From Methylobacillus rhizosphaerae (GTDB taxonomy: Bacteria; Pseudomonadota; Gammaproteobacteria; Burkholderiales; Methylophilaceae): 64,000 nt of DNA. The position numbers and the translations under genes are program-made. Shown piece by piece: positions 1 to 64,000 of the stretch (positions within the stretch are counted from its first letter, which is position 1; every line of letters starts with the position of its first letter). The notes under the pieces are model-generated. The model worked only from the letters and a program-made list of their open reading frames with translations. It was not told the origin of the DNA and ran no database searches. Location of the stretch: contig NZ_FZOA01000002.1 of assembly GCF_900187985.1 (NCBI RefSeq), forward strand, positions 189,805 through 253,804, written 5' to 3'.

Positions 1-1064
1 TGGTCATCGGTTCATCAACAGGGTATGGCCTGGCTGCTCGTATCAGTGCGACATTTGCCAGTGGTGCGGCAACCGTCGGTGTATTCCTGGAGCGCGCAGG
101 AGAGGGCAACAAGCCGGGGACTGCTGGCTGGTATAACTCGGCAGCCTTCCATAAACTGGCCGAAGCGGAAGGCCTGTATGCAGCCAGTATCAATGGCGAT
201 GCATTCTCGGATGCGGTGAAGCAACAAACCATAGACACCATCAAGCGTGACCTCGGGCAAGTAGACCTTGTTGTGTATAGCCTGGCGGCACCGCGCCGTA
301 CACATCCGAAAACCGGGCATGTCTATAACTCTACGCTCAAACCCATAGGCAAGACTTTGCATCAGCGTGGCCTGGATACCGATAAGGAAGTCATCAAGGA
401 AAATGTCATCGAGCCTGCGACAGACGAGGAAATTGCCAATACCGTTGCCGTGATGGGCGGGGAAGACTGGCAGATGTGGATTGAGGCACTGGATCAGGCT
501 GGCGTGCTGGCAGATGGTGCCAAGACCACGGCCTTTACTTATCTCGGTGAGAAAATCACCCACGATATCTACTGGAACGGCACCATCGGCGCTGCCAAGA
601 AAGACCTGGATCAGCGCGTGTTGCAGATCAGGGAGCAACTGGCAGCCAGGGGCGGCTATGCCCGCGTTGCCGTACTCAAGGCACTGGTGACACAGGCCAG
701 CTCCGCCATCCCGATGATGCCGCTCTATCTTTCCTTACTGTTCAAGGTGATGAAGCAGGCCGGTACGCACGAGGGTTGTATCGAACAAGTGGATGGCTTG
801 TATCGCGATAGTCTGTATAACAATCAGCCCATCGTGGATGAAGAGGGGCGCCTGCGTGCGGATTACAAGGAACTGGCACCTGAAATTCAGAATGAAGTGG
901 CTGCCTTGTGGGATACGGTCACAGATGACAACTTGTACGAACTGACGGACTTTACCGGCTATAAATCAGATTTCCTGCGCCTGTTCGGTTTTGGTGTGGA
1001 AGGTGTGGATTACGAAGCTGATGTAAATCCGGAAGTGCAGATCAGGAACCTGACACAGGTGTGA
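1..1064 (+). CDS. fabV: trans-2-enoyl-CoA/ACP reductase FabV (5' truncated by window edge)
   Basis: NADH-dependent enoyl reductase of fatty-acid elongation, a FabI substitute, acting in the cytosol. The reading frame is open from base 3 and enters within the Rossmann segment [14 protein letters not shown], typical of the FabV/Ter family. [19 protein letters not shown] and the [18 protein letters not shown] stretch with its Tyr and Lys region follow, and the protein ends [12 protein letters not shown]. About 353 codons are present; FabV is usually near 400 residues, so roughly the first 40-50 residues lie outside the window. The gene ends just before a hairpin shared with the convergent ferredoxin gene. 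Confidence 0.93.
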
Positions 1065-1088
1065 TGTTGCTGGAGAAGTCATAGAAAT

Positions 1089-1116
1089 AAAAAAGGCCTG
1101 CAAAGGCCTTTTTTAT
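1089..1116. terminator. bidirectional intrinsic terminator between fabV and fdxA
   Basis: A-rich run, a GGCC-containing stem with a short loop, then a T run; the mirror arrangement can stop transcription from both convergent genes. Confidence 0.85.
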
Positions 1117-1136
1117 TGGGCTGGAAGGAAAATGAC

Positions 1137-1460
1137 TTACTCAACCAGCAGGTCACGCTTGCCTGTAGTACCGTTGTTGGCATCTGCATCCGGCATCGGC
1201 GCCTTACGAGCGGTAATGGTAGGCCAGATTTCAGCGAGACGCGCATTGAGTGCGATGAATTCCTGCTGATCATCAGGCACATCATCTTCAGAGAAGATGG
1301 CCTCAGCCGGGCATTCCGCCACGCACAATGTGCAGTCTATGCATTCATCCGGGTTGATCGCCAGGAAGTTGGGGCCTTCCACGAAGCAGTCAACAGGGCA
1401 GACATCCACGCAGTCGGTATATTTACACTGGATACAATTTTCAGTTACAACGTATGCCAT
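1137..1460 (-). CDS. fdxA: ferredoxin FdxA (7Fe-8S type)
   Basis: Small soluble electron carrier of 107 residues. Cysteines at 9, 17 and 21, then C40, C43, C46 and C50 in the [13 protein letters not shown] block, match the Azotobacter FdI-like 7Fe family carrying one 3Fe-4S and one 4Fe-4S cluster; the protein has the usual acidic C-terminal half. The start ATG is preceded by an AGAGGA-type ribosome binding site in the minus-strand leader. It is separate from the cys cluster upstream. Its redox partner is not shown by the sequence; supplying electrons to sulfite reductase is only a speculation from position. Confidence 0.93.
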
Positions 1461-1575
1461 TTTATTCCTCTAAGGATCGTTGCTATTCACACCAAGATAG
1501 CAACGCATTATAAGTGATATTAAATACTATATTTATTGATTTTATAGATAAGACTATTTTGTTTCACCGATAAAA

Positions 1576-2877
1576 TCAGGCTTGCACCATACCGGCGCCC
1601 ACTGTGTTGTTGGTCGTTTCATCAATGATGATGAAGGAGCCAGTAGCGCGATTCAGTTCATAAGGATCAATCATGAGCGGCTGTGCCAGCTTGAAGGTAA
1701 TGCTGGCGATATCGTTCATGTTCAGGCCACCACCTTCTGCAGGCAATTGAGTCGTGGTATTGACATCAATCTTGTAGGCAATGTTGCCTACTTTAGCTTT
1801 GGATTCCCGGGCGGTATGGCGAATGATATAGGTGCGTGCGCTGGAAAGCGGGGTTTCCGACAGCCAGCACACCATGGCGTTCAGCTGCTTGACTGGCTCA
1901 GGCACGGAGTCGCTCTTGACGATCATGTCACCGCGTGAAATATCAATTTCATCTTCAAGCAGGAGAGTGATGGATTGTTCGGTAATGGCGTGTTCCAGCA
2001 CGGTATTACCCAATTGAATGGCCTTGACGCGGGAAGTAATGCCGGAGGGCAATACCGTGACAGCATCACCTGTGGCAATTTCACCAGATTCCACACGGCC
2101 CATGAAACCACGGAAATCGTGCAGTTCATGGTCATCAGAAGCGTGTGGACGGCACACGAACTGCACAGGAAAGCGGAATGATTCGTTACGTTCGGAATGC
2201 GCTGGCGGTACTGACTCCAGCAGTTCCAGGATGGTAGGGCCTTCATACCATGGCATGACATCACCACGATCCACAATCATGTCGCCATTCAAGGCAGACA
2301 TGGGTACAAAGCTGATATCTCTGCCGTTGCGCTGCAAGCCGATTTGTTCGGCGAATTCCAGATAGCTGGTGCGGATGCGTTCAAACTCAGCCTGGGAATA
2401 GTCCACCAGGTCCATCTTGTTGATGGCAACCACGATATGAGGAATACCCACCAGTTGTGCAAGATAGGAATGACGGCGTGTTTGTGTCAGCACGCCCTTG
2501 CGAGCATCAATCAGGATGATCGCAAGATGCGCTGTGGAGGCAGCGGTGACCATGTTACGTGTGTACTGTTCATGGCCAGGTGCATCGGCAATAATGTATT
2601 TACGTGTGCCAGTGCTGAAATAGCGATAGGCAACATCAATGGTAATACCTTGCTCGCGCTCTGCCTGTAGGCCGTCGGTCAACAGCGAGAGATCCACGGA
2701 TTCCATACCACGCTTTTGCGAGGTGCGTTCAATCTGGGTCAGGGTATCTGTCAGGATAGTCTTGGTATCGTACAACAGGCGGCCTATCAATGTGCTCTTG
2801 CCGTCATCCACGCTACCGCAGGTCATGAAGCGCAACAGGCTGTCGTTATGCGCTAATGAATTTTCTTGTCTGGACAT
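1576..2877 (-). CDS. cysN: sulfate adenylyltransferase subunit 1 (CysN)
   Basis: GTPase subunit of ATP sulfurylase, which with CysD makes adenosine 5'-phosphosulfate (APS) from sulfate and ATP. The EF-Tu-like fold is clear: P-loop GSVDDGKSTLIG near the N terminus, DAPGHEQYTRNM (G3) and NKMDL (G4), followed by beta-barrel domains. At 433 residues it ends without a fused APS kinase domain, so this is CysN and not NodQ/CysNC. It follows cysD after about 90 bases and is the last gene of the leftward sulfur cluster. Confidence 0.96.
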   Translation of the reverse strand: MSRQENSLAHNDSLLRFMTCGSVDDGKSTLIGRLLYDTKTILTDTLTQIERTSQKRGMESVDLSLLTDGLQAEREQGITIDVAYRYFSTGTRKYIIADAPGHEQYTRNMVTAASTAHLAIILIDARKGVLTQTRRHSYLAQLVGIPHIVVAINKMDLVDYSQAEFERIRTSYLEFAEQIGLQRNGRDISFVPMSALNGDMIVDRGDVMPWYEGPTILELLESVPPAHSERNESFRFPVQFVCRPHASDDHELHDFRGFMGRVESGEIATGDAVTVLPSGITSRVKAIQLGNTVLEHAITEQSITLLLEDEIDISRGDMIVKSDSVPEPVKQLNAMVCWLSETPLSSARTYIIRHTARESKAKVGNIAYKIDVNTTTQLPAEGGGLNMNDIASITFKLAQPLMIDPYELNRATGSFIIIDETTNNTVGAGMVQA

Positions 2878-2966
2878 CTTGATTACTCTTTAAACTTTAT
2901 TCAGCTAATGGCTGGTGGTCGGTCCAGGTATTCCGGGATGTCTGGACCGTCGTATCAGGCTTATTA

Positions 2967-3902
2967 TTAGAAATAGCCTTCCTTTTTGCGTTGCTCCATG
3001 GAGGCATCCGAGGTCTGATCATCCAGGCGGGTTGCTCCACGTTCTGTAATGGTGGTCGTGGCAGTTTCCAGCACGATCTTATTGACAGAGTCTGCATCGC
3101 TAGGCACGGGCGCTGTGCAGGTGATATCACCTACTGTACGGAAACGTACCTGCATATTGATGATGTCTTCACCGGCCTTGGGCTGGTTGATGATTTCGCC
3201 ACTGACGAGAGGGATATTGACCGGTACGATAGCATCGTTGCGCATGACAATATCGCGGTTATGGGCGAAGTAGATACTGGGCAGGCCAAGCTGTTCACGC
3301 TCGATATATTGCCAGACATCCATTTCTGTCCAGTTTGAGATCGGGAATGCGCGTATGTTCTCACCCTTGTGGCTACGGGCATTGTAGAGATTCCACAGTT
3401 CAGGCCGCTGGTTTTTCGGGTCCCATTGACCGAACTCATCGCGGAAACTCATGATGCGTTCCTTGGCGCGGGCTTTTTCCTCATCACGACGTGCGCCGCC
3501 GATGCAGCAATCAAAGCCAAACTCTTCAATCGCTTCCAGCAAGGTGACTGATTGGTGCTTGTTACGGGGCTCATCCGGGGATTTCAGCACTACGCTGCCA
3601 CGCTTGATGGAGTCTTCTACGGAACGCACGATCAGGCGCTCGCCAAGTTCTGCGGCACGCTGGTCACGGAAGTTGATGACTTCCTGGTAATTGTGGCCGG
3701 TATCGATATGCATCAGAGGAAAAGGGAAGCGGCCAGGACGGAATGCTTTTTCAGCCAGGCGCAGTATGCACAGGGAATCCTTACCGCCGGAAAACAGTAA
3801 TACAGGGTTGGAGCATTGTCCTGCTACTTCGCGTAGGATGTGGATCGCTTCGGCTTCCAGCCAGTCAAGGTGGGAAAGGGTTTGTTGATTCAACGTTGTC
3901 AT
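2967..3902 (-). CDS. cysD: sulfate adenylyltransferase subunit 2 (CysD)
   Basis: Catalytic ATP-pyrophosphatase-type subunit of ATP sulfurylase (311 residues). It shows the PP-loop LLFSGGKDSLCILRLAEKA, the DTGHNYQEVI segment and GGARRDEEKARAKERIMSFR, all typical of CysD. It precedes cysN. The gap between it and the upstream DUF934 gene is about 130 bases and contains no cysH gene, although in many betaproteobacteria cysH sits exactly there. Confidence 0.96.
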   Translation of the reverse strand: MTTLNQQTLSHLDWLEAEAIHILREVAGQCSNPVLLFSGGKDSLCILRLAEKAFRPGRFPFPLMHIDTGHNYQEVINFRDQRAAELGERLIVRSVEDSIKRGSVVLKSPDEPRNKHQSVTLLEAIEEFGFDCCIGGARRDEEKARAKERIMSFRDEFGQWDPKNQRPELWNLYNARSHKGENIRAFPISNWTEMDVWQYIEREQLGLPSIYFAHNRDIVMRNDAIVPVNIPLVSGEIINQPKAGEDIINMQVRFRTVGDITCTAPVPSDADSVNKIVLETATTTITERGATRLDDQTSDASMEQRKKEGYF

Positions 3903-4030
3903 ATCAATTTTGTGCTGAAAACTGCTGCTGGTTGTCAGCTCACATCTCCAGATGATTTTCCTAAACTAAACTTGCAAATCTTAAAGCGGATCTGGCCTTG
4001 TCGTAGCCAGATGCTCGTTTCTGTATCACT

Positions 4031-4657
4031 TTATTGAGATACGGGTTGTCGGTTCACCCGACGCCAGACGGGCAATTGCTCATCCACGGCACCCTGATAA
4101 GGCTGGCTGAAATCCTTCAGGCTGGCCAGGGCATCCTCAGCGGAGCGGTCTGCACGAATGAGATAGCTATTGAAACCGCAACGCTTGAGGAAGAACAGTT
4201 GGTCGCGCAGGACATCGCCAAACGCCCTCAGGTCGTTCCTGTAGTGGTGACGCATGCGTAGCAGGTTACCAATGGAGAATATACGTCCATCGGCAAAGCG
4301 CTCGACATGCACTGCAATCAAGGGCAGGCTGTTGAGGTCATCCACTGAGCTGACCAGGTCCTCAAGTAGTTCATGGGTGTCCAGCCATACACCGATCTCA
4401 CCTGCTGCATGACGGGGTGCGAGTTCTTCCTTCCGAGCCTGCCAGACAGCGAGAGGCACCAGGATTTTGCCTGTTGCCGGGATCACAGTCTGGGCGACTT
4501 GTTCAGCACTATGGGTGGATTCACCCGTCAGCTTGAACAGCACGACCTTGCCAGCCTGTTTCTTGACGACTTCCTCGCCGGCAGGCATGGTAACCAGTGA
4601 CCACTCATCGGTCACAATTTCGTTGTTCAGGATCAGGTTGGACTTGTTGTTAGGCAT
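4031..4657 (-). CDS. DUF934 family protein of the sulfite reductase operon
   Basis: Protein of 208 residues of the DUF934 family (oxidoreductase-associated, often encoded right after cysI); no catalytic activity is established. The start MPNNKSN is chosen because it overlaps the cysI stop by 8 bases, as translationally coupled genes do. A longer open frame exists upstream but lies wholly inside cysI. Conserved stretches visible are VPLAVWQARKEEL and the C-terminal half with RMRHHYRNDLRAFGDVLRDQ and LKRCGFNSYLI. The adjacency suggests a role in assembly or electron delivery to the sulfite reductase, which is inference. Confidence 0.85.
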   Translation of the reverse strand: MPNNKSNLILNNEIVTDEWSLVTMPAGEEVVKKQAGKVVLFKLTGESTHSAEQVAQTVIPATGKILVPLAVWQARKEELAPRHAAGEIGVWLDTHELLEDLVSSVDDLNSLPLIAVHVERFADGRIFSIGNLLRMRHHYRNDLRAFGDVLRDQLFFLKRCGFNSYLIRADRSAEDALASLKDFSQPYQGAVDEQLPVWRRVNRQPVSQ

Positions 4658-6326
4658 GGGCAACCTCTTTCTTCTTGTCTCCGTAGACATGAGTCTTGAA
4701 CGGAGCGACTCCAATACGGCGTACGGTATCAATAAAGCGTTCTTCTTCTGTACGTTCACGGATATAGACATCAATCAGTTTCTGTACAACCCCTGGCATT
4801 TCTTCGGCTGCAAATGAAGGGCCGAGCACACTACCCAGGCTGGCATCATTGCCTTGCTTACCGCCCAGCGTGACCTGGTACCATTCGGAACCATCCTTGT
4901 CCACACCCAGGATGCCGATATGGCCGACATGATGGTGACCGCAGGCATTCATGCAGCCGGAGATGTTCAGCTCAAGCTCGCCGATGTCATAGAGGTAGTC
5001 CAGGTTATCGAACTGCATCTGGATTGCTTCCGCGATCGGGATACTCTTGGCATTGGCCAGAGAGCAGAAGTCACCGCCAGGGCAGCAGATAATATCGGTC
5101 AGTAAGCCGATATTGGTGGTGGCTAGGCCTGCTGCGCGAGCTTTTTCCCACAATGGGAACAGGTCAGAGAGCTTGACGTCAGCCAGGATCAGGTTCTGTT
5201 CATGAGAAGGGCGTATTTCACCGAAACTGTATTCATCGGCCCAGTCTGCCACCAGGTGCATCTGTTCTGATGTGATATCCCCAGGTGCGCGGCCATGCGG
5301 TTTGAGCGACAGGGTTACGGCACGATAGCCCGGCTGCTTGTGGGCATGCGTATTGCGTCTGACCCAGGTCGCAAAAGCCGGATTGCTGGCAATGGCGCTG
5401 TCAAAGCGCGCATCATGCTCGGGCAGTGTTTCATAAGGCATCTGCGTGAAATACTGGCTGACGCGGGCTAGCTCTGCTTCAGTAATGGTGTTCGGATTAT
5501 CCTTGATAAACTGCCATTCTTCCTCAACCTGGCGGCGGAACTCTTCAATCCCCAGTGCTTTGACCAGGATCTTGATACGTGCCTTGAAGGCGTTGTCACG
5601 CCGGCCATGCAAGTTGTAGACACGAATGATTGCTTCACAATAGGTCAAGATGTGCTGCCATTCCAGATGCTCGCGCACAACGGAACCCAGGATAGGGGTG
5701 CGGCCCAGACCACCGCCAACCCAGACACGGATGGCCACTTTGTCATCCTGGTCACGGTAGAACTCCAGGCCGATATCATGGGCCTGGACCAGGGCGCGGT
5801 CCTGCTTGGTGCCGGAAACGGCGATCTTGAATTTACGTGGCAATAAGGCAAACTCAGGGTGGAATGTACTCCACTGACGGATGATTTCTGCAATGGCACG
5901 CGGATCAACTACCTCATCCGGGGCAACCCCGGCAAACTGGTCTGTTGTCGTGTTGCGGATGCAGTTGCCGGATGTCTGGATGGCATGCATTTGCACAGTC
6001 GCAAGTTCTGCCAGAATATCAGGCACATCTTCCAGCTTGGGCCAGTTCAATTGCATATTGGTGCGGGTACTGACATGACCATAACCGCGGTCGTAATGCT
6101 TGGAAATATCACCCAGCTTGCGTAATTGTCTGGATGACAGCATGCCATATGGCACAGCGATACGCAGCATGGGAGCGTGGCGCTGGATATAGAGGCCGTT
6201 TTGTAGGCGCAGAGGGCGAAACTCCTCGTCGGTTAGTTCACCAGCGAGGAAGCGGCGTGTCTGATCGCGATATTGCTTGACGCGCTCATCCACAATAGCC
6301 TGGTCAATTTCGTCGTATTTGTACAT
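4650..6326 (-). CDS. cysI: nitrite/sulfite reductase hemoprotein (CysI-type)
   Basis: Siroheme and 4Fe-4S enzyme (558 residues) reducing sulfite to sulfide in cysteine biosynthesis. Seen are two ferredoxin-like/siroheme repeats: RNTTTDQFAGVA with HVSTRTNMQLNW in the first half, then GEIRPSHEQNL and the cluster ligands in CCPGGDFC and GCMNACGHH in the second. Length and motifs fit the single-subunit type found with cysDN in betaproteobacteria. No flavoprotein partner gene (cysJ) is next to it, so electrons probably come from ferredoxin or a distant reductase (inference). Confidence 0.93.
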   Translation of the reverse strand: MYKYDEIDQAIVDERVKQYRDQTRRFLAGELTDEEFRPLRLQNGLYIQRHAPMLRIAVPYGMLSSRQLRKLGDISKHYDRGYGHVSTRTNMQLNWPKLEDVPDILAELATVQMHAIQTSGNCIRNTTTDQFAGVAPDEVVDPRAIAEIIRQWSTFHPEFALLPRKFKIAVSGTKQDRALVQAHDIGLEFYRDQDDKVAIRVWVGGGLGRTPILGSVVREHLEWQHILTYCEAIIRVYNLHGRRDNAFKARIKILVKALGIEEFRRQVEEEWQFIKDNPNTITEAELARVSQYFTQMPYETLPEHDARFDSAIASNPAFATWVRRNTHAHKQPGYRAVTLSLKPHGRAPGDITSEQMHLVADWADEYSFGEIRPSHEQNLILADVKLSDLFPLWEKARAAGLATTNIGLLTDIICCPGGDFCSLANAKSIPIAEAIQMQFDNLDYLYDIGELELNISGCMNACGHHHVGHIGILGVDKDGSEWYQVTLGGKQGNDASLGSVLGPSFAAEEMPGVVQKLIDVYIRERTEEERFIDTVRRIGVAPFKTHVYGDKKKEVAHA

Positions 6327-6336
6327 GTATTTACTT

Positions 6337-7134
6337 TTATGCTAAAACAAATTTTAAACCGATCAGCAGTAGCAGGGTTGCCAGAATCGGACGTAATATT
6401 TTTTCTGGAATTCTGGCACTCAGGTGACTGCCGATCCAGATGCCTGGAAGTGAACCAATCAGCAAGCTGCCCAGCAAACCAAAATCCACATGACCCAATG
6501 ACCAATGTCCGATACCAGCAATCGCTGTCAGGGGAATGGCATGGGCTAAGTCTGTACCAACTACCTTTAATGTGCTCATTTTCGGGTAGAGCAGCAGTAT
6601 GGCGATGGTTCCCAGCGCTCCAGCACCTACCGATGAGAGCGTTACCAGAGCTCCCAGTATGGCACCTGTGGCGATTGTCAGGGCAATTTGTGTAGTGCCT
6701 TGAAAACGGCCTGTGCTGATACTGCTGGATTCTACTTCACGTTCATGTTTTCGCAACAACAGACTGCGTACAAGCAGGGCGCAGGCTGTCAAAATCAACG
6801 CAATACCAAGTGCAAACGTAATCAGCCCGGTAATTTCCTTACCGACTGACATCAAGTGCTTGATGATATAAATAGTAACGGCTGATACTGGCAGACTGCC
6901 AGTTGCCATCAGTCCTACTACTTTCCAGTCAACTGATTTATGCTTGCCATGGTGTACCCATACACCACCTGTTTTTGTCAGGGCGGCAAACAGTAAATCT
7001 GTTCCGACTGCAACAATTGGCTTGAAGCCAAACAGAAACACCAAGAGGGGCGTCATCAATGAACCGCCACCAACTCCAGTAATGCCTACGAGAAAACCCA
7101 CGGCAAAGCCGGAGAGTATGTAACCTATGTCCAT
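6337..7134 (-). CDS. TSUP (TauE/SafE) family membrane permease
   Basis: Integral membrane protein of 265 residues with about eight hydrophobic segments and the family's N-terminal pattern GFLVGITGVGGGSLMTPLLV, repeated in weaker form in the second half (GALVTLSSVGAGALG). TSUP proteins move sulfur-containing anions or organosulfur compounds. It lies 10 bases upstream of cysI as the first gene of the leftward cluster and divergent from cysB, so sulfate or sulfite transport is a reasonable inference; direction and substrate cannot be read from sequence. Confidence 0.88.
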   Translation of the reverse strand: MDIGYILSGFAVGFLVGITGVGGGSLMTPLLVFLFGFKPIVAVGTDLLFAALTKTGGVWVHHGKHKSVDWKVVGLMATGSLPVSAVTIYIIKHLMSVGKEITGLITFALGIALILTACALLVRSLLLRKHEREVESSSISTGRFQGTTQIALTIATGAILGALVTLSSVGAGALGTIAILLLYPKMSTLKVVGTDLAHAIPLTAIAGIGHWSLGHVDFGLLGSLLIGSLPGIWIGSHLSARIPEKILRPILATLLLLIGLKFVLA

Positions 7135-7302
7135 GAAGTGATTATTGTTTTTTTAAGAGCAAACATTATAAAAGAGCAAGTTGAACTAAAAAAACCAGCC
7201 AGAAAAGCCTTTTATTATAACAGCTTAATTAATTAATTTTAATAGTATGTTATTCTAATCACATGTGATTTTGTTATAAGGCATTGAAGGTCAAGGACCA
7301 TC
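7135..7302. promoter_or_regulatory. divergent control region between the sulfur cluster and cysB
   Basis: AT-rich 168-base gap between two divergent genes, with a TTAATTAATTAA palindrome around 7225-7236 and several TATAAT-like stretches. LysR-type regulators usually bind between themselves and a divergent target, so CysB control of the cys genes from here is expected; the exact sites are not resolved. Confidence 0.5.
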
Positions 7303-8235
7303 ATGAAAATACATCAATTGCGCTATGTTCGCGAGGTAGCGCGGCAGGGGTTGAGCGTTTCACTGGCTGCTGAAGCGCTACATACTTCACAACCAGGTGT
7401 GAGTAAACAGATTCAGTTGTTGGAAGAAGAGCTGAATCTGCAGATATTCAAGCGTAATGGCAAGCGGTTGATTGGCATGACAGAGCCGGGCCAGATTATC
7501 CTCGAGTTGGCTGAGCGAGTCATGCTTGAAGTGGATAATATCAAGCGCGTGGGTGAGGAGTTTACCCAGGAAGACACAGGCACCCTTACTATTGCCACTA
7601 CTCATACTCAGGCCCGCTATCGTTTGCCGGCAGCCGTCAAGGAGTTCATGCAGCGCTATCCCGGCGTCAAACTGACGATCCACCAGGGTAATCCAGTGCA
7701 AGTAGCAGAACAGGTGCAGAGCGGGGAAGCAGATATCGGCATTGCCACTGAGTCCATCAGCAGTTTTGAGGAGTTGCTCTGCCTGCCTTGTTATCAATGG
7801 AACCGGTGCATTGTGACGCCGCAGGATCATCCCCTGGTAGATGGCAAGCCATTGACGCTGGAAAGAATCACCAAGTATCCGCTCATTACCTATGACTTTG
7901 CTTTCACAGGTGGCTCGTTAGTAAGCAAGGTATTTGAAAATGCCGGATTGACACCGAATGTCGTGCTGACTGCCATCGATGCCGACGTAATCAAGACTTA
8001 TGTCGGACTGGGGCTTGGTGTGGGCTTGCTGGCCAATATGGCTTACGATACCAAACGCGATAGCTACTTGGCCATGCGCGATGTGAGTGACTTGTTCCCG
8101 GCAAGTACAACCTATATCGGATTGAGGCGGGATGCCTATCTGCGTGGCTATGCCTACGCATTTATCGAGCTGTTGGCTCCGCATTATCCCCGTAAAGCAG
8201 TCGACGCCGAATTGAAGACAAAAAGCGAACTTTAA
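7303..8235 (+). CDS. cysB: LysR-family transcriptional regulator CysB
   Basis: Regulator of 310 residues. The N-terminal winged helix-turn-helix is MKIHQLRYVREVARQG...HTSQPGVSKQIQLLE, followed by a linker helix and a periplasmic-binding-protein-like effector domain (TATTHTQARYRLP near residue 100 is the CysB/Cbl signature for binding N-acetylserine or sulfate-type ligands). It is divergent from the TSUP-cysI-cysDN cluster, its likely target. In E. coli CysB activates cys genes when sulfur is limiting. Confidence 0.94.
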   Translation: MKIHQLRYVREVARQGLSVSLAAEALHTSQPGVSKQIQLLEEELNLQIFKRNGKRLIGMTEPGQIILELAERVMLEVDNIKRVGEEFTQEDTGTLTIATTHTQARYRLPAAVKEFMQRYPGVKLTIHQGNPVQVAEQVQSGEADIGIATESISSFEELLCLPCYQWNRCIVTPQDHPLVDGKPLTLERITKYPLITYDFAFTGGSLVSKVFENAGLTPNVVLTAIDADVIKTYVGLGLGVGLLANMAYDTKRDSYLAMRDVSDLFPASTTYIGLRRDAYLRGYAYAFIELLAPHYPRKAVDAELKTKSEL

Positions 8236-8294
8236 ACCGGGTATTGATCACACTGCTGCTGTGATACATGAGCCTGGATTGTGCGAGAAATAAC

Positions 8295-9785
8295 ATGACA
8301 CCAATACCATTAGCCAAAAGTACTGAATTTCTTTATCTGCTGCCACGCATGGCCAACCGCCATGGCTTGATTGCGGGTGCCACCGGCACCGGCAAGACAG
8401 TGACATTGCAAAGTATTGCCGAGAGCTTTTCACGCATCGGTGTGCCGGTATTCATGGCGGATGTGAAAGGTGATCTTGGCGGGATCAGTCAGCCCGGGGG
8501 CGGCAATGCCAAAATAGATGCAAGGGTAGAGCAGCTCGGGATGAAGGATTTCAGTTTTGCCGGGTGCCCGGTGACATTCTGGGATGTATTTGGCAAACAG
8601 GGTCACCCAGTGCGCACTACCATTGCTGAAATGGGGCCATTGCTGCTGTCGCGCATGCTCAACCTCAACGAGGTGCAATCAGGCGTATTGACGGCAGTGT
8701 TCAAGATTGCCGATGACAAAGGCTGGTTGCTGCTGGACATGAAAGACCTGCGGGCCATGATACAGCATGCGTCCGAGAATGCTGCAGAATACAGCGCGCA
8801 ATATGGCAATATCTCCAGCGCCAGTGTCGGCGCCATTCAGCGTGCCTTGCTGCAACTGGAGCACGAAGGTGCTGACCAGCTGTTCGGTGAACCGGCACTC
8901 AATCTTGATGACATCATGCAAACAGATGCTCAAGGGCGGGGCATGGTGAACATACTGGCAGCAGACATGTTGTATAACTCGCCACGTGTATACGCCACTT
9001 TATTATTGTGGCTGCTTTCCGAATTATTTGAGAAATTGCCGGAAGTTGGTGATCTGGAAAAACCCAAGCTGGCTTTCTTCTTTGATGAAGCTCACCTGCT
9101 CTTCAATGATGCGCCCAAATCCCTGATGGATAAAATTGAACAGGTGGTGCGCCTGATCCGTTCCAAGGGTGTGGGTGTTTATTTTGTCAGTCAGAATCCG
9201 CTTGATATCCCGGATGTCGTGCTCGGGCAGTTAGGTAATCGCGTGCAACATGCATTACGCGCCTTCACCCCCCGTGACCAGAAAGCCGTCAAGGCAGCAG
9301 CTGAAACCTTCCGGGCCAATCCTGGTGTGAAAGTAAGCGAAGTCATTACCGAAATGGGTGTGGGTGAAGCCCTGGTCTCCTTCCTGGACGAGCAGGGACG
9401 ACCAGTTCCGGTTGAGCGGGCGTTTGTCTGCCCGCCAGGCAGCCGTATCGGCCCGGTCACACCGGCGGAACGTGATCAGATCATCAAGAGTTCTGTTGTT
9501 TATGGGCATTATGAAAACAGTGTAGATCGCGAATCTGCTTACGAAATCCTCAAGGGTAGGGCAGCTGAAGCGCCAGCCGAGGCAGAACAAGAGAGCGGCT
9601 TCGACTGGGGTGGGCTGTTTGGCGGTAGTAATGCGGATAAGAAGGCCAGCAAACCCGCAGGCCGTCAACCGCAATCCATGTTCGAGGCTGCAGCCAAAAG
9701 TGCAGCCCGCGTTATTGGCTCCGAACTGGGACGCCAGATCGTGCGTGGTGTCCTGGGCTCCATCATTGGCGGCAAGCGCAAGTAA
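8295..9785 (+). CDS. HerA-like (DUF853) ATPase
   Basis: P-loop ATPase of the HerA/FtsK superfamily, DUF853 branch, 496 residues from the chosen ATG; an upstream in-frame ATG 27 bases earlier is less well spaced. Walker A is GATGTGKT near residue 30, Walker B is [12 protein letters not shown], and the arginine-rich [20 protein letters not shown] segment is typical. The C-terminal tail is low complexity and ends in a short glycine-rich segment. Family members are widespread but of unsettled function, with DNA processing suspected. It stands alone between cysB and the YigZ gene. Confidence 0.88.
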
Positions 9786-9812
9786 GTCATTTTTAGGGCA
9801 GGTAGCAGAAGT

Positions 9813-10373
9813 TTGCAGATCATTACCCAGCCGGGTCAGGCTGAACAGACCATTAACAAGTCCCGTTTTGTTGCAAGTGCGGATTACTGCGCGGATGAGC
9901 GCGCAGTTGCCCTTGCCTTGCGTCGGTTGGCAGGCGCGCACCAAAGCGCCCATCACTTGGCCTACGCTTTTCGCATCAAGACACCACAAGGCATTGTCCA
10001 GCGCTTCAGCGATGCCGGCGAACCTTCCGGCACCGCAGGCAAGCCTGTGCTGCAATTTCTCGAGGGACGCGACCTCATTAATGTCTGCGTCGGCGTCATT
10101 CGCTACTATGGGGGCATCAACTTAGGCACCGGCGGCCTTGCGCGCGCCTATGGCGGTACGGCGAAAATGGCGCTGGACGCCGCCCAGATCGGCCCCTTTG
10201 TCGAAATGCAGAAAATCCGCATTGACCTTGACTACAAACAACTCGATATCTTCACGCGGGAAATTGCCAGAATGAATGGTGAAATCCTGGACAAGACATT
10301 TGGGGAGTTTGTTACCGTCATAGCCGCGGTGCCTGCAAGCGAAGTTCCAAATTTGCAGCAGAAATATGGGTAA
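9813..10373 (+). CDS. YigZ/IMPACT family protein
   Basis: Protein of 186 residues. The family signature RYYGGINLGTGGLARAYG lies in the middle, preceded by SDAGEPSGTAGKPVL, and a DUF1949-type C-terminal ferredoxin-like domain follows. The frame opens with TTG at 9813, with a purine-rich stretch upstream; no ATG or GTG fits the conserved N terminus (QPGQAEQTINKSRFVA). IMPACT proteins are linked to translation control in eukaryotes; the bacterial role is not settled. Confidence 0.9.
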   Translation: MQIITQPGQAEQTINKSRFVASADYCADERAVALALRRLAGAHQSAHHLAYAFRIKTPQGIVQRFSDAGEPSGTAGKPVLQFLEGRDLINVCVGVIRYYGGINLGTGGLARAYGGTAKMALDAAQIGPFVEMQKIRIDLDYKQLDIFTREIARMNGEILDKTFGEFVTVIAAVPASEVPNLQQKYG

Positions 10374-10543
10374 GCGTATTTTTTATGGGGATCAATCGAA
10401 ACGGACTCCTATGATTACAGGTATTGCAAAGAGAGTTGTGGACAGCTAGCGCGAGCTAGAACGCCTCACTTTGGGCGAACGCTAAACATGAACCTTTGAT
10501 TATGCTGCTGAAAAATCGATATTGAATTTGATGGGGATGGATA
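10374..10543. other. intergenic, nothing recognised
   Basis: 170 bases without a supportable gene. A small inverted sequence (AGCTAGCGCGAGCTA) lies near 10445 but has no T run, so it is not a convincing terminator. Confidence 0.4.
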
Positions 10544-10792
10544 ATGGACGACAGTTGGGCTGACTTTTTCCCATACTTTGCTGGAGCTTTGAAGCTTATT
10601 GTATTAGGTATTGGAGCCTATTTTGCTATTAAATGGCACTTTGATGAAGAGAGGAGGGTGAGGGAGGCAGAAGGCGTGGTATTTGATAAACCAGGCTTCA
10701 TGAAAAAGTTGGCAATGAGGCTAGCCCTCTCAGTTCTTCTGATTCTTCTAGCCCTTTTAGTGATTTATGTTACTAACTGGCTTTTCGACTGA
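10544..10792 (+). CDS. small two-helix membrane protein, unknown
   Basis: 82 residues with two clear hydrophobic segments, about residues 12-30 and 57-79, separated by a charged stretch (HFDEERRVREAEG). ATG is preceded by GATGGGGATGG, a fair ribosome binding site. No family recognised. Base composition is more AT-rich than the neighbours, which is compatible with acquisition or weak selection. Confidence 0.6.
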   Translation: MDDSWADFFPYFAGALKLIVLGIGAYFAIKWHFDEERRVREAEGVVFDKPGFMKKLAMRLALSVLLILLALLVIYVTNWLFD

Positions 10793-11018
10793 CGGGACGA
10801 GTTATTTCCGCTCTTTCTGAACGAGTGCGAGTTCAGATTCAATACGGAACCCCAAAGCAACAATTCAATATACTGCAGGAATGGGCCGGTATTGAGAGGT
10901 TATTTACTGCAGCCTCTAAAATAAAAGTAAGAATAGATCGAAAAAATAACCCCACGTATCCAGTATCTAGATACGTGGGGATTTCATTTATTACCTACGA
11001 AAAGCAGGTGCGATAGCT
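10793..11018. terminator. intergenic with perfect 11-bp stem terminator at 10950-10980
   Basis: CCCCACGTATC and GATACGTGGGG form a perfect inverted repeat with a 9-base loop. An A run lies to the left, giving a T run on the minus strand, so it best serves the leftward OmpA-family gene. A 63-codon open frame across this stretch spans the hairpin and is not supported as a gene. Confidence 0.8.
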
Positions 11019-11678
11019 TTATTGCGCTGGTGCCGGTTCCGCAACAAAAATCTCTACACGGCGGTTTTGGGCTTTGTTTGCTGCCGTATCGTTTGCTACC
11101 AGGGGTTCATGTGAGCCACGGCCATCCACTGTGAAGCGGTTTGCTGCCACGCCACGGGCAGTCAGGTAATCACGGGTGTTGGCTGCACGCTTGAGTGACA
11201 ATGGGTCGTTGATGGCATCGCTGCCGGTATTATCGGTGTGGCCGATAATGGTGACCAGGGTGGCAGGATTGTTCTTCAAGGTAGTGACAAAGTTGTCCAA
11301 TACAGTACGGAAGTTAGGCTGGATATCCGCTTTGCCGGAGGCGAAAGAAATATCGCTGGGGATATTCAGCTTGAGCTGGTTGTCTTCAGTCTGGGTCACG
11401 TCTACGCCAGTGCCTTGTGTGGCTTCTTCCATCTGGCGTTTCTGCTCTTCCATACGCTTAGACCAGACATTACCAGCGATGGCGCCAGCACCTGCACCCA
11501 CGGCGGCGCCGATAGCGGCACCCTTGCCCTTGCCGGCGATGGCACCGACGACAGCACCAGCACCAGCGCCGATGGCGGCACCCTTGGCAGTACCTTTTTG
11601 TGTTTCAGACATATTGGCGCAGCCGCCCAGAGCCAGCGTTGCAACCAGCGCGCTTATGGTAAGTGTTTTTGTTTTCAT
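11019..11678 (-). CDS. OmpA-family outer membrane lipoprotein with glycine zipper
   Basis: 219 residues. A lipoprotein signal with lipobox ALGGC gives Cys at residue 19. Next is a glycine-zipper segment of alternating GAAIGAGAGA-type repeats (about residues 33-70), a short charged helix, and a C-terminal OmpA peptidoglycan-binding domain (IIGHTDNTGSDAINDPLS...RGVAANRF...ANKAQNRRVEI). Resembles the YiaD group, anchoring outer membrane to peptidoglycan. Transcribed alone, with its own terminator downstream. Confidence 0.93.
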   Translation of the reverse strand: MKTKTLTISALVATLALGGCANMSETQKGTAKGAAIGAGAGAVVGAIAGKGKGAAIGAAVGAGAGAIAGNVWSKRMEEQKRQMEEATQGTGVDVTQTEDNQLKLNIPSDISFASGKADIQPNFRTVLDNFVTTLKNNPATLVTIIGHTDNTGSDAINDPLSLKRAANTRDYLTARGVAANRFTVDGRGSHEPLVANDTAANKAQNRRVEIFVAEPAPAQ

Positions 11679-11784
11679 GATTTTCCTTTATGGACGGGGG
11701 GGTAATCCAAAAAATGGATTGGCATCAGTATAAATTGTTGCCAATCCAATGAAAATTCTATATTTACATCCTGTTTCAGGCAAT

Positions 11785-11818
11785 AAAAAACCCGAGCATT
11801 TGTGAAGATGCTCGGGCT
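11785..11818 (-). terminator. terminator downstream of the leftward ORF fhcC
   Basis: CCCGAGCAT and ATGCTCGGG arms with an 8-base loop, followed on the minus strand by six T residues; it closes the fhc operon. Confidence 0.88.
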
Positions 11819-11840
11819 TGTGATGCGGCAAGTCTGGAGG

Positions 11841-12647
11841 TTATTTAAAAACCAGGATTTCACCTTTGCCATCGTTGGCAATATCGCCAGCATAGCGTTG
11901 TACCCGGTTCTGGTTGATTTGGGCAAACTTGCTTGGTAGGTCGCGGAAGGATTTGAACATCAGGCTGAGGAAGGGCAGGGTATGCGTGCCGCAATCCTGT
12001 ACAGTGGCGTGCAGCCTGGGTTCCTGCATCAGCAGTAATGTGCCTCGACGCATGCCATACCCCACATACTCACCGACGCTGCCAAGCACGCCGATGGTGC
12101 CTGCCAGCATGCGCGAAGCGAGATAAGCACCGGCATTGCCTTCAATGAGGATGATGCCGCGGCGCATCTGGTCACCGGCACGTTCGCCGACGTTGCCGCT
12201 GATGAGTACCATGCCGCCTTTCATGCCCTTGCGGTCGCCAGGCAGTGCTGCGGCGAGGAAATCACCTACATTGCCCTTGATTTCAATCAGGCCATTGGCC
12301 ATGCCGCTTGCTGCAAATGCATCTGCATTGCCGTTGAGCACGATGTGGCCGCCACGCATCTGCAGGCCGAGATAGGAGCCCGCACCACCATTGATGGTGA
12401 TCTTGCCGGTTTTCATATGGCTACCGATGAAGTCCAGTTTGCCGCTGGCGTTGTTGAACACGATGTCAGCAGCATCGCTGCCTGCAATATCGAACACGCT
12501 GTCAACGCGTAGTTTCTCGCGGCCACTGACCAGCAGGATGGCAGCAATGTCAGCCACGCTCTTGCCTGCCAGGTTGTCGGGTGTCAGTGCAGACAGGTCA
12601 ACGCGTTGCTGCAAGGGGGCTTTCAGAGTGAAGGTCAACGCGCTCAT
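11841..12647 (-). CDS. fhcC: formyltransferase/hydrolase complex subunit C
   Basis: 268 residues, homologous to formylmethanofuran dehydrogenase subunit C, a right-handed beta-helix/GXGXG-type domain. Repeating turns are easy to see: GKITINGGAGSYLGLQMRGG, then MANGLIEIKGNVGDF, GGMVLISGNVGERAGDQMRRG and IEGNAGAYLASRMLAG. In methylotrophs the subunit is part of the Fhc complex, which moves the formyl group from formyl-H4MPT to methylofuran and hydrolyses it to formate. Its ATG overlaps the fhcD stop by 4 bases. It is the last gene of the fhcBADC operon. Confidence 0.95.
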   Translation of the reverse strand: MSALTFTLKAPLQQRVDLSALTPDNLAGKSVADIAAILLVSGREKLRVDSVFDIAGSDAADIVFNNASGKLDFIGSHMKTGKITINGGAGSYLGLQMRGGHIVLNGNADAFAASGMANGLIEIKGNVGDFLAAALPGDRKGMKGGMVLISGNVGERAGDQMRRGIILIEGNAGAYLASRMLAGTIGVLGSVGEYVGYGMRRGTLLLMQEPRLHATVQDCGTHTLPFLSLMFKSFRDLPSKFAQINQNRVQRYAGDIANDGKGEILVFK

Positions 12648-13552
12648 GCCATGATCTCCCTTAATTTGAAGTGATAGGGGCCGAGTTTGCCGCCATAGTT
12701 ACCGGCGGAAATGCGCTTGATGCCGTTTTTGGCGCCAAGTTCGCAGACAGCTGTGATGCCGGCACGCATTGCGATGCGGATGTCCGGGTCAGTCAGGCCG
12801 TCGATCACGATTTCCATGACGGATTCGATTTCCGGTGAAAGCTCGGTTTTAGTGATGCCTTTCAGCGTAGGGCAAAATGCGTCGTTGGTGGAAGCGATCA
12901 ATGATTTGTACTTGGAGCCGACTTTGGAGCCGGAACGCACTACGCCGCCGGGGAACGGCATGATGACATTGGGAACCTTGCTCATGGCGTCGATGGCAGC
13001 TTCGCATGCGGCCAGTGCCTGTGGCTGAGATTCTGCCAGGATCAGGAAGTTTCCCCCACCCACGGAGCGGATCATGCCAGTGCTTTCCTCGGTGAGGAAT
13101 TCGCCATCCATGACGGGAACACGCCAGTAGCGCTTGCCGTTGAACAACTTGGAGGTCTGGAATCCATCTCCAAAGAAGCGCAGGTTTTTGCCCAGGTTGA
13201 TCTTGGTGATTTCCTCATAGCCGTCGTTGATACCGGAAAACGCGGCAGCTGTGGGGCAGGTGAGTACACATTGTCCCATGCGGGTTTCCAGTTGCTTCAT
13301 GAGCACTGCGCTGCCCATGGCGAACATGAGGATGGATACGCCGGGGCGGCCATCCGGGGTTTCTTCCGGGGTCAGTTCACGCTCGATGCCGGCTTCCACA
13401 CCACAGGCAATCACCGAAGTGGCAAAGCCGGTCATGGCGCGTGCTGCGTTATAGGCCCAGCGCAGGTTCTGCGCGGTGATGATGACACGGGTACCGCGCA
13501 TGCCGAAGGCTTCGGCAAAGGTGTCATCTATGGTTACGCCGTTGATAATCAT
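12644..13552 (-). CDS. fhcD: formylmethanofuran-H4MPT formyltransferase, Fhc subunit D
   Basis: 302 residues of the Ftr family. It transfers the formyl group between H4MPT and (methylo)furan within the Fhc complex. Seen are MIINGVTIDDTFAEAF at the start, GVEAGIERELTPEETPDGRPG and the C-terminal GNYGGKLGPYHFKLRE. The start was set at the ATG that overlaps the fhcA stop by one base (TAATG); a longer frame of 10 more codons lies inside fhcA. Sits between fhcA and fhcC in a coupled operon. Confidence 0.95.
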   Translation of the reverse strand: MIINGVTIDDTFAEAFGMRGTRVIITAQNLRWAYNAARAMTGFATSVIACGVEAGIERELTPEETPDGRPGVSILMFAMGSAVLMKQLETRMGQCVLTCPTAAAFSGINDGYEEITKINLGKNLRFFGDGFQTSKLFNGKRYWRVPVMDGEFLTEESTGMIRSVGGGNFLILAESQPQALAACEAAIDAMSKVPNVIMPFPGGVVRSGSKVGSKYKSLIASTNDAFCPTLKGITKTELSPEIESVMEIVIDGLTDPDIRIAMRAGITAVCELGAKNGIKRISAGNYGGKLGPYHFKLREIMA

Positions 13553-15228
13553 TATGCTGTTTTCTCCCTGCGACCCTTGCACTCCTGAACAATGACCTTG
13601 CCACGGCCGTCATCTTCCAGCTCGTTGGCATTGACCTTGTAATTTTCCATGTTCATGGTGTGGTAGCGGTCGAAATATTGCTTGAGATCCTTTTCAATAC
13701 TGCGGTCAAAGTCGGGCTTGACCGTATGCGTGCTGCCCCAGGTGACCTTGACCACTTCACCATTCCTGACCACTAGTTCGCCATCCTTGAACACATAGTC
13801 CGGTTTGGAGAACATGGCTTCGCGGTCTGGATTGTCGGTGTAGACCGTGATGTCGGCAGCACCACCAACGCCAAGATGACCACGATCATGCAGGCCGACC
13901 AGCTTGGCGGCTCCGGCACGGGTCATGATAGCGATTTCATACAGGCTGTATTCACGCTCGATCGAGTTCAGTGTGCTCATAGCCTGGGCATCCAGGTTAA
14001 GCTTGGTGAACATGTCGCTGCGGAAGCTCTTGTCCATCAGCAGGCGGATCAGGTGCGGATAGCTGGTGAATGGTGCGCCGTTCGGGTGGTCGGTGGTGAG
14101 GAAAATGCGCCATGGGTCTTCCGTCAGCAGGAAGATTTCCAGCCCGATTGCCCATTGCAATGCATTGACGAAATTCTGATCCTTGTACTTGAACGGCACC
14201 ACACCGCAGCCAGAGTCGCACTCGATGTCCATGAGCACAGCCTTGTTGGGCGAAGCGTGGCCGGAATTTGCGAACTGGCGCATGGTGTCGCCGGAAGCAG
14301 TCACGGTCTGCCCGAACAATATCTGACCAACGTCGGCAGAAACATTTTTGTGCTTGTTCAATGCCTCGGCAACGGCTGCTGCGCCGGAGGAGAACTTGCG
14401 GTCGCCTTCAGTGCCATAGCTGTGAAACTGGATATGGGTCAGGTGGACAGGGTAGCCTTCTACAGCGCCCATGGTCTTGAGCGTAGTCTCGACGTTGCCG
14501 GGCACGCCCAAGTTGTTGCCATGTACATGCAGCGGGTGGGCAATGCCCAGTTCGTAAACAGCACGCGTCAGGGATTGCAGGACTTCGCGCGGGGTGACCT
14601 GATAGTGCACGTTCTGTTCATCCAGGTTTAATGCACGCTGGTTGAACTTGAAAGCGTTGATGCCGCCGGGGTTCACGACCTTGATGCCGATAGCCTGGCT
14701 GGCATGCAGTATCCACGCCACGTAGTCATTGATGGCGTTCTGGTCCTTCTTCGCGGCGAGCATACGCAGGAAATAATCATCACTGCCTATCATGGCGTAA
14801 CCACCCTTGTCCAGGATGGGGATGTCGCACATTTCCAGGTGAGATTGGCGTGCGTTCACTGGAGATAATGCAGGCTCAAAACCGGCGGTATATCCCATTT
14901 CAGCATAGCGATAACCGGTATTCAGCGTGGAAGGTGCGGCATGACCACAGCCTGCGCGGCAGGCATCGGTATGTGTGGTAGCAGAGCTGCGATGGTCTTC
15001 CGGCAGCATCAGGCGGGCAATATTGACCTTGCCGCCACCGATATGGGTATGCATGTCAATTGCACCGGCCATGACGACTTTGCCACGCAGGTCATATTCC
15101 TGGTCGATGGATTCATGATCGTTGGGGCGATCAACGATACGGCCATCACGGACAAAAATATCCATGACCTTGCCGTCAATCTGGTGGGCGGGGTCATAGA
15201 CCCGGCCACCCGTAAGTTTAATCAGCAT
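13552..15228 (-). CDS. fhcA: formyltransferase/hydrolase complex subunit A (amidohydrolase)
   Basis: 558 residues, related to formylmethanofuran dehydrogenase subunit A of the amidohydrolase superfamily; in methylotrophs it hydrolyses formylmethylofuran to formate. The metal-binding His-X-His is seen at H60-T-H62 (GAIDMHTHIGGG), with further histidines in HPLHVHGNNLG and LTHIQFHSYG and an aspartate in LTTDHPNGAPF. The carboxylated-lysine region is IKVVNPGGINAFKFN. It begins 24 bases after fhcB ends and overlaps fhcD by one base. Confidence 0.96.
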   Translation of the reverse strand: MLIKLTGGRVYDPAHQIDGKVMDIFVRDGRIVDRPNDHESIDQEYDLRGKVVMAGAIDMHTHIGGGKVNIARLMLPEDHRSSATTHTDACRAGCGHAAPSTLNTGYRYAEMGYTAGFEPALSPVNARQSHLEMCDIPILDKGGYAMIGSDDYFLRMLAAKKDQNAINDYVAWILHASQAIGIKVVNPGGINAFKFNQRALNLDEQNVHYQVTPREVLQSLTRAVYELGIAHPLHVHGNNLGVPGNVETTLKTMGAVEGYPVHLTHIQFHSYGTEGDRKFSSGAAAVAEALNKHKNVSADVGQILFGQTVTASGDTMRQFANSGHASPNKAVLMDIECDSGCGVVPFKYKDQNFVNALQWAIGLEIFLLTEDPWRIFLTTDHPNGAPFTSYPHLIRLLMDKSFRSDMFTKLNLDAQAMSTLNSIEREYSLYEIAIMTRAGAAKLVGLHDRGHLGVGGAADITVYTDNPDREAMFSKPDYVFKDGELVVRNGEVVKVTWGSTHTVKPDFDRSIEKDLKQYFDRYHTMNMENYKVNANELEDDGRGKVIVQECKGRREKTA

Positions 15229-15251
15229 GTTTCTTGTTCCTTGATCTTGGC

Positions 15252-16547
15252 TTAGGCGGTCTTGAGCGCAGATTCAATGCCGGAAAGCACATCGCTCAGG
15301 GTAGGCAGCTTAGTCTCGCGCAACTTGCGCAATGGCAAAGTCACTGAGCTGTCACTGCGGAATTGCGCGCCATTGGCTTCCAGCCCGGGGATGGCAATCG
15401 GAATGAATACATCCGGGGCTTGCTCGAATTGCATGGATGGGTGCCCGATCACGATAGTTGGAACCTGGTGCTTGGGAGGGAGGCGCTCGGGATTGAAGCT
15501 GTTGATCCAGACCAGCGCATCGACTTCACCTTCTGCCAGCAGGCGGTTGGTGTCGTAGTGGTAAGGGTCGTAATCAGGATAGCCGCGACGATAGGAATTG
15601 CGGAATGGATAACCGCTGATCCAGGTGCTGACATTGTAGGCTGTCACATCACCGTCATTGCCGCTCAGGGGCAGGCCGGCGCTGCGGGTGGTCTTGTTCA
15701 GCTCCTGCACCACACCCACGATGTTCTGGATGGAAAGTTCTGCATGCGGGAAATCCAGTGCGCTGCCTGTCCATGCAATCACGCTGTATTCAGCTGCCTT
15801 GAGGCGTTCTGCCAGCTTTTCCAGGGATGTGCGGGAAATGCCAGCGACATCGTCAGCCTTGAGCGGCTTGCCTGCTACCAGGGCACGCAATGCGGCCAGT
15901 ACTTCCGGCACGCGATCCAGGTCACAGGGCAGGACATCAGGCTGTTTTCCGTTGGGCGAAACACCGGCGCTTGTATCCAGGTTGCGGCCGCCCAGATATA
16001 CAATCTCGCGTTCTGCCGTGTTCTCTGTGAACATGGCTTCCTGGTTCCAGATCACGCGCTCGAAAAAACGCGGGAAATAACTGACGATATCGGTACCGAT
16101 CACCAGCAGCAGGTCTACCCGGTTTTTCACTTCACTTAATGTAGTGACGAACCAACCGGAGTTCTGCATCACCAGGATATTCTTCATTGAACTCTTGGAG
16201 TTCATGTGGTCGATGGTGGCGCCAGTGGATTCAGCGAGATTCATGACAGCACGCATGCCATAAACATCTGTTGCGAGGCCGCCGAGCAATGGATGTCTGG
16301 CGGCACGGAATATCTCCGTGGCTTTTGCAATGGCGGCATCCAGGGTCGATGCTTGTCCCTGGATTGCGGGAGTGGCATTGCTGCGAGGCTGCTCGAAGAA
16401 AGCCTTGCTTTTGGGGCAGGGCGGAGATGTCAGGGCAAGATTACCATCTGCATCGCGGTCAAGTTTGAGATCATCGCTCAACAGGCCATCTGCAGGATGA
16501 GCAACGGCTTCCAGCGAGGCTGCTGGAAAGTGGGGTGATTGGGTCAT
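15252..16547 (-). CDS. fhcB: formyltransferase/hydrolase complex subunit B
   Basis: 431 residues from the chosen ATG (MTQSPHF), with GGAG a few bases upstream; longer in-frame starts up to 16619 exist but are less well supported. Homologous to the molybdopterin-binding FwdB/FmdB subunit, but the Mo/W enzyme's N-terminal iron-sulfur region is missing, as known for methylotroph FhcB, which is thought to be catalytically redundant and structural. Visible: HPLLGGLATDVYGMRAVMNL, IGTDIVSYFPRFFERV, and LPLSGNDGDVTAYNVSTW. First gene of fhcBADC. Confidence 0.93.
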   Translation of the reverse strand: MTQSPHFPAASLEAVAHPADGLLSDDLKLDRDADGNLALTSPPCPKSKAFFEQPRSNATPAIQGQASTLDAAIAKATEIFRAARHPLLGGLATDVYGMRAVMNLAESTGATIDHMNSKSSMKNILVMQNSGWFVTTLSEVKNRVDLLLVIGTDIVSYFPRFFERVIWNQEAMFTENTAEREIVYLGGRNLDTSAGVSPNGKQPDVLPCDLDRVPEVLAALRALVAGKPLKADDVAGISRTSLEKLAERLKAAEYSVIAWTGSALDFPHAELSIQNIVGVVQELNKTTRSAGLPLSGNDGDVTAYNVSTWISGYPFRNSYRRGYPDYDPYHYDTNRLLAEGEVDALVWINSFNPERLPPKHQVPTIVIGHPSMQFEQAPDVFIPIAIPGLEANGAQFRSDSSVTLPLRKLRETKLPTLSDVLSGIESALKTA

Positions 16548-16619
16548 GTTCTCCATCCGAAAACTGGTTAGTTCCTTAAGGTTCATGCCTCGATCAGGCA
16601 TGATATAAACCGGTGACAC

Positions 16620-16865
16620 CGATTGATATGGTGCAAGCTTGTAGGCTGCAGGGGCATTATACTCCTTGATCCGGCATGAATACAGCGAGCAGAGGGCGAA
16701 TTCGATGCATGATTATGTGTATAACACTGCATATTGACCCTGTTGGCGCAGGGTATGCATGACTATGCATGAAATTCTGGAGCTGGACTTTTTAAACTAT
16801 AGTCGGCTGGGCTACAATAGCGGCTTGTAGGCATCACAAGTGCCGGTTTTCGCAAGCTGAAGGAA
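16620..16865. promoter_or_regulatory. divergent promoter region of the fhc operon and the mtdB/mch set, with repeated ATGCATGA boxes
   Basis: No gene is seen here. The 13-base word ATGCATGAYTATG occurs at 16705-16717 and again at 16755-16767, exactly 50 bases apart, and ATGCATGA occurs a third time at 16765. A possible rightward -10 (TACAAT) lies at 16813-16818. This looks like an operator serving both directions; the regulator is unknown. Confidence 0.5.
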
Positions 16866-16916
16866 ATTATCATCAACAAGCAGGGCGTCAGTGTCGTTAC
16901 CACGGCACGGTTACAT

Positions 16917-17849
16917 ATGGGGTTCTTTGATCTCAATGGGGATCTGGGACGCCGTTTCGGCAGCATCGGGGTTTCTCTCAATCATCCTGCTACTGAATTG
17001 CATGCCTGGCATGCCTCCACTTTTACCGCAGAAGGCCCAGGAGCCGCCCGAGCAGTGCGCCTGGCACAGAAGCTTGCAGCGTCGCTTCAGCTGGAAGGCG
17101 GCATGCACATGCAGCTGATCAATATAATTCCCGAACATGCCGGCCTGGGTTCAGGCACACAGATGGCGCTTGCTGTCGGCCTGGCGTTGAACCGTCTGCA
17201 TGATCTGGGACTGTTCATTCGCGATGTTGCCATGCTGACAGAGCGTGGTGCGCGCTCTGGAATCGGTTTGGGCACGTTTGCCACTGGTGGCGTCATCATT
17301 GATGGTGGACGAGGAGAGCATACCGTGGTGCCTCCCGTAATCGCCCGTGCAGAATTTCCTGCTGGCTGGCGCATTATTCTGATTTTTGATCATACCCAGA
17401 CGGGTGTGCATGGCGACGCGGAAATTGCCGCGTTCCGTAATCTTCCCCAATTTCCGTCAGATGCTGCGGCCATCCTGTGTCGTCATGTGTTGATGCAGGC
17501 TTTGCCTGCACTGGCGGAACAGGATCTGGACGCGTTTGGTGCGGCGATCAGGGAATTGCAGATACGAACCGGTGACCATTTTGCACCGGCTCAGGGCGGG
17601 CGTTATGCCAGCCCGAGAGTAACGGAAGTATTGTCCTGGCTGGAGTCGGCCGGAGTGGCGTGTTTCGGCCAGAGTTCCTGGGGGCCGACCGGGTTCGCTG
17701 TGTTGCGCGACGAGGATGAAGCCACATCAATACTCTCCCGCTTGAAAGAGGCATTTGCACATCATGAATCGCTTGAATTCATGCTTTGTGAAGGTCGCAA
17801 TGAAGGGGGTATCGTCAGCGATATCCCGGAAATTGCGACAGTAGTTTAA
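16917..17849 (+). CDS. beta-ribofuranosylaminobenzene 5'-phosphate synthase (beta-RFAP synthase)
   Basis: First committed enzyme of methanopterin synthesis: p-aminobenzoate plus PRPP give beta-RFA-P, CO2 and pyrophosphate. It is a GHMP-kinase-fold protein; the GHMP-like motif is EHAGLGSGTQMALAVG and the second conserved block is GARSGIGLGTFATGGVIIDG. Coordinates start at the first ATG (310 residues), but family homology (TARLHMGFFDLNG) runs upstream of it in an uninterrupted frame back to 16821 with no ATG, GTG or TTG. AGGA at 16861-16864 is well spaced for a rare ATC start at 16872. The true start is unresolved. Confidence 0.88.
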   Translation: MGFFDLNGDLGRRFGSIGVSLNHPATELHAWHASTFTAEGPGAARAVRLAQKLAASLQLEGGMHMQLINIIPEHAGLGSGTQMALAVGLALNRLHDLGLFIRDVAMLTERGARSGIGLGTFATGGVIIDGGRGEHTVVPPVIARAEFPAGWRIILIFDHTQTGVHGDAEIAAFRNLPQFPSDAAAILCRHVLMQALPALAEQDLDAFGAAIRELQIRTGDHFAPAQGGRYASPRVTEVLSWLESAGVACFGQSSWGPTGFAVLRDEDEATSILSRLKEAFAHHESLEFMLCEGRNEGGIVSDIPEIATVV

Positions 17850-17884
17850 GAATAATCAACTGAAATTCAATCATAGGTGGAATC

Positions 17885-18784
17885 ATGGAAAAAGTATCGA
17901 TATTGCATTTGATCACGGCAGCCAAGAATGCCAGCCCGTTCGATGTCAATATGGCATATGACGCTGGCTTCGACAAAATTATGCCGTATACCAATGTAGA
18001 GCTGAAGGAAGTCACTGGCCTGGTGCAGGATGCGATTTTCTCCCGCAGTCCCAGCGGCGTGAAACGTGAGAGTGCTTTTATCGGTGGCCGTGATATCGAC
18101 GTGGCAATGGATATGCTGGAAACAGCGCGTAAATCCATGGTGCCGCCATTTGAAATTTCCGTATTTGCCGATCCTTCAGGTGCCTTTACAACAGCCGCAG
18201 CGATGATGGCCAAGGTTGAACAACACCTGAGCAAGAACTTTGGTGGTGACCTCAGTGGTCGTAAGGTCAGCGTATTTGGCGCGACCGGCCCCGTGGGTGG
18301 CTGTACAGCCGTGATTGCGGCAAAGTACGGTGCCGAGGTTGAATTGGTGGCGCACCGTGCTGTGGCTGACGTGGAAGAAAAGGCAGCGGCCTACAACAAG
18401 CGCTACGGCATTAACATTGGCTTCACTGATGGTAGCACTGACGCGTTGAAGCAGCAGATTCTGCAGCGTACCGATATTGCCTTGTGTGCAGCTGCCGCAG
18501 GTGTGCAGGTAATCAGCCTGGCACAGATGGCGGGTTCTGCAACGCTGAAAGTAGTCGCGGACGTCAATGCTGTGCCGCCAACAGGCGCTGAAGGCGTGGA
18601 TGTATTTGCGGATGGCGTAGCCATTCCCGGAACCAATGCTTTTGGTATCGGCGCGCTGGCAATCGGTAACGTCAAGTATGCAACCCAGCACAACCTGCTC
18701 AAGCAAATGCTTGAAGCCACTGAAAAGAAGGTATACCTGGATTTCCTGTCTGCATTCGAAACAGCACGTAACAGCCTGAAGTAA
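17885..18784 (+). CDS. mtdB: NAD(P)-dependent methylene-H4MPT dehydrogenase
   Basis: 299 residues. Oxidises methylene-H4MPT to methenyl-H4MPT with NAD+ or NADP+ in formaldehyde oxidation. The N-terminal domain has HLITAAKNASPFDVNMAYDAG; the Rossmann motif is VFGATGPVGGC (about residue 135), and the C-terminal half has VPPTGAEGVDVFADG and GTNAFGIGALAIGNVKY. The sequence matches MtdB rather than the NADP-specific MtdA by the N-terminal block. It follows beta-RFAP synthase by 35 bases, with GGTGGA upstream of ATG, and precedes an ATP-grasp gene by 4 bases. Confidence 0.95.
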   Translation: MEKVSILHLITAAKNASPFDVNMAYDAGFDKIMPYTNVELKEVTGLVQDAIFSRSPSGVKRESAFIGGRDIDVAMDMLETARKSMVPPFEISVFADPSGAFTTAAAMMAKVEQHLSKNFGGDLSGRKVSVFGATGPVGGCTAVIAAKYGAEVELVAHRAVADVEEKAAAYNKRYGINIGFTDGSTDALKQQILQRTDIALCAAAAGVQVISLAQMAGSATLKVVADVNAVPPTGAEGVDVFADGVAIPGTNAFGIGALAIGNVKYATQHNLLKQMLEATEKKVYLDFLSAFETARNSLK

Positions 18785-18788
18785 TCAC

Positions 18789-19889
18789 GTGGCTGGCAAG
18801 CTCGTTATTGCTGCCGTTTGTGCCCGGCCGTATGTGGCCATGGCGAAGGCGGCGGGGTATGACGTGCTTGCCCTGGATATATTTGCCGATAGCGATACAG
18901 AACAATTGGCAACGCAGGTGTTTCGCTTGCCTTATGCTGATGGTGGTTTCGATCCGGCAGGTTTTGAAGCCGCATTGGCTACCATCGCAGCGCGGCATGA
19001 GGTGCTGGGTTTTGTCTACGGTAGCGGTTTTGAGGCAAATCCGCAGTTGCTTGAAACGGCGGCTCACTATTTCCCCGTAGTTGGTAATAGTGCCAGCGTG
19101 GTAAAGCAGGCCAAGGCAGTACCGGATTTTTTCCGGACACTGGATGCGCTGGGTATTCCGCATCCTCCTGTTTCCATGGAAGTGCCGGCGTTGTTGGCTG
19201 GCTGGCTGCATAAGCAGGCAGGTGGATCGGGCGGTACACATATCCGTCGTCTGGAGGCAGGTGGCAGGAAAAATGCAGGAAGCTATTATCAACAGGAGCT
19301 GGCCGGCATACCGGTTTCATTGTTGTTCGCGGCACATGCCGGGGATGCCCACGTGATTGGCTATAACCGGCAAAGTGTGGCGGCCCATGGTGATCTGCCG
19401 TTCCGTTATGGTGGTCTGGTGACCAATGTGGCATTGCCTGATACTTGCAGGAAAATATTGTACGTTGCTGCGCAGCATCTGACACGAGTGTTGAAACTGA
19501 GAGGGCTTAACAGTATTGACGCCATGCTGACACCAACGGGCGATACTTATATATTGGAGTTGAATCCGCGATTGACAGCGAGTGCGGGTTTGTACCACTC
19601 GATTCCCGGTTTGATGCAGCTGCATCTGGGCGAGGGGGCTTCGGCATTGGATATAGGTCGACAGGCCAGTGCGCAGGCTGTGGTATATGCCGAATATGAT
19701 GCTATCGTGCCTGAAGGACTGGAGTGGCCGGAATGGGCTGCGGATATTCCGGTAGCCGGCAGTCATATTGCAGCAGGTGATCCGCTGTGTACCGTATATG
19801 CGCAGGCGGATGGTGCGGAAGCTGCATGGCAGCTGGCACATCAAAGATTGCAGGTGATGACGGCAATGCAGCCGTTATCAGGAAGGTAA
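18789..19889 (+). CDS. ATP-grasp family protein of the H4MPT island
   Basis: 366 residues from a GTG start 4 bases after mtdB. A carbamoyl-phosphate-synthase/PurK-like ATP-grasp fold is indicated by QAKAVPDFFRTLDALGIPHP (pre-grasp lid), KQAGGSGGTHIRR (ATP-binding lysine and glycine-rich loop) and the Mg-binding YILELNPRLTASAG. Such genes recur in methylotroph H4MPT islands and are needed for or associated with the cofactors, but the ligase reaction is not settled. Candidate substrates are glutamate or a methylofuran/H4MPT intermediate (inference). No close paralogue by eye of the other two ATP-grasp genes here. Confidence 0.85.
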   Translation: MAGKLVIAAVCARPYVAMAKAAGYDVLALDIFADSDTEQLATQVFRLPYADGGFDPAGFEAALATIAARHEVLGFVYGSGFEANPQLLETAAHYFPVVGNSASVVKQAKAVPDFFRTLDALGIPHPPVSMEVPALLAGWLHKQAGGSGGTHIRRLEAGGRKNAGSYYQQELAGIPVSLLFAAHAGDAHVIGYNRQSVAAHGDLPFRYGGLVTNVALPDTCRKILYVAAQHLTRVLKLRGLNSIDAMLTPTGDTYILELNPRLTASAGLYHSIPGLMQLHLGEGASALDIGRQASAQAVVYAEYDAIVPEGLEWPEWAADIPVAGSHIAAGDPLCTVYAQADGAEAAWQLAHQRLQVMTAMQPLSGR

Positions 19890-19944
19890 TAACACGGCGT
19901 GATGCCGTTCAACATAATCTGAATTATTGAATGGGAAATGAAAA

Positions 19945-20928
19945 ATGAGCGAAAGCAAGCTTGATGTCAGTCTGTGGCCTAGCGTTAATCAACTGACCAA
20001 TCCTTTGGTCAAGCACCTGATCGATAATGCCAAGGTGCTGCGTCTGCTGGTGGAAAAACTGCCAAGTGGTGCTACCGTCATTGATGCTGGCATCAAGGCA
20101 GAAGGTGGTCTTGAGGCAGGTCGCCTGATTGCCGAAATCTGCATGGGCGGCTTGGGGCATGTCAACCTGCATTCCTCCAGTACATTCCCGCATTGGTCAT
20201 GGACATTGTCTGTGCATTCCAACAACCCGGTATTGTCCTGCCTGGGTAGCCAGTATGCAGGCTGGAGTCTTGCGCATGAGAAATTCTTCTCCCTGGGGTC
20301 CGGCCCTGGCCGCGCACTGGCTGGCCGTGAAGAGCTGTATAAGGAACTGGGTTACAAGGATAGCGCGGATGCAGCTGTGTTGGTGCTTGAAAGTGAAAAA
20401 GCACCTCCGCAGGAAGTCGTAGAAAAAGTGGCGCGTGATACTGGCGTAAAGGCTGAAAATCTTACCTTCATCCTGACTCCGACCCGCAGTCTGGCGGGCA
20501 CTGTGCAGATCGTGTCACGTGTGCTGGAAGTGGCCCTGCATAAAATCCATACCTTGCATTTCCCGCTGGAGCATGTCGTGGACGGCATGGCGAGCGCGCC
20601 AGTACCGCCACCTGCACCGGATTTCCTGATCGGCATGGGTCGCACCAACGATGCGATCCTGTTTGGCGGTCATGCCCACCTATTCGTCAAGGGTAGTGAT
20701 GAAGCAGCTGCCAAGCTGGCGCAGGAACTGCCTAGCAGCGCATCGCGTGATTATGGCCGTCCTTTTGCTGAGGTGTTCAAGGCCGTGAATATGGACTTCT
20801 ACAAGATTGATCCCATGTTGTTCAGCCCTGCTGCTGTAACGGTCACCGCTGTCGAATCCGGCAAGAGCTTCACTGGCGGCAAGCTGGATGCTGCCTTGCT
20901 GGATCAATCCTTTGGCTATAGCGCATAA
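19945..20928 (+). CDS. mch: methenyl-H4MPT cyclohydrolase
   Basis: 327 residues; hydrolyses methenyl-H4MPT to 5-formyl-H4MPT. Family features seen: [48 protein letters not shown] with [10 protein letters not shown], and the C-terminal [24 protein letters not shown] is preceded by GGGAAATGAAAA, 56 bases after the ATP-grasp gene. It links MtdB to Fhc in the formaldehyde-to-formate route. Confidence 0.96.
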
Positions 20929-20932
20929 ATAA

Positions 20933-21856
20933 GTGAACCAGCGTATTCCGGTTTTTACCGACGATCCGGGCTGGCATGGCAAACGCCTCAAGGAGGCGTT
21001 TGCTGCACGTGGTTGCGAGGCTGTATTTGTTTCACTCAAGGAGTGTGCATTGCGTCTCGCTAGCGGCGAGCAGCCAGCTGTCCTGATTCCCGGGTTTGAA
21101 CATGAACTGCCTGCGGGTGTGTTTGTTCGAGGAGTCCCGGGTGGCACATTGCAGCGTGTGATTGCCCGGCTCGATATCCTGCATGCACTCAAGATGCTGG
21201 GTGTGGTGGTCTACAACGATGGTAATGCGGTAGAGCGTACCGTTGACAAGGCCATGACCAGTTTCCTGCTGCATCTGAACCGGGTACCGACACCGCAGAC
21301 CTGGGTATGTGAGTCCCGCTACCAGGCGCAGGAAATCTATCTCAGGGAAACCATGGCCGGACGCCAACTGGTAATCAAGCCTCTGTTCGGATCGCAAGGG
21401 CAGGGAGTGCGTAAACTGACCAGCAGTACCGTTTTTCCTGTCCCGATGGAAGAGCATGTGGATGGCTTGTATTACCTGCAGACATATATAGATAGCGGCG
21501 AAGGCGCCTGGCATGACCACCGGGTGTTTGTGATCCGTGGGCAGGCCGTGGCTGCCATGATCCGCCATGGCAGCCATTGGGTGAACAATGTGGCGCAGGG
21601 TGGTCGCTGCGAAGCCATTGCTGCTGAAGGCGAACTGGCACAGCTGGCCGAGGCTGCGGCACGTGCGGTGAATGTTGATTACTGTGGCGTAGACATCATC
21701 CGCGACCGGGATGGCAGGCTGTATGTGCTGGAAGTCAACAGCATTCCCGCATGGAAGGGCCTGCAGGGAGCAACCGGCCTGAATATAGGTCAATGCCTGG
21801 TCGATGACTTCCTATCCTGCATGCATAGTCAACCTGTATTGACGGTCGCTTCATGA
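20933..21856 (+). CDS. RimK-like ATP-grasp ligase of the H4MPT island
   Basis: 307 residues from GTG, 4 bases after mch. The ATP-grasp domain is RimK-like: VYNDGNAVERTVDKAMTSFLLHLNRVPTPQTW, VIKPLFGSQGQGVRKL (ATP-binding Lys and loop), RVFVIRGQAVAAMIR, and the metal site YVLEVNSIPAWKGLQ. RimK/MptN/CofF relatives add glutamates to proteins or cofactors. The position right after mch is the same as that of a conserved gene I recall from other methylotroph islands. Adding glutamate to H4MPT or methylofuran is a plausible but unproven role. It ends in an ATGA overlap with the next gene. Confidence 0.85.
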   Translation: MNQRIPVFTDDPGWHGKRLKEAFAARGCEAVFVSLKECALRLASGEQPAVLIPGFEHELPAGVFVRGVPGGTLQRVIARLDILHALKMLGVVVYNDGNAVERTVDKAMTSFLLHLNRVPTPQTWVCESRYQAQEIYLRETMAGRQLVIKPLFGSQGQGVRKLTSSTVFPVPMEEHVDGLYYLQTYIDSGEGAWHDHRVFVIRGQAVAAMIRHGSHWVNNVAQGGRCEAIAAEGELAQLAEAAARAVNVDYCGVDIIRDRDGRLYVLEVNSIPAWKGLQGATGLNIGQCLVDDFLSCMHSQPVLTVAS

Positions 21857-22683
21857 ACACACTACAAATTTCCGAAGCATTCCGTGCTGCCTGCATAGCG
21901 GAACTGACCAGCCTCAAGCCCGGCAACGTTCACATCTTTGCTGATGGACATGGCATGGTGGTACAACAGTTCATCCATAGCGCCGAGGCTGTGGCTGCAG
22001 TCATTGCAGAGCCCGGGCTGTCAGTCGGGCAGCGCATCCTCAATGCCGTGGAAGCCACCTGGAAAGTGGTGGACTGCAATACCAATCTTGGTATCGTGCT
22101 GTTGTCCGCTCCCCTGATCAACGCAGTCCTGCTGCCGGAGGCGGGCGCGCTGCAGCAACGTGTGCAACAAGTGCTGGAACAGCTGGATGTCCAGGATGCC
22201 GGACTGGCATTCAAGGCCATTGCGCGCGCAGCCCCCGGCGGCTTGGGGAAATCCGATACGCATGATGTGCACGACGTACCGCAAGTCACTTTATTGCAAG
22301 CCATGCAGGCGGCGCAGGATCGCGATCGCATTGCCTGGCAATATACCCACGGCTTTGAGGACATCTTTGGTATCGGAATAAAGACCTATGCCGAGGCCAT
22401 GGAGCGCTGGCATAACCCGGCCTGGGCAACCACGGTGCTCTACCTGACATTCCTGCAGCATTTCCCCGACAGCCATATCCAGCGCAAATACGGCCTGGAA
22501 CAGGCTGAGGCCGTCAGTCGCCAGGCTGGTGAACACCTGGAAGCATTGCTGTCGCATGAAAACCCAAAACTGTATCAGCGCACCTTGCTGAGTTTTGACG
22601 CAGAGCTGAAAGTGCAAAAGCTGAATCCGGGAACCAGTGCCGACCTGACAGTCGCCACCTTGTTGGCTTGCGCATTACAGTAG
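21853..22683 (+). CDS. triphosphoribosyl-dephospho-CoA synthase (CitG/MdcB)-like protein of the H4MPT island
   Basis: 276 residues related to CitG/MdcB, all-alpha enzymes that transfer a ribosyl group onto dephospho-CoA. Visible: ACIAELTSLKPGNVHIFADGHGM near the start (family LKPGNV motif), NTNLGIVLLSAPL, and LGKSDTHDVHDVP. No citrate or malonate lyase genes are near, so the ancestral role is unlikely. The CitG chemistry (phosphoribosyl transfer using ATP) would suit building the ribose-phosphate side arm of H4MPT, which is inference. It is coupled to the ATP-grasp gene by ATGA. Confidence 0.85.
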   Translation: MNTLQISEAFRAACIAELTSLKPGNVHIFADGHGMVVQQFIHSAEAVAAVIAEPGLSVGQRILNAVEATWKVVDCNTNLGIVLLSAPLINAVLLPEAGALQQRVQQVLEQLDVQDAGLAFKAIARAAPGGLGKSDTHDVHDVPQVTLLQAMQAAQDRDRIAWQYTHGFEDIFGIGIKTYAEAMERWHNPAWATTVLYLTFLQHFPDSHIQRKYGLEQAEAVSRQAGEHLEALLSHENPKLYQRTLLSFDAELKVQKLNPGTSADLTVATLLACALQ

Positions 22684-22833
22684 TTGAATGTCTATAGTTA
22701 TCCATTAATTTCAGTTATACTTTAGCGATTCACTCGGACTGCAGCTCAGGCCTAATTCATTGGTTGACCAGTCCGGAGTCGGGCAAACAGGTTCTCAAGT
22801 TTATATTTCTGTATTTTCTCAAGGAGGAGCAAT
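22684..22833 (+). promoter_or_regulatory. leader/promoter region of tal
   Basis: 150-base gap between the cofactor genes and tal. A TATACT element lies at 22716-22721 without a clear -35. A strong AAGGAGGAGC ribosome binding site precedes the tal ATG, consistent with high expression. Confidence 0.35.
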
Positions 22834-23784
22834 ATGGCTAATTTATTCGATCAATTGAAAGAATTCACCACTATCGTGGCTGACACAGGTGACGTGGAAG
22901 CAATCAAGAGCGTAAAACCTTACGATGCGACAACCAACCCATCCCTGCTGTTGAAGGCTAGTACTATCCCTCAATATGCTCCGCTGATCGACGAAGCAAT
23001 TGCTTATGCCAAGTCCCAAAGCAGCGACAAGGCTCAACAAATCGAAGACGCAGCTGACAAGCTGGCTGTGCTGATCGGTCAGGAAATTCTCAAACACATC
23101 CCAGGCAAGATCTCCACAGAAGTGGATGCTCGCCTGTCTTTTGACACCGAAGCAATGGTGCAAAAGGGCCGCAAGCTGATCAAGCTGTATCAGGATGCTG
23201 GTATTTCCAAGGATCGCGTACTGATCAAGCTGGCTTCCACATGGGAAGGCATCAAGGCTGGTGAAGCGCTGGAAAAAGAAGGCATCAACTGCAACCTGAC
23301 CCTGTTGTTCAGTTTTGCTCAGGCTCGCGCTTGTGCTGAGGCTGGCGTATTCCTGATCTCCCCATTCGTTGGCCGTATCCTTGACTGGTACAAGGCTAAG
23401 ACTGGTGAGACCTACACCGCTGAAACTGACCCAGGTGTAGTCTCCGTACGTAAGATTTACGCTTACTACAAAGAGCACGGTTACAAGACTGTCGTCATGG
23501 GCGCTTCCTTCCGTAACACTGGTGAAATCACTGCGCTGGCTGGTTGTGACCGCCTGACAGTTTCTCCTAACCTGCTGGAAGAACTGAAAGCTACCGAAGG
23601 CACTCTGCCACGCGTACTGGTTGACAATGGTGCAACCAAGGAACGTCCAGCTCTGCTGACAGAAAAGGAATTCCGTTTCGAGCAGAACGAAGATGCGATG
23701 GCGACTGAAAAACTGGCGGAAGGTATCCGTGGTTTTGTGGTTGACCAGAACAAGCTGGAAAAGGCACTGGCTGAAAAGCTGTAA
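22834..23784 (+). CDS. tal: transaldolase
   Basis: 316 residues, class-1 transaldolase. It moves a dihydroxyacetone unit between sugar phosphates and here would serve the rearrangement branch of the RuMP cycle. Seen are [10 protein letters not shown] near the N terminus, DARLSFD, the Schiff-base lysine in [13 protein letters not shown], and [19 protein letters not shown] plus [13 protein letters not shown]. Codon choice is strongly biased to preferred codons (as in hps and fae), suggesting high expression. A non-coding hairpin region follows before hps. Confidence 0.97.
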
Positions 23785-23921
23785 TAGAGCTTCAAAAACG
23801 GATGTCTTGCCAGTTTCGGCGTTGACATCCGGAGCGCTTGGCGATTAAGATTGCCACTCGCTTTTTGAATAAAAGTTGTTTTTAAGTAGTACCAATTTGT
23901 AACCTTTTTGGAGGAAGTATC
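23785..23921 (+). other. tal-hps spacer with hairpin
   Basis: An inverted repeat CGGATGTC/GACATCCG at about 23800-23834 is not followed by a T run; it may stabilise or process the mRNA. TTTGGAGGAAGT precedes the hps GTG/ATG start region. Confidence 0.4.
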
Positions 23922-24551
23922 GTGGCATTGACACAAATGGCATTAGATTCACTGGATTTTGACGCAACCGTAGCGCTGGCTGAAAAGGTAGCTCCACACG
24001 TTGACATTCTCGAAATCGGTACACCATGTATCAAGCACAACGGTATCAAGTTGCTGGAAACTCTGCGCGCAAAGTTCCCTAACAACAAGATCCTGGTTGA
24101 CCTGAAGACCATGGACGCTGGCTTCTACGAAGCTGAGCCATTCTACAAGGCAGGTGCTGACATTGCTACCGTTCTGGGCGTAGCTGATCTGGGTACTATC
24201 AAAGGCGTAATCGACGCTGCTAACAAGTACGGCAAGAAGGCTCAAGTTGATTTGATCAACGTTGCTGACAAGGCTGCTCGTACTAAGGAAGTTGCTAAGC
24301 TGGGCGCGCACATCATTGGTGTGCACACTGGTCTGGATCAACAAGCTGCTGGTCAAACTCCATTTGCTGACCTGGCAACTGTTACCGGCCTGAACCTGGG
24401 TCTGGAAGTTTCTGTTGCTGGTGGCGTTAAGCCAGCTACTGTAGGTCAAGTTAAGGATGCTGGTGCTACCATCATCGTTGCTGGCGCTGCTATCTACGGT
24501 GCTGCTGACCCAGCTGCTGCTGCTGCTGAAATCACTGGCCTGGCTAAGTAA
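23922..24551 (+). CDS. hps: 3-hexulose-6-phosphate synthase
   Basis: 209 residues; condenses formaldehyde with ribulose 5-phosphate to 3-hexulose 6-phosphate, the assimilation step of the RuMP cycle. TIM-barrel of the OMP-decarboxylase suprafamily with MALTQMALDSLDFDATVALAEKV..., DILEIGTPCIK, KILVDLKTMDAGFYEAE (the D-x-K-x-x-D active-site block), HTGLDQQAAGQTPF and SVAGGVKPATVG. GTG start with GGAGGAAG upstream. Strong codon bias fits an abundant enzyme. Confidence 0.97.
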   Translation: MALTQMALDSLDFDATVALAEKVAPHVDILEIGTPCIKHNGIKLLETLRAKFPNNKILVDLKTMDAGFYEAEPFYKAGADIATVLGVADLGTIKGVIDAANKYGKKAQVDLINVADKAARTKEVAKLGAHIIGVHTGLDQQAAGQTPFADLATVTGLNLGLEVSVAGGVKPATVGQVKDAGATIIVAGAAIYGAADPAAAAAEITGLAK

Positions 24552-24572
24552 TTTCTCGCTTAAGCTAAGCTG

Positions 24573-24620
24573 AAAAATCCACCATACATAGCTCCTGGAG
24601 CTAGGTTGGTGGATTTTTTT
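24573..24620 (+). terminator. terminator between hps and hpi
   Basis: AAAAATCCACC pairs with GGTGGATTTTT and ends in a T run; a second stem TAGCTC/GAGCTA sits inside. It should make hps mRNA end largely here and lower read-through into hpi. Confidence 0.85.
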
Positions 24621-24663
24621 ATTACACCCATTGAATCCATCATCGTTTAATAAGGTGAGCGTT

Positions 24664-25209
24664 ATGAACCAATATCAAGAACTCCTGGTCAGCAAACTGA
24701 CCAACGTAATCAACAACACAGCAGAAGGCTATGATGACAAGATTCTGAGCCTGGTTGATGCTGCTGGCCGCACTTTTATCGGCGGCGCAGGTCGTTCACT
24801 GCTGGTTTCCCGTTTCTTTGCAATGCGCCTGGTGCATGCTGGCTATCAAGTGAGCATGGTAGGTGAAGTTGTTACTCCAAGCATTCAAGCTGGTGATCTT
24901 TTCATTGTAATCTCCGGTTCCGGTAGCACAGAAACCCTGATGCCACTGGTCAAGAAGGCCAAGAGCCAAGGTGCCAAGATCATCGTGATTTCCATGAAGG
25001 CCCAGTCCCCAATGGCTGAATTGGCTGACCTGGTTGTGCCAGTAGGCAGCAACGATGCTAACGCATTCGACAAGACACATGGCTTGCCTATGGGCACCAT
25101 CTTCGAACTGTCCACACTCTGGTTCCTGGAAGCGACAATCGCCAAACTGGTAGACCAGAAGGGTCTGACAGAAGAGGGCATGCGTGCTATCCACGCAAAC
25201 CTGGAATAA
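24664..25209 (+). CDS. hpi: 6-phospho-3-hexuloisomerase
   Basis: 181 residues from the ATG with AAGGTGAGC upstream; an in-frame ATG at 24631 lies near the terminator and is less likely. Isomerises 3-hexulose 6-phosphate to fructose 6-phosphate. SIS-domain protein: TFIGGAGRSLLVSRFFAMRLVHAGYQV, IVISGSGSTETLMPLVKKAK, IVISMKAQSPMAELADLVV and TMGTIFE-type region (LPMGTIFELSTLWFLEA). Separated from hps by a terminator, unlike the tightly linked or fused hps-hpi arrangements in other organisms. Confidence 0.96.
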   Translation: MNQYQELLVSKLTNVINNTAEGYDDKILSLVDAAGRTFIGGAGRSLLVSRFFAMRLVHAGYQVSMVGEVVTPSIQAGDLFIVISGSGSTETLMPLVKKAKSQGAKIIVISMKAQSPMAELADLVVPVGSNDANAFDKTHGLPMGTIFELSTLWFLEATIAKLVDQKGLTEEGMRAIHANLE

Positions 25210-25234
25210 TCACACGGTGTAAGCCCCTGTGCAG

Positions 25235-25267
25235 CCCGGCGTATCAACAGGTACGCCGGGTTTTTTA
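25235..25267 (+). terminator. terminator of hpi
   Basis: CCCGGCGTA and TACGCCGGG stem with an 8-base loop, then six T residues. Confidence 0.92.
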
Positions 25268-25558
25268 TTGCCTGTTGATCTGAGGATTGAACTTCTGCTC
25301 AAACCCATGCACTAACCAGCCGTTATACATGATATTCAGGTTCAGGATTTCATGGAGTGCCAACATTGATGGCGAGCTTTCTCAATTTTTGTAAGGAAGC
25401 AAATTATTAATGGGGAAATTCACAAAATCGTCATAATATTATGTATAATATTTGCAGATTTTTAGGCTTGACGTTAAACAGACGTGAGGCAGTTTGATGG
25501 CATAGCTAACCAAGCAATGTCGACGTGTTTCTACGGAAACTTTATATTGGAGAATGAA
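25268..25558 (+). promoter_or_regulatory. fae promoter and long leader region
   Basis: 291-base gap. A TATAAT element at 25444-25449 follows an AT-rich stretch with a weak -35 (TTCACA, spacing 19). This gives a leader of about 100 bases before the fae ATG, which has GGAGAATGAA just upstream. No gene is seen. Confidence 0.4.
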
Positions 25559-26095
25559 ATGGCAGTTATTGATCGCGTTTTAGTAGGTGAAGCACTTGTT
25601 GTTGACAACCGTCCTGATGGCAGTGGCCTGGATCTGCTGAACGTTGCTCACATCGATCTGATTATCGGACCACGTGGTAGCGCTGCAGAAGACGCTTTCT
25701 GCCGTACCCTGACCGATCAAAAAGAAGGCGTAAACGGCCTGTTGGCAATTGTTGCTCCTAACCTGATGGTTAAGCCAGCGACTGTAATGTTCAACAAGGT
25801 AACCATCAAGAACGGCAAGCAAGCTGTTCAAATGTTCGGCCCTGCACAACGTGGTGTTGCGTTGGCAGTGATGGACTGCGTTGCTGATGGCACAATTCCT
25901 CAAGAAGAAGCTGATGACGTGTTCATCTCCGTAGGCGTATTCATCGACAGCCGTGCTGACATCGATGAGCGTATCCAGGAATGGAACTATCAAGCGACTA
26001 AGCAAGCAATCAAGAACGCAGTTGCTCGCGAGCCAAAGGTAGCTGACGTACTGAAGGCTTACAAGGAATCCGCTCACCCATTCCAAGCTAAGTAA
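25559..26095 (+). CDS. fae: formaldehyde-activating enzyme
   Basis: 178 residues; speeds condensation of formaldehyde with H4MPT to methylene-H4MPT. Start MAVIDRVLVGEALV with a good ribosome binding site; the longer frame upstream is leader. Conserved blocks: NVAHIDLIIGPRGSAAEDAFC with the catalytic histidine (H31 here), VAPNLMVKPATVMFNKVTI and KQAVQMFGPAQRGVA. Between VGEALV and the His there is an extra stretch of about nine residues (rich in D, G and N) compared with the Fae sequences I know, and VFIDSRADID replaces the usual VFIHW-type segment. May be a divergent Fae. Strong codon bias. Confidence 0.93.
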   Translation: MAVIDRVLVGEALVVDNRPDGSGLDLLNVAHIDLIIGPRGSAAEDAFCRTLTDQKEGVNGLLAIVAPNLMVKPATVMFNKVTIKNGKQAVQMFGPAQRGVALAVMDCVADGTIPQEEADDVFISVGVFIDSRADIDERIQEWNYQATKQAIKNAVAREPKVADVLKAYKESAHPFQAK

Positions 26096-26148
26096 TCCTT
26101 AGTACAGGAAAGCTGGTGTCCACATCAGGACATCGGCTGGAGCAAAAG

Positions 26149-26178
26149 AACGCCCTGATTAATATCGGGGCGTTTTTG
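26149..26178 (+). terminator. terminator of fae
   Basis: AACGCCC/GGGCGTT stem followed by T-rich sequence; a second small hairpin (TGTCC/GGACA) lies at 26118-26133. Confidence 0.82.
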
Positions 26179-26218
26179 TTTTATCTGGCCTCTGTATTCC
26201 TGATATTTTTCCTAGGGG

Positions 26219-26923
26219 TTACGCCAGTGCCATGTCGTACAACATGGTGCTTGTGATCGTGCCATCGTGCAGGGCGCTGGCAATCAGGGCGCCGCTGATG
26301 CCCTTGTCCTTTAATGTCTGCAAATCTGCCAGGTGGCGCGTGCCGCCAGCAGCGTAGAACTGATGTGTTGGGGATTGCTGTCTGAAATGATCCAGCCGTG
26401 CAAAATCAGGCCCGGCCTGGCTGCCCACATGTGGCAGGCTCATGACAATGACATGCTCAGGCCACAGGCTGCTGTCTTCCAGCAGCGCTTGCGGGCCTTG
26501 ATAACCTTGTAGGGTAAAGTCCAGGGAGAGGATGGCCTGGCCGTTGCAGGCATGAAGCAGCTCCTGCCAGGTGGCGATGTCGGGAAGCGTTTCTGAACCG
26601 ATCACCGGGCGCATGCGCGGCAGCAGCCACGGTTGCAGCTCATGCATCGAGCGGATACCTGCATCAATCCAGATTTCCAGCACTGGGTATTGCTCAAGCA
26701 ACGCCTGCACCTGCTCAAGATGATGCCCACGTTGCTGGATGGCATCCAGGTCGGCGATATAAAGCGTCGGGAATGGGTATAATCCAAGCAATGCATCCAA
26801 CACAGGCTCAACCTGACTGCCTTGGCACAGGTGGGATGTGATTGGCATGTAATGCGCGCGGTCACCTTTGCGCGCATGCACAACCAGCCCTTCCTTGAGA
26901 TCAATCACTGGTATGACACGCAC
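26219..26923 (-). CDS. HisA/HisF-like TIM-barrel protein of the C1 cofactor island
   Basis: 234 residues from a GTG with GAAGGAAACAAT just upstream; this start matches the conserved barrel beginning VRVIPVIDLKEGLVVHARKG, the phosphoribosyl-isomerase pattern. Also seen: LYIADLDAIQQRG, EIWIDAGIRSMHEL, and YAAGGTRHLADLQTLKDKGISGALIASALHDG. A normal HisA sits in the his operon; this one is divergent to cofactor genes, and such HisA homologues recur in methylotroph islands. Function unknown; an isomerase step in H4MPT or methylofuran synthesis is inferred. Its start region overlaps that of the divergent ATP-grasp gene. Confidence 0.85.
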   Translation of the reverse strand: MRVIPVIDLKEGLVVHARKGDRAHYMPITSHLCQGSQVEPVLDALLGLYPFPTLYIADLDAIQQRGHHLEQVQALLEQYPVLEIWIDAGIRSMHELQPWLLPRMRPVIGSETLPDIATWQELLHACNGQAILSLDFTLQGYQGPQALLEDSSLWPEHVIVMSLPHVGSQAGPDFARLDHFRQQSPTHQFYAAGGTRHLADLQTLKDKGISGALIASALHDGTITSTMLYDMALA

Positions 26924-27944
26924 ATTGTTTCCTTCTTCAACATCACAATCCAAGCCGGTTCGTGTTCTGGTATACGAATATATTACTGGAGGGGGATTAT
27001 ACCGCGAGGAGATTCCTGCCGCCTTGGCGCAGGAGGCGGTATTGATGCGGGATGCCATGCTGTCCGCCATGCTTGCCTTGCCGGACGTACAAGTGCTTTC
27101 CCTGCACGATTCGCGTTTGTCTGCCCCTGATCAGGCAACAGGCTGCCATGTATTGCAAGAATCCGAGCATCCCCTGCAAGCCTTGCAGGCATTGATCGCA
27201 GAAGCGGACCTGGTCTGGCTGGTGGCGCCGGAAACAGGTGGTGTGTTGCAACAACTGAGTGCAATGGTGCTTGATGCAGGCAGGCAGCTGCTTTCCAGTG
27301 CTCCGGATGCTGTTGCGTTGGCAACCAGCAAATGGCAGACCTACCTGCATTTGAAACAGCATGGTCTGCCCATGGTAGAAACGGCGCAATGGCCAACATA
27401 CCTGGCAGCAGGGCAGGGCTGGGTCATCAAACCGGACGATGGTGTAAGTTGTGACGGAACAAGACTGGTGACAGATCAGCAAGCGCTGCAACGCTGGCTG
27501 GCCCAGGATCATGCCGGTGAAATCATCCAGCCGTACATGGCAGGCACTGCCGCAAGCTTGTCCATGTTATGCCGCCATGGGCAGGCATGGCTGTTGAGCG
27601 TCAACCAGCAATTGATCCATATTGCAGACGGACATATCCACTACCGCGGCAGTGTGGTCAATGCAGATCAGGCACATTGGTCTGCGTGTGCCCAAATCGC
27701 CAGCCAGGTGGCGGCTGCGGTGCCGGGCCTGTTCGGCTATGTAGGCGTGGATTTGCTGCTGGGTGAAAATGGTCAGCTACACGTGCTGGAAGTCAATCCG
27801 CGCCTGACGACTTCTTTTGCCGGGCTGGAGGCGGCAATCGCCTATAACCCGGCACGGTTGCTGCTGGACTTGTTCTATAATGAAAACTTCATGCTGCCCC
27901 TGGAATTGCAGCGCAATAAAATCGAAATCAAGCTGAATGACTGA
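26913..27944 (+). CDS. ATP-grasp protein, tyramine/tyrosine-glutamate ligase (MfnD)-like
   Basis: About 343 residues. Conserved core starts at RVLVYEYITGGGLYREEIP; the exact start is uncertain (ATG at 26913 or TTG at 26925, neither with a strong ribosome binding site). ATP-grasp features: ALATSKWQTYLHLKQHGLP, GWVIKPDDGVSCDGTRLV and the metal site LHVLEVNPRLTTSFAGLE. The archaeal MfnD joins glutamate to tyramine in methanofuran synthesis; next to MfnF-like and MfnE-like genes this assignment is likely, with tyrosine rather than tyramine possible in methylotrophs. Overlaps the next gene by 8 bases. Confidence 0.82.
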   Translation: MTRTLFPSSTSQSKPVRVLVYEYITGGGLYREEIPAALAQEAVLMRDAMLSAMLALPDVQVLSLHDSRLSAPDQATGCHVLQESEHPLQALQALIAEADLVWLVAPETGGVLQQLSAMVLDAGRQLLSSAPDAVALATSKWQTYLHLKQHGLPMVETAQWPTYLAAGQGWVIKPDDGVSCDGTRLVTDQQALQRWLAQDHAGEIIQPYMAGTAASLSMLCRHGQAWLLSVNQQLIHIADGHIHYRGSVVNADQAHWSACAQIASQVAAAVPGLFGYVGVDLLLGENGQLHVLEVNPRLTTSFAGLEAAIAYNPARLLLDLFYNENFMLPLELQRNKIEIKLND

Positions 27945-29010
27945 AACAAATTCACCCCGGCATTATCTCGGTTGGGATATCGGCGGAGCCAATCTCAAAG
28001 CCGCCCTGGTTCGTGCTGATGGCGTGGCCCTCAAGGTGGTGCAGGTGCCGTGTCCGCTCTGGCAAGGGCTGGATCAACTCGATGCCGCGCTGGATGCCGC
28101 AATGGGCCAGTTTGACGTGGTAGTGGACCGGCAACAGGTCACCATGACCGGAGAACTGGCGGATATCTTCCCTGACAGGGCAACAGGGGTTGAGGAGATT
28201 GCCTCGCGCCTGCACGCGCGTCTGCCGGGAGATGTAAAGTTTTTTGCAGGCAGGCAAGGTTTTGTCAGCCTGGAGCAGGTAAGCGGGCATAGCCACGCAA
28301 TTGCCTCTGCCAACTGGCTTGCCAGTGCGGCCTTCGTTGCGCGTAAATTGCAGCAGGGCTTGTTCATTGATATCGGCAGCACCACGGCGGACTTCGTCCT
28401 GCTGCGTGATGGACAATTGCTCAACCTGGGGCAGACCGATGCTGAGCGCATGCAACACCAAGAACTGGTTTACAGCGGTGTTGTACGCACCTCCTTGATG
28501 GCCTTGGCTTCCAGCATCCCGTTTGCTGGGCAATGGCAGAGTGTGGCGGCTGAACATTTTGCGACAACCGCCGATGTGTATCGTCTGACCGGCGAACTGG
28601 AACCGGCAGAAGACATGGCGGCCACGGCGGATGGCGCAGGCCGTTCCCTTGAAGAAACCTGCCGCCGCCTGGCGCGTATGGTTGGTTGCGATGCAGCAGA
28701 TGCAGACCAATCTGCCTGGCAATACCTGGCACAGGCATTCCGCCAGCAGCAATTGAACCTGTTGCGCCATGCAGTCCAGCGCCACTTGTCACGCAACCTC
28801 ATCTGCCCGGGTGCGCCATTCATTGGCGCAGGGGCAGGGGCTTTCCTGGTGCGTGAATTGGCACAGCAACTGGGTCATGAGTTTATTGCTGCAAGCTCAT
28901 TGATACAGGCTGATTCAGATACAACCCGGCATTGGGCAGGCGTGTGCCTGCCAGCCTATGCAGTGGCCCATCTGGCCACGTCATCCACAAACGCAGAACC
29001 ATCATGCTAA
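27937..29010 (+). CDS. H4MPT-linked C1 pathway protein, MfnF-like (hydantoinase/oxoprolinase family)
   Basis: 357 residues of the ASKHA/hydantoinase A-like family. N-terminal phosphate loop YLGWDIGGANLKAALVR, second segment GLFIDIGSTTADFVLLRDG, and C-terminal PFIGAGAGAFLVRELA. Archaeal MfnF condenses the aminomethylfuran diphosphate with glutamyl-tyramine in methanofuran assembly; bacterial homologues carry the name H4MPT-linked C1 transfer pathway protein. ATG overlaps the upstream ATP-grasp stop by 8 bases and its own stop overlaps pabB by 7, so the genes are translationally coupled. Confidence 0.85.
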   Translation: MTETNSPRHYLGWDIGGANLKAALVRADGVALKVVQVPCPLWQGLDQLDAALDAAMGQFDVVVDRQQVTMTGELADIFPDRATGVEEIASRLHARLPGDVKFFAGRQGFVSLEQVSGHSHAIASANWLASAAFVARKLQQGLFIDIGSTTADFVLLRDGQLLNLGQTDAERMQHQELVYSGVVRTSLMALASSIPFAGQWQSVAAEHFATTADVYRLTGELEPAEDMAATADGAGRSLEETCRRLARMVGCDAADADQSAWQYLAQAFRQQQLNLLRHAVQRHLSRNLICPGAPFIGAGAGAFLVRELAQQLGHEFIAASSLIQADSDTTRHWAGVCLPAYAVAHLATSSTNAEPSC

Positions 29011-30389
29011 GACGAGCACTACCATATCACGCTGATAGTTCAGCCCTGTTTGCCAGAATTGCACATCAACCCTGGGCCATCTATCTGGATAGCGGGCGTC
29101 CCGGCAATGAGTATGGCCATTACGATATCCTGGTCGCTGATCCGGTCATGACCCTGACCACCCGCGACGGCGTGACCGAGCTGCAGCGGCAGGGAGAAAC
29201 CACGCTGCACCACGATGATCCCTTCCTCTTGTTGAAACAGGTGTTGAAAGCTTATCCACGCCTGGCATCCGACCTGCCTTTCACAGGGGGCGCAATAGGT
29301 TATTTCGGCTATGACCTGGGCCGTACCCTGGAAAAACTGCCTGAACAGGCACAGGATGCCGAACAGATACCGCAGATGATGGTGGGCATCTACGACTGGG
29401 CTGTCGTCGTCGATCATCGCCGGCAGCAAACCTGGCTCATCTGCTGCGCCATCACCGAAGAGCGCAAGGCCGGCTGGAACAAGTTATGCGCCTTGTTTGA
29501 TCAACCATTTGATGAACCGACACAAGCTGCCTTCCAGGTGACGTCTCTCGTCAGCTCCAATTTTGACGAAAACACCTATGCTCGTGCGTTTGAGAAAATC
29601 CAGCGCTACATTCACGAAGGCGATTGTTACCAGGTCAACCTGGCCCAGCGTTTCCAGGCCGAGGCAGCAGGCGATGCCTGGGCGGCATACCGCGTATTGC
29701 GCAGCATCGGCTCCGCGCCGTTCATGGCGTTCATGAACCTGCCGCAGGTGCAGATATTGTCCGGTTCGCCAGAACGCTTCCTGCAAGTGAAGGGATTACA
29801 TGTTGAAACCCGGCCCATCAAGGGCACGCGTCCGCGCTCCAGCGATCCGCAGGAAGATGCCAGGCAGGCGCAGGAACTGCTGTCCAGCCTCAAGGACAGG
29901 GCAGAAAACCTCATGATCGTGGATCTGCTGCGTAACGATATTGGCAAAAGCTGCGCCATTGGCTCAGTGCGTGCAGATCGCCTATTCGCGCTGGAAAGCT
30001 ATACCAATGTGCACCACCTCGTCAGCGTCATCACCGGCAAGCTGGATGACCACAACGAAGCTGTCGATCTGCTGCGTGGCGCGTTTCCCGGTGGCTCCAT
30101 CACCGGTGCGCCCAAACTGCGCGCCATGGAAATTATCGAGGAACTGGAACCGAACCGCCGTGGCGTCTATTGCGGGTCAATCGGCTATATCGGTTTTGAT
30201 GGCAACATGGACACCAATATTGCCATTCGCACAGCAGTATATTCGCATGGCAGAATCCGTTTCTGGGCAGGAGGTGGTATCGTAGCGGATTCAGAAGTGG
30301 ATAAGGAATACCGGGAAACCTGGGACAAGGCATCCACCATGCTGCAACTCGTCGAACATTTTCGGAGCGATCAAGATGTGGGTAATTAA
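29004..30389 (+). CDS. pabB: aminodeoxychorismate synthase component I
   Basis: 461 residues from MLRRALPYHAD, whose ATG overlaps the upstream stop. Chorismate-binding enzyme making 4-amino-4-deoxychorismate from chorismate and ammonia on the way to p-aminobenzoate. Seen: YQVNLAQRFQAEA, the ETRPIKGTRPR block, MIVDLLRNDIG, and GSITGAPKLRAMEIIEELEP then GSIGYIGFDG (catalytic region). p-Aminobenzoate is used by beta-RFAP synthase for H4MPT as well as for folate; its place among cofactor genes suggests dedicated supply. Confidence 0.93.
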   Translation: MLRRALPYHADSSALFARIAHQPWAIYLDSGRPGNEYGHYDILVADPVMTLTTRDGVTELQRQGETTLHHDDPFLLLKQVLKAYPRLASDLPFTGGAIGYFGYDLGRTLEKLPEQAQDAEQIPQMMVGIYDWAVVVDHRRQQTWLICCAITEERKAGWNKLCALFDQPFDEPTQAAFQVTSLVSSNFDENTYARAFEKIQRYIHEGDCYQVNLAQRFQAEAAGDAWAAYRVLRSIGSAPFMAFMNLPQVQILSGSPERFLQVKGLHVETRPIKGTRPRSSDPQEDARQAQELLSSLKDRAENLMIVDLLRNDIGKSCAIGSVRADRLFALESYTNVHHLVSVITGKLDDHNEAVDLLRGAFPGGSITGAPKLRAMEIIEELEPNRRGVYCGSIGYIGFDGNMDTNIAIRTAVYSHGRIRFWAGGGIVADSEVDKEYRETWDKASTMLQLVEHFRSDQDVGN

Positions 30390-31005
30390 GCTGGGGGGGA
30401 GCCTGCTTGGCTCACCAGAACTGAACCTGTGGTTGGACCTTGTGGCACGCCATGGTGACGGCAAAGTACTGATAGTGCCTGGCGGTGGCGTATTTGCAGA
30501 CACCGTGCGCGATGCGCAAATCAACACCGGCATAGATGACGCCACTGCGCATCGCATGGCCGTCATGGCAATGGATCAATATGGCGTACTGATGACCGGA
30601 CTGGATACGCGCCTGGTGACAGCCAGCAGCGAACTGGAAATCGCCGAACGCGGCTGGCAGCATCGCGGCATCGTCTGGCTGCCAAGCCACATGGTGTGCG
30701 CCGATGACACCATCGCCATGAACTGGAGCATCACCTCCGATAGCCTGGCAGCTTACCTTGCCGCCAAAATGAATGCCGAACACCTGATTCTCGTCAAATC
30801 CTCACGTCCTGATGCAGATCAGCAAGTATCATTGGAAAAGCTGACCAAGGAAGGATTCGTCGACAGCGCATTCGGTGATCATATCGCCGGCAGGCCATTT
30901 CACACCTGGGTGGTCGGGCGGCAGGACTGTACCGCATTCAACGAAGGATTCAACGAAGAAGAGCTGGGCCGCGTAGGCCTGCCAGTACGTTGTGCTTGGA
31001 ACTAA
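30376..31005 (+). CDS. amino acid kinase family protein, MfnE-like
   Basis: 209 residues, aspartokinase/UMP kinase fold: MWVIKLGGSLLG at the start (phosphate loop), IVPGGGVFADTVRDAQ and HLILVKSSRPD. Archaeal MfnE phosphorylates aminomethylfuran-methyl phosphate to the diphosphate, the substrate of MfnF; a homologue is recurrent in methylotroph C1 islands. The start overlaps pabB by 14 bases. Assignment rests on fold and neighbourhood and would need a phylogeny. Confidence 0.8.
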   Translation: MWVIKLGGSLLGSPELNLWLDLVARHGDGKVLIVPGGGVFADTVRDAQINTGIDDATAHRMAVMAMDQYGVLMTGLDTRLVTASSELEIAERGWQHRGIVWLPSHMVCADDTIAMNWSITSDSLAAYLAAKMNAEHLILVKSSRPDADQQVSLEKLTKEGFVDSAFGDHIAGRPFHTWVVGRQDCTAFNEGFNEEELGRVGLPVRCAWN

Positions 31006-31018
31006 GAGGAGAAAGACC

Positions 31019-31399
31019 ATGAGTGAAATAACTGAACGTGTATATACAGAAGCAGAAATCAATACCAGGCTGGCAGCAGAACTGCCGCATTGGTATTACG
31101 AAGATGGCTGGATTCGCCGCAAATACAAAACCAGCGGCTGGAAAGCTACCCTCATGGTCGTCAACACAGTAGGACACCTTGCCGAAGCCGCCTGGCATCA
31201 CCCGGATTTAACTGTCTCCTATGCCTTCGTCATCGTTAAGCTCTGCACCCACACCGCAAAAGGCATTACCGATAAAGACTGGGAGCTGGCGCGCAAAATT
31301 GAATCCGTCATCCAGTGGCAACCTGCCCAGGAAGGCGGCGCACTCGAAGGCACCCCCAACGACGATGCCCGCTTCAAATACCTGAAATACGACAACTGA
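31019..31399 (+). CDS. pterin-4a-carbinolamine dehydratase family protein
   Basis: 126 residues, with AAGAGGAGAAAG immediately upstream of ATG. Family signature seen as WRRKYKTSGWKATLMVV-like (IRRKYKTSGWK), then VGHLAEAAWHHPDLTVSYAFV, where H-x(n)-HHPDL is the active-site block, and KLCTHTAKGITDKDWELARKIE. Dehydrates 4a-hydroxypterins. No phenylalanine hydroxylase gene is near, so a role with H4MPT or another pterin is inferred from position at the end of the cofactor cluster. Confidence 0.9.
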   Translation: MSEITERVYTEAEINTRLAAELPHWYYEDGWIRRKYKTSGWKATLMVVNTVGHLAEAAWHHPDLTVSYAFVIVKLCTHTAKGITDKDWELARKIESVIQWQPAQEGGALEGTPNDDARFKYLKYDN

Positions 31400-31475
31400 C
31401 CCTCCCAGGTGCCGTCCGGCTCGGCACCTGCCTCAACGCTAACTCAATGCCGGACTTGATCCGGCATTTGTTTAT
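31400..31475 (+). terminator. two hairpins ending the cofactor cluster
   Basis: AGGTGCC/GGCACCT at 31407-31429, then ATGCCGGA/TCCGGCAT at 31447-31467 followed by TTGTTTATT. The second one is terminator-like and overlaps the 3' end of a relic gene on the other strand. Confidence 0.7.
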
Positions 31476-31637
31476 TCATCATCCTAAGATTTCGTTTCAC
31501 TGGGTCGTCAATGTCGATGCTGAGTGCTTCGGCAAAAATTGCACAAAAGTGCGATCCGAAAAGTTAAGGACGTAGCCGTCACCCATATCGAATATGTCAT
31601 CGAGGCGCATGATGTCAATGGAGCGGATGTTGGCCAT
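31444..31637 (-). pseudogene. frameshifted relic of a small conserved protein (MANIRSID-type)
   Basis: The minus strand begins MANIRSIDIMRLDDIFDM, then GYVLNFSDRTFVQF, a start common to a small accessory protein found in restriction/defence and mobile regions. After about 34 codons the frame is lost at a T5 run near 31542; the continuation AEALSIDIDDP is in another frame. The rest of the usual protein is absent and the sequence runs into a terminator hairpin. It lies 6 bases after the reconstructed end of the toxin-like gene, so the two were probably co-transcribed. Confidence 0.6.
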
Positions 31638-31642
31638 GCGTG

Positions 31643-32711
31643 TTATCCTTTGATTTGACTGTCTGACTGTTGGTTATGGTCGGTTCCATCAACAAGGTAA
31701 TGATTTGCCATTGACTCGACTTCGGCGCACGCTTTTAAAAGCTCATCGAACGGCACTGAATGACCAATCATGATTTCGTCGGCCAGCATGGCGCTGTAGT
31801 CTTGCTCTAGAGCAACCTTGGCTTTGGCCTGTCGGGACGATTTTTAAATTACCTGTCGCTGCGGCTGCATAGTCGATGACTTGGCCTCCAGCGTCCTTTT
31901 CGATAAAGAAATATGACTTATGACTGGCCACTGCTATGGCTACGTCGCGGTCGGCAATGACCGAGGAAAAATCAGGACTGCGGGCAATTGCGGCCAGATC
32001 ATGCCAGTGCCGCGCGTAGCGTTCGCCACGAATTCGTCCTTGTGCGCAGAAAACATGCGCTGCCGTAGCCTTTTCCCAGAATGTTCGACTGACGTTCATT
32101 ACTCGCGGTAAGGCAGTTGGGAACATTATGTCTGGGATGTACTCGGTGATATCGCAGGCAACCTCATGTATATGATGGGGTTCCCCAGTGGCCCGGCCAC
32201 CAAATTCCAGTGTGACGACTGGCGCAACGTAACCTGTGCCTTGCATCAATGCAGGATATCGCAGCAGTAGTTTGTCATTATCTTGGCCACCAAGCTCAAT
32301 CTGTGCTTTGAGATGGTCTCGCTTCAATGCTTGCTGCAGAACAGGCAGCACTTCACTGTTGATCCAATCAGGTAGCCGGCTTCGGACAGCCCTGGTCCAT
32401 TTGTTGGCTTGGCTACGGCTGGTTGGTAACTCTCCATCATCTCCAAGCAAATCTGGAATCAGCTTGCGAATATCGTACGTGAGGTCGATATCTTCCGAAA
32501 AACGGTCAATGATTTTGTAGACCTTGGAAAGCGATGTGCCCCCCTTGAAGGTGAGGTCATCCGTTAACCGCGAGCCGAAAAGGGCGTGTAGAGCCCAAAC
32601 CAGCCAGATGTCTTTTTCCAGAAGATGAGCAGGGCGGCCTGATTGGGCGCGGGCATATTCCAGAGCTTCTCGTTGATCTGCTTTGCTGAGGTCGAAAAAG
32701 GATTCAGCCAC
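31643..32711 (-). pseudogene. AbiEii-type nucleotidyltransferase toxin, frameshifted near the C terminus
   Basis: Nucleotidyltransferase of type IV toxin-antitoxin systems. GTG at 32711 has AAGGAAG upstream and overlaps the antitoxin stop by 8 bases. Key motifs are intact: FKGGTSLSKVY and the metal-binding SEDIDLTYDI. Around 31830-31850, beside an A5 run, the frame jumps: the open frame continues into a nonsense tail stopping near 31743, while the natural continuation (SSRQAKAKVALEQDYSAML, then ADEIMIGHSVPF) is in another frame ending at 31643. The toxin fold is largely preserved but the C-terminal region is disrupted, unless this is a sequencing error. Confidence 0.78.
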
Positions 32712-33300
32712 GCATGGCTTCCTTGCCAATGGCTTGAGCTATCCAGCTTGGCAGACTGGCCCGTGAGGATGTCAGGGTTTGCCACTCGGAGCTGGAGAGA
32801 GTGCGGCGCAGTGATCTTAAGGACTTGTCCGCGTGAGTTGGACCCATCCAGGCCAGAGCACGCACTGCTGCACCTGCTGGCCCTGAGCCGAGCGCCATCA
32901 TCCAGCGTGGAGCATGCTTGATGAGCACGGTTGAATGACCAATTGTCAGTTCGCGCGTCTTTCCAGATGTGAGGTAAACCTCACGGATGGGTACTTGTTG
33001 AGTTAATCCCAGGACATTAGCTGAGCTGGCACCATGCGGCACGACAACCTCGCCATTTTGTTCAGCCAGTGCCTGAATCACTTTCTTGGGAGAGGGCGCG
33101 CGCGCGCCAAAGCGGCTGGACACCGGGGCGACGTAAGCGCCTCGTGCGACACGTAGCAGTTTTCCTTCCTTGCTCAATCGGGAGAACGCCTGGTCAATAG
33201 CGGCGCGACTACCGAGGTGCAGGAATTCCTTGGGCGACAGGACACCTCCTTCAGGGAGGGAATGTGCTTGCTTCAGTATAGCTTGGGGTAGTGTATTCAT
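32704..33300 (-). CDS. AbiEi/DUF6088-family antitoxin
   Basis: 198 residues from MNTLPQAIL, with AAGAGG upstream; a longer open frame above is low-complexity sequence from the G-rich tract. The N-terminal winged-helix part is visible as GVLSPKEFLHLGSRAAIDQAFSRLSKEGKLLRVARGAYV, followed by the C-terminal domain with VVVPHGASSANVLGLTQQVP and REVYLTSGKTRELTIG. Such proteins repress their operon and neutralise the AbiEii nucleotidyltransferase. Directly upstream of, and overlapping, the toxin gene. Confidence 0.85.
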   Translation of the reverse strand: MNTLPQAILKQAHSLPEGGVLSPKEFLHLGSRAAIDQAFSRLSKEGKLLRVARGAYVAPVSSRFGARAPSPKKVIQALAEQNGEVVVPHGASSANVLGLTQQVPIREVYLTSGKTRELTIGHSTVLIKHAPRWMMALGSGPAGAAVRALAWMGPTHADKSLRSLRRTLSSSEWQTLTSSRASLPSWIAQAIGKEAMRG

Positions 33301-33812
33301 AGTGTGCCTCTTTAGTAAGAAACTATATATTAGTTTCTGACATTTTAGAAGTGACTCTGGAACATGACGACATTCCAGATTAGGGCCAGTGGAATGGGAG
33401 GTTGGAGATGGGATGGTAGGTAGTGAGTGCAAGGGTAGGGTGATATGGATGGCAGAAGGATGTGGGTGAGGAGTGACAGGGAAAGAGTGCGGAGTGACAG
33501 AGGGAGGGTTTGGAGTGAAGGGTGAAGGTGTTGGAGGGAAACATGGGAGTGTAAAAAAAGGAGAGTTTCCTGAGGGGTGTTGGAGAGGGGGTTTTGTGTT
33601 GGGATGAGGGGATATGGAATTGACAGTCCCATGTTGAGGCAGCAAAGGGGGGGGTACTGCAATTTCTGCAGGTTTACCTGAATACAAACAGATTTTTGGC
33701 GGTTTCGAGTTTAGGTAGATGATTTATGCCAGTTATCAGGCAGGAGTAAGAGCGGTATTGATGAGTCATAAAAGCGTCAAAAAAATAGTTGAACTTTTTT
33801 GTTATAAGGCAA
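33301..33812. other. gene-free stretch with a strongly G-rich plus strand (33385-33660)
   Basis: About 510 bases without a credible gene. From 33385 to 33660 the plus strand is almost all G, A and T, with many GGG and GGGG runs and an eight-G run near 33648, and very few C residues; the minus strand is C-rich. The open frames on the minus strand here are proline/histidine/serine low complexity and not coding-like. Possible G-quadruplex or Rho-loading region. Confidence 0.6.
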
Positions 33813-33951
33813 TTGACATAATTTCTGGAATTGATATTCTGATCCCACAACGCATTGCAACCAATGTGTGTTGACTCTGAGTGGAGCCGCAAAGGTGAAA
33901 CTTAGGGGGGGAATTGGTAAGTAGTGTTTAAATCAATTAGGAGAGTCAATT
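33813..33951 (+). promoter_or_regulatory. sigma-70-type promoter and leader of the tad locus
   Basis: TTGACA at 33813-33818, 16-base spacer and TATTCT at 33835-33840 fit a good promoter. The leader contains an imperfect hairpin (CAACGCATTG against CAATGTGTGTTG, 33848-33873). AGGAGAGTC lies before the flp ATG. Confidence 0.55.
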
Positions 33952-34134
33952 ATGAAAAACGCAATCATGAATTTTATCCGCGACGAAGAAGGCGCAACTG
34001 CAATTGAATATGGTTTGATTGCAGCTCTAGTGTCTGTCGTTATTCTTGGAGCTTTGCAGCTAATAGGGACTAACCTAACACAAGTGTTTACTGATGTAGC
34101 TAATGCACTGACTGGTGCTGGTGGTGGTGCATAA
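33952..34134 (+). CDS. flp: Flp-type pilin subunit
   Basis: 60-residue prepilin, the main subunit of Tad pili used for surface adherence. Short leader MKNAIMNFIRDEEG followed by ATAIEYGLIAALVSVVILGA; cleavage is expected after the G of DEEG, and the Glu-Tyr pair of the Flp signature is present (EYGLIAALV). A Gly-rich tail ends the protein. First gene of the tad locus, with a strong ribosome binding site. AT-richer than surrounding metabolic genes. Confidence 0.96.
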   Translation: MKNAIMNFIRDEEGATAIEYGLIAALVSVVILGALQLIGTNLTQVFTDVANALTGAGGGA

Positions 34135-34153
34135 CTATTTGTAATTAAACTTC

Positions 34154-34663
34154 ATGCAAGAAATTGTACTCATAGCATGGGGGCTTGTTGTTGCTGGTCA
34201 AGATTTTTCAAAAAGAAAAATTTCCAATTATTTAACATTAGGTGTTGTGATAGTTGGAGTGCTATGGCTACTGTTGCGTGGAGTTTCATTTAACGGTCAG
34301 TCTGTGATGTCGGTGATATTGGGGCTGGCCGTTGCTTCACTTTTAACTATTCCCGGTTATGTAACGAAAACACTGGGAGCTGGTGACGTTAAACTTCTTT
34401 GGGCAATTGCTGCTTTATGCGGTTTGGAATTGATGCTTGGCAGTTTTATTGTGGCATCTGTTTCCGTAGGAGTGATTTTTCTGTGTTCAACAGGGCTTAA
34501 TATGTTTCTTCAGTACTATGGGCGTGAGTGGCGGCCATTTTATTGGAATGGACAGAAGCGTTATATCCCGTTTGGCACGGCATTAGGTTTCGGGATGATT
34601 ATTTTTGTCTTGAAGCCGGATTTTCTGGGGATAAGGGGATCGCTGGCATGGTTATGGCAGTGA
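34154..34663 (+). CDS. tadV: Tad-type prepilin peptidase (TadV/CpaA, A24 family)
   Basis: 169-residue aspartic membrane protease that processes Flp and the TadE-like pseudopilin. Catalytic aspartates are seen in VAGQDFSKRKISNYL (loop after first membrane segment) and LGAGDVKLLWA, with several further hydrophobic segments. It follows flp by 19 bases and overlaps tadE by 16. Confidence 0.93.
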   Translation: MQEIVLIAWGLVVAGQDFSKRKISNYLTLGVVIVGVLWLLLRGVSFNGQSVMSVILGLAVASLLTIPGYVTKTLGAGDVKLLWAIAALCGLELMLGSFIVASVSVGVIFLCSTGLNMFLQYYGREWRPFYWNGQKRYIPFGTALGFGMIIFVLKPDFLGIRGSLAWLWQ

Positions 34664-35130
34664 AGGGGAAAAAACAACAAGGTGCGGCTGCCATTGAGTT
34701 TGCTCTGGTATTTGTACTTTTTCTGGTTGTTCTCTACGCAATTATAAGTTACGCAATCATTTTTCTCTTGTGGGCTGGTTTGAACTTTGCAGCTTCTGAA
34801 GGTGCGCGTTCTGCAATTGCAGTTGATCCATTGGCTTTTTCAAATGATGCAGCATATGTAGCGGCGCTGGAAGCACGTGCGCACGCGCGAGTAGACGAAG
34901 CATTGGTGTGGATGCCGCCACTGATCAGGACAAAAATCCAAGGAGCTTATGGCAGTCAAGTGTCATCGGTAGTAGAGGACGCTACACGGGGAAAAGTCAT
35001 TAACGTACGCTTGATATATCCCAATTATGTGAGTGATCCAGTGGTGCCTATTTTAAATTTTCCAGGTTATGGCCCGTTGTTGCCTACGGGGTTTGAGATG
35101 AGAGGTTGGGCAAGTGTAAGTCTGGGATAA
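34648..35130 (+). CDS. tadE: TadE-like pseudopilin
   Basis: 160 residues from the ATG with AAGGGGAT upstream. N-terminal GAAAIEFALVFVLFLVVLYA is the processed hydrophobic helix of TadE/TadF-type minor pilins (cleavage expected before the AIEF segment), followed by a soluble C-terminal domain. The overlap with tadV is typical of translational coupling. Minor pilins help assembly or display of the Flp fibre. Confidence 0.9.
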   Translation: MVMAVKGKKQQGAAAIEFALVFVLFLVVLYAIISYAIIFLLWAGLNFAASEGARSAIAVDPLAFSNDAAYVAALEARAHARVDEALVWMPPLIRTKIQGAYGSQVSSVVEDATRGKVINVRLIYPNYVSDPVVPILNFPGYGPLLPTGFEMRGWASVSLG

Positions 35131-35190
35131 ATGCTGAAACGAAGCTGGTTTCAGGGTGAGGCTGAATTTAACAGTGGAGTACAATAAAAA

Positions 35191-36141
35191 ATGAGTGGAA
35201 GTGTGTTAAGGGTTATTGCAATCCTTTTGTTTATCGGGGCAGTTTTAATGGGGTGGTATGGTTTGCGAGCCGGTTCCCCGGCGCCAGCGCCTGTCGTTGC
35301 AGAGCCGCCACCTGTCGTCAAATATAATCAAGTTATTGCCAGCCAGGATATCGCGGCTGGTCACGTCATTCTTTCTGAAGATCTTGCGATCGAGGAAGCA
35401 GAAACTCGCAATCCCCTGGCTTATACCTCAACTGCCGATGTAATCGGTAAAGTGGTTGAAGTTGATGTGGTCAAAGGTAGCGTAATTCAACCGAATTATT
35501 TCCCACAACGCGGTGAAGCTGCTCTGCTACTCAAGAGTGGTGAGCGCGGTGTGGCGGTCAAAGTGGACGAAGTCATTGGCGTCGGCGGTTTTGCCAAGCC
35601 CGGTGACCATGTTGATGTGTTGGTGTACCTGAATGGAAATGGTAGCTCTGATAGTGAAAGTTCCGCCCAGACCATTGTCAAGGATGTGCGCGTATTGAGT
35701 TACGGACAGACCTTGCAGGATGCTGCTAAGCCTGCTGAACAGACTGATGCTGCCGAATCAAAGTTGGCCCTGCCTACCTCCTCTGATGCCAAGAAGAAAG
35801 AGGAAGAAGAAAAGAAAAAAGCATTGGAAGGGCGCTCTGCCGTGTTGGCAGTGAAAGAAGAAGATGTCTCGCGCCTGATGTTGGCTGCCAGCGGTGGCTC
35901 CCTGCGTTTGTCCCTGCGTGGGGTGATGCCAGAACCAGAGCCTGAAAAAGCAGCTGATGGCAAAGTCGTTAAAGAAAAAGTCAGCGACTTCATTGCATTG
36001 CCTGAAATTGCGAATGTAAAAACCAAGACTGTGGCAGTGAAGACTGTAGCAGGTAAAAAAGTCGTGCAGTCTGCTCCAGTGACCAGTGTGGTAATCCACG
36101 CTGGTGAGAAAACCGAAACTGTCAGCTTCAAGGGACAATAA
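35191..36141 (+). CDS. cpaB: Flp pilus assembly protein RcpC/CpaB
   Basis: 316 residues. One N-terminal membrane segment (VIAILLFIGAVLMGWYGL), then an SAF domain (VIASQDIAAGHVILSEDLAI, DVIGKVVEVDVVKGSVIQPNYF), a RcpC/CpaB core (GERGVAVKVDEVIGVGGFAKPGDHVDVLV), and a charged lysine/glutamate-rich linker around residue 200. Acts in the periplasm at the outer membrane secretin. It is 60 bases downstream of tadE and is followed directly by the secretin gene. Confidence 0.94.
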   Translation: MSGSVLRVIAILLFIGAVLMGWYGLRAGSPAPAPVVAEPPPVVKYNQVIASQDIAAGHVILSEDLAIEEAETRNPLAYTSTADVIGKVVEVDVVKGSVIQPNYFPQRGEAALLLKSGERGVAVKVDEVIGVGGFAKPGDHVDVLVYLNGNGSSDSESSAQTIVKDVRVLSYGQTLQDAAKPAEQTDAAESKLALPTSSDAKKKEEEEKKKALEGRSAVLAVKEEDVSRLMLAASGGSLRLSLRGVMPEPEPEKAADGKVVKEKVSDFIALPEIANVKTKTVAVKTVAGKKVVQSAPVTSVVIHAGEKTETVSFKGQ

Positions 36142-36142
36142 A

Positions 36143-37504
36143 ATGGCAGCGTTAAAGATCAGGGATTTGTTAGCCAGGCATTATGGCGCCTGTGCAATCG
36201 GGGCGAGTTTGTTTGCATTGACGGTGTTTAATGTACAAGCTGAAGATTTGAATCTGAATATTGGTGAACAGAAGCTGCATGTGCATGGCGCCAATCTGAA
36301 GCGGGTGGCGATTGCTGACCCGTCAGTGTTGTCCGTCACCATGACCAATGCCAAGACCATGATGATTACTCCCAAAGCTGCGGGTGCGACCACTATCAGC
36401 CTGTGGGATGCCAAGTCTGCAGAGCCGCAAATATTGCATATCACCGTGTCTCCGGATGTTGTGCTGGCTAAATCCGGTCTGGCGACTGTCAAGGCTTATG
36501 GAGTCAATGCAGAAGCCGCAGGCGCGAATGTGGCGCTGGATGGATCGGTGGGCTCACTGGAAGAGCACACTGCAGCACTGGAATCCATGGACAAGGAACG
36601 CAAGACGCCAGTGGATGTATCCATGGGTGATTTTGACAGCCATGTACAGATTGATATCAAGATTGTGGAAGTCAGCCGCCAGAATGCCATGCGTTTTGGT
36701 TTCCTGCTCGGGCGTAGTGGTGGCAACCACAATGGTTTTGGTGTGGTTTCCGGTCCGGGTACGATCAGTGGCTACGACGATGGTGCGATTACCAGTGGTT
36801 CCGGGTTCCTGCCGGTGGCAAGCGCCTTCAATGCGGTATTCGGTAATAATGGTTCCGGCCTGCTTGGTAGTTTGAGCATCCTGGAGAGCAATGGTTTTGC
36901 TTATACCCTGGCAGAACCTTCTTTATCTGCATTATCTGGCCAGACAGCAACTTTTCTCGCCGGTGGTGAATTTCCTGTACCAGTCCGGGCAGGACAAACA
37001 GGGGATGGAGCGATCAGTATCCGTTACAAGGAGTACGGTGTGCGTCTGATGCTGACGCCGACTATTCTGAGCAATGAGCGGATTTACCTGAAAGTGGCGC
37101 CGGAAGTCAGTGAACTGGATTTTGCCAATGCAGTGAGTTCCGGCGGCGTAACAGTACCCAGCCTGAAAGTACGCAGAACAGAAACCAGCGTGCAGGCCGG
37201 CAATGGTGAAAGTTTTGTCATCAGCGGCATGATCAGCCGTAACACGATCAACAATGTGGAAAAGGTGCCGGGTCTGGGCAATATCCCGATCCTGGGCGCG
37301 TTTTTCAGTTCCAAGCGTTTTGAGCGTGAAGACAAAGAGCTGCTCATGGTGGTGACGCCACGCCTGGTAAGGCCGATTTCCCGCGATGCTACCTTGCCAG
37401 AGCTGCCGGGCAAGGCAATGAAAGACTATAAGCCATCGTTCAGCGAATTTTTCAGTGCTACCAGTGGAATTCCAAAAGCAACTTCAACAGGGATGTCACG
37501 ATAA
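36143..37504 (+). CDS. cpaC: Flp pilus secretin RcpA/CpaC
   Basis: 453 residues from the ATG one base after the cpaB stop. Signal peptide (CAIGASLFALTVFNVQAE), pilus-formation N-terminal domain (LHVHGANLKRVAIADPSVLSVT), and C-terminal secretin domain with ATFLAGGEFPVPV, EYGVRLMLTPTIL and VEKVPGLGNIPILGAFFSSKRF. Forms the outer membrane channel for the pilus. Overlaps tadZ by one base (TAATG). Confidence 0.95.
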   Translation: MAALKIRDLLARHYGACAIGASLFALTVFNVQAEDLNLNIGEQKLHVHGANLKRVAIADPSVLSVTMTNAKTMMITPKAAGATTISLWDAKSAEPQILHITVSPDVVLAKSGLATVKAYGVNAEAAGANVALDGSVGSLEEHTAALESMDKERKTPVDVSMGDFDSHVQIDIKIVEVSRQNAMRFGFLLGRSGGNHNGFGVVSGPGTISGYDDGAITSGSGFLPVASAFNAVFGNNGSGLLGSLSILESNGFAYTLAEPSLSALSGQTATFLAGGEFPVPVRAGQTGDGAISIRYKEYGVRLMLTPTILSNERIYLKVAPEVSELDFANAVSSGGVTVPSLKVRRTETSVQAGNGESFVISGMISRNTINNVEKVPGLGNIPILGAFFSSKRFEREDKELLMVVTPRLVRPISRDATLPELPGKAMKDYKPSFSEFFSATSGIPKATSTGMSR

Positions 37505-38751
37505 TGGCTGATACACGTAATTTTATTGTTGTTACCAATGGGGAAGAGTGCGTGCGCTGGTTGCGCACCGCTGCCGATCATAACTGCAAGTTCATTTTTG
37601 TTGAGGATTACAATCTTGGCAAAATCCTGCAACTGGTAGATGCAGTCAGCATCAATGGTGTCCTGCTGCACCTGCGTTCCCAGGATGTTTCTTCCTCAGT
37701 GACACTGGCTCCGAGCCTGGCACAGGAAGTGTCATTTGTGGAGGAGTTGGCGAGCGCCAAACCAGGCCTGCCGCTGCTGGCGCTGGCAGAAAGCAGTAGT
37801 GAGCAGTTCCTGCTAACTATCCTGCGCGCGGGCATACGTGATTTCATCCGTATCGGCAGCCAGACCAATGAGTTGCTGGCAGTGCTGGGACGCTATAGCA
37901 GTGTTGGGTATGTCAAGAATGACGCCAACCCCAACAGCCGGGATGAACCCAGCCAGATCACTGCAGTGATCAATGCGCGCCAGGGCAATGATTCCGTCAT
38001 GTTGTCCCTGCATCTGGCACAAGCCATACAGGAACGTCAGCGCACCCTGTTGATCGACCTGGGAATGCCGCACGCGGATAGCCTGCTGTTGATGAACCTG
38101 ACGGCAAAATATAACTTCATTGATGTCATGCGCAATATTTCGCGCCTGGATACGACATTGATCGATACTGGTTTCGTCAAGCACAAGTCCGGCCTGACCG
38201 TGCTTTCCATGCCGGAAGCCACTGACGATGATGTGCAGATATCACCGGCAGAGATTTACACGGTGTTGCGCACCTTGCGTAAGTATTTCCCGCAGATTGT
38301 CATCAATGTCGGCGGCGTGAATCGTGTCGATTTCCTGCAACTGATTTTGTCTGCAGTGGATAGAACCCTGATCGTGGGTGAGCAGACGGTGCCGAGCTGC
38401 AAGCGCAATTTTGAAATGCTCAAGGCATTGCGTGACCAGAAAGTGGCTTTGCCTAACCCGGGTATTGTGCTTGACCATTACCTGAGCAAGGTAGCGCCTG
38501 ACTCAGACAGTATTGCCAAGTCCTTTGACTTGCCTGTTGTGTGCACATTGCCACCTGCAGGCCTGGTGCGCCTGGATTCCATGAATACCGGTGAAAGCAT
38601 ACTGGTGCAGAATTCACGTCATTTATATGCCGTGCGCGTGCGTGAGCTGGCCAGAATTGTGCTGGGAGAATGGGGTTCTGAGCAGACTGAGCAGGGTTTC
38701 TCCACCAAGGTGCAGCGTTTCTTCGCTGAGCTGAATTTCATCAAGTCCTGA
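37504..38751 (+). CDS. TadZ/CpaE-like protein with degenerate Walker A
   Basis: 415 residues. N-terminal atypical receiver-like half (residues 1-140), then a MinD/ParA-like half. Where the deviant Walker A GGVGKT is expected, residues 157-165 read NARQGNDSV, with no GK-T/S. Switch-like segments RTLLIDLGMPHADSLL and FPQIVINVGGVNRVDFL remain. TadZ localises the Tad machine at a pole; some members are known to carry atypical nucleotide boxes. Likely a weak or non-ATPase landmark protein (inference). Confidence 0.88.
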   Translation: MADTRNFIVVTNGEECVRWLRTAADHNCKFIFVEDYNLGKILQLVDAVSINGVLLHLRSQDVSSSVTLAPSLAQEVSFVEELASAKPGLPLLALAESSSEQFLLTILRAGIRDFIRIGSQTNELLAVLGRYSSVGYVKNDANPNSRDEPSQITAVINARQGNDSVMLSLHLAQAIQERQRTLLIDLGMPHADSLLLMNLTAKYNFIDVMRNISRLDTTLIDTGFVKHKSGLTVLSMPEATDDDVQISPAEIYTVLRTLRKYFPQIVINVGGVNRVDFLQLILSAVDRTLIVGEQTVPSCKRNFEMLKALRDQKVALPNPGIVLDHYLSKVAPDSDSIAKSFDLPVVCTLPPAGLVRLDSMNTGESILVQNSRHLYAVRVRELARIVLGEWGSEQTEQGFSTKVQRFFAELNFIKS

Positions 38752-38759
38752 GTTGAAGC

Positions 38760-40016
38760 ATGATGAGAATCTCTGAATACCGTTATGACCTCAAGACAGC
38801 GGAAGAATCGCAGGACACCAAGCTGTTGCTGCATGAATTCCTGATCGCGGAAATCGAGCGCGATGCGGTGAACCTGTTTGAAATGTCGCAGCAGCAGATG
38901 TTTACCTACGTCAACAGCAAGATTTATAAATATGTTGCCGAGAAGCAGCTGGTTGTCAGCGCTTTTGACCTGGAACGCCTGACGGAAGACATGGTGGATG
39001 AGCTGGCGGGTTTTGGCCCACTGGAAGCCATGATCCGCGATGATTCCATCAATGACATTTTGGTGAATGGAGCACGCGACATTTTCATTGAGCGCAAGGG
39101 CAAGCTGGAAAAAACCCAGATGCGCTTTATTGATGACGAGCATGTACTGCGGGTGATTCGCCGTATCCTGGCGCCTTTGGGCCGTCGTGTGGATGAAGCC
39201 AGTCCGACAGTGGATGCGCGCTTGCCGGATGGCAGCCGTTTGAATGTGGTGATTCCGCCGCTGGCGTTGAACGGTCCCTGCATGTCCATTCGTAAGTTCC
39301 GTAAATCCCCGATCCTGGGGTCAGACTTGCTGGCGTATGGCACGTTGGACAGCAAGATGCTGTCTTTCCTGACCAATGCTTCCAAAAACCGCGTCAATAC
39401 CATGATCAGCGGCAGTACTGGCGCAGGCAAGACCACCATGCTTAACTTCATGAGTCGTTCGATTCCTGCTGGTGAACGTATTGTCACGATTGAGGATGCG
39501 GCAGAACTGCGCCTGGAGCATGAGCATGTGGTGCGCCTGGAAACTCGTCCGCAGAACCTGGATGGCATGGGTGAAGTAAATGCGCATGACCTGGTGGTGA
39601 ATGCCTTGCGGATGCGGCCTGACCGTATCATTCTTGGTGAGGTGCGTAGCCGTGAAGTGATGGATATGTTGCAAGCCATGAACACCGGTCACGAAGGTTG
39701 TATGAGCACCATTCACGCCAATAGCGCTTCTGATGCTTTGCTGCGTATGGAAACACTGGCTGGCCTGGCAGGTTTCCAGGGTGCGGAAGCCACTTTGCGC
39801 AAAATGATTGCAGCGGCACTGGAATTGATTGTGCAGGTGACACGTTTGCCTAACGGTAAGCGCCGGATTACATCGATTACGGAAATCATCGGCATCCGTG
39901 ATGACCGTTTTGTGACCAATGAGTTATTCAGTTACAACCCGGACCTGGATGTATTTGTCATGTCACCGACCTTGCCAACCAATATCAAGTTGCGCGAAGC
40001 AATGAATGCGGACTGA
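38760..40016 (+). CDS. cpaF: Tad pilus assembly ATPase TadA/CpaF
   Basis: 418 residues, type II/IV secretion ATPase powering pilus assembly. Walker A GSTGAGKT at residues 218-225, Walker B region DRIILGEVRSREVMDML, the Asp box IVTIEDAAELRLEHEHVVRLETRP and the His box MSTIHANSASDALLRME. A second ATG three bases downstream is also possible. Cytoplasmic, docked on TadB/TadC. Confidence 0.97.
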   Translation: MMRISEYRYDLKTAEESQDTKLLLHEFLIAEIERDAVNLFEMSQQQMFTYVNSKIYKYVAEKQLVVSAFDLERLTEDMVDELAGFGPLEAMIRDDSINDILVNGARDIFIERKGKLEKTQMRFIDDEHVLRVIRRILAPLGRRVDEASPTVDARLPDGSRLNVVIPPLALNGPCMSIRKFRKSPILGSDLLAYGTLDSKMLSFLTNASKNRVNTMISGSTGAGKTTMLNFMSRSIPAGERIVTIEDAAELRLEHEHVVRLETRPQNLDGMGEVNAHDLVVNALRMRPDRIILGEVRSREVMDMLQAMNTGHEGCMSTIHANSASDALLRMETLAGLAGFQGAEATLRKMIAAALELIVQVTRLPNGKRRITSITEIIGIRDDRFVTNELFSYNPDLDVFVMSPTLPTNIKLREAMNAD

Positions 40017-40027
40017 AGGCACACATC

Positions 40028-40936
40028 ATGAATAACTGGGTTTTGCTTTCAGTTGGCCTGCTGTTCCTGATTCCTGCCTTGATGCTGTGGGGAACGGCCC
40101 GGCAGAAGATAGAGGAAGAAGAGGCGTTGAAACACTATGAACGTGCCATGCCGATTTCCTCTGCAAAAGTAAAAGATGAGACAGAGCATGAGCGTGAGTT
40201 AAGCACATTCAGCTCCAGGCTGTTGAGTTTGTGGGGAGATAATCTCTCATACAAGCAGGCAGTAGTCATGATTGCTTTGGTGATACTGACGTTTGTTCTG
40301 GGAAAAGTTTTCCTTGATCTTGGCCGTGCAGTGTTGCTTACCGGTATTGTGGCGGTGCTTTTATTCATTGTGCTGCCTTTTATCAAGTTGCAACGCCAGA
40401 AAGCCGCCATGGTGGCGCAGATGCCAGCTTTTATTGATCAATTGATACGCGCGCTATCTGTGGGGAAAAGTATGGAAGGGGCCATGCGCTCCGTGACAGT
40501 CGAGGTGGAAGCACCGTTACGCAATGTATTGGATAAAGTGCTGCGCAGTACAGACCTGGGTGCAAGTTTCAACAAGGCGGTGCGTCAAGCAGCCGAAAGT
40601 TCCGGTGTCAAGGAAATGAGCTTGCTGGCTTTAGCCGTCAATATTAGCAGTACTTATGGCAGCTCTCCTCAAGGGTTGCTGAAAAGCATTATCCACATGA
40701 TACGTCGTCAGGAGCAGGCGAGGCGGGAGTTGGCAATCATGACGGGTGAAACCAAGGTGACAGCCTGGGTATTGGGTTTGGTTCCAATTGGTATTGTGGG
40801 CTACATGATGATGATTAACCCTTCCTATTTCCTTGTCATGGTGGATGACCCAACTGGCTGGATAGTTTTTCAGGTGGGTATAGGTATGCAATTGCTGGGT
40901 GGCTTTATCTTCTGGCGTATGTTGAAGAGCGTATAA
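40028..40936 (+). CDS. tadB: Tad inner membrane platform protein TadB
   Basis: 302 residues with a type II secretion F domain. Membrane segments near the N terminus (VLLSVGLLFLIPALML), around residue 80-115, and at the C terminus; the cytosolic domain has MPAFIDQLIRALSVGKSMEGAMRSV and ESSGVKEMSLLALAVNISSTYG. Adjacent to tadC with no gap. Confidence 0.93.
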   Translation: MNNWVLLSVGLLFLIPALMLWGTARQKIEEEEALKHYERAMPISSAKVKDETEHERELSTFSSRLLSLWGDNLSYKQAVVMIALVILTFVLGKVFLDLGRAVLLTGIVAVLLFIVLPFIKLQRQKAAMVAQMPAFIDQLIRALSVGKSMEGAMRSVTVEVEAPLRNVLDKVLRSTDLGASFNKAVRQAAESSGVKEMSLLALAVNISSTYGSSPQGLLKSIIHMIRRQEQARRELAIMTGETKVTAWVLGLVPIGIVGYMMMINPSYFLVMVDDPTGWIVFQVGIGMQLLGGFIFWRMLKSV

Positions 40937-41830
40937 ATGAATACCTGGATTATTTTTAGTATTGTTGTGTTGCTGTTTGGCGCTGTGGTGCTGATGTATG
41001 TGGAGGTGGATCATTTCAAGCGTAATGAGATCAATGCGCGTTTTGACACGGTGCTTGGGCGACCAGCCAAGCGCCTGACATTTGATTCATCCAAACAAGG
41101 TGTATTGCAGCAACTGGCATCCCTGCCTTTCACCAAGGATGAAGAAATTGTCCTGCTGTTCAGCCAGGCCGGGTTGTATGGTACAAAACGGGTGATTTTC
41201 AATGCAGTGCTGCAAGCAGGCCCCGTTTTTCTTGCTGCATTGGCATTTGCCGCTACTTTGCTGCTTGAACAAAGCATGTTGTATGCGGCCATGGTGGCGT
41301 TTATTGCATTTGCTGTGATGTACGTTGGCACGCGGCGCGTATTACGCATGATGGCTGCCAGCCGGGTTGCCAAAATACGCAAGGAAATTACGACATTCCT
41401 GCATTTGCTGGTGATGTTGTTTGATTCCGGTCTCTCGCTGGAGCAGGCGTTGCGTACCATGGTGGAGCAGACTAAAAGTATTTTGCCGGCATTGAGCCTG
41501 GATTTGCAGCGTGCATTGAATCGTATCAGCGTAGGCGAGGATAGAGGTGAAGCCTTGACCGAGATGACCAGGGCATTAGGCGTACGTGAACTGACAGATG
41601 CGATTGCGATGTTGCGTCAGGTATCCAATGACGGGGGTAATGTCAGGAAATCCATCATGGAATATGCCACCTTGCTGGAAGAGCGGCAATTGGCTGAACT
41701 GCGCGAGTATGTCAGTAAACTTTCAGGCAAGATGAGTATTGTCATGATGCTCTTGTTATTTCCTGCACTAATGTTATTTATTGCCGGACCTGGGTTTATC
41801 AGCCTCATGAATATGTTTTCAACGCTCTGA
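40937..41830 (+). CDS. tadC: Tad inner membrane platform protein TadC
   Basis: 297 residues, second F-domain protein. Starts immediately after the tadB stop and overlaps tadD by one base. Visible F-domain: ITTFLHLLVMLFDSGLSLEQALRTMVEQ and LGVRELTDAIAMLRQVSNDGGNVRKSIMEYA, then two C-terminal membrane helices (SIVMMLLLFPALMLFIAGP). Confidence 0.93.
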   Translation: MNTWIIFSIVVLLFGAVVLMYVEVDHFKRNEINARFDTVLGRPAKRLTFDSSKQGVLQQLASLPFTKDEEIVLLFSQAGLYGTKRVIFNAVLQAGPVFLAALAFAATLLLEQSMLYAAMVAFIAFAVMYVGTRRVLRMMAASRVAKIRKEITTFLHLLVMLFDSGLSLEQALRTMVEQTKSILPALSLDLQRALNRISVGEDRGEALTEMTRALGVRELTDAIAMLRQVSNDGGNVRKSIMEYATLLEERQLAELREYVSKLSGKMSIVMMLLLFPALMLFIAGPGFISLMNMFSTL

Positions 41831-42837
41831 TGATGATTGTCTCAATGCGTAATTTTCTGCTTTTATCTGCCGCATTGCTGTTATTGCCAGCAGCACTTGC
41901 TTATGGCGCAGACAAGTCAGCCAGGCCAGCTTGTCCGGAGTTGTCGAAGGAAGATAAAACGCAGCTGGAAATGATAGGCAAGGTATTGGCAGATGGAAAA
42001 GCCTATGCTGCCTTGGCTTTTCTGGATGCATCCAGGCTGGATGTCGTACAGGCCAAGTTATACCGCGCCAATGCATTACGCCAGACCGGGCAATATGGGC
42101 TGGCAGAAACGGAATATCAGCAACTGACGTCAAGCTGCCTGAGTGGGTTTGCTTACCAGGGTTTGGGTTTACTGGCAGAAATTCAGGAGCAACATGAGGC
42201 TGCTACTGCCTACCTGAAAACGGCGACTGGATTATTGCCAGTGGATAGTCGGGTGCGCAGTGATTATGGCTATGCCTTGATGATGTATGGCGATACCCAG
42301 CTGGCGCTGAACCAGTTTCTGACTGCGATTGAGCTGGATGGCAATAACTATCTGGCAAAGCATAACCTGGTCATGCTCATGTACAAGACTGGGCAGCTGG
42401 CAAGGGCAGAGGAGCTGGCAAGGGAATTCAAGTTTTCTGACGCGCAATTGCGTGAGATCAGGGCGGCGACAGGAGTTGAATCTGCCCCGAATGAGTATTA
42501 CAGCAGCCCGGCAGAGCCACATACGCTTGTCGAGCAGCCTGTGGGTGAGGAAGTAGTGCTGAATGCAGCACCGGCGCAAGAGATTATTGAAAATGAACTG
42601 ACGCCTGAGGACGAAAGCACTGTCCAGGAGCAGACAGCACAGCATGAAGATACAACCGAGCACGATGTTGAGCTTGAAGCAGGACAGGATGCTGAGCCAG
42701 CGCAGGCAACAGCAAGCGAAGTAAAAAAAACGACACCGCAGGTGATCAGCGGGTGTTACGGAACCAGCAATATTTGTACGGGTATTTTGAGTCCCAGTCT
42801 TGATCTGGGTGTTGAATCGGGGGAACAAACGCAATGA
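41830..42837 (+). CDS. tadD: TPR protein TadD-like
   Basis: 335 residues with an N-terminal signal peptide (LLLSAALLLLPAALAYGA), tetratricopeptide-type helical repeats over residues 60-220 (YRANALRQTGQYGLAETEYQQL, AYLKTATGLLPVDSRVRSDYGYALMMYGD) and a long acidic, Glu-rich low-complexity C-terminal third. TadD aids secretin assembly. The acidic tail is not part of the usual core and may be disordered. Confidence 0.88.
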   Translation: MMIVSMRNFLLLSAALLLLPAALAYGADKSARPACPELSKEDKTQLEMIGKVLADGKAYAALAFLDASRLDVVQAKLYRANALRQTGQYGLAETEYQQLTSSCLSGFAYQGLGLLAEIQEQHEAATAYLKTATGLLPVDSRVRSDYGYALMMYGDTQLALNQFLTAIELDGNNYLAKHNLVMLMYKTGQLARAEELAREFKFSDAQLREIRAATGVESAPNEYYSSPAEPHTLVEQPVGEEVVLNAAPAQEIIENELTPEDESTVQEQTAQHEDTTEHDVELEAGQDAEPAQATASEVKKTTPQVISGCYGTSNICTGILSPSLDLGVESGEQTQ

Positions 42838-43148
42838 AAAAAAATTTGATGATAGGCGCATTTGTCATTGGACTGTTGGGCAGTTCTTTTGCATTTGCCA
42901 ATGATTTATTCAATGGGCAATTGGCTGAGCAGGAGCAGGCTATTGCTCCCGTTCCGCGCGGTGAAGATACATCTTTCCGCAGCACTCAGGAATGGCTAAG
43001 CCTGCAACGCGAAGGCACTCATGCCTCTCCCAACAAGCAAGAACTTTCCGGCCCTGTGCTGACCAATATCCATCAACGCTATGTTGATGGCTTCAAACAT
43101 CCGATTCCAGATAAGTTTGAACGCCAGAAAATGACTGACGGCAACTAA
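42834..43148 (+). CDS. DUF3613 family protein of the tad locus
   Basis: 104 residues with a clear signal peptide (LMIGAFVIGLLGSSFAFA). It contains TSFRSTQEWLSLQREGTHASPN and GPVLTNIHQRYVDGFKHPIP, typical of DUF3613 proteins that sit between tadD and tadG in proteobacterial loci. Exported, function unknown. Its ATG overlaps the tadD stop by 4 bases. Confidence 0.85.
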   Translation: MKKNLMIGAFVIGLLGSSFAFANDLFNGQLAEQEQAIAPVPRGEDTSFRSTQEWLSLQREGTHASPNKQELSGPVLTNIHQRYVDGFKHPIPDKFERQKMTDGN

Positions 43149-43159
43149 GGAGCCTCATC

Positions 43160-44971
43160 ATGCGATCTCCCGGGGGGGAATTGAAGTCTCAGCGTGGGGC
43201 AATCGGCATCATGGCCGCATTGACCCTGTTCATGGTGATATTGTTTGCAGTTCTGGCAGTTGACAGTGGCCGTCTCTGGCTTGAGCAACGCAGACTACAG
43301 AATGTGGCCGACATGGCGGCGATTGAGGCTAGCCAAATTGGTGGATGTAAAGATAATGTAGATATAGCTGCAGCGCGAGAAGCCGCAGAGCGTGCAGCAC
43401 TGGCGAACGAACCCTCTCTGAACGGTCTGCTGAGTACAGCTAATGCTGTACAGTTAGGCAGCATTGCAACAGTGAGCGGTGAACGAATTTTTACTGCAGG
43501 AGGAAGTCCAGAAGCCGTCAAAGTTATTGCCTCTAGAGCTGTACCTGCAAGCCTGGTCGCCGGTGGGTTTTTTGGGCAGAATATTAATCTGCAAGCTGAG
43601 GCTGTTGCGCCAATTCGTACTGCTTGGGCTGCGTTTAGTGCCGGTTCTACGACGTTAAATTTAGATACTAATGACTCATGGTTGTTAAATTCTTTGCTGA
43701 CGAAGGTATTGGGCACATCAATTTCTTTGCCTGTTGCTTCTTGGCAAGGGTTAGCAAACTCCAGTATTAAATTATTGAATTTGGTTAAGGCGAGTGCCTT
43801 GATCGGTTCAGTCGATGATTTGCTTGATGCAAATGTTACGGTCGGTGAGTTCCTGACATTGCTGGAAGCAGCTGCCAGAGCAGATGGCAACCAACTGGAT
43901 GCTGTTAATCAGACTATTGTGCTGGATGGATTATTGAATTTGGCACAAGGAGCAGTAAATAATACGACAATAAAAATTGGTGATGTGTTGAATGTTACCA
44001 ATCCAGACCCTAATGCAGTGTTGGCTACACAAGTCAATTTGTTGCAATTGATTAATACCGCCGTCATTGTGGCGAATGGGAAAAATTTTATCGACATACC
44101 GTTAGGCATTCCTTCGCTGTTAGGTCTTAGCGTGACAACTCGAATTGGTATTATCGAGGCACCACAAATCGCAGTAGGTGGTCCGGGAGAGGTAAATGGT
44201 TCCGCCTGTACCGAGGCGAAACCGGCGGCAGTGCGAGTAGTGACTATCTTGGAGGGAGGCTTGCTAGGCCTTGTTGCAAGTACGAAATTACAATTACTTG
44301 TAAAAATTGCGCCAGGTTATGCCAAATTACAGGCAATTAAGGTTGGAGAGCAAACTACAGACGTTGAGATTGACGCAAAATCGGGATTGGCTGAAGTATT
44401 TCTTACGAGTATAAATCCTAGTTGTAAACCTCTTGGAGCTAATCCAGAGAATTGCGATCGTGGCTCTGAAGATGGGGAAATTATTGTGTTGAATGCGTTG
44501 GGGCTTGTTCAAGTGGGCGGTGCAAGAGTACGCCTTGATTTACCAGCTGTTACTTCTGAAGACACACTGGTTTTCCATGTTAACCGCCCAACTACTTATA
44601 GCAATACACCAACCAATGAATGTGAAGAGGATGGCATTTTGCCGGATTGCAAGACGACGTATGCCGGACTAGGAAAGAGTTTGCAAGGTGCAACAGAGGG
44701 GGCATTAAGAATTAGACTTGTGACTGTATGTGTGTTGGGAGCGTGTATTCTTAGTCCTGTAGATACTGCATTGAATGCAGTTACTGGTGTAGTTAGTGAG
44801 GTGTTGTATAAGGTTGTTGTACCATTACTTGCTAATGTGAGCCGGATGGTGCTAGATCCCTTGCTGAAATTACTTGGTATCAATACTGCTGGCCTGACAG
44901 TGGTATTAGATGATGTTCAGTCTGCCAACCGGCAGTCTCTGCTGAGGGGTGATAGGCAGCAGCAAGAGTAA
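43160..44971 (+). CDS. tadG: TadG-like pilus assembly protein
   Basis: 603 residues. N-terminal QRGAIGIMAALTLFMVILFAVLAVDSGRLWLEQRRLQNVAD is the TadG pseudopilin-like helix, followed by a DUF2134-type domain and a long exported region rich in L, V, A and N. AT-richer with more rare codons than tadA-tadC, suggesting faster drift. Only one TadE/F-type minor pilin gene lies at the start of the locus; TadG ends it. A strong terminator follows. Confidence 0.87.
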   Translation: MRSPGGELKSQRGAIGIMAALTLFMVILFAVLAVDSGRLWLEQRRLQNVADMAAIEASQIGGCKDNVDIAAAREAAERAALANEPSLNGLLSTANAVQLGSIATVSGERIFTAGGSPEAVKVIASRAVPASLVAGGFFGQNINLQAEAVAPIRTAWAAFSAGSTTLNLDTNDSWLLNSLLTKVLGTSISLPVASWQGLANSSIKLLNLVKASALIGSVDDLLDANVTVGEFLTLLEAAARADGNQLDAVNQTIVLDGLLNLAQGAVNNTTIKIGDVLNVTNPDPNAVLATQVNLLQLINTAVIVANGKNFIDIPLGIPSLLGLSVTTRIGIIEAPQIAVGGPGEVNGSACTEAKPAAVRVVTILEGGLLGLVASTKLQLLVKIAPGYAKLQAIKVGEQTTDVEIDAKSGLAEVFLTSINPSCKPLGANPENCDRGSEDGEIIVLNALGLVQVGGARVRLDLPAVTSEDTLVFHVNRPTTYSNTPTNECEEDGILPDCKTTYAGLGKSLQGATEGALRIRLVTVCVLGACILSPVDTALNAVTGVVSEVLYKVVVPLLANVSRMVLDPLLKLLGINTAGLTVVLDDVQSANRQSLLRGDRQQQE

Positions 44972-44996
44972 TATCCAGCCCAAGTTATCTCAATAA

Positions 44997-45036
44997 AACC
45001 CGATCATGTGAGAATACATGATCGGGTTTTTCTTTT
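44997..45036 (+). terminator. terminator of the tad locus
   Basis: AACCCGATCATGT and ACATGATCGGGTT form a perfect 13-bp stem with a 6-base loop, followed by TTT and a T-rich tail. Confidence 0.93.
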
Positions 45037-45320
45037 TCCACTCCCGCGTAATTCTTGTTACCTTATTGATCTGGTGGGGCGCAGGTTATGTTGCCAGGCG
45101 TTGCCGATTCTACCGCTCAGAAACAGCGCTATAGCCTGCCGCTGCTTGTAGATGTTATTGGCTCATTTGTCATCTCAACCCTGACCCAGTGTCGTGTGAA
45201 TCATGGCTGTGTTGGAACACCGCAAGATACCGGATTACGTCCGGCATGGCATGAGCTGTCAGGCACGTACGTGTGTAGTACGCCAGATGAAAAGAGTTAG
45301 CCCAGGCATTTTTCTGCTGC
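45037..45320. other. intergenic, no supported gene
   Basis: A 70-codon open frame at 45088-45300 lacks a good ribosome binding site and recognisable protein features, so it is not called. No repeat or RNA gene is seen. Confidence 0.4.
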
Positions 45321-45632
45321 TCAGCTTAATTTGAGCCCGATAATCCCGGCGATGATGAGGCCCAGGCTGACGATGCGCAGCATGGTGGTGGGTTCGTTGA
45401 ACAGGATGATGCTCATGATGGCGGTACCGACTGCGCCTATGCCTACCCAGACGGCGTAGGCTGTGCCCACAGGCAGGGAACGCATGGCAAAACTCAGCAG
45501 GACGACGCTCAGCACCATGGCGATGATGGTGGCGACGCTGGGCCAGAGACGGCTGAAGCCATCGGTATATTTAAGCCCGATTGCCCAGACAACTTCGAGC
45601 ACGCCTGCGATGGTGAGAATAAGCCAAGCCAT
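45321..45632 (-). CDS. sugE: SMR family exporter, SugE/Gdx-like
   Basis: 103 residues with four membrane helices: [23 protein letters not shown] (with the essential Glu), [40 protein letters not shown] and [18 protein letters not shown]. The start was moved to MAWLIL, which has AAGGATA upstream. WAIGLKYT and the [12 protein letters not shown] motif match the SugE branch, whose best-known members export guanidinium. I looked for a guanidine riboswitch in the upstream minus strand and did not find one I could support. Confidence 0.92.
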
Positions 45633-45833
45633 GAAATATCCTTGAGTATGCAACGCTATGATTGCTGTTGAGTGTTGTTGTAGGTGAGGATTTTATCGCA
45701 TTGGTTTACTGTGCGTCTTGAGGATAGAGATTAACAGCGCCTTTTCTTTCAGGCCATTACCTTAAGGCGGGAGGCTGATTGGTTAGGCTCCGTTAACAGT
45801 AGCCGCAGCTGGGCTATCACCATACTTTACTTC

Positions 45834-45960
45834 TTACTTCGATTGAGCCACATCTGCTTCCAGCAGCATCCGTACATAACGGGTATATGGCACGCCTTTA
45901 CGTTCTGCTTTTGCTTTGATGGTTGTTGGGGTTTTCTGGCATTAACGCCACACGGTACAT
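45834..45960 (-). pseudogene. relic of a ribbon-helix-helix (CopG/BrnA-like) antitoxin
   Basis: Minus strand gives MYRVALMPENPNN and then, in the next frame, IKAKAERKGVPYTRYVRMLL followed by EADVAQSK and a stop. The second part has the typical second-helix pattern of small RHH antitoxins (KAKAERxGxPYTRxxRMLLE). The total is 127 bases, so the two parts are one base out of frame. No toxin gene is visible beside it. Confidence 0.5.
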
Positions 45961-46105
45961 CTTTGCCTTCTGTCCTGCCCGATAGAAATTCCTACATTGA
46001 TATCAGGCATCCCTGTCAGATTCTTGTTTTCCCGGGAGGTAGTATGGAGTTCATGCTCACGCTGAAGGCGTGATTTCACATGAATCCTTACCGGAGGAGC
46101 CTGTC
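45961..46105. other. leader of the zinc-ribbon gene
   Basis: No gene seen. CCGGAGGAG lies just before the ATG of the following gene. Confidence 0.4.
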
Positions 46106-46339
46106 ATGGGAACTTGTAGCTTATGTGGTAATGAATACGATAAGTCTTTCACTATCCAGAAGGGTGGCGAAAGCCGTGTTTTTGACAGTTTTGAGTGTGC
46201 GATTCAGGCCATGGCACCTGTCTGTGCGCATTGTCATTGCCGCATTATCGGACATGGTGTTGAGGCTGGCGGGGTGTTCTATTGCTGCGCGCATTGCGCA
46301 GGAAAGGCCGGACATCAGGAGATCAGGGATCGGGCGTAG
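46106..46339 (+). CDS. small cysteine-rich zinc-binding-type protein
   Basis: 77 residues from MGTCSLCGNEYDKSF, with CCGGAGGAG upstream. Three paired-cysteine or Cys-His knuckles are visible: CSLCG, then CAHCHCRIIGHG, then FYCCAHCAGKAGH. The central FDSFECAIQAMAP is conserved in a widespread uncharacterised proteobacterial family. Probably binds zinc; role unknown. The next gene (DUF3008) follows after 29 bases. Confidence 0.82.
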   Translation: MGTCSLCGNEYDKSFTIQKGGESRVFDSFECAIQAMAPVCAHCHCRIIGHGVEAGGVFYCCAHCAGKAGHQEIRDRA

Positions 46340-46368
46340 TAGCGTGGTTTATCTTGAAGGAGTTCATC

Positions 46369-46557
46369 ATGCCAGCAAAATCACAGGCACAGCAAAAGGC
46401 GGCGGGTGCTGCTTTGGCGGCAAAACGCGGGGATATCAAGAAAAGCGAGCTTCAGGGGGCTTCGCGCTCCATGGAGAAATCAATGACTGAGGAAGAATTG
46501 CGCGAGTTGGCCTCCACCTCGCGCAAGGGCAAGCCTGAACATAGCAGCAAGAAATAG
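46369..46557 (+). CDS. DUF3008 family small protein
   Basis: 62 residues: MPAKSQAQQKAAGAALAAKRG, then KSELQGASRSMEKSMTEEEL and RELASTSRKGKPEHS. GAAGGAG precedes ATG. This lysine-rich small family is widespread in proteobacteria, often in stress-type gene sets; no function is known. Soluble, no membrane segment. Confidence 0.85.
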   Translation: MPAKSQAQQKAAGAALAAKRGDIKKSELQGASRSMEKSMTEEELRELASTSRKGKPEHSSKK

Positions 46558-46583
46558 GCGGTGTGTGGTTGCTGGCTTCCGTG

Positions 46584-49500
46584 TTATACCTCGTTGCGCT
46601 TCTCAAACCGGCCCAGGTGCAGCATGAGGGTGGGCATGATCAGCAGGTTGAGGATGGTGGAGGTGACCAGGCCACCGACGATGATGGTGGCCATGGGGCC
46701 TTCGATTTCGCGGCCTGGTTCTCCGCTGCCGATTGCCAGTGGCAGCAGGCCAAGCCCTGTAACCAGTGCAGTCATGAGGATGGAGGGCAGCCGCTCGGAA
46801 GCACCACGGATGGCGGTTTCGAGGTTCCAGGCCAGGCCTTCATGGTCGACCAGGTGCTGGTAGTGGGATAGCAGCATGATGGAGTTGCGCAGGGTGATGC
46901 CAAACAGGGTGACGAAGCCGACCATGGAGCCTATGGATATCCAGCCGCCTGCCATGATGACGGCAAAGATGCCGCCTATCAGGGCGAATGGCAGGTTCAG
47001 GAAGGTGAGGGCCAGGTTGCGCAGGTTGCCCAGTGCCATATACAGCATGAGGAATACGCCGCCGAATGCCAGCAGGGAATGGATGATGAGTTCCTGGCGC
47101 GATTCACCGCCTGCCTGGGCTTCACCGCTGAAGGCCAGGTAGTTGCCGGGTGAGAGGGTGACGTCGGTTTTGATTTTCTGCCGGGCGCGTTCGTAAAATG
47201 CTTGTACGTCACCATCCTTCAGGTTGGCTGTGACGGTCTGGATGCGTTTTCCGCCTTGATGCAGAATTTTGGATTGGCCGTTTTCCTGGCGGATATCGGC
47301 AATGTCCTTGAGTTGCAACATGCGGCCTTCGATGTTGCGCAGAGGCAGTTTTCCGACTTGCAGGATATTGGCACGTGCTTCCGGTGCCAACACCACGGCG
47401 ACGCCAATAACGCGATTGCCTTGGTAAACCTGGGTGAGAGGCAGGCTTTCATAGGCAAGGCGGATGGTATCCAGCACATCATTGGGGTGCAGGCCGAATT
47501 GTAGTAGTTTTTCCGGCAGCAGGCGGATGACGAGTTGAGGGGCGCCAGGCGGTGACTGGATCATGACATCGGTTGCTCCCGGTGTCTGGGAGAGGGCTGC
47601 TGCTACTGCTGTTGCGTCCCGGCTCAGGCTGTCGAGGTCACGCCCGAAAATGTTGATGACCAAGGCAGCGGCATAGCCGGAAATGGTTTCTTCTATACGT
47701 TCGGTGAGGAAGGTATTGATGGCAAAATTGACGCCGACAAAGCCAGGGTAACCCGGGCCATCGTCATCTGCGCCGGACAGTTTTTCCCGGATATCTTCGA
47801 GAATGCGGCGTTGCTCTGCTCCTGAGGCCGGGCCGAGCTCAATTTCAAATTCGCTATAGTGGGTGCCAAAGGTATCTGCTGCATTGGGCGCGCGACCTAC
47901 CCATTGGGCGACTGAGCGTATGCCTTCTATGCTTCTCAGGACTTCCGTGACTTTCTGCCCGATACGCAGCGATTCTTTTTCCGAGGTGCCGGGTACGGCG
48001 GTCATGTGCATGATGTAATGACCTTCGTACAGGCTGGGAATGAATTCTGTCTTGAACAGCGGCAGTGTGGTCAGCCCAAGTGCGATGAACATCAGGGTGG
48101 CGCCCAGCAGCATTTTGTAATGTTGCTCTATGTGCTGCAGGCAGCGTATGTAGTAGCGCTTGATAATGCGAATCAGCGGGGAATCCTCGGTTTTGAGGTT
48201 GGCTGATGCTCCCATCATCAGGTAGCAGAGAGCTGGGGTGATGGTCAGGGCAATGACCAGGGAGGCCATGATGGCGGTAATGTAGGCCATGCCTAGCGGG
48301 GCAAACAGTTTTCCGGCCACGCCGCCTATGGTCAGTAATGGCACGAATACAAGGGTAACGATAAAGGTGGCGTAGACCACGGAGCTGCGCACTTCCATGG
48401 ATGCCTTGAACACGACTTCATGCAGTGGGGCAGGGGTCGGCAGCAGGCGGTTCTCGCGGATGCGGCGGAAGATGTTTTCCGAATCGATGATGGCATCATC
48501 CACGACTTCACCCAGGGCAATGGCCAGCCCACCCAGCACCATGATGTTGAGACCGATGCCAAAGTGCTGCAGCACGATGATGGCTGCCAGCAGTGACAGG
48601 GGAATGGCCGTGGCGGAAATAAAGGCGGCGCGGACATTGAACAGAAACAGGAATAATACGGTAATCACCAGCAGCGAACCGATGAGGATGTCGATCTTGA
48701 CGCTGGAAATGGCTACCTCGATAAAGTTGGCCGGGCGGAAGAGTTGCGGGTGCAGGATGACTTCCTTGCCATCCAATATGGGGCCAAGTTCTTCCAGTGC
48801 TGCTTCGACGGCCTGTGTGACGCCTCTGGTGTTGGCTCCCAGTTGTGATTGTATGGAGAGATAAATGCCGGTTTTGCCATCAATGGCCGCTGCGCTGATG
48901 GAAGGGACGGCGCCTTCCACGACATTGCCGATATCGGCAACACGCAAGGTTTGACCAGAGGCATGCAGCAGGGTAGTGCGTGCAAGCTGTTGTGGTGTGG
49001 TTGACTGGCCCTCGGTGTTGATGATGATGCGCTGGTTGTTGTTTTCAATAAAGCCTGCACCGCGAATGCCCGTGCTGAGGCTGATGGCGCTGGCGACTTC
49101 CTGCAGGGAGAGGTTGTAGCGCACCAGTTTAGCAGGGTCTACCTGGATCTGGAGCTGGCGGACTTCGCCGCCGAATACGTTGACGTCAGCCACGCCTTCC
49201 ACTGCCATCAAGTGCGGCTTGATGCTCCAGTCCACCAGTGTGCGCAGTTCGTTCAGGGATCTGACATCTGAAGTCAGGCCGATGCCCAGCACAGTGCTGG
49301 CAGATGAGGTCAAGGGCGTGATATTGGGGACAATGCCTGCAGGCAGTACGGTGCTTGTGGTGGCGAGGCGTTCTGCAACGACCTGGCGATTGCGGTAGAT
49401 ATCCGTGGATTCGTCGAAAATGACGGTGATGACTGACAGGCCAGGAATGGATTGCGAACGCAGGCTGTTGATCCCTACGGTGCCGGCAATGCTGTGTTCC

Positions 49501-49706
49501 AGTGGCTGGGTGACCAGCGCTTCCACCAGTTCGGCGGAGAGACCGGGAGATTCTGTCTGGATGACCAGTTGTGTCGGGGCGAACTCCGGGAATACGTCCA
49601 GGTGGCTGTGCACGGTTTTATACACGCCGTAGAGGACGATCATGAGCGCGAGGACGATCATGACGCCGCTATGACGGATGGAAAAGCGGATCAGGGCTGA
49701 CATCAT
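46584..49706 (-). CDS. RND efflux permease, CzcA/CusA (heavy-metal) family
   Basis: 1040-residue proton antiporter of the inner membrane with twelve membrane segments and two large periplasmic loops. N-terminal VYKTVHSHLDVFPEFAPTQLVIQTE and the fourth-helix block LGGLAIALGEVVDDAIIDSEN show the HME class, but the two adjacent Asp with Gly-Glu before them differ from the CzcA DG and CusA DAA signatures, so substrate is not certain (HME3-like by that block). Works with the adaptor and outer membrane channel genes downstream in the leftward order channel-adaptor-pump. Confidence 0.92.
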   Translation of the reverse strand: MMSALIRFSIRHSGVMIVLALMIVLYGVYKTVHSHLDVFPEFAPTQLVIQTESPGLSAELVEALVTQPLEHSIAGTVGINSLRSQSIPGLSVITVIFDESTDIYRNRQVVAERLATTSTVLPAGIVPNITPLTSSASTVLGIGLTSDVRSLNELRTLVDWSIKPHLMAVEGVADVNVFGGEVRQLQIQVDPAKLVRYNLSLQEVASAISLSTGIRGAGFIENNNQRIIINTEGQSTTPQQLARTTLLHASGQTLRVADIGNVVEGAVPSISAAAIDGKTGIYLSIQSQLGANTRGVTQAVEAALEELGPILDGKEVILHPQLFRPANFIEVAISSVKIDILIGSLLVITVLFLFLFNVRAAFISATAIPLSLLAAIIVLQHFGIGLNIMVLGGLAIALGEVVDDAIIDSENIFRRIRENRLLPTPAPLHEVVFKASMEVRSSVVYATFIVTLVFVPLLTIGGVAGKLFAPLGMAYITAIMASLVIALTITPALCYLMMGASANLKTEDSPLIRIIKRYYIRCLQHIEQHYKMLLGATLMFIALGLTTLPLFKTEFIPSLYEGHYIMHMTAVPGTSEKESLRIGQKVTEVLRSIEGIRSVAQWVGRAPNAADTFGTHYSEFEIELGPASGAEQRRILEDIREKLSGADDDGPGYPGFVGVNFAINTFLTERIEETISGYAAALVINIFGRDLDSLSRDATAVAAALSQTPGATDVMIQSPPGAPQLVIRLLPEKLLQFGLHPNDVLDTIRLAYESLPLTQVYQGNRVIGVAVVLAPEARANILQVGKLPLRNIEGRMLQLKDIADIRQENGQSKILHQGGKRIQTVTANLKDGDVQAFYERARQKIKTDVTLSPGNYLAFSGEAQAGGESRQELIIHSLLAFGGVFLMLYMALGNLRNLALTFLNLPFALIGGIFAVIMAGGWISIGSMVGFVTLFGITLRNSIMLLSHYQHLVDHEGLAWNLETAIRGASERLPSILMTALVTGLGLLPLAIGSGEPGREIEGPMATIIVGGLVTSTILNLLIMPTLMLHLGRFEKRNEV

Positions 49707-49717
49707 GATTTCAGTTC

Positions 49718-50770
49718 CTAATCATCGTTTTCATTGGTGATCTGGTATTTCAACTCTTCTGATAACAAGAGCTGGGCGCCATTGATGACAATGGTCTGGC
49801 CGATTTTGCCCTTGTCAGGGTCAAACCAGCCATTGTTGCTCTCAAGCTCGGTGCTGATAGGTTCGCGCGTGAATTTTTCACCTTCCTGCTGGCGGTAAAC
49901 CCAGGCTTTGCCGCCATACCAAACCAGTGCATTGTTGGGCACGAGCACGCCAGTCATGGCTTTGCTTGTATCCAGCTCCTGTGTGCCCAGGCGCATGCCC
50001 GCCCGCAGGTTGGCTGATGGGGCCATATAGAAATAGGTTTTGCCTTGTAATAGCGGATCGGCCTGTGGCGATACGGCCAGCAGGCGTGCCGTCACCGGAG
50101 GCAACTCGCTGCCGATGGGCGTGACGTTCAGGCTGGATGTGGGTTCTGCCTGCTGTGGCGGCAGCACAATACGCAGTAATACCTGTTTATATTCCAGCAG
50201 TGCGGTGATGTCAGGTGTCGGTTGGGGCGTGAGCATCCCGAGGCCCAGACGTTCTCCCCATTGTTGGCGGGCAGTATGGCGCAGGTTTTCCAGCGTGGCT
50301 TCGTGGGCTTGCAGTTTTGCCTGGTCGCTTTTATACAAGGCTTCTGCTGCGATCAGCATGCGATCGGAAATATTACGGTCGCTCTGGTTCAGCAACGCAA
50401 GACGCTCATAATCATTTTTGCTGTTATTGAGCGCGGCCTTGGCAACTGCCAGCTCGCCCAGGGTGTTCATGTAACGTGTGCGTAAATCCAGCAGGCCATC
50501 CAGTGCGACCACGCTGCCCAGCCCTGCCATGGTAGGCAGGTATTTTGATTCAGTCAGGGTTGCGGTACGGATGTCGCTTTGCTGTTGTGTTTCCGCGCTC
50601 AGGGTGATGGTGCTGATACCGTCTTCCGTGTTGACGCGCAGCGGGCTTTCAATTTCCTCTTCCTCATTGAATGCTTCAAACTCGTCTTCGCTGAACAGCA
50701 CCAGCAGCCACAGCAGTATGACGATCAGGCAGGCCTGAATAATGATGATGGCAACGGCTTTTTTATTCAT
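49718..50770 (-). CDS. RND efflux periplasmic adaptor (membrane fusion protein)
   Basis: 350 residues. One N-terminal membrane helix (IIIIQACLIVILLWLLVLF) is followed at once by an acidic run SEDEFEAFNEEEEIES (about residues 27-42), then LSAETQQQSDIRTA, a coiled-coil hairpin (LGELAVAKAALNNSKNDYERL) and beta-barrel regions. The hairpin is short for an adaptor, which normally carries lipoyl halves around it. The acidic run just outside the membrane could bind metal (inference). ATG overlaps the channel gene by 4 bases. Confidence 0.88.
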   Translation of the reverse strand: MNKKAVAIIIIQACLIVILLWLLVLFSEDEFEAFNEEEEIESPLRVNTEDGISTITLSAETQQQSDIRTATLTESKYLPTMAGLGSVVALDGLLDLRTRYMNTLGELAVAKAALNNSKNDYERLALLNQSDRNISDRMLIAAEALYKSDQAKLQAHEATLENLRHTARQQWGERLGLGMLTPQPTPDITALLEYKQVLLRIVLPPQQAEPTSSLNVTPIGSELPPVTARLLAVSPQADPLLQGKTYFYMAPSANLRAGMRLGTQELDTSKAMTGVLVPNNALVWYGGKAWVYRQQEGEKFTREPISTELESNNGWFDPDKGKIGQTIVINGAQLLLSEELKYQITNENDD

Positions 50771-52218
50771 GAAGTGGTTTCCTGAGAGTGCGCAGGCTGA
50801 CGAGGCGGATTGCTGAGGGGGTCCGGCATCGGTGCGAGGTTTTCCAGAGGCAGTTGCATACTGTCCTCAAGCGCGGCGGCATTGCGTTGTACCTGGTATT
50901 CGGCAATAAGCAGGCGTTGGCGGGCGATGACGTTCTCCAGCTGGAAAGTCACCAGTTCCAGGCGGTCCGCGAATCCGTGCTCAAAGCGGGTTTGGGCCTG
51001 GGCGGTTTGTGACTGCTGGGTCTCGTATGCCTGCTGTGCCTGGGCAAGTGCTTCCAGGCTGGTGCGATAACGACTTTTGCTGCTGTCCATGGCAGCAATG
51101 ACGCTGGCTTGCAAGGCCTCGAAGCGGGCAGCCTCGGTTTCGCGCAGTGCTGTTGCTTCGGCCACTGGCCCCTGATTTCTGTGCATGACATTCAGCAGGC
51201 TGTTGATGCCCAGTGACCAGATATGGAAGCCCTCTTCATAATTATAGGAAGGGAGGAGGTTGATATCAGGGTACTGCCGGGCAATTTCCAGTCTCAGTTT
51301 TGCTTCGCTGGCAGCGTAATTGGCAAGGCTGGCGCGGATATCCACGCGGTTGAGCAGGGCAGCATCCTGCGCGGCAGGGTTGAGGCTATTGCCAATATCC
51401 ACGCTGTGCGTGGCATTGAGCAATTGTTCTGTTGTGTGCCATTGCAGCCTGAGCTGCCGGAATTTTTCCAGAGAAAGACCGCTGTTGCTGGCCAGTTGAG
51501 TTTCCAGTTCACTGACCCGGCCCTGTGTTTCCACCAGGGTTTGTTTCAATTGCTGTGATTGCAGCCTGGCGTTGCTCAGCTCTACGCTGGAAATCATGCC
51601 GGCTTGCAGCCTGAGCGAGAGCATGGCGACAATTTCCTCGCGCAAGGTTGATTCCTGCTCCAATGCCAGTAATTGCTGCTGGGCGGCATTAAGTTCAATC
51701 CAGCTGGAAAGTAATTGATAGCGCAGGTTCCAGGCTGTCTGGGCAATATGAAGCCTGGCGCTTTCCGACATATTGGTGGCGAGGTCGATTCGTGCCTGAC
51801 GCTTGCCTGCGGTTTCTATCGGGATGCTGAAGCTGAGGCTGTAGACCTCGGGTACATCAGGCTCATTCCTGCGCCCGGCGCCTGCGGATATGCTGGGGTT
51901 GGGGCGTTGTGATGCCGTGGTGATGGTGGCGAGCGCCTGGCCAAGTTGCGCGCGAGCTACATCCAGGGATGGATGAAAATACAGTGCGCACAGCATCAGT
52001 TCGCGCCATCCCCATGTATCAGGCAAATCAGCATAACCTTCCTCGCGCATATAGGCGAGAAAGCCAGCATCCCCTGTGTCGTGCGCCCGCAACGAAACCT
52101 CTCCCTGCTTTGTTGCTAGCGGGTGAGGCTGATATTGCTGATAGCCGCACCCTGTTACCAACAAACTGCAAAGGATTGCCTTGGTCCATAATCCGGGCGG
52201 TTGTTTTATTTTTTTCAT
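50767..52218 (-). CDS. TolC-family outer membrane efflux channel (lipoprotein)
   Basis: 483 residues, beginning MKKIKQPPGLWTKAILCSLLVTGC with a lipobox cysteine. Two outer-membrane-efflux repeats of long helices follow (LDVARAQLGQALATITTASQRPNPSISAG; IRASLANYAASEAKLRLEIARQYPDINL). Member of the CzcC/CusC-type channel group and first gene of the leftward RND operon. The upstream minus-strand leader has GGCGGCG before the ATG, an untypical ribosome binding site. Confidence 0.9.
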   Translation of the reverse strand: MKKIKQPPGLWTKAILCSLLVTGCGYQQYQPHPLATKQGEVSLRAHDTGDAGFLAYMREEGYADLPDTWGWRELMLCALYFHPSLDVARAQLGQALATITTASQRPNPSISAGAGRRNEPDVPEVYSLSFSIPIETAGKRQARIDLATNMSESARLHIAQTAWNLRYQLLSSWIELNAAQQQLLALEQESTLREEIVAMLSLRLQAGMISSVELSNARLQSQQLKQTLVETQGRVSELETQLASNSGLSLEKFRQLRLQWHTTEQLLNATHSVDIGNSLNPAAQDAALLNRVDIRASLANYAASEAKLRLEIARQYPDINLLPSYNYEEGFHIWSLGINSLLNVMHRNQGPVAEATALRETEAARFEALQASVIAAMDSSKSRYRTSLEALAQAQQAYETQQSQTAQAQTRFEHGFADRLELVTFQLENVIARQRLLIAEYQVQRNAAALEDSMQLPLENLAPMPDPLSNPPRQPAHSQETTS

Positions 52219-52395
52219 CACGCCGCCGTTGTCCACTCCAATGGCAGATACTAACCGGTATAGTCCTGATGAGCAATTGACCCGCCGGAGGAAATCAGCA
52301 AAATGCAGTGGAAAGTACTTCCAGAATTGAGCGGGACTGCGCTATAATGCGCACCCTTGGTTGGATATGGCAAGTTTTGCTATCTGTCCGGGAAA

Positions 52396-52480
52396 GCGAA
52401 AGTGGCGGAATTGGTAGACGCACTGGATTTAGGTTCCAGCGCCGCGAGGCGTGAGAGTTCGAGTCTCTCCTTTCGCACCA
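52396..52480 (+). tRNA. tRNA-Leu (anticodon UAG)
   Basis: 85 bases with acceptor GCGAAAG/CTTTCGC, D-loop GGAATTGGTAGAC, anticodon arm CTGGA-TTTAGGT-TCCAG (TAG at positions 34-36), a long variable arm and TTCGAGTC T loop. CCA is encoded. A Rho-independent hairpin follows at 52520-52551. Confidence 0.95.
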
Positions 52481-52519
52481 TCTACGGTGGTGTAAAATAG
52501 CAATAAAATCAATGAAAAC

Positions 52520-52554
52520 AAGGCGCAATCTATCGGTTGGCGCCTTTTTTTACG
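52520..52554 (+). terminator. terminator of tRNA-Leu(UAG)
   Basis: AAGGCGC stem with matching GCGCCTT, then a long T run. Confidence 0.88.
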
Positions 52555-52817
52555 TCCTGTTAATGTGGGCTGGTAGTATTACGCGAGAACTGGCACTGGC
52601 ATAAAGCAAACGCTCCAATAAAACTTTGGACGATTTCTCGTAATACTCTCTACTATCATCATGCACAGATTTTCATCACTTTCATTAAGTGAAATCATCT
52701 CCTACATCCATTGCTGAATTCACCCACGCCTGAAACCGGGGATTGCTGACATATTATTCTGCAATCACTCCTTACCATGAAGCTTCGAATTGCTCTCATG
52801 TAAAAAGGAGATGGATG
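52555..52817. other. intergenic, nothing recognised
   Basis: About 260 bases without a gene or clear regulatory element except the AAAAAGGAG ribosome binding site at the end. Confidence 0.35.
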
Positions 52818-53099
52818 ATGAAAATCCCTGGATTATTGCTTTCTATGTCGATGATTGTCCTGGCGCCAGCGACTTATGCTGCAGACACAGCCGTTGATGC
52901 GCCTCCGGTACATCAGCAAAAACAGGATATGCCTGACTCTACAGAGCATGGCGATTATCTGGAGCCTCAGGATCAAAGCACGCAAGGGGAGGAGAGTTCG
53001 CGTGATGGAGCTTCTTCTGGCAATGCGCAGGAAAAAAGCAAACGCTTTGAGCAGGAGCCGGAACAGGGAGGCACCGAGGTTCACCAACAACCGAAGTAG
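52818..53099 (+). CDS. small exported protein of low complexity, unknown
   Basis: 93 residues. Signal peptide MKIPGLLLSMSMIVLAPATYA and then a mature part dominated by Q, E, D, S and G. AAAAAGGAGATGG lies before ATG (a second ATG three bases earlier is possible). No family recognised. Likely a periplasmic or secreted acidic peptide. Confidence 0.65.
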   Translation: MKIPGLLLSMSMIVLAPATYAADTAVDAPPVHQQKQDMPDSTEHGDYLEPQDQSTQGEESSRDGASSGNAQEKSKRFEQEPEQGGTEVHQQPK

Positions 53100-53156
53100 T
53101 TGCCGAGGTTCTGTGGCTGGCAGGCGCTGGTGGCCTGCGTTGCTATTGCTTTGCTC

Positions 53157-53411
53157 TTACAACGGCCTGCGGTAGAGAGCGGAGGTTGTGATGGATGTCG
53201 CGTATTCAGCGGCGGACACAACCACCAGTTCGTCGCTGGGGCCAATGTATTGGGCAAAGTATTCGTTGATCTTTTTTGCCGATGGTACCGGGATGTTCAA
53301 GCTCCAGATGGCATCGGAAAGTTGTTGCGCTCCGGCCCTGTCCAGTTCGAGCAGTAGGGCGTCATAGGCATGATCTTGTTTCAGATCGAAGTAAAGATAG
53401 TATGCAGTCAT
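53157..53411 (-). CDS. Cas2/VapD-like (SinR-type) small protein, unknown
   Basis: 84 residues from MTAYYLYFDLKQDHAYDALL with AGAGG upstream. Pattern of a ferredoxin-like fold: hydrophobic strand, helix, AIWSLNIPVPSAKKINEYF, and SDELVVVSAAEYATS. This is typical of an orphan family related in fold to Cas2 and VapD. No cas1 or CRISPR repeats are nearby, so a CRISPR role is not claimed. Function unknown. Confidence 0.62.
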   Translation of the reverse strand: MTAYYLYFDLKQDHAYDALLLELDRAGAQQLSDAIWSLNIPVPSAKKINEYFAQYIGPSDELVVVSAAEYATSITTSALYRRPL

Positions 53412-53639
53412 GATCAAACCTCTCTGAAGTAGGGTGAATCAAAGACTTTCTCTGGCAATGGGATTGCCAACGCTGTTCTGTATCCGAAGGAAGATTTCAA
53501 CATGAATGCCGGGATATTTCAATTGGGAATTTCTCCCTGATCCCGCATCTGAAGCGTACAGTGCTGTTTCTGGATATGTGCTTGAAAGTGCAGGAAGAAT
53601 AACTGTGGAAAAGAAGCGATGGCGCAGCGTCAGGCCGCA

Positions 53640-53664
53640 GAAAACCCGCTATAAGCGGGTCTGG
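53640..53664 (-). terminator. terminator downstream of the repeat protein gene
   Basis: ACCCGCT/AGCGGGT stem followed on the minus strand by TTTT. Confidence 0.7.
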
Positions 53665-53667
53665 TTT

Positions 53668-53832
53668 CTAACGGTTTTTATGACTCTGGCTACCCGCTTT
53701 CACATGTTGCTCATGAGTGCCGCCACGGGAGCTGCTACCCGCTGACTGAGGTTGGTTTTTGTGGCTTTGACTCCCGGCTTTCACATGCTGCTCATGGGTG
53801 CCACCTTGCTTGTGTTGCGTAGTATTTGCCAT
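53668..53832 (-). CDS. tiny hydrophilic repeat protein (GGTHEQHVKAGSQSHKN repeats)
   Basis: 54 residues from ATG with AAAGGAGACC upstream. Two near-identical copies of GGTHEQHVKAGSQSHKN occur, at residues 9-25 and 37-53, with a serine-rich spacer between. Very hydrophilic, no membrane or signal region. Such HEQHVKAG-type repeats recur in small proteobacterial proteins, often with stress-type genes. The DNA copies differ at several third positions, so both are under protein-level selection or old (inference). Confidence 0.75.
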   Translation of the reverse strand: MANTTQHKQGGTHEQHVKAGSQSHKNQPQSAGSSSRGGTHEQHVKAGSQSHKNR

Positions 53833-54065
53833 GCTTGGTCTCCTTTGGAGCCCTGTCCATACCATACGTTGCTGGATGAGTGATTGATATGAAGGCAGGG
53901 CCCAGTGGTTGAAAGCAACGTCAGTCCAGCTTATGCCACCCATAGTGAATCATTGATCCGTCATTGACTGAGAATGTTGTCAGACTTTCTATCTGCATAA
54001 GCCGGGCCAATATTTGGATTCAATCGGGTCGGATGTTTCTGACATCTAATCAGGATAAATGCGGC
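53833..54065. other. intergenic, nothing recognised
   Basis: No convincing gene, repeat or RNA; AT content and codon patterns give no reading frame with a plausible start. Confidence 0.35.
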
Positions 54066-54137
54066 ATGCCAAAGAGCAGCTGGCGTTCTACCATATACCG
54101 GAAGCTCATTGACGACTGGGAGAAACCGGATGTTTAA
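54066..54137 (+). CDS. putative 23-residue peptide
   Basis: MPKSSWRSTIYRKLIDDWEK with a three-residue tail, basic then acidic. AGGA lies 11 bases upstream, a poor spacing. It overlaps the next short frame by 8 bases, which is the main reason to list it. Confidence 0.35.
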   Translation: MPKSSWRSTIYRKLIDDWEKPDV

Positions 54138-54210
54138 AGTTGGCTTGGTAGAAATTACAATTGTTTCTTTCGCTTTCTTATGGCTGGCCTATAACTACAC
54201 ATGGTTGTAG
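54130..54210 (+). CDS. putative 26-residue membrane peptide
   Basis: MFKVGLVEITIVSFAFLWLA plus YNYTWL: a single strongly hydrophobic helix. GGGAG lies at good distance from ATG. Overlap with the preceding frame suggests coupling. Could be a toxin-like or regulator microprotein, but nothing shows it is expressed. Confidence 0.42.
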   Translation: MFKVGLVEITIVSFAFLWLAYNYTWL

Positions 54211-54625
54211 GCGGAACCAGGTCTTTAAATCCGAGGCCGCCCCTGGCATGGTGAAACGCTGGATGCCCTCCTGCTGCTTGCTGCATGAATGACCGCACTT
54301 ATCTTGAGTACAGTCATCCGCATGTCACAATAAGGCGATAGCCTTGCATGATGAACGGACATTTGCTGCCAGGCAGGTTGTATTGATCCCCGCAGGCCCT
54401 GTGGGAATTTTCCGTGCTCTCGAAGTCTCTGCTACCTTAAGAATAGTGGCATGGTTGGAAAACCATATCAGCAGTTGGTGATATTTGGGATGGTGCCATC
54501 AAATCCTGTTACTATGTCCGCATTCTGGAGGGCTCTGCCATGGGGTACATTTTCAGGTACGAACTGGCTGCGGTGAAAGCTGCCTTATTGGGGTAAATGA
54601 ACGTTATGCGGGGGAAAATAGACAC
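54211..54625. other. gene-poor stretch, one uncertain open frame
   Basis: A start-less open frame (about 54448-54597) reads ...DIWDGAIKSCYYVRILEGSA and ends GYIFRYELAAVKAALLG; it could be a gene remnant. Nothing else is seen. Confidence 0.3.
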
Positions 54626-54672
54626 AAAAAAACCAGCAGTTTCGGGCTTAATGCCGTATCAATGCTGGTTTT
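54626..54672 (-). terminator. terminator of tRNA-Leu(CAG)
   Basis: AACCAGCA and TGCTGGTT arms, with the T run on the minus strand. Confidence 0.82.
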
Positions 54673-54686
54673 CAAGGTGTTTTCTT

Positions 54687-54773
54687 TGGTGCCCAGAAGA
54701 GGACTCGAACCTCCACAGTGTTACCACCACTAGGACCTGAACCTAGCGCGTCTACCAATTCCGCCATCTGGGC
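54687..54773 (-). tRNA. tRNA-Leu (anticodon CAG)
   Basis: 87 bases including encoded CCA. Minus strand GCCCAGA acceptor, GGAATTGGTAGACGC D region, anticodon arm CTAGG-TTCAGGT-CCTAG (CAG at 34-36), long variable arm, GGTTCGAGTCC T arm. Confidence 0.95.
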
Positions 54774-54825
54774 TTCGTCGTTTGTTCAACGACAGAAGCC
54801 GCGCATTTTATAGGAAAGTTATACT

Positions 54826-57321
54826 TTGTCAACGAAAAAGAACAAATTAAAAAAAACAAATGTGCAGAAGGCTGCACCAGTGCGTAAAAGCAGGGGGGGG
54901 AGGGCTAGCGACCCCCATGCGGCGCGTGAGCAGGAGAAATATGCTAACCCCTTGCCCAGCCGGGAATTTATTCTCGCGGCAATGGAAGAACAAGGCGTGC
55001 CAGTGACGGTAGAGCAGCTCTATAAACTGGTGAGCATCAAAAAATCCGAACAGGAAATTTTCTGGCGACGGTTGTCGGCCATGGAGCGTGACGGACAGAT
55101 TATCCAGAATCGTAAAGGCGCGCTCTGTATTGCGAACAAGGTCAACCTGCTGGCGGGCAAGGTGCAAGGTCACGCGGATGGGTTTGGTTTCTTCATTCCA
55201 GATAGTGGCGGCGATGACTTGTTTCTTTCCCCGCGCGAGATGGCGCAGGTGATTCATGGGGATCGGGTCATGGTGCGGCCGGCTGGTGTGGATCGGCGCG
55301 GCAGGCCGGAAGGGCGGATTGTTGAAGTACTGGAACGCGGCACCAGAACCTTGGTCGGGCGCGTGATCAGTAGCCATGGCGTGACGATTGTTGCCGCTGA
55401 GGATAAGCGGGTGAACCAGGATATCCTGATTCCATACCATATGGATATGGGCGCCAAGGATGGGCAGGTGGTCATGGTCGAGCTGACTGAGCAGCCGTCC
55501 CCTCATGCAAAACCGGTTGGTAAGGTGATTGAGGTGCTGGGCAATTATGCGGATTCCGGTATGGAAATCGAGATTGCCTTGCGCAAGCACCACTTGCCTC
55601 ATGAGTTTTCCGAAGCTGCGCTCAAGCAGGCGAAAAAATACCCTGTGCAAGTGCGGGCATCAGACTGGAAAGGGCGGGTGGATTTACGTGATCTGCCCCT
55701 GATTACGATTGATGGCGAGACTGCGCGGGACTTTGATGATGCGGTCTATTGTGAGCCGCAAGGCAAAGGATGGCGCCTGGTGGTGGCGATTGCTGATGTG
55801 AGCTTCTATGTCAGGCCCGGGGATGGGCTGGATAAGGACGCTTACGAGCGGGGCAATTCTGTCTATTTTCCGCGTCGCGTGATTCCCATGCTGCCTGAAG
55901 CGTTATCCAACGGCCTGTGTTCACTCAACCCGGATGTCGAGCGTCTGTGTATGGTCTGCGATATGCAGGTGAGCAGTACTGGCAGCATCAAGCAATACAA
56001 GTTTTATCCCTCCGTGATGCGATCCAAGGCGCGTATGACCTATACCAAGGTCTTTGACATGATCAGCAATCCTGAGGGCGAGTTGGCAGTTGAGTACGCC
56101 TGGTTGATGCCGCATGTGCAGCACTTGTACACGCTGTACAAAACTATGCTGGCTGCCCGTGAAAAGCGCGGCGCGATTGAGTTTGAAAGTAATGAAACCC
56201 TGATGGTGTTCAATGACAATGGCAAGATAGAGCGCATTGATGCCGTGGTGCGCAATGAGGCACATCGCCTGATTGAGGAGTGCATGCTGGCAGCTAACGT
56301 CTGTGCGGCGGATTTTCTCGGCAAGAATGAACATCCTGCCTTGTATCGAATCCATGATGGACCAACCGAGGAAAAACTGGAGGCGCTACGTACTTTCATG
56401 GGCGAGTTCGGTTTTGGCCTGGGTGGTGGAGATACACCGCATGCCAAGGATTATGGCAGGCTGCTGGCCCAGATCAAGGGACGGCCTGATGAGCAGTTAT
56501 TGCAGACTGTCTTGCTGCGCTCCATGCAGCAGGCTGTTTACAGTCCTGACAATATAGGCCACTTCGGCCTGGCTTATGAAGCCTATGCACACTTCACTTC
56601 ACCGATCCGTCGCTATCCCGATCTGCTGATTCATCGTGCTATCAAGGCCGTACTGAATGGCGAGAAATACAAGGCAGGTGACTGGCAGGAGCTGGGCAAG
56701 CATTGCTCCATGACCGAGCGGCGTGCAGATGATGCGACGCGGGATGTGGAAGCTTGGCTCAAGTGTTATTACATGCAGGACAAGATTGGTGAGGAGTTCG
56801 ACGGCACAGTGGCTGGCGTCACCAGTTTTGGCTTGTTTGTGGCACTGGATGGTGTCTACGTCGAAGGTTTGTTGCATGTGACCGAACTTGGTAATGATTA
56901 TTTCAATTACGACAAGGTCAGGCATGAAATGCTGGGCGAAAGGACAGGCGTCCGCTATCGCCTGGGTGACCGCTTGCGTGTCAAAGTGAACCGGGTTGAC
57001 CTGGAAACCAGTCGTGTGGATTTCAGCCTGGTTGCCAGGAAGGGGGAATTGCAGGCATCATCCGCACCTGCCGCGAAATCTGCCGGACGCCGCCCTGTGA
57101 AGGAAGAAAAAACAGCGGGGGCTGCGAAAACCACGCGCCGGAAGGTTGCAGTGCAGGAAGAGGTGCCGCAGGAGATATTCGTTGAGCCGGAAGCACGGCC
57201 TGCAGTACGCAAGGCAACGGCCAAGCCCGCCAGCAAGACCAAGACTGCAGGCCGGCCGCCGCGTGCCAGTAATGGGAAATCCCGGGCTAAAGTAACAACC
57301 AAGGTAAAGAAAGCTAGTTGA
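54826..57321 (+). CDS. rnr: ribonuclease R
   Basis: 831-residue 3'-5' exoribonuclease. TTG start with AGGAAAG well placed; no ATG fits. Domains in order: helix-turn-helix/cold-shock region (MEEQGVPVTVEQLYKLVSIKK; FGFFIPDSGGDDLFLSPREM), RNB catalytic domain with ITIDGETARDFDDAVYCE (active-site Asp) and IADVSFYVRPGDGLD, then S1 domain (GEEFDGTVAGVTSFGLFVALDG). A lysine/alanine-rich basic tail of about 95 residues ends the protein. It is 52 bases from the divergent tRNA-Leu gene, so promoters are shared space. Confidence 0.96.
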   Translation: MSTKKNKLKKTNVQKAAPVRKSRGGRASDPHAAREQEKYANPLPSREFILAAMEEQGVPVTVEQLYKLVSIKKSEQEIFWRRLSAMERDGQIIQNRKGALCIANKVNLLAGKVQGHADGFGFFIPDSGGDDLFLSPREMAQVIHGDRVMVRPAGVDRRGRPEGRIVEVLERGTRTLVGRVISSHGVTIVAAEDKRVNQDILIPYHMDMGAKDGQVVMVELTEQPSPHAKPVGKVIEVLGNYADSGMEIEIALRKHHLPHEFSEAALKQAKKYPVQVRASDWKGRVDLRDLPLITIDGETARDFDDAVYCEPQGKGWRLVVAIADVSFYVRPGDGLDKDAYERGNSVYFPRRVIPMLPEALSNGLCSLNPDVERLCMVCDMQVSSTGSIKQYKFYPSVMRSKARMTYTKVFDMISNPEGELAVEYAWLMPHVQHLYTLYKTMLAAREKRGAIEFESNETLMVFNDNGKIERIDAVVRNEAHRLIEECMLAANVCAADFLGKNEHPALYRIHDGPTEEKLEALRTFMGEFGFGLGGGDTPHAKDYGRLLAQIKGRPDEQLLQTVLLRSMQQAVYSPDNIGHFGLAYEAYAHFTSPIRRYPDLLIHRAIKAVLNGEKYKAGDWQELGKHCSMTERRADDATRDVEAWLKCYYMQDKIGEEFDGTVAGVTSFGLFVALDGVYVEGLLHVTELGNDYFNYDKVRHEMLGERTGVRYRLGDRLRVKVNRVDLETSRVDFSLVARKGELQASSAPAAKSAGRRPVKEEKTAGAAKTTRRKVAVQEEVPQEIFVEPEARPAVRKATAKPASKTKTAGRPPRASNGKSRAKVTTKVKKAS

Positions 57322-57325
57322 TTGA

Positions 57326-58075
57326 ATGAGTGACTCACGTATTTTATTTGGCTTTCATGCAGTATTGAGCCGTTTGCGCCAGCATGGTGCCAGCATCCAG
57401 GAAATCCTGATCGATAAGGATAGGGTGGATGCGCGTATGAAGGATTTACTGCAGATGGCGGAAAACGCCAATGTGCGCGTGATGCAGGTGGAGCGCACAC
57501 GCCTGGATGGGATGGCGGGTGGTAATGCGCGTCACCAGGGCGTGATTGCCAGGGTGGTGGATACGCCGATCCCGTACAAGGATATTCATGACATTCTTGA
57601 GTCTGACCTCAAGGAACCGCCGTTTTTCCTGGTGCTGGACGGCGTGGAAGACCCGCATAACCTGGGTGCATGCCTGCGTGTTGCAGATGCCATGGGTGTG
57701 CATGCCGTGATTGCGCCCAAGGACAGGGCGGCCGGCCTGAATGCCACTGTGCGCAAAGTGGCATGCGGCGCTGCCGAAACCGTGCCGTTTATCGCGGTGA
57801 CCAACCTGGCACGTACCCTGCGCGAACTGCAGGAAGCTGGTGTGTTCGTGGTGGGGGCTGCTGCAGAGGCACCTGCTGATTTGATCAGTACCGATTTGTC
57901 TGGCCCTTTGGCACTGGTGCTGGGAGCTGAAGGTAGTGGCTTGCGCCGCCTGACGCAGGAAACCTGCGATGCCCTGATCAATATTCCCATGTATGGGTCA
58001 GTGGAGAGTCTGAACGTCTCTGTGGCCAGCGGAATCTGCCTGTATGAGGCACGCAGGCAGCGCAATACACAATAA
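57326..58075 (+). CDS. rlmB: 23S rRNA (guanosine-2'-O)-methyltransferase
   Basis: 249 residues, SPOUT/TrmH family, methylates G2251 of 23S rRNA. Motifs: [21 protein letters not shown] (motif 1), [17 protein letters not shown] (motif 2) and [18 protein letters not shown] (motif 3), which form the knotted SAM site. It follows rnr after 4 bases, the same order as in many gammaproteobacteria and betaproteobacteria. Confidence 0.96.
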
Positions 58076-58097
58076 TCCAGGCTTGGGATTGGACAGG

Positions 58098-58131
58098 AAA
58101 CCCGCATGAAGGTGCGGGTTTATTTGTTTTT
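58098..58131 (+). terminator. terminator of rnr-rlmB
   Basis: AAACCCGCA/TGCGGGTTT stem followed by a T-rich stretch. Confidence 0.82.
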
Positions 58132-58310
58132 TGCTGTGTGACGCATCACGGCATTGTCATCAAGCCGGTTTAATCTGAATTTGCAGGATGCATGCAATCA
58201 TGCAGGTTTACTGTGCATTATTGCGGCTTAGCTTTATTTTAGGCTGCTAAAATGTTATTTTATCGGTCTTTCTGTCGTTGTTTTTATCTTTAAATATCTT
58301 TGGAGTCATT

Positions 58311-58736
58311 ATGGCTGTTGAACGTACCCTTTCCATTATCAAACCCGATGCAGTTGCCAAGAACGTAATCGGCAAAATCTACACTCGTTTTGAAGATGCT
58401 GGCCTCAAGATCATCGCTTCCAAGCAAGTACAACTGTCTCAGGCTGATGCAGAGGGTTTTTACGCGGTTCACAAAGAGCGTCCTTTCTTCAATGACCTGG
58501 TCAAGTTCATGATTTCCGGCCCAGTTGTTGTGCAAGTGCTGGAAGGCGAGAACGCTGTGCTGAAGCACCGTGACCTGATGGGCGCAACTGACCCCAAGAA
58601 GGCTGATGCAGGTACTATCCGTGCTGACTTTGCTGACAGCATCGATGCAAACGCTGTGCACGGTTCTGACTCTCTGGAAAATGCTGCGATTGAAATTGCT
58701 TATTTCTTCGCGCAATCTAACGTTTACAGCCGCTAA
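58311..58736 (+). CDS. ndk: nucleoside diphosphate kinase
   Basis: 141 residues; transfers phosphate between nucleoside di- and triphosphates through a phospho-histidine. [21 protein letters not shown] at the start and [20 protein letters not shown] (active His in the NAVHGSDS block) are diagnostic. ATG chosen over an upstream in-frame one; TGGAG lies before it. Heads the rlmN-pilF-rodZ-ispG-hisS run. Confidence 0.97.
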
Positions 58737-58747
58737 GGTGTAACTGC

Positions 58748-59836
58748 ATGACAGTCAATCTTCTCAATCTCAACCAGGCAGCACTGGCTGAATACTTCCA
58801 GAGTATCGGCGAGAAGCCTTTTCGTGCCAAGCAGATGATGCGTTGGATGCATCACTTTGGCGTGAATGAGTTCGGGGAGATGACTGATATTGCCAAGGCG
58901 TTGCGTGAAAAGCTCGCCAAGGAGGCCGTGATTGTGCCTCCGTCAGTTCATCTCGAGCAGATATCGGAAGACGGTACGCGCAAGTGGTTGATTGACGTAG
59001 GTGCAGGCAATGGCGTTGAAACCGTGTTTATTCCTGAGGATGAGCGTGGCACGCTCTGTGTGTCTTCCCAGGTGGGATGTGCGCTGGACTGTACATTCTG
59101 TTCAACAGGTCGTCAAGGGTTCAACCGCAATCTCAGCGTATCCGAGATTATCGGGCAGCTGTGGGTGGCGAATAAGGCGCTCGGGCGTGATCCCAAGGGT
59201 GACCGCATCATCAGTAATGTGGTGATGATGGGCATGGGAGAACCGTTAGCCAATTTCGATAATGTGGTCACGGCGATGAATATCATGCTGGATGATTCGG
59301 CCTATGGGTTGAGCCGCCGGCGTGTGACTTTGTCTACTTCCGGCATGGTGCCGGCAATGGACAGATTGCGTGAAGAGTGCCCGGTAGCATTGGCGGTTTC
59401 CCTGCATGCGCCCAATGATGCGCTGCGCGATGAAATCGTGCCGATCAACCGCAAGTATCCGATTGCAGCACTGATGGCTGCCTGCCAGCGTTATCTGGAA
59501 AAGGCGCCACGTGATTTCGTCACTTTTGAATATGTGATGCTGGACGGTGTCAACGACACTGTCGAGCATGCCAGGCAGTTGCTGGACATCGTCAAGGATG
59601 TGCCATGCAAGTTCAACCTGATTCCCTTCAATCCTTTCCCTAACAGCGGCTATGATACTTCCAAGCCGGACAATATCCGCCGCTTCCGGGACATTCTCAT
59701 GCAGGCAGGCTATATCGTGACGACGCGCAAGACGCGCGGGGAAGATATTGATGCTGCATGTGGGCAACTGGCGGGGAAAGTCCAGGATAAAACCAAACGT
59801 TCACTGCGCCGCATCAAGGTGGAGGCCATTGCGTGA
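58748..59836 (+). CDS. rlmN: rRNA/tRNA adenine-C2 methyltransferase RlmN
   Basis: 362-residue radical SAM enzyme that methylates A2503 of 23S rRNA and A37 of some tRNAs. The [4Fe-4S] ligands are in [19 protein letters not shown]; further conserved [11 protein letters not shown], the [12 protein letters not shown] segment, and the methyl-accepting cysteine region near [16 protein letters not shown]. It overlaps the next gene by 4 bases. Confidence 0.97.
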
Positions 59837-60288
59837 AAATATGCCTGGTGCTGGTTGCCGGGATATTATTTACTGCCTGTGCTGGTGCAGTTGCCGGGCA
59901 GGATGCCAGGGCAGTGCGCATATACAACACTTCAGGTGTCAATAGCCTGGAAGTTGGTCATGACGGTACTTTGCCGTATTCACGTCTGCGTATGCAGGCG
60001 GCACAATATTTTCAGCATGTTCTGCAGTCGCAGTCAGATATTCCCCATACGCGTTACCAATTGGCGATGCTTGCCAATGACGGTGAGGGTGATACTACTG
60101 CACGTGCCTACGCGTCTTCAGTCGTGGAGGCTTATGCGCCAACTGCAGCCATGTTATGGTTAGGGGTCAAGTCAGCTCATCAGAATGGGAATAATGATGG
60201 CGGCGGATTTGGCTATGGAGCGCAGTTGAGGAAGCATCTTCCTCACTCGGAACAGACAGAACGATTATTGTCAGGACAATTACGATGA
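59833..60288 (+). CDS. short PilF/PilW-like lipoprotein
   Basis: 151 residues from GTG overlapping the rlmN stop. N-terminal lipoprotein signal ([12 protein letters not shown], Cys at 16). The remainder resembles only the C-terminal part of PilF/PilW ([52 protein letters not shown]). PilF is usually about 250 residues with several tetratricopeptide repeats in the slot between rlmN and rodZ; the first repeats are missing here. Likely a pilus-assembly remnant or adapted form. Confidence 0.7.
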
Positions 60289-61178
60289 GTGAGCAATTTC
60301 ATCCTGATCAGGAATTACAGACGTCACAAACTTATATTGACCGGATCGGACCGGTGCTGGTGGCTGTGCGTGAGCAACATGGATTGACTGTGGAGGACAT
60401 CTCCCAGCGCTTGCGCCTCAGCATACGCCAGATACTTGCTCTGGAAAGCGATGATTTCGCGGTATTGCCAGAGGCGGTGATTACCCGGGGCTTTATCCGA
60501 AATTATGCACGCTTGTTGCAGATTGATGCAGCACCGTTGCTGGAAGTTTACAGCCGGTATACCCCTGCGCAGAATAGCCAGGCGATCAGCATTCCTTCTG
60601 CAAATGTGGTGATCTCCACCCAGACTGCCACTTCGTGGCGGCCATTTGCATGGTTTTGTGCCGGATTGGCCTTGCTGCTATGTGGGTGGGCGTTTTATGC
60701 GGATCTTTTTTCCCGGCCGGGTGCAGATATTGCAACTGGGCCGGAAACCCAGTTGTCTGCTGACGCGGCAATGGATGCCGGCACGATTGCGCGTGAGCAT
60801 ATATTGCCATCAGCTCCGGATGAGCCGGTAACAGCCCAACAGGGTCTGGATACAGTGCCTGCACCATCTGCCAGCGAAGCTCCTGCCGTAGCGGAATCGA
60901 GCGCTCCTGCTCTGCCGGCAGAAAATCCTTCTGCAGTCATGGGGCCGACCTTGAAGTTCTCATCGACAGCAGAAAGCTGGGTGAGTGTCACTGATGCGAG
61001 TGGCAAGCAGGTATTGAACAAGATATTGCCGGCCAATAGCGAGGAAACCGTGGAAGGCAAGCCGCCGTTCAGAATCGTGGTTGGCAATGCCAATGCGACC
61101 AGACTTGAATACAATAGCAATCCGGTTGACTTGGCACCTTATACCAAGGTCACAGTGGCGCGTTTAACGTTGGAGTAG
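60285..61178 (+). CDS. rodZ: RodZ-like cytoskeletal protein
   Basis: 297 residues. N-terminal helix-turn-helix (LVAVREQHGLTVEDISQRLRLSIRQILALESDDF), one membrane helix (FAWFCAGLALLLCGWAFYA), and a periplasmic DUF4115 domain (SWVSVTDASGKQVLNKILPAN, PPFRIVVGNANATRLEYN) separated by an Ala/Pro-rich linker. Links MreB to the wall machinery. ATG overlaps the previous stop by 4 bases. Confidence 0.93.
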   Translation: MSEQFHPDQELQTSQTYIDRIGPVLVAVREQHGLTVEDISQRLRLSIRQILALESDDFAVLPEAVITRGFIRNYARLLQIDAAPLLEVYSRYTPAQNSQAISIPSANVVISTQTATSWRPFAWFCAGLALLLCGWAFYADLFSRPGADIATGPETQLSADAAMDAGTIAREHILPSAPDEPVTAQQGLDTVPAPSASEAPAVAESSAPALPAENPSAVMGPTLKFSSTAESWVSVTDASGKQVLNKILPANSEETVEGKPPFRIVVGNANATRLEYNSNPVDLAPYTKVTVARLTLE

Positions 61179-61181
61179 TAC

Positions 61182-62471
61182 TTGGATTCCCAGAATATCC
61201 TTAATCGGCGCAATACACGAACAGTCATGATCGGCCATGTGCCTGTCGGCAGCAGTTCTCATGTGGTGGTGCAGTCGATGACCAATACCGATACTGCTGA
61301 TGCGGCAGCGACGGTGCAACAGGTTTATGAGCTTTGGAGGGCAGGGTCGGAAGTTGTGCGTATTACTGTCAACTCGCCGGAAGCCGCAGCCCAGGTCAGC
61401 ACGATCAGGCGCAGGCTTGATGATATGGGATGTAATGCGCCGCTGGTCGGGGATTTCCATTTCAATGGCCATCGCCTGTTGGCGCAATACCCTGATTGTG
61501 CAGAAGCACTGGCAAAATACCGTATCAATCCCGGCAATGTAGGCAAAGGCTCGAAGCGGGATGAACAGTTTTCTGCCATGATCAAGGCGGCGATTGACTA
61601 CAACAAGCCTGTACGTATAGGCGTGAACTGGGGCAGCCTGGATCAGGCCAAGATGGCTCGCATGATGGATGAAAATTCCAAGCGGGCTGCGCCTTTGAGT
61701 TCAGAAGCATTGATGCGTGAAATGCTGATCCAGTCAGCGCTGGAAAATGCAGAGGAAGCGGAAGCGCTAGGCTTGCCGGGCGACCGTATCATTATTTCCT
61801 GTAAGGTCAGTGCAGTTCAGGACCTGATCAAGGTGTATCGCGATCTTGGCAGCCGTTGCGATTATCCATTGCACCTTGGCCTGACTGAAGCGGGTATGGG
61901 CTCCAAGGGGATTGTGGCCTCCACCGCAGCCTTGTCTATCCTGATGCAGGATGGCATCGGCGATACCATCCGGGTTTCCCTGACACCGGAGCCAGGTGAG
62001 CCGCGCACCAAGGAAGTGGTGGTAGCACAGGAAATCCTGCAGACCATGGGGATACGCTCCTTTACACCATTGGTAACGGCTTGTCCGGGTTGCGGACGTA
62101 CAACCTCCACCTTTTTCCAGGAACTGGCACAGAAGATCCAGCATTACCTGCGTGACCAGATGCCGGTATGGCGTAATCAGTATCCCGGTGTAGAGAATAT
62201 GAGTGTTGCTGTGATGGGCTGTGTAGTGAATGGCCCCGGCGAATCCAAGCTAGCCAATATCGGCATCAGCCTGCCAGGAACAGGAGAAGTCCCGGTTGCG
62301 CCTGTCTATGTGGATGGTGAAAAAACCGTGACACTCAAGGGTGAGGCCATCGCTGATGACTTCAAGACCATTGTTGAGGAGTACGTGCGTGTTCATTATG
62401 CCGAAGGTGGGCGGCTACGCCAGCAGGATTCTGGCAAAAGCCCGAAAACGATCCCACTCAAAGCCATCTGA
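61182..62471 (+). CDS. ispG: 4-hydroxy-3-methylbut-2-enyl diphosphate synthase
   Basis: 429-residue [4Fe-4S] enzyme of the MEP isoprenoid pathway. TTG start with GGAG upstream; homology ([30 protein letters not shown]) extends upstream of the first ATG. Iron-sulfur ligands are seen in [11 protein letters not shown] and the [13 protein letters not shown] block. Follows rodZ by 3 bases. Confidence 0.96.
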
Positions 62472-62495
62472 AATTTTAATAAGAATTAAATCGTT

Positions 62496-63755
62496 ATGTC
62501 TGACAAGTTTCAAAGTATCAAGGGTTTTTACGATATTCTGCCAGTGGATACTGCACTGTGGCAAAGGCTCGAAGATGGCGCCAGGCGTGTGCTGGCCCAA
62601 TATGGGTACCGCAATATCCGTTTGCCTATCGTAGAGCCGACAGAGTTATTCATCCGCGGCGTGGGAGAGCATACCGATATTGTCGAAAAGGAAATGTATT
62701 CCTGGGAAGACAAGCTGAATGGTGATCGCCTGACGCTACGTCCAGAAGGTACGGCAGGATGCGTACGTGCTGTGGTAGAGCACAGCCTGACTTACAATGG
62801 TCCGCAACGCCTGTGGTATATGGGGCCGATGTTCCGTCATGAGAATGTGCAGAAAGGACGCCAGCGCCAGTTTCACCAGATCGGGGCTGAAGCATTCGGT
62901 TATAACGGCCCGGATGTGGATGCAGAGCAAATTGCCATGCTGGCGCGCTTGTGGCGCGAGCTGGGAGTGGCTGATGCAGTGGAACTGCAACTGAATACAA
63001 TAGGAGATGCGGCAGAGCGCGCAGAGTACCGCCAGGTGCTGATTGCCTATTTTGAACAGCATGCCAACTTGCTGGACGAAGATGCCAAACGCCGCCTGCA
63101 CGCTAACCCGTTGCGGATTCTGGATAGTAAGAATCCAACAATGCAGGCCATGATAGAAGCTGCTCCCAAACTGCTGGACAGCCTGGGAGAGGAGAGCCGA
63201 GCCCATTTTGATGGTCTGACACGCTTGCTGGACCAGATTGGCGTGCGATGGAAACTGAATACCCGCCTGGTGCGCGGGCTGGATTATTACAACCGTACCG
63301 TATTTGAGTGGGTGACTGACAAGCTGGGCAGCCAGGGCACGATAGCCGGTGGTGGTCGTTATGACACGCTGGTGCAGCGTCTGGGTGGCAAGGAAACACC
63401 TGCCTGTGGTTTTGGCATCGGTCTGGAGCGCGTGTTCCTGTTGATGCAGGAGTGTGGCGTGAGCGCGGCACAAAGTCCGGATGTTTACCTGGTCAATGTT
63501 GGCGATATTGCGGCGGCAGCGGCGTTGCCGATTGCAGAGACACTGCGTGACAGTGGTCTGACAGTAAACCTGCATGCGGGCGGTGGCAGCTTTAAATCCC
63601 AGATGAAAAAGGCAGACCAGAGTGGTGCGCCTTATGCCTTGATTCTGGGAGAGGATGAAGTGGCAGCCAATGAAATTTGTCTGAAGCCATTGCGTGAAAA
63701 TGGGGAGCAAAGCAGAATGTCCCTTTCCCAAGCCATTGAGATATTGCATAGATGA
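62496..63755 (+). CDS. hisS: histidyl-tRNA synthetase
   Basis: 419-residue class II synthetase. Motif 2 MFRHENVQKGRQRQFHQIGAE, histidine-specific LVRGLDYYNRTVFEWV, and motif 3 CGFGIGLERVFLL; a C-terminal anticodon-binding domain follows. It overlaps the start of an ABC ATPase gene by 4 bases rather than being followed by the usual yfgM/bamB pair. Confidence 0.97.
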   Translation: MSDKFQSIKGFYDILPVDTALWQRLEDGARRVLAQYGYRNIRLPIVEPTELFIRGVGEHTDIVEKEMYSWEDKLNGDRLTLRPEGTAGCVRAVVEHSLTYNGPQRLWYMGPMFRHENVQKGRQRQFHQIGAEAFGYNGPDVDAEQIAMLARLWRELGVADAVELQLNTIGDAAERAEYRQVLIAYFEQHANLLDEDAKRRLHANPLRILDSKNPTMQAMIEAAPKLLDSLGEESRAHFDGLTRLLDQIGVRWKLNTRLVRGLDYYNRTVFEWVTDKLGSQGTIAGGGRYDTLVQRLGGKETPACGFGIGLERVFLLMQECGVSAAQSPDVYLVNVGDIAAAAALPIAETLRDSGLTVNLHAGGGSFKSQMKKADQSGAPYALILGEDEVAANEICLKPLRENGEQSRMSLSQAIEILHR

Positions 63756-64000
63756 CCGAACTCCTGCGCATCGAGAATCTCACCATTACGCCAAAGGCAG
63801 AGCCGGGGCGTGCATTGGTCAGCCAGGTTTCGTTTGCGCTGGAGGCAGGCAAGACAACCTGCATCGTCGGTGAATCAGGCAGCGGAAAAAGCCTGACCGC
63901 ACTGGCAGTGATGGGGCTGTTGTCTGACCAGTTGCAGCTTGGTCAAGGCAATATTGTCTTCAAGGGTTTCAATATTACGCATGCGAGTCATGCCGAGTTG
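63752..64000 (+). CDS. ABC transporter ATP-binding protein, 3' end outside window
   Basis: First 83 codons visible. ABC ATPase with Walker A CIVGESGSGKSLTALAVMGLL, typical of the peptide/nickel (Opp/Dpp, YejF) group. Frame remains open at the window edge. ATGA overlap with hisS suggests co-transcription. Substrate cannot be read from this part. Confidence 0.85.
   Translation, partial: MTELLRIENLTITPKAEPGRALVSQVSFALEAGKTTCIVGESGSGKSLTALAVMGLLSDQLQLGQGNIVFKGFNITHASHAEL

Follow-up and report, generated by a model that had tools for sequence, protein, structure and literature searches.

The orf17 locus

The window, i.e. the whole stretch of 64 000 nt of Methylobacillus rhizosphaerae DNA analyzed here, carries a C1 island whose genes run in the order fhcCDAB, beta-RFAP synthase, mtdB (named by its position), myfA, mch, myfB, orf7, tal, hps, hpi and fae, followed by orf17 on the opposite strand (Table 1). 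The orf17 frame starts with GTG at 26923 and encodes 234 amino acids; the plus-strand frame over the same positions contains stops. Beyond orf17 lie mfnD, mfnF, pabB, mfnE and a carbinolamine dehydratase-like gene, and orf17 is divergent to this methylofuran-type operon, as a sequence-only reading of the locus had described. Methylofuran is the one-carbon carrier of methanol-consuming bacteria and methanofuran its counterpart in methanogenic archaea; one-carbon units are bound to them where methylotrophic formaldehyde oxidation ends and where methanogenesis from CO2 begins.

The likely start of mfnD overlaps the start of orf17 (26913–26923), so that the two genes stand head-to-head with zero spacer and each promoter must sit inside the opposite gene. 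The same abutting arrangement of orf17 and mfnD(-mfnF) was found in Azoarcus, Azospirillum and Thiodictyon plasmid records, and in a Phyllobacterium record the gene next to orf17 is the MfnF-like one. Abutting orf17/mfnD starts recur in alpha-, beta- and gammaproteobacterial records. The mfnB gene of the source genome lies elsewhere, on a different contig, where DUF6513 and DUF447 genes precede it (L233, G000:C12, 9106–11896). The order DUF6513-DUF447-mfnB is the same in the loci L111 and L116, which ties two uncharacterised proteins to mfnB. Elsewhere in the window two genes at 31743–33687 (minus strand) resemble, by eye, an AbiE-type toxin–antitoxin pair, and a run of genes beside the C1 island at 34154–40016 (plus strand) resembles, again by eye, a Tad/Flp pilus assembly cluster.

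Table 1. Genes and sites of the C1 island around orf17 (positions in the window)
Feature	Position	Strand	Evidence
fhcC, fhcD, fhcA, fhcB, formyltransferase/hydrolase complex, methylofuran user	11841–16619	-	TIGR03122, TIGR03119, TIGR03121 above cut-off; TIGR03129 307.3 bits, slightly below 327.8
beta-RFAP synthase (methanopterin branch)	16917–17849	+	TIGR00144 151.2 bits, above cut-off
myfA (orfY), ATP-grasp	18789–19889	+	PF02655 58.1 bits; named by position
mch	19945–20928	+	TIGR03120 421.1 bits, above cut-off
myfB (orf5), glutamate ligase	20933–21856	+	TIGR00768 160.8 bits, above cut-off; best match MptN, below cut-off; named by the order mch-orf5-orf7-fae-orf17
orf7, CitG-like	21853–22683	+	PF01874 231.2 bits
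fae	25484–26095	+	TIGR03126 203.3 bits, above cut-off
orf17, HisA-like (beta/alpha)8-barrel protein	26219–26923	-	Frame, PF00977, residues, AF2 model, fold match
mfnD-like ATP-grasp ligase, head-to-head with orf17	26868–27944	+	NF040722 94.6 bits (cut-off 400), PF02655 120.4 bits; likely start ATG 26913
Putative ribosome-binding site AAGGA, upstream of orf17, within the mfnD 5' end	26930–26934 (26934–26930)	-	Sequence
mfnF (orf9)	27937–29010	+	TIGR03123 345.6 bits, above cut-off 244.1; NF040623 150.4 bits, below cut-off 520
pabB	28932–30389	+	TIGR00553 378.8 bits, above cut-off
mfnE-like kinase (orf21)	30376–31005	+	NF040622 87.9 bits, below cut-off 300
Pterin-4a-carbinolamine dehydratase-like protein	30992–31399	+	PF01329, NF002017 above cut-off

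The protein matches the Pfam family PF00977 (His_biosynth) with 91.8 bits (cut-off 23.6). Its best NCBIfam match is the HisA/HisF-related model TIGR00734 with 102.3 bits, under the cut-off of 179.85, and the true-HisA model TIGR00007 gives 62.3 bits and does not reach its cut-off of 228.95. An AF2 model built with 28 relatives (pLDDT 96.4, pTM 0.93; a single-sequence model with pLDDT 58 was set aside) fits HisA/PriA structures with Z up to 27.4 and an rmsd of 2.1 over 224 residues, and a HisF structure with Z 23.4. The description as a clear HisA/HisF relative in the sequence-only reading is thus borne out. On family, gene order and sequence we identify the gene as the orf17 known from Methylorubrum extorquens. 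A search of the window with PF00977 returned no second match, so the earlier statement that no histidine genes are near holds as far as this one family reaches. The two strong PF00977 matches of the genome (288 and 271 bits) are adjacent on contig C14 and represent its own hisA and hisF; a genome lacking its own hisA, the case that the sequence-only reading had reserved, is not what we found.

Orf17 forms a separate clade with a residue pattern of its own

For the phylogenetic analysis we used 44 of 88 Orf17, 22 of 29 HisA and 14 of 19 HisF rows, the truncated copy L162 being left out of both the tree and the full set. Bacterial and archaeal Orf17 fall on one side of one branch with an SH-aLRT support of 99, and the corresponding values for HisA and HisF are 97 and 99. 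It is new here that Orf17 makes up a third clade, next to those of HisA and HisF, with members in bacteria and archaea; with so well conserved a family and place the gene is no orphan, as it had been called earlier.

Eleven residues are invariant in all 88 Orf17 sequences (D8, R22, Y25, Y55, D58, D87, E111, S133, D135, G193 and G194), and H219 is kept in 87 of them. The window protein carries D8, R22, Y25, D58, D87, E111, S133 and D135 and is without the Asp of the HisA RDG motif. Of the HisA catalytic pair D7/D176 (Salmonella enterica numbering, mapped by counting along pairwise alignments) the first is kept as D8, while the D176 position is V166 in the window protein and is occupied in the family by Val (82 of 88), Ile (4), Thr (1) and, in the remaining one, Met. 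We take D7, D176 and Thermotoga maritima D127 to be the catalytic residues of HisA, with which the mutant names in PDB titles agree. Compared with 29 HisA sequences, Thr171 is replaced by Leu, Met or Ile, the invariant Trp is lost, Gly79 (Gly in 21 and Ala in 8 HisA) is replaced by D87, and E111 is new behind the Gly-Thr/Ser of strand 4; at position 215 in strand 8 the Gly of HisA is Ala, Gly or Ser in Orf17.

These replacements bear directly on the Amadori-type isomerisation that had been suggested for the protein, and on the comparison of its two phosphate-binding sites with those of true HisA that had been recommended as a check. One site agrees, since the strand 7 Gly-Gly is kept, and the other does not, carrying an Asp and a Glu (D87 and E111) in 88 of 88 Orf17. 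With the RDG Asp, the Thr and the Trp lost and a phosphate site remade, an Amadori rearrangement as originally worded is not supported. However, the two remaining HisA aspartates, D8 and D135, make acid–base chemistry on a different phosphorylated substrate possible. No Lys column is conserved in at least 75% of the 88 Orf17 rows, and thus a counterpart of the PLP-binding lysine of aminotransferases such as MfnC proper was not found, which renders a PLP or class I aldolase mechanism unlikely.

Orf17 co-occurs with methanofuran biosynthesis

We analyzed the distribution of Orf17 in two archaeal samples, from the Thermoproteota and the Halobacteriota, which we take to be the GTDB phyla of the Bathyarchaeota genome G161 and the Archaeoglobus sp. 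genome G159, and in the class of the window's own organism, taken from its relatives to be the Gammaproteobacteria. Orf17 and HisA were split by the TIGR00734 score, at more than 117 bits in the first sample (next score 98) and more than 100 bits in the second (next score 94.8). Twenty doubtful places were compared with separate Orf17, HisA and HisF profiles, and 18 turned out to be Orf17, one HisA (the 94.8-bit match) and one a decayed Orf17-type copy. RFAP synthase was called at 80 bits or more (57 genomes, of which 45 reach the curated cut-off as such or when joined).

In the 151 Thermoproteota genomes we observed Orf17 in 22 of 24 genomes with MfnB versus 0 of 127 others (Fisher p 1.8e-24, with related genomes treated as independent). 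MfnB was clear in these 24 genomes. G211 exceeds the Pfam cut-off as the 25th genome, but with mfnB in fragments only, and we counted it among those without MfnB. Among the MfnB genomes, G266 has matches at the ends of two contigs, including the mfnB contig, and in G182, which has MfnF, Orf17 was not found. Orf17 occurs in 0 of 39 genomes that have RFAP synthase without MfnB (27 at the curated cut-off), and all six MfnB genomes without RFAP synthase (no match above 25 bits) have it, some of which share gene order and therefore represent fewer than six independent cases. The 148 Halobacteriota genomes gave a similar picture: 111 of 116 genomes with MfnB have Orf17 (112 with a contig-edge fragment in G348) as compared to 2 of 32 others. 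Two genomes, G429 and G448, have Orf17 and no MfnB match. Orf17 tracks methanofuran, not methanopterin, in archaea, which is new here. In G211 mfnB is in fragments, the Orf17-type copy is in frame-shifted pieces, FwdA is kept and MfnF gave no match (L270 on G211:C66 and L286 on G211:C105), and it is likely that the methanofuran synthesis genes are being lost in parallel.

In the window's own class Orf17 was found in 12 of 14 MfnB genomes and, by score, in 0 of 100 others, 19 of which (loci L017–L035) were also covered by a profile check. G091 of this class, with 64 bits to TIGR00734, was missed by score and found by profile. The two MfnB genomes without Orf17 are G008, which is 75% complete and in which MfnF is also missing, and G028, in which a search of the whole genome (93% complete) did not find Orf17. 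In G028 fae and mfnD lie 84 bp apart with no orf17 between them (L267, G028:C189, 9637–11265). Its mptG is broken into two frames, so an assembly error may lie behind this. We considered an aminotransferase in place of orf17 in this genome and found none among six genes checked.

For a wider survey we used 80 MfnB loci, for which 50 genomes were searched for Orf17; 22 of the other 30 carry orf17 within the locus, and eight stood outside the search. Orf17 is present in 44 of the 50, in three of them as fragments or broken (G122, G129 and G136), and was not found in six: G137, G140–G142, G147 and G117. MfnF and FwdA were searched in 19 genomes picked mostly for missing or doubtful Orf17, so the results tell what Orf17-less genomes lack and not that both proteins occur in every Orf17 genome. 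In the Omnitrophota genome G137 and the Dehalococcoidia genomes G140–G142 neither MfnF nor, over the cut-off, FwdA was matched. FwdA without MfnF was seen in G147, and MfnF without FwdA over the cut-off in G117. In G133 and G154 Orf17 and FwdA are present and MfnF gave no match.

In G137 and two Dehalococcoidia the genes around mfnB do not resemble an mfn operon; they comprise mfnE together with genes for UbiA, a methyltransferase and radical-SAM/B12 proteins, or else a gene for a DHDPS-like aldolase. In the G137 locus (L101, 6613–12436) mfnB and mfnE lie beside the UbiA prenyltransferase, methyltransferase and radical-SAM/B12 genes, which perhaps indicates a furan-phosphate pathway other than methanofuran. 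In the Dehalococcoidia loci L105 (8895–10978) and L106 (9002–10984) an mfnB with a C-terminal extension directly follows the DHDPS-like aldolase gene, and MfnF and FwdA (over the cut-off) were not found.

Archaeal operons around orf17

Operons of the first archaeal phylum place orf17 next to mfnB-mfnA-mfnD-mfnF-mfnE (L234), in orf17-mfnD-mfnF-mfnE (L242, L220 and L224) or beside mfnD-mfnF-mfnE and mfnB (L218 and L235). In Methanocaldococcus (L231) and in an archaeoglobal genome (L232) orf17 is not near mfn genes. Among 125 of 175 neighbouring ORFs, from 18 of 23 loci, we counted MfnB 16, MfnD 13, MfnF 12, MfnE 10 and MfnA 4 times, the MfnB count being inflated because ten of the 18 loci were fetched through MfnB. 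Among the first 25 families listed, the sole aminotransferase-type rows are two of DegT and two of class V, with E-values of the size seen for MfnA. Within six genes of orf17 in these 18 loci there are 31 unassigned ORFs of aminotransferase size, and none of the 24 that were looked up is an aminotransferase. Every known Mfn enzyme thus has its gene beside orf17 in one genome or another, the one exception to date being the aminotransferase MfnC, which we take to be part of the in vitro reconstitution of the core pathway.

Three loci (L226, 11805–12932; L240, 8268–9383; L242, 3253–4386) encode, near archaeal orf17, an ATP-grasp protein of the LysX/RimK type (about 375 aa) that may be involved in making the glutamyl side chain of methanofuran. 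Long frames in L117, L133, L011, L050 and L053 were considered as orf17 gene fusions. They have the Orf17 domain at the C-terminal end, the remainder in L117 and L133 resembles by eye a non-coding extension of the frame, and the annotated gene in L050 and L053 is short, so that we do not claim a fusion.

Proposed function of Orf17

Deletion of orf17 in M. extorquens PA1 abolishes methylofuran and leaves no methylofuran-Glu-n intermediates, and complementation restores it, while methenyl-dH4MPT is still made (PMC8141765). A role of Orf17 at the level of the pathway is therefore already known in one bacterium, M. extorquens. The authors nevertheless describe its role as unclear and omitted Orf17 from their proposed methylofuran pathway (PMC8141765), and among open-licence PMC papers we found none that gives the Orf17 reaction or an archaeal test of the protein. 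The mutant, the co-occurrence, the operons and the separate hisA and hisF of the genome agree with the assignment to cofactor assembly instead of histidine made in the sequence-only reading, and its remark that HisA relatives occur in C1 islands of other methylotrophs applies to the orthologous orf17 of M. extorquens (PMC8141765). Taken together, Orf17 very probably acts in the methylofuran/methanofuran pathway.

Our preferred reading, to which we give a probability of about one half, is that Orf17 works on the furan branch by acid–base chemistry and probably fills the amination slot; its catalysis, substrate, step and mechanism we infer. Orf17 would be dedicated to the core biosynthesis of methylofuran (methanofuran in archaea) and would have arisen from HisA/HisF ancestors before the pathway spread between archaea and bacteria or early during that spread. 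Most likely D8 and D135 would move protons by acid–base catalysis, with neither PLP nor a lysine Schiff base, on a substrate with one phosphate that would be held by the kept strand 7 Gly-Gly loop. The remade phosphate site with D87 and E111 would hold or activate an amine or a hydroxyl. We place the step between MfnB and MfnF, since MfnB of Methanococcus maripaludis alone forms a 280-nm furan product (25–45°C, kcat 0.9–2.7 per min; PMC11365854), the mutant has nothing after the coupling and the operons are without only the amination enzyme. Most likely it is the introduction of the amine, from 4-HFC-P to F1-P, where Orf17 would either perform the amination or ready the acceptor for a borrowed aminotransferase.

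Several observations count against a furan-branch enzyme. The core steps are reported to have been reconstituted in vitro without Orf17 (PMC8141765, PMC11365854), so that formally every step of the pathway is taken. General metabolism often lends its aminotransferases to other pathways, and their absence from an operon is thus weak evidence. The distribution has exceptions as well: G028, G182 and G117 have MfnF or the cluster and no Orf17 was found in them, and G133, G154, G429, G448 and the isolated genes in L231 and L232 also depart from the pattern. A stricter version, which we regard as quite improbable, makes Orf17 the true MfnC, a HisA-fold enzyme of PLP-free amination in which 4-HFC-P would form an imine with an amino donor, D8 and D135 would shift the proton and D87 and E111 would hold the ammonium; the 'C' position of the methanofuran operon would then be taken by an amination enzyme of a new kind. 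To our knowledge PLP-free transamination has no precedent in a HisA-type fold.

It is doubtful, though worth weighing, that Orf17 is instead a partner of MfnB which supplies or isomerises triose phosphate or speeds the cyclodehydration to 4-HFC-P. Of 79 mfnB/orf17 pairs on one contig in the Halobacteriota sample, 60, in as many genomes, lie within 400 bp and all 60 are divergent, and in 14 of the 80 MfnB loci orf17 is the divergent neighbour at 38–528 bp. Sugar phosphates are substrates of HisA-type barrels, and the orf17 mutant, which shows no later intermediates (PMC8141765), would fit such a partner too. However, MfnB makes its furan product alone (PMC11365854), and orf17 groups with mfnD-F-E and not directly with mfnB in L242, L218 and L220. 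Moreover, MfnB is kept in the Omnitrophota genome and the three Dehalococcoidia, in which Orf17, MfnF and, over the cut-off, FwdA were not found. This argues that MfnB does not need Orf17 for its own reaction, although the 19 genomes searched were picked mostly for missing or doubtful Orf17 and two of them, G133 and G154, have Orf17 and FwdA with no MfnF match.

We consider unlikely a role of Orf17 together with MfnF, at the formation of the ether or later, or one as a scaffold or chaperone that would support the Mfn enzymes without catalysis of its own. The adjoining position of orf17 to mfnD or mfnF in many operons is in line with this, but the acidic and basic residues that are invariant in 88 of 88 sequences, several of them at HisA active-site positions, favour catalysis. 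A very improbable reading is the old suggestion for MJ_0703 that the ribofuranosyl ring is opened in an Amadori-like step of methanopterin biosynthesis; White 2011 is cited in PMC8141765 for a methanopterin role. Such a step would be the closest chemical analogue of HisA, presumably with a 5'-phosphoribosyl substrate, but the methenyl-dH4MPT of the mutant already contradicts it in bacteria (PMC8141765) and Orf17 was found in none of the 39 genomes with RFAP synthase and no MfnB and in all six with MfnB and no RFAP synthase; on this co-occurrence and the published mutant we reject it. The chance that Orf17 is the working or a back-up HisA of the genome is negligible, although the fold agrees and the protein belongs to PF00977 (91.8 bits), and we reject it since a full hisA–hisF pair lies on C14, the D176, T171 and Trp positions are lost and the clade is separate.

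Returning to the furan-branch enzyme, our findings tie Orf17 to methanofuran in archaea too, and probably to its furan branch. Should Orf17 carry out the amination, one enzyme would be wrongly assigned in a pathway that is reported as complete.

Comparison with known systems

Orf17 resembles HisF in its fold and in H219, as 19 of 19 HisF have a His at this position, but differs by its separate clade and in the absence of the Asp that HisF has at position 166. With HisA/PriA (ProFAR isomerase) it has in common the fold, D8, D135 and the strand 7 Gly-Gly. It differs from them in that the RDG Asp is replaced by Val and the Thr by Leu, Met or Ile, the Trp is missing, a loop with R22 and Y25 is extra, the Gly/Ala at G79 is D87 and E111 follows the Gly-Thr/Ser of strand 4.

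The Orf17 of M. extorquens (Mext_1835) is likewise a PF00977 member in an archaeal-like C1 cluster and is required for methylofuran (PMC8141765). In contrast to M. extorquens, orf17 of the window faces an mfnD-like gene; according to PMC5020050, mfnD is not recognised in Methylobacterium. The gene order of Methylosinus, mch-orf5-orf7-fae-fae-orf17 (PMC3615186), also holds in the window as mch-orf5-orf7-fae-orf17. Among archaea, MJ_0703 is given as a 26% homologue of Orf17 (PMC8141765), and the window protein is 28% identical to a protein of Methanocaldococcus sp. SG1, presumed to be the MJ_0703 orthologue. Unlike the curated archaeal family, the window protein stays under the TIGR00734 cut-off (102 versus 179.85 bits), yet MJ_0703 and the other archaeal TIGR00734 proteins share its clade and its invariant residues.
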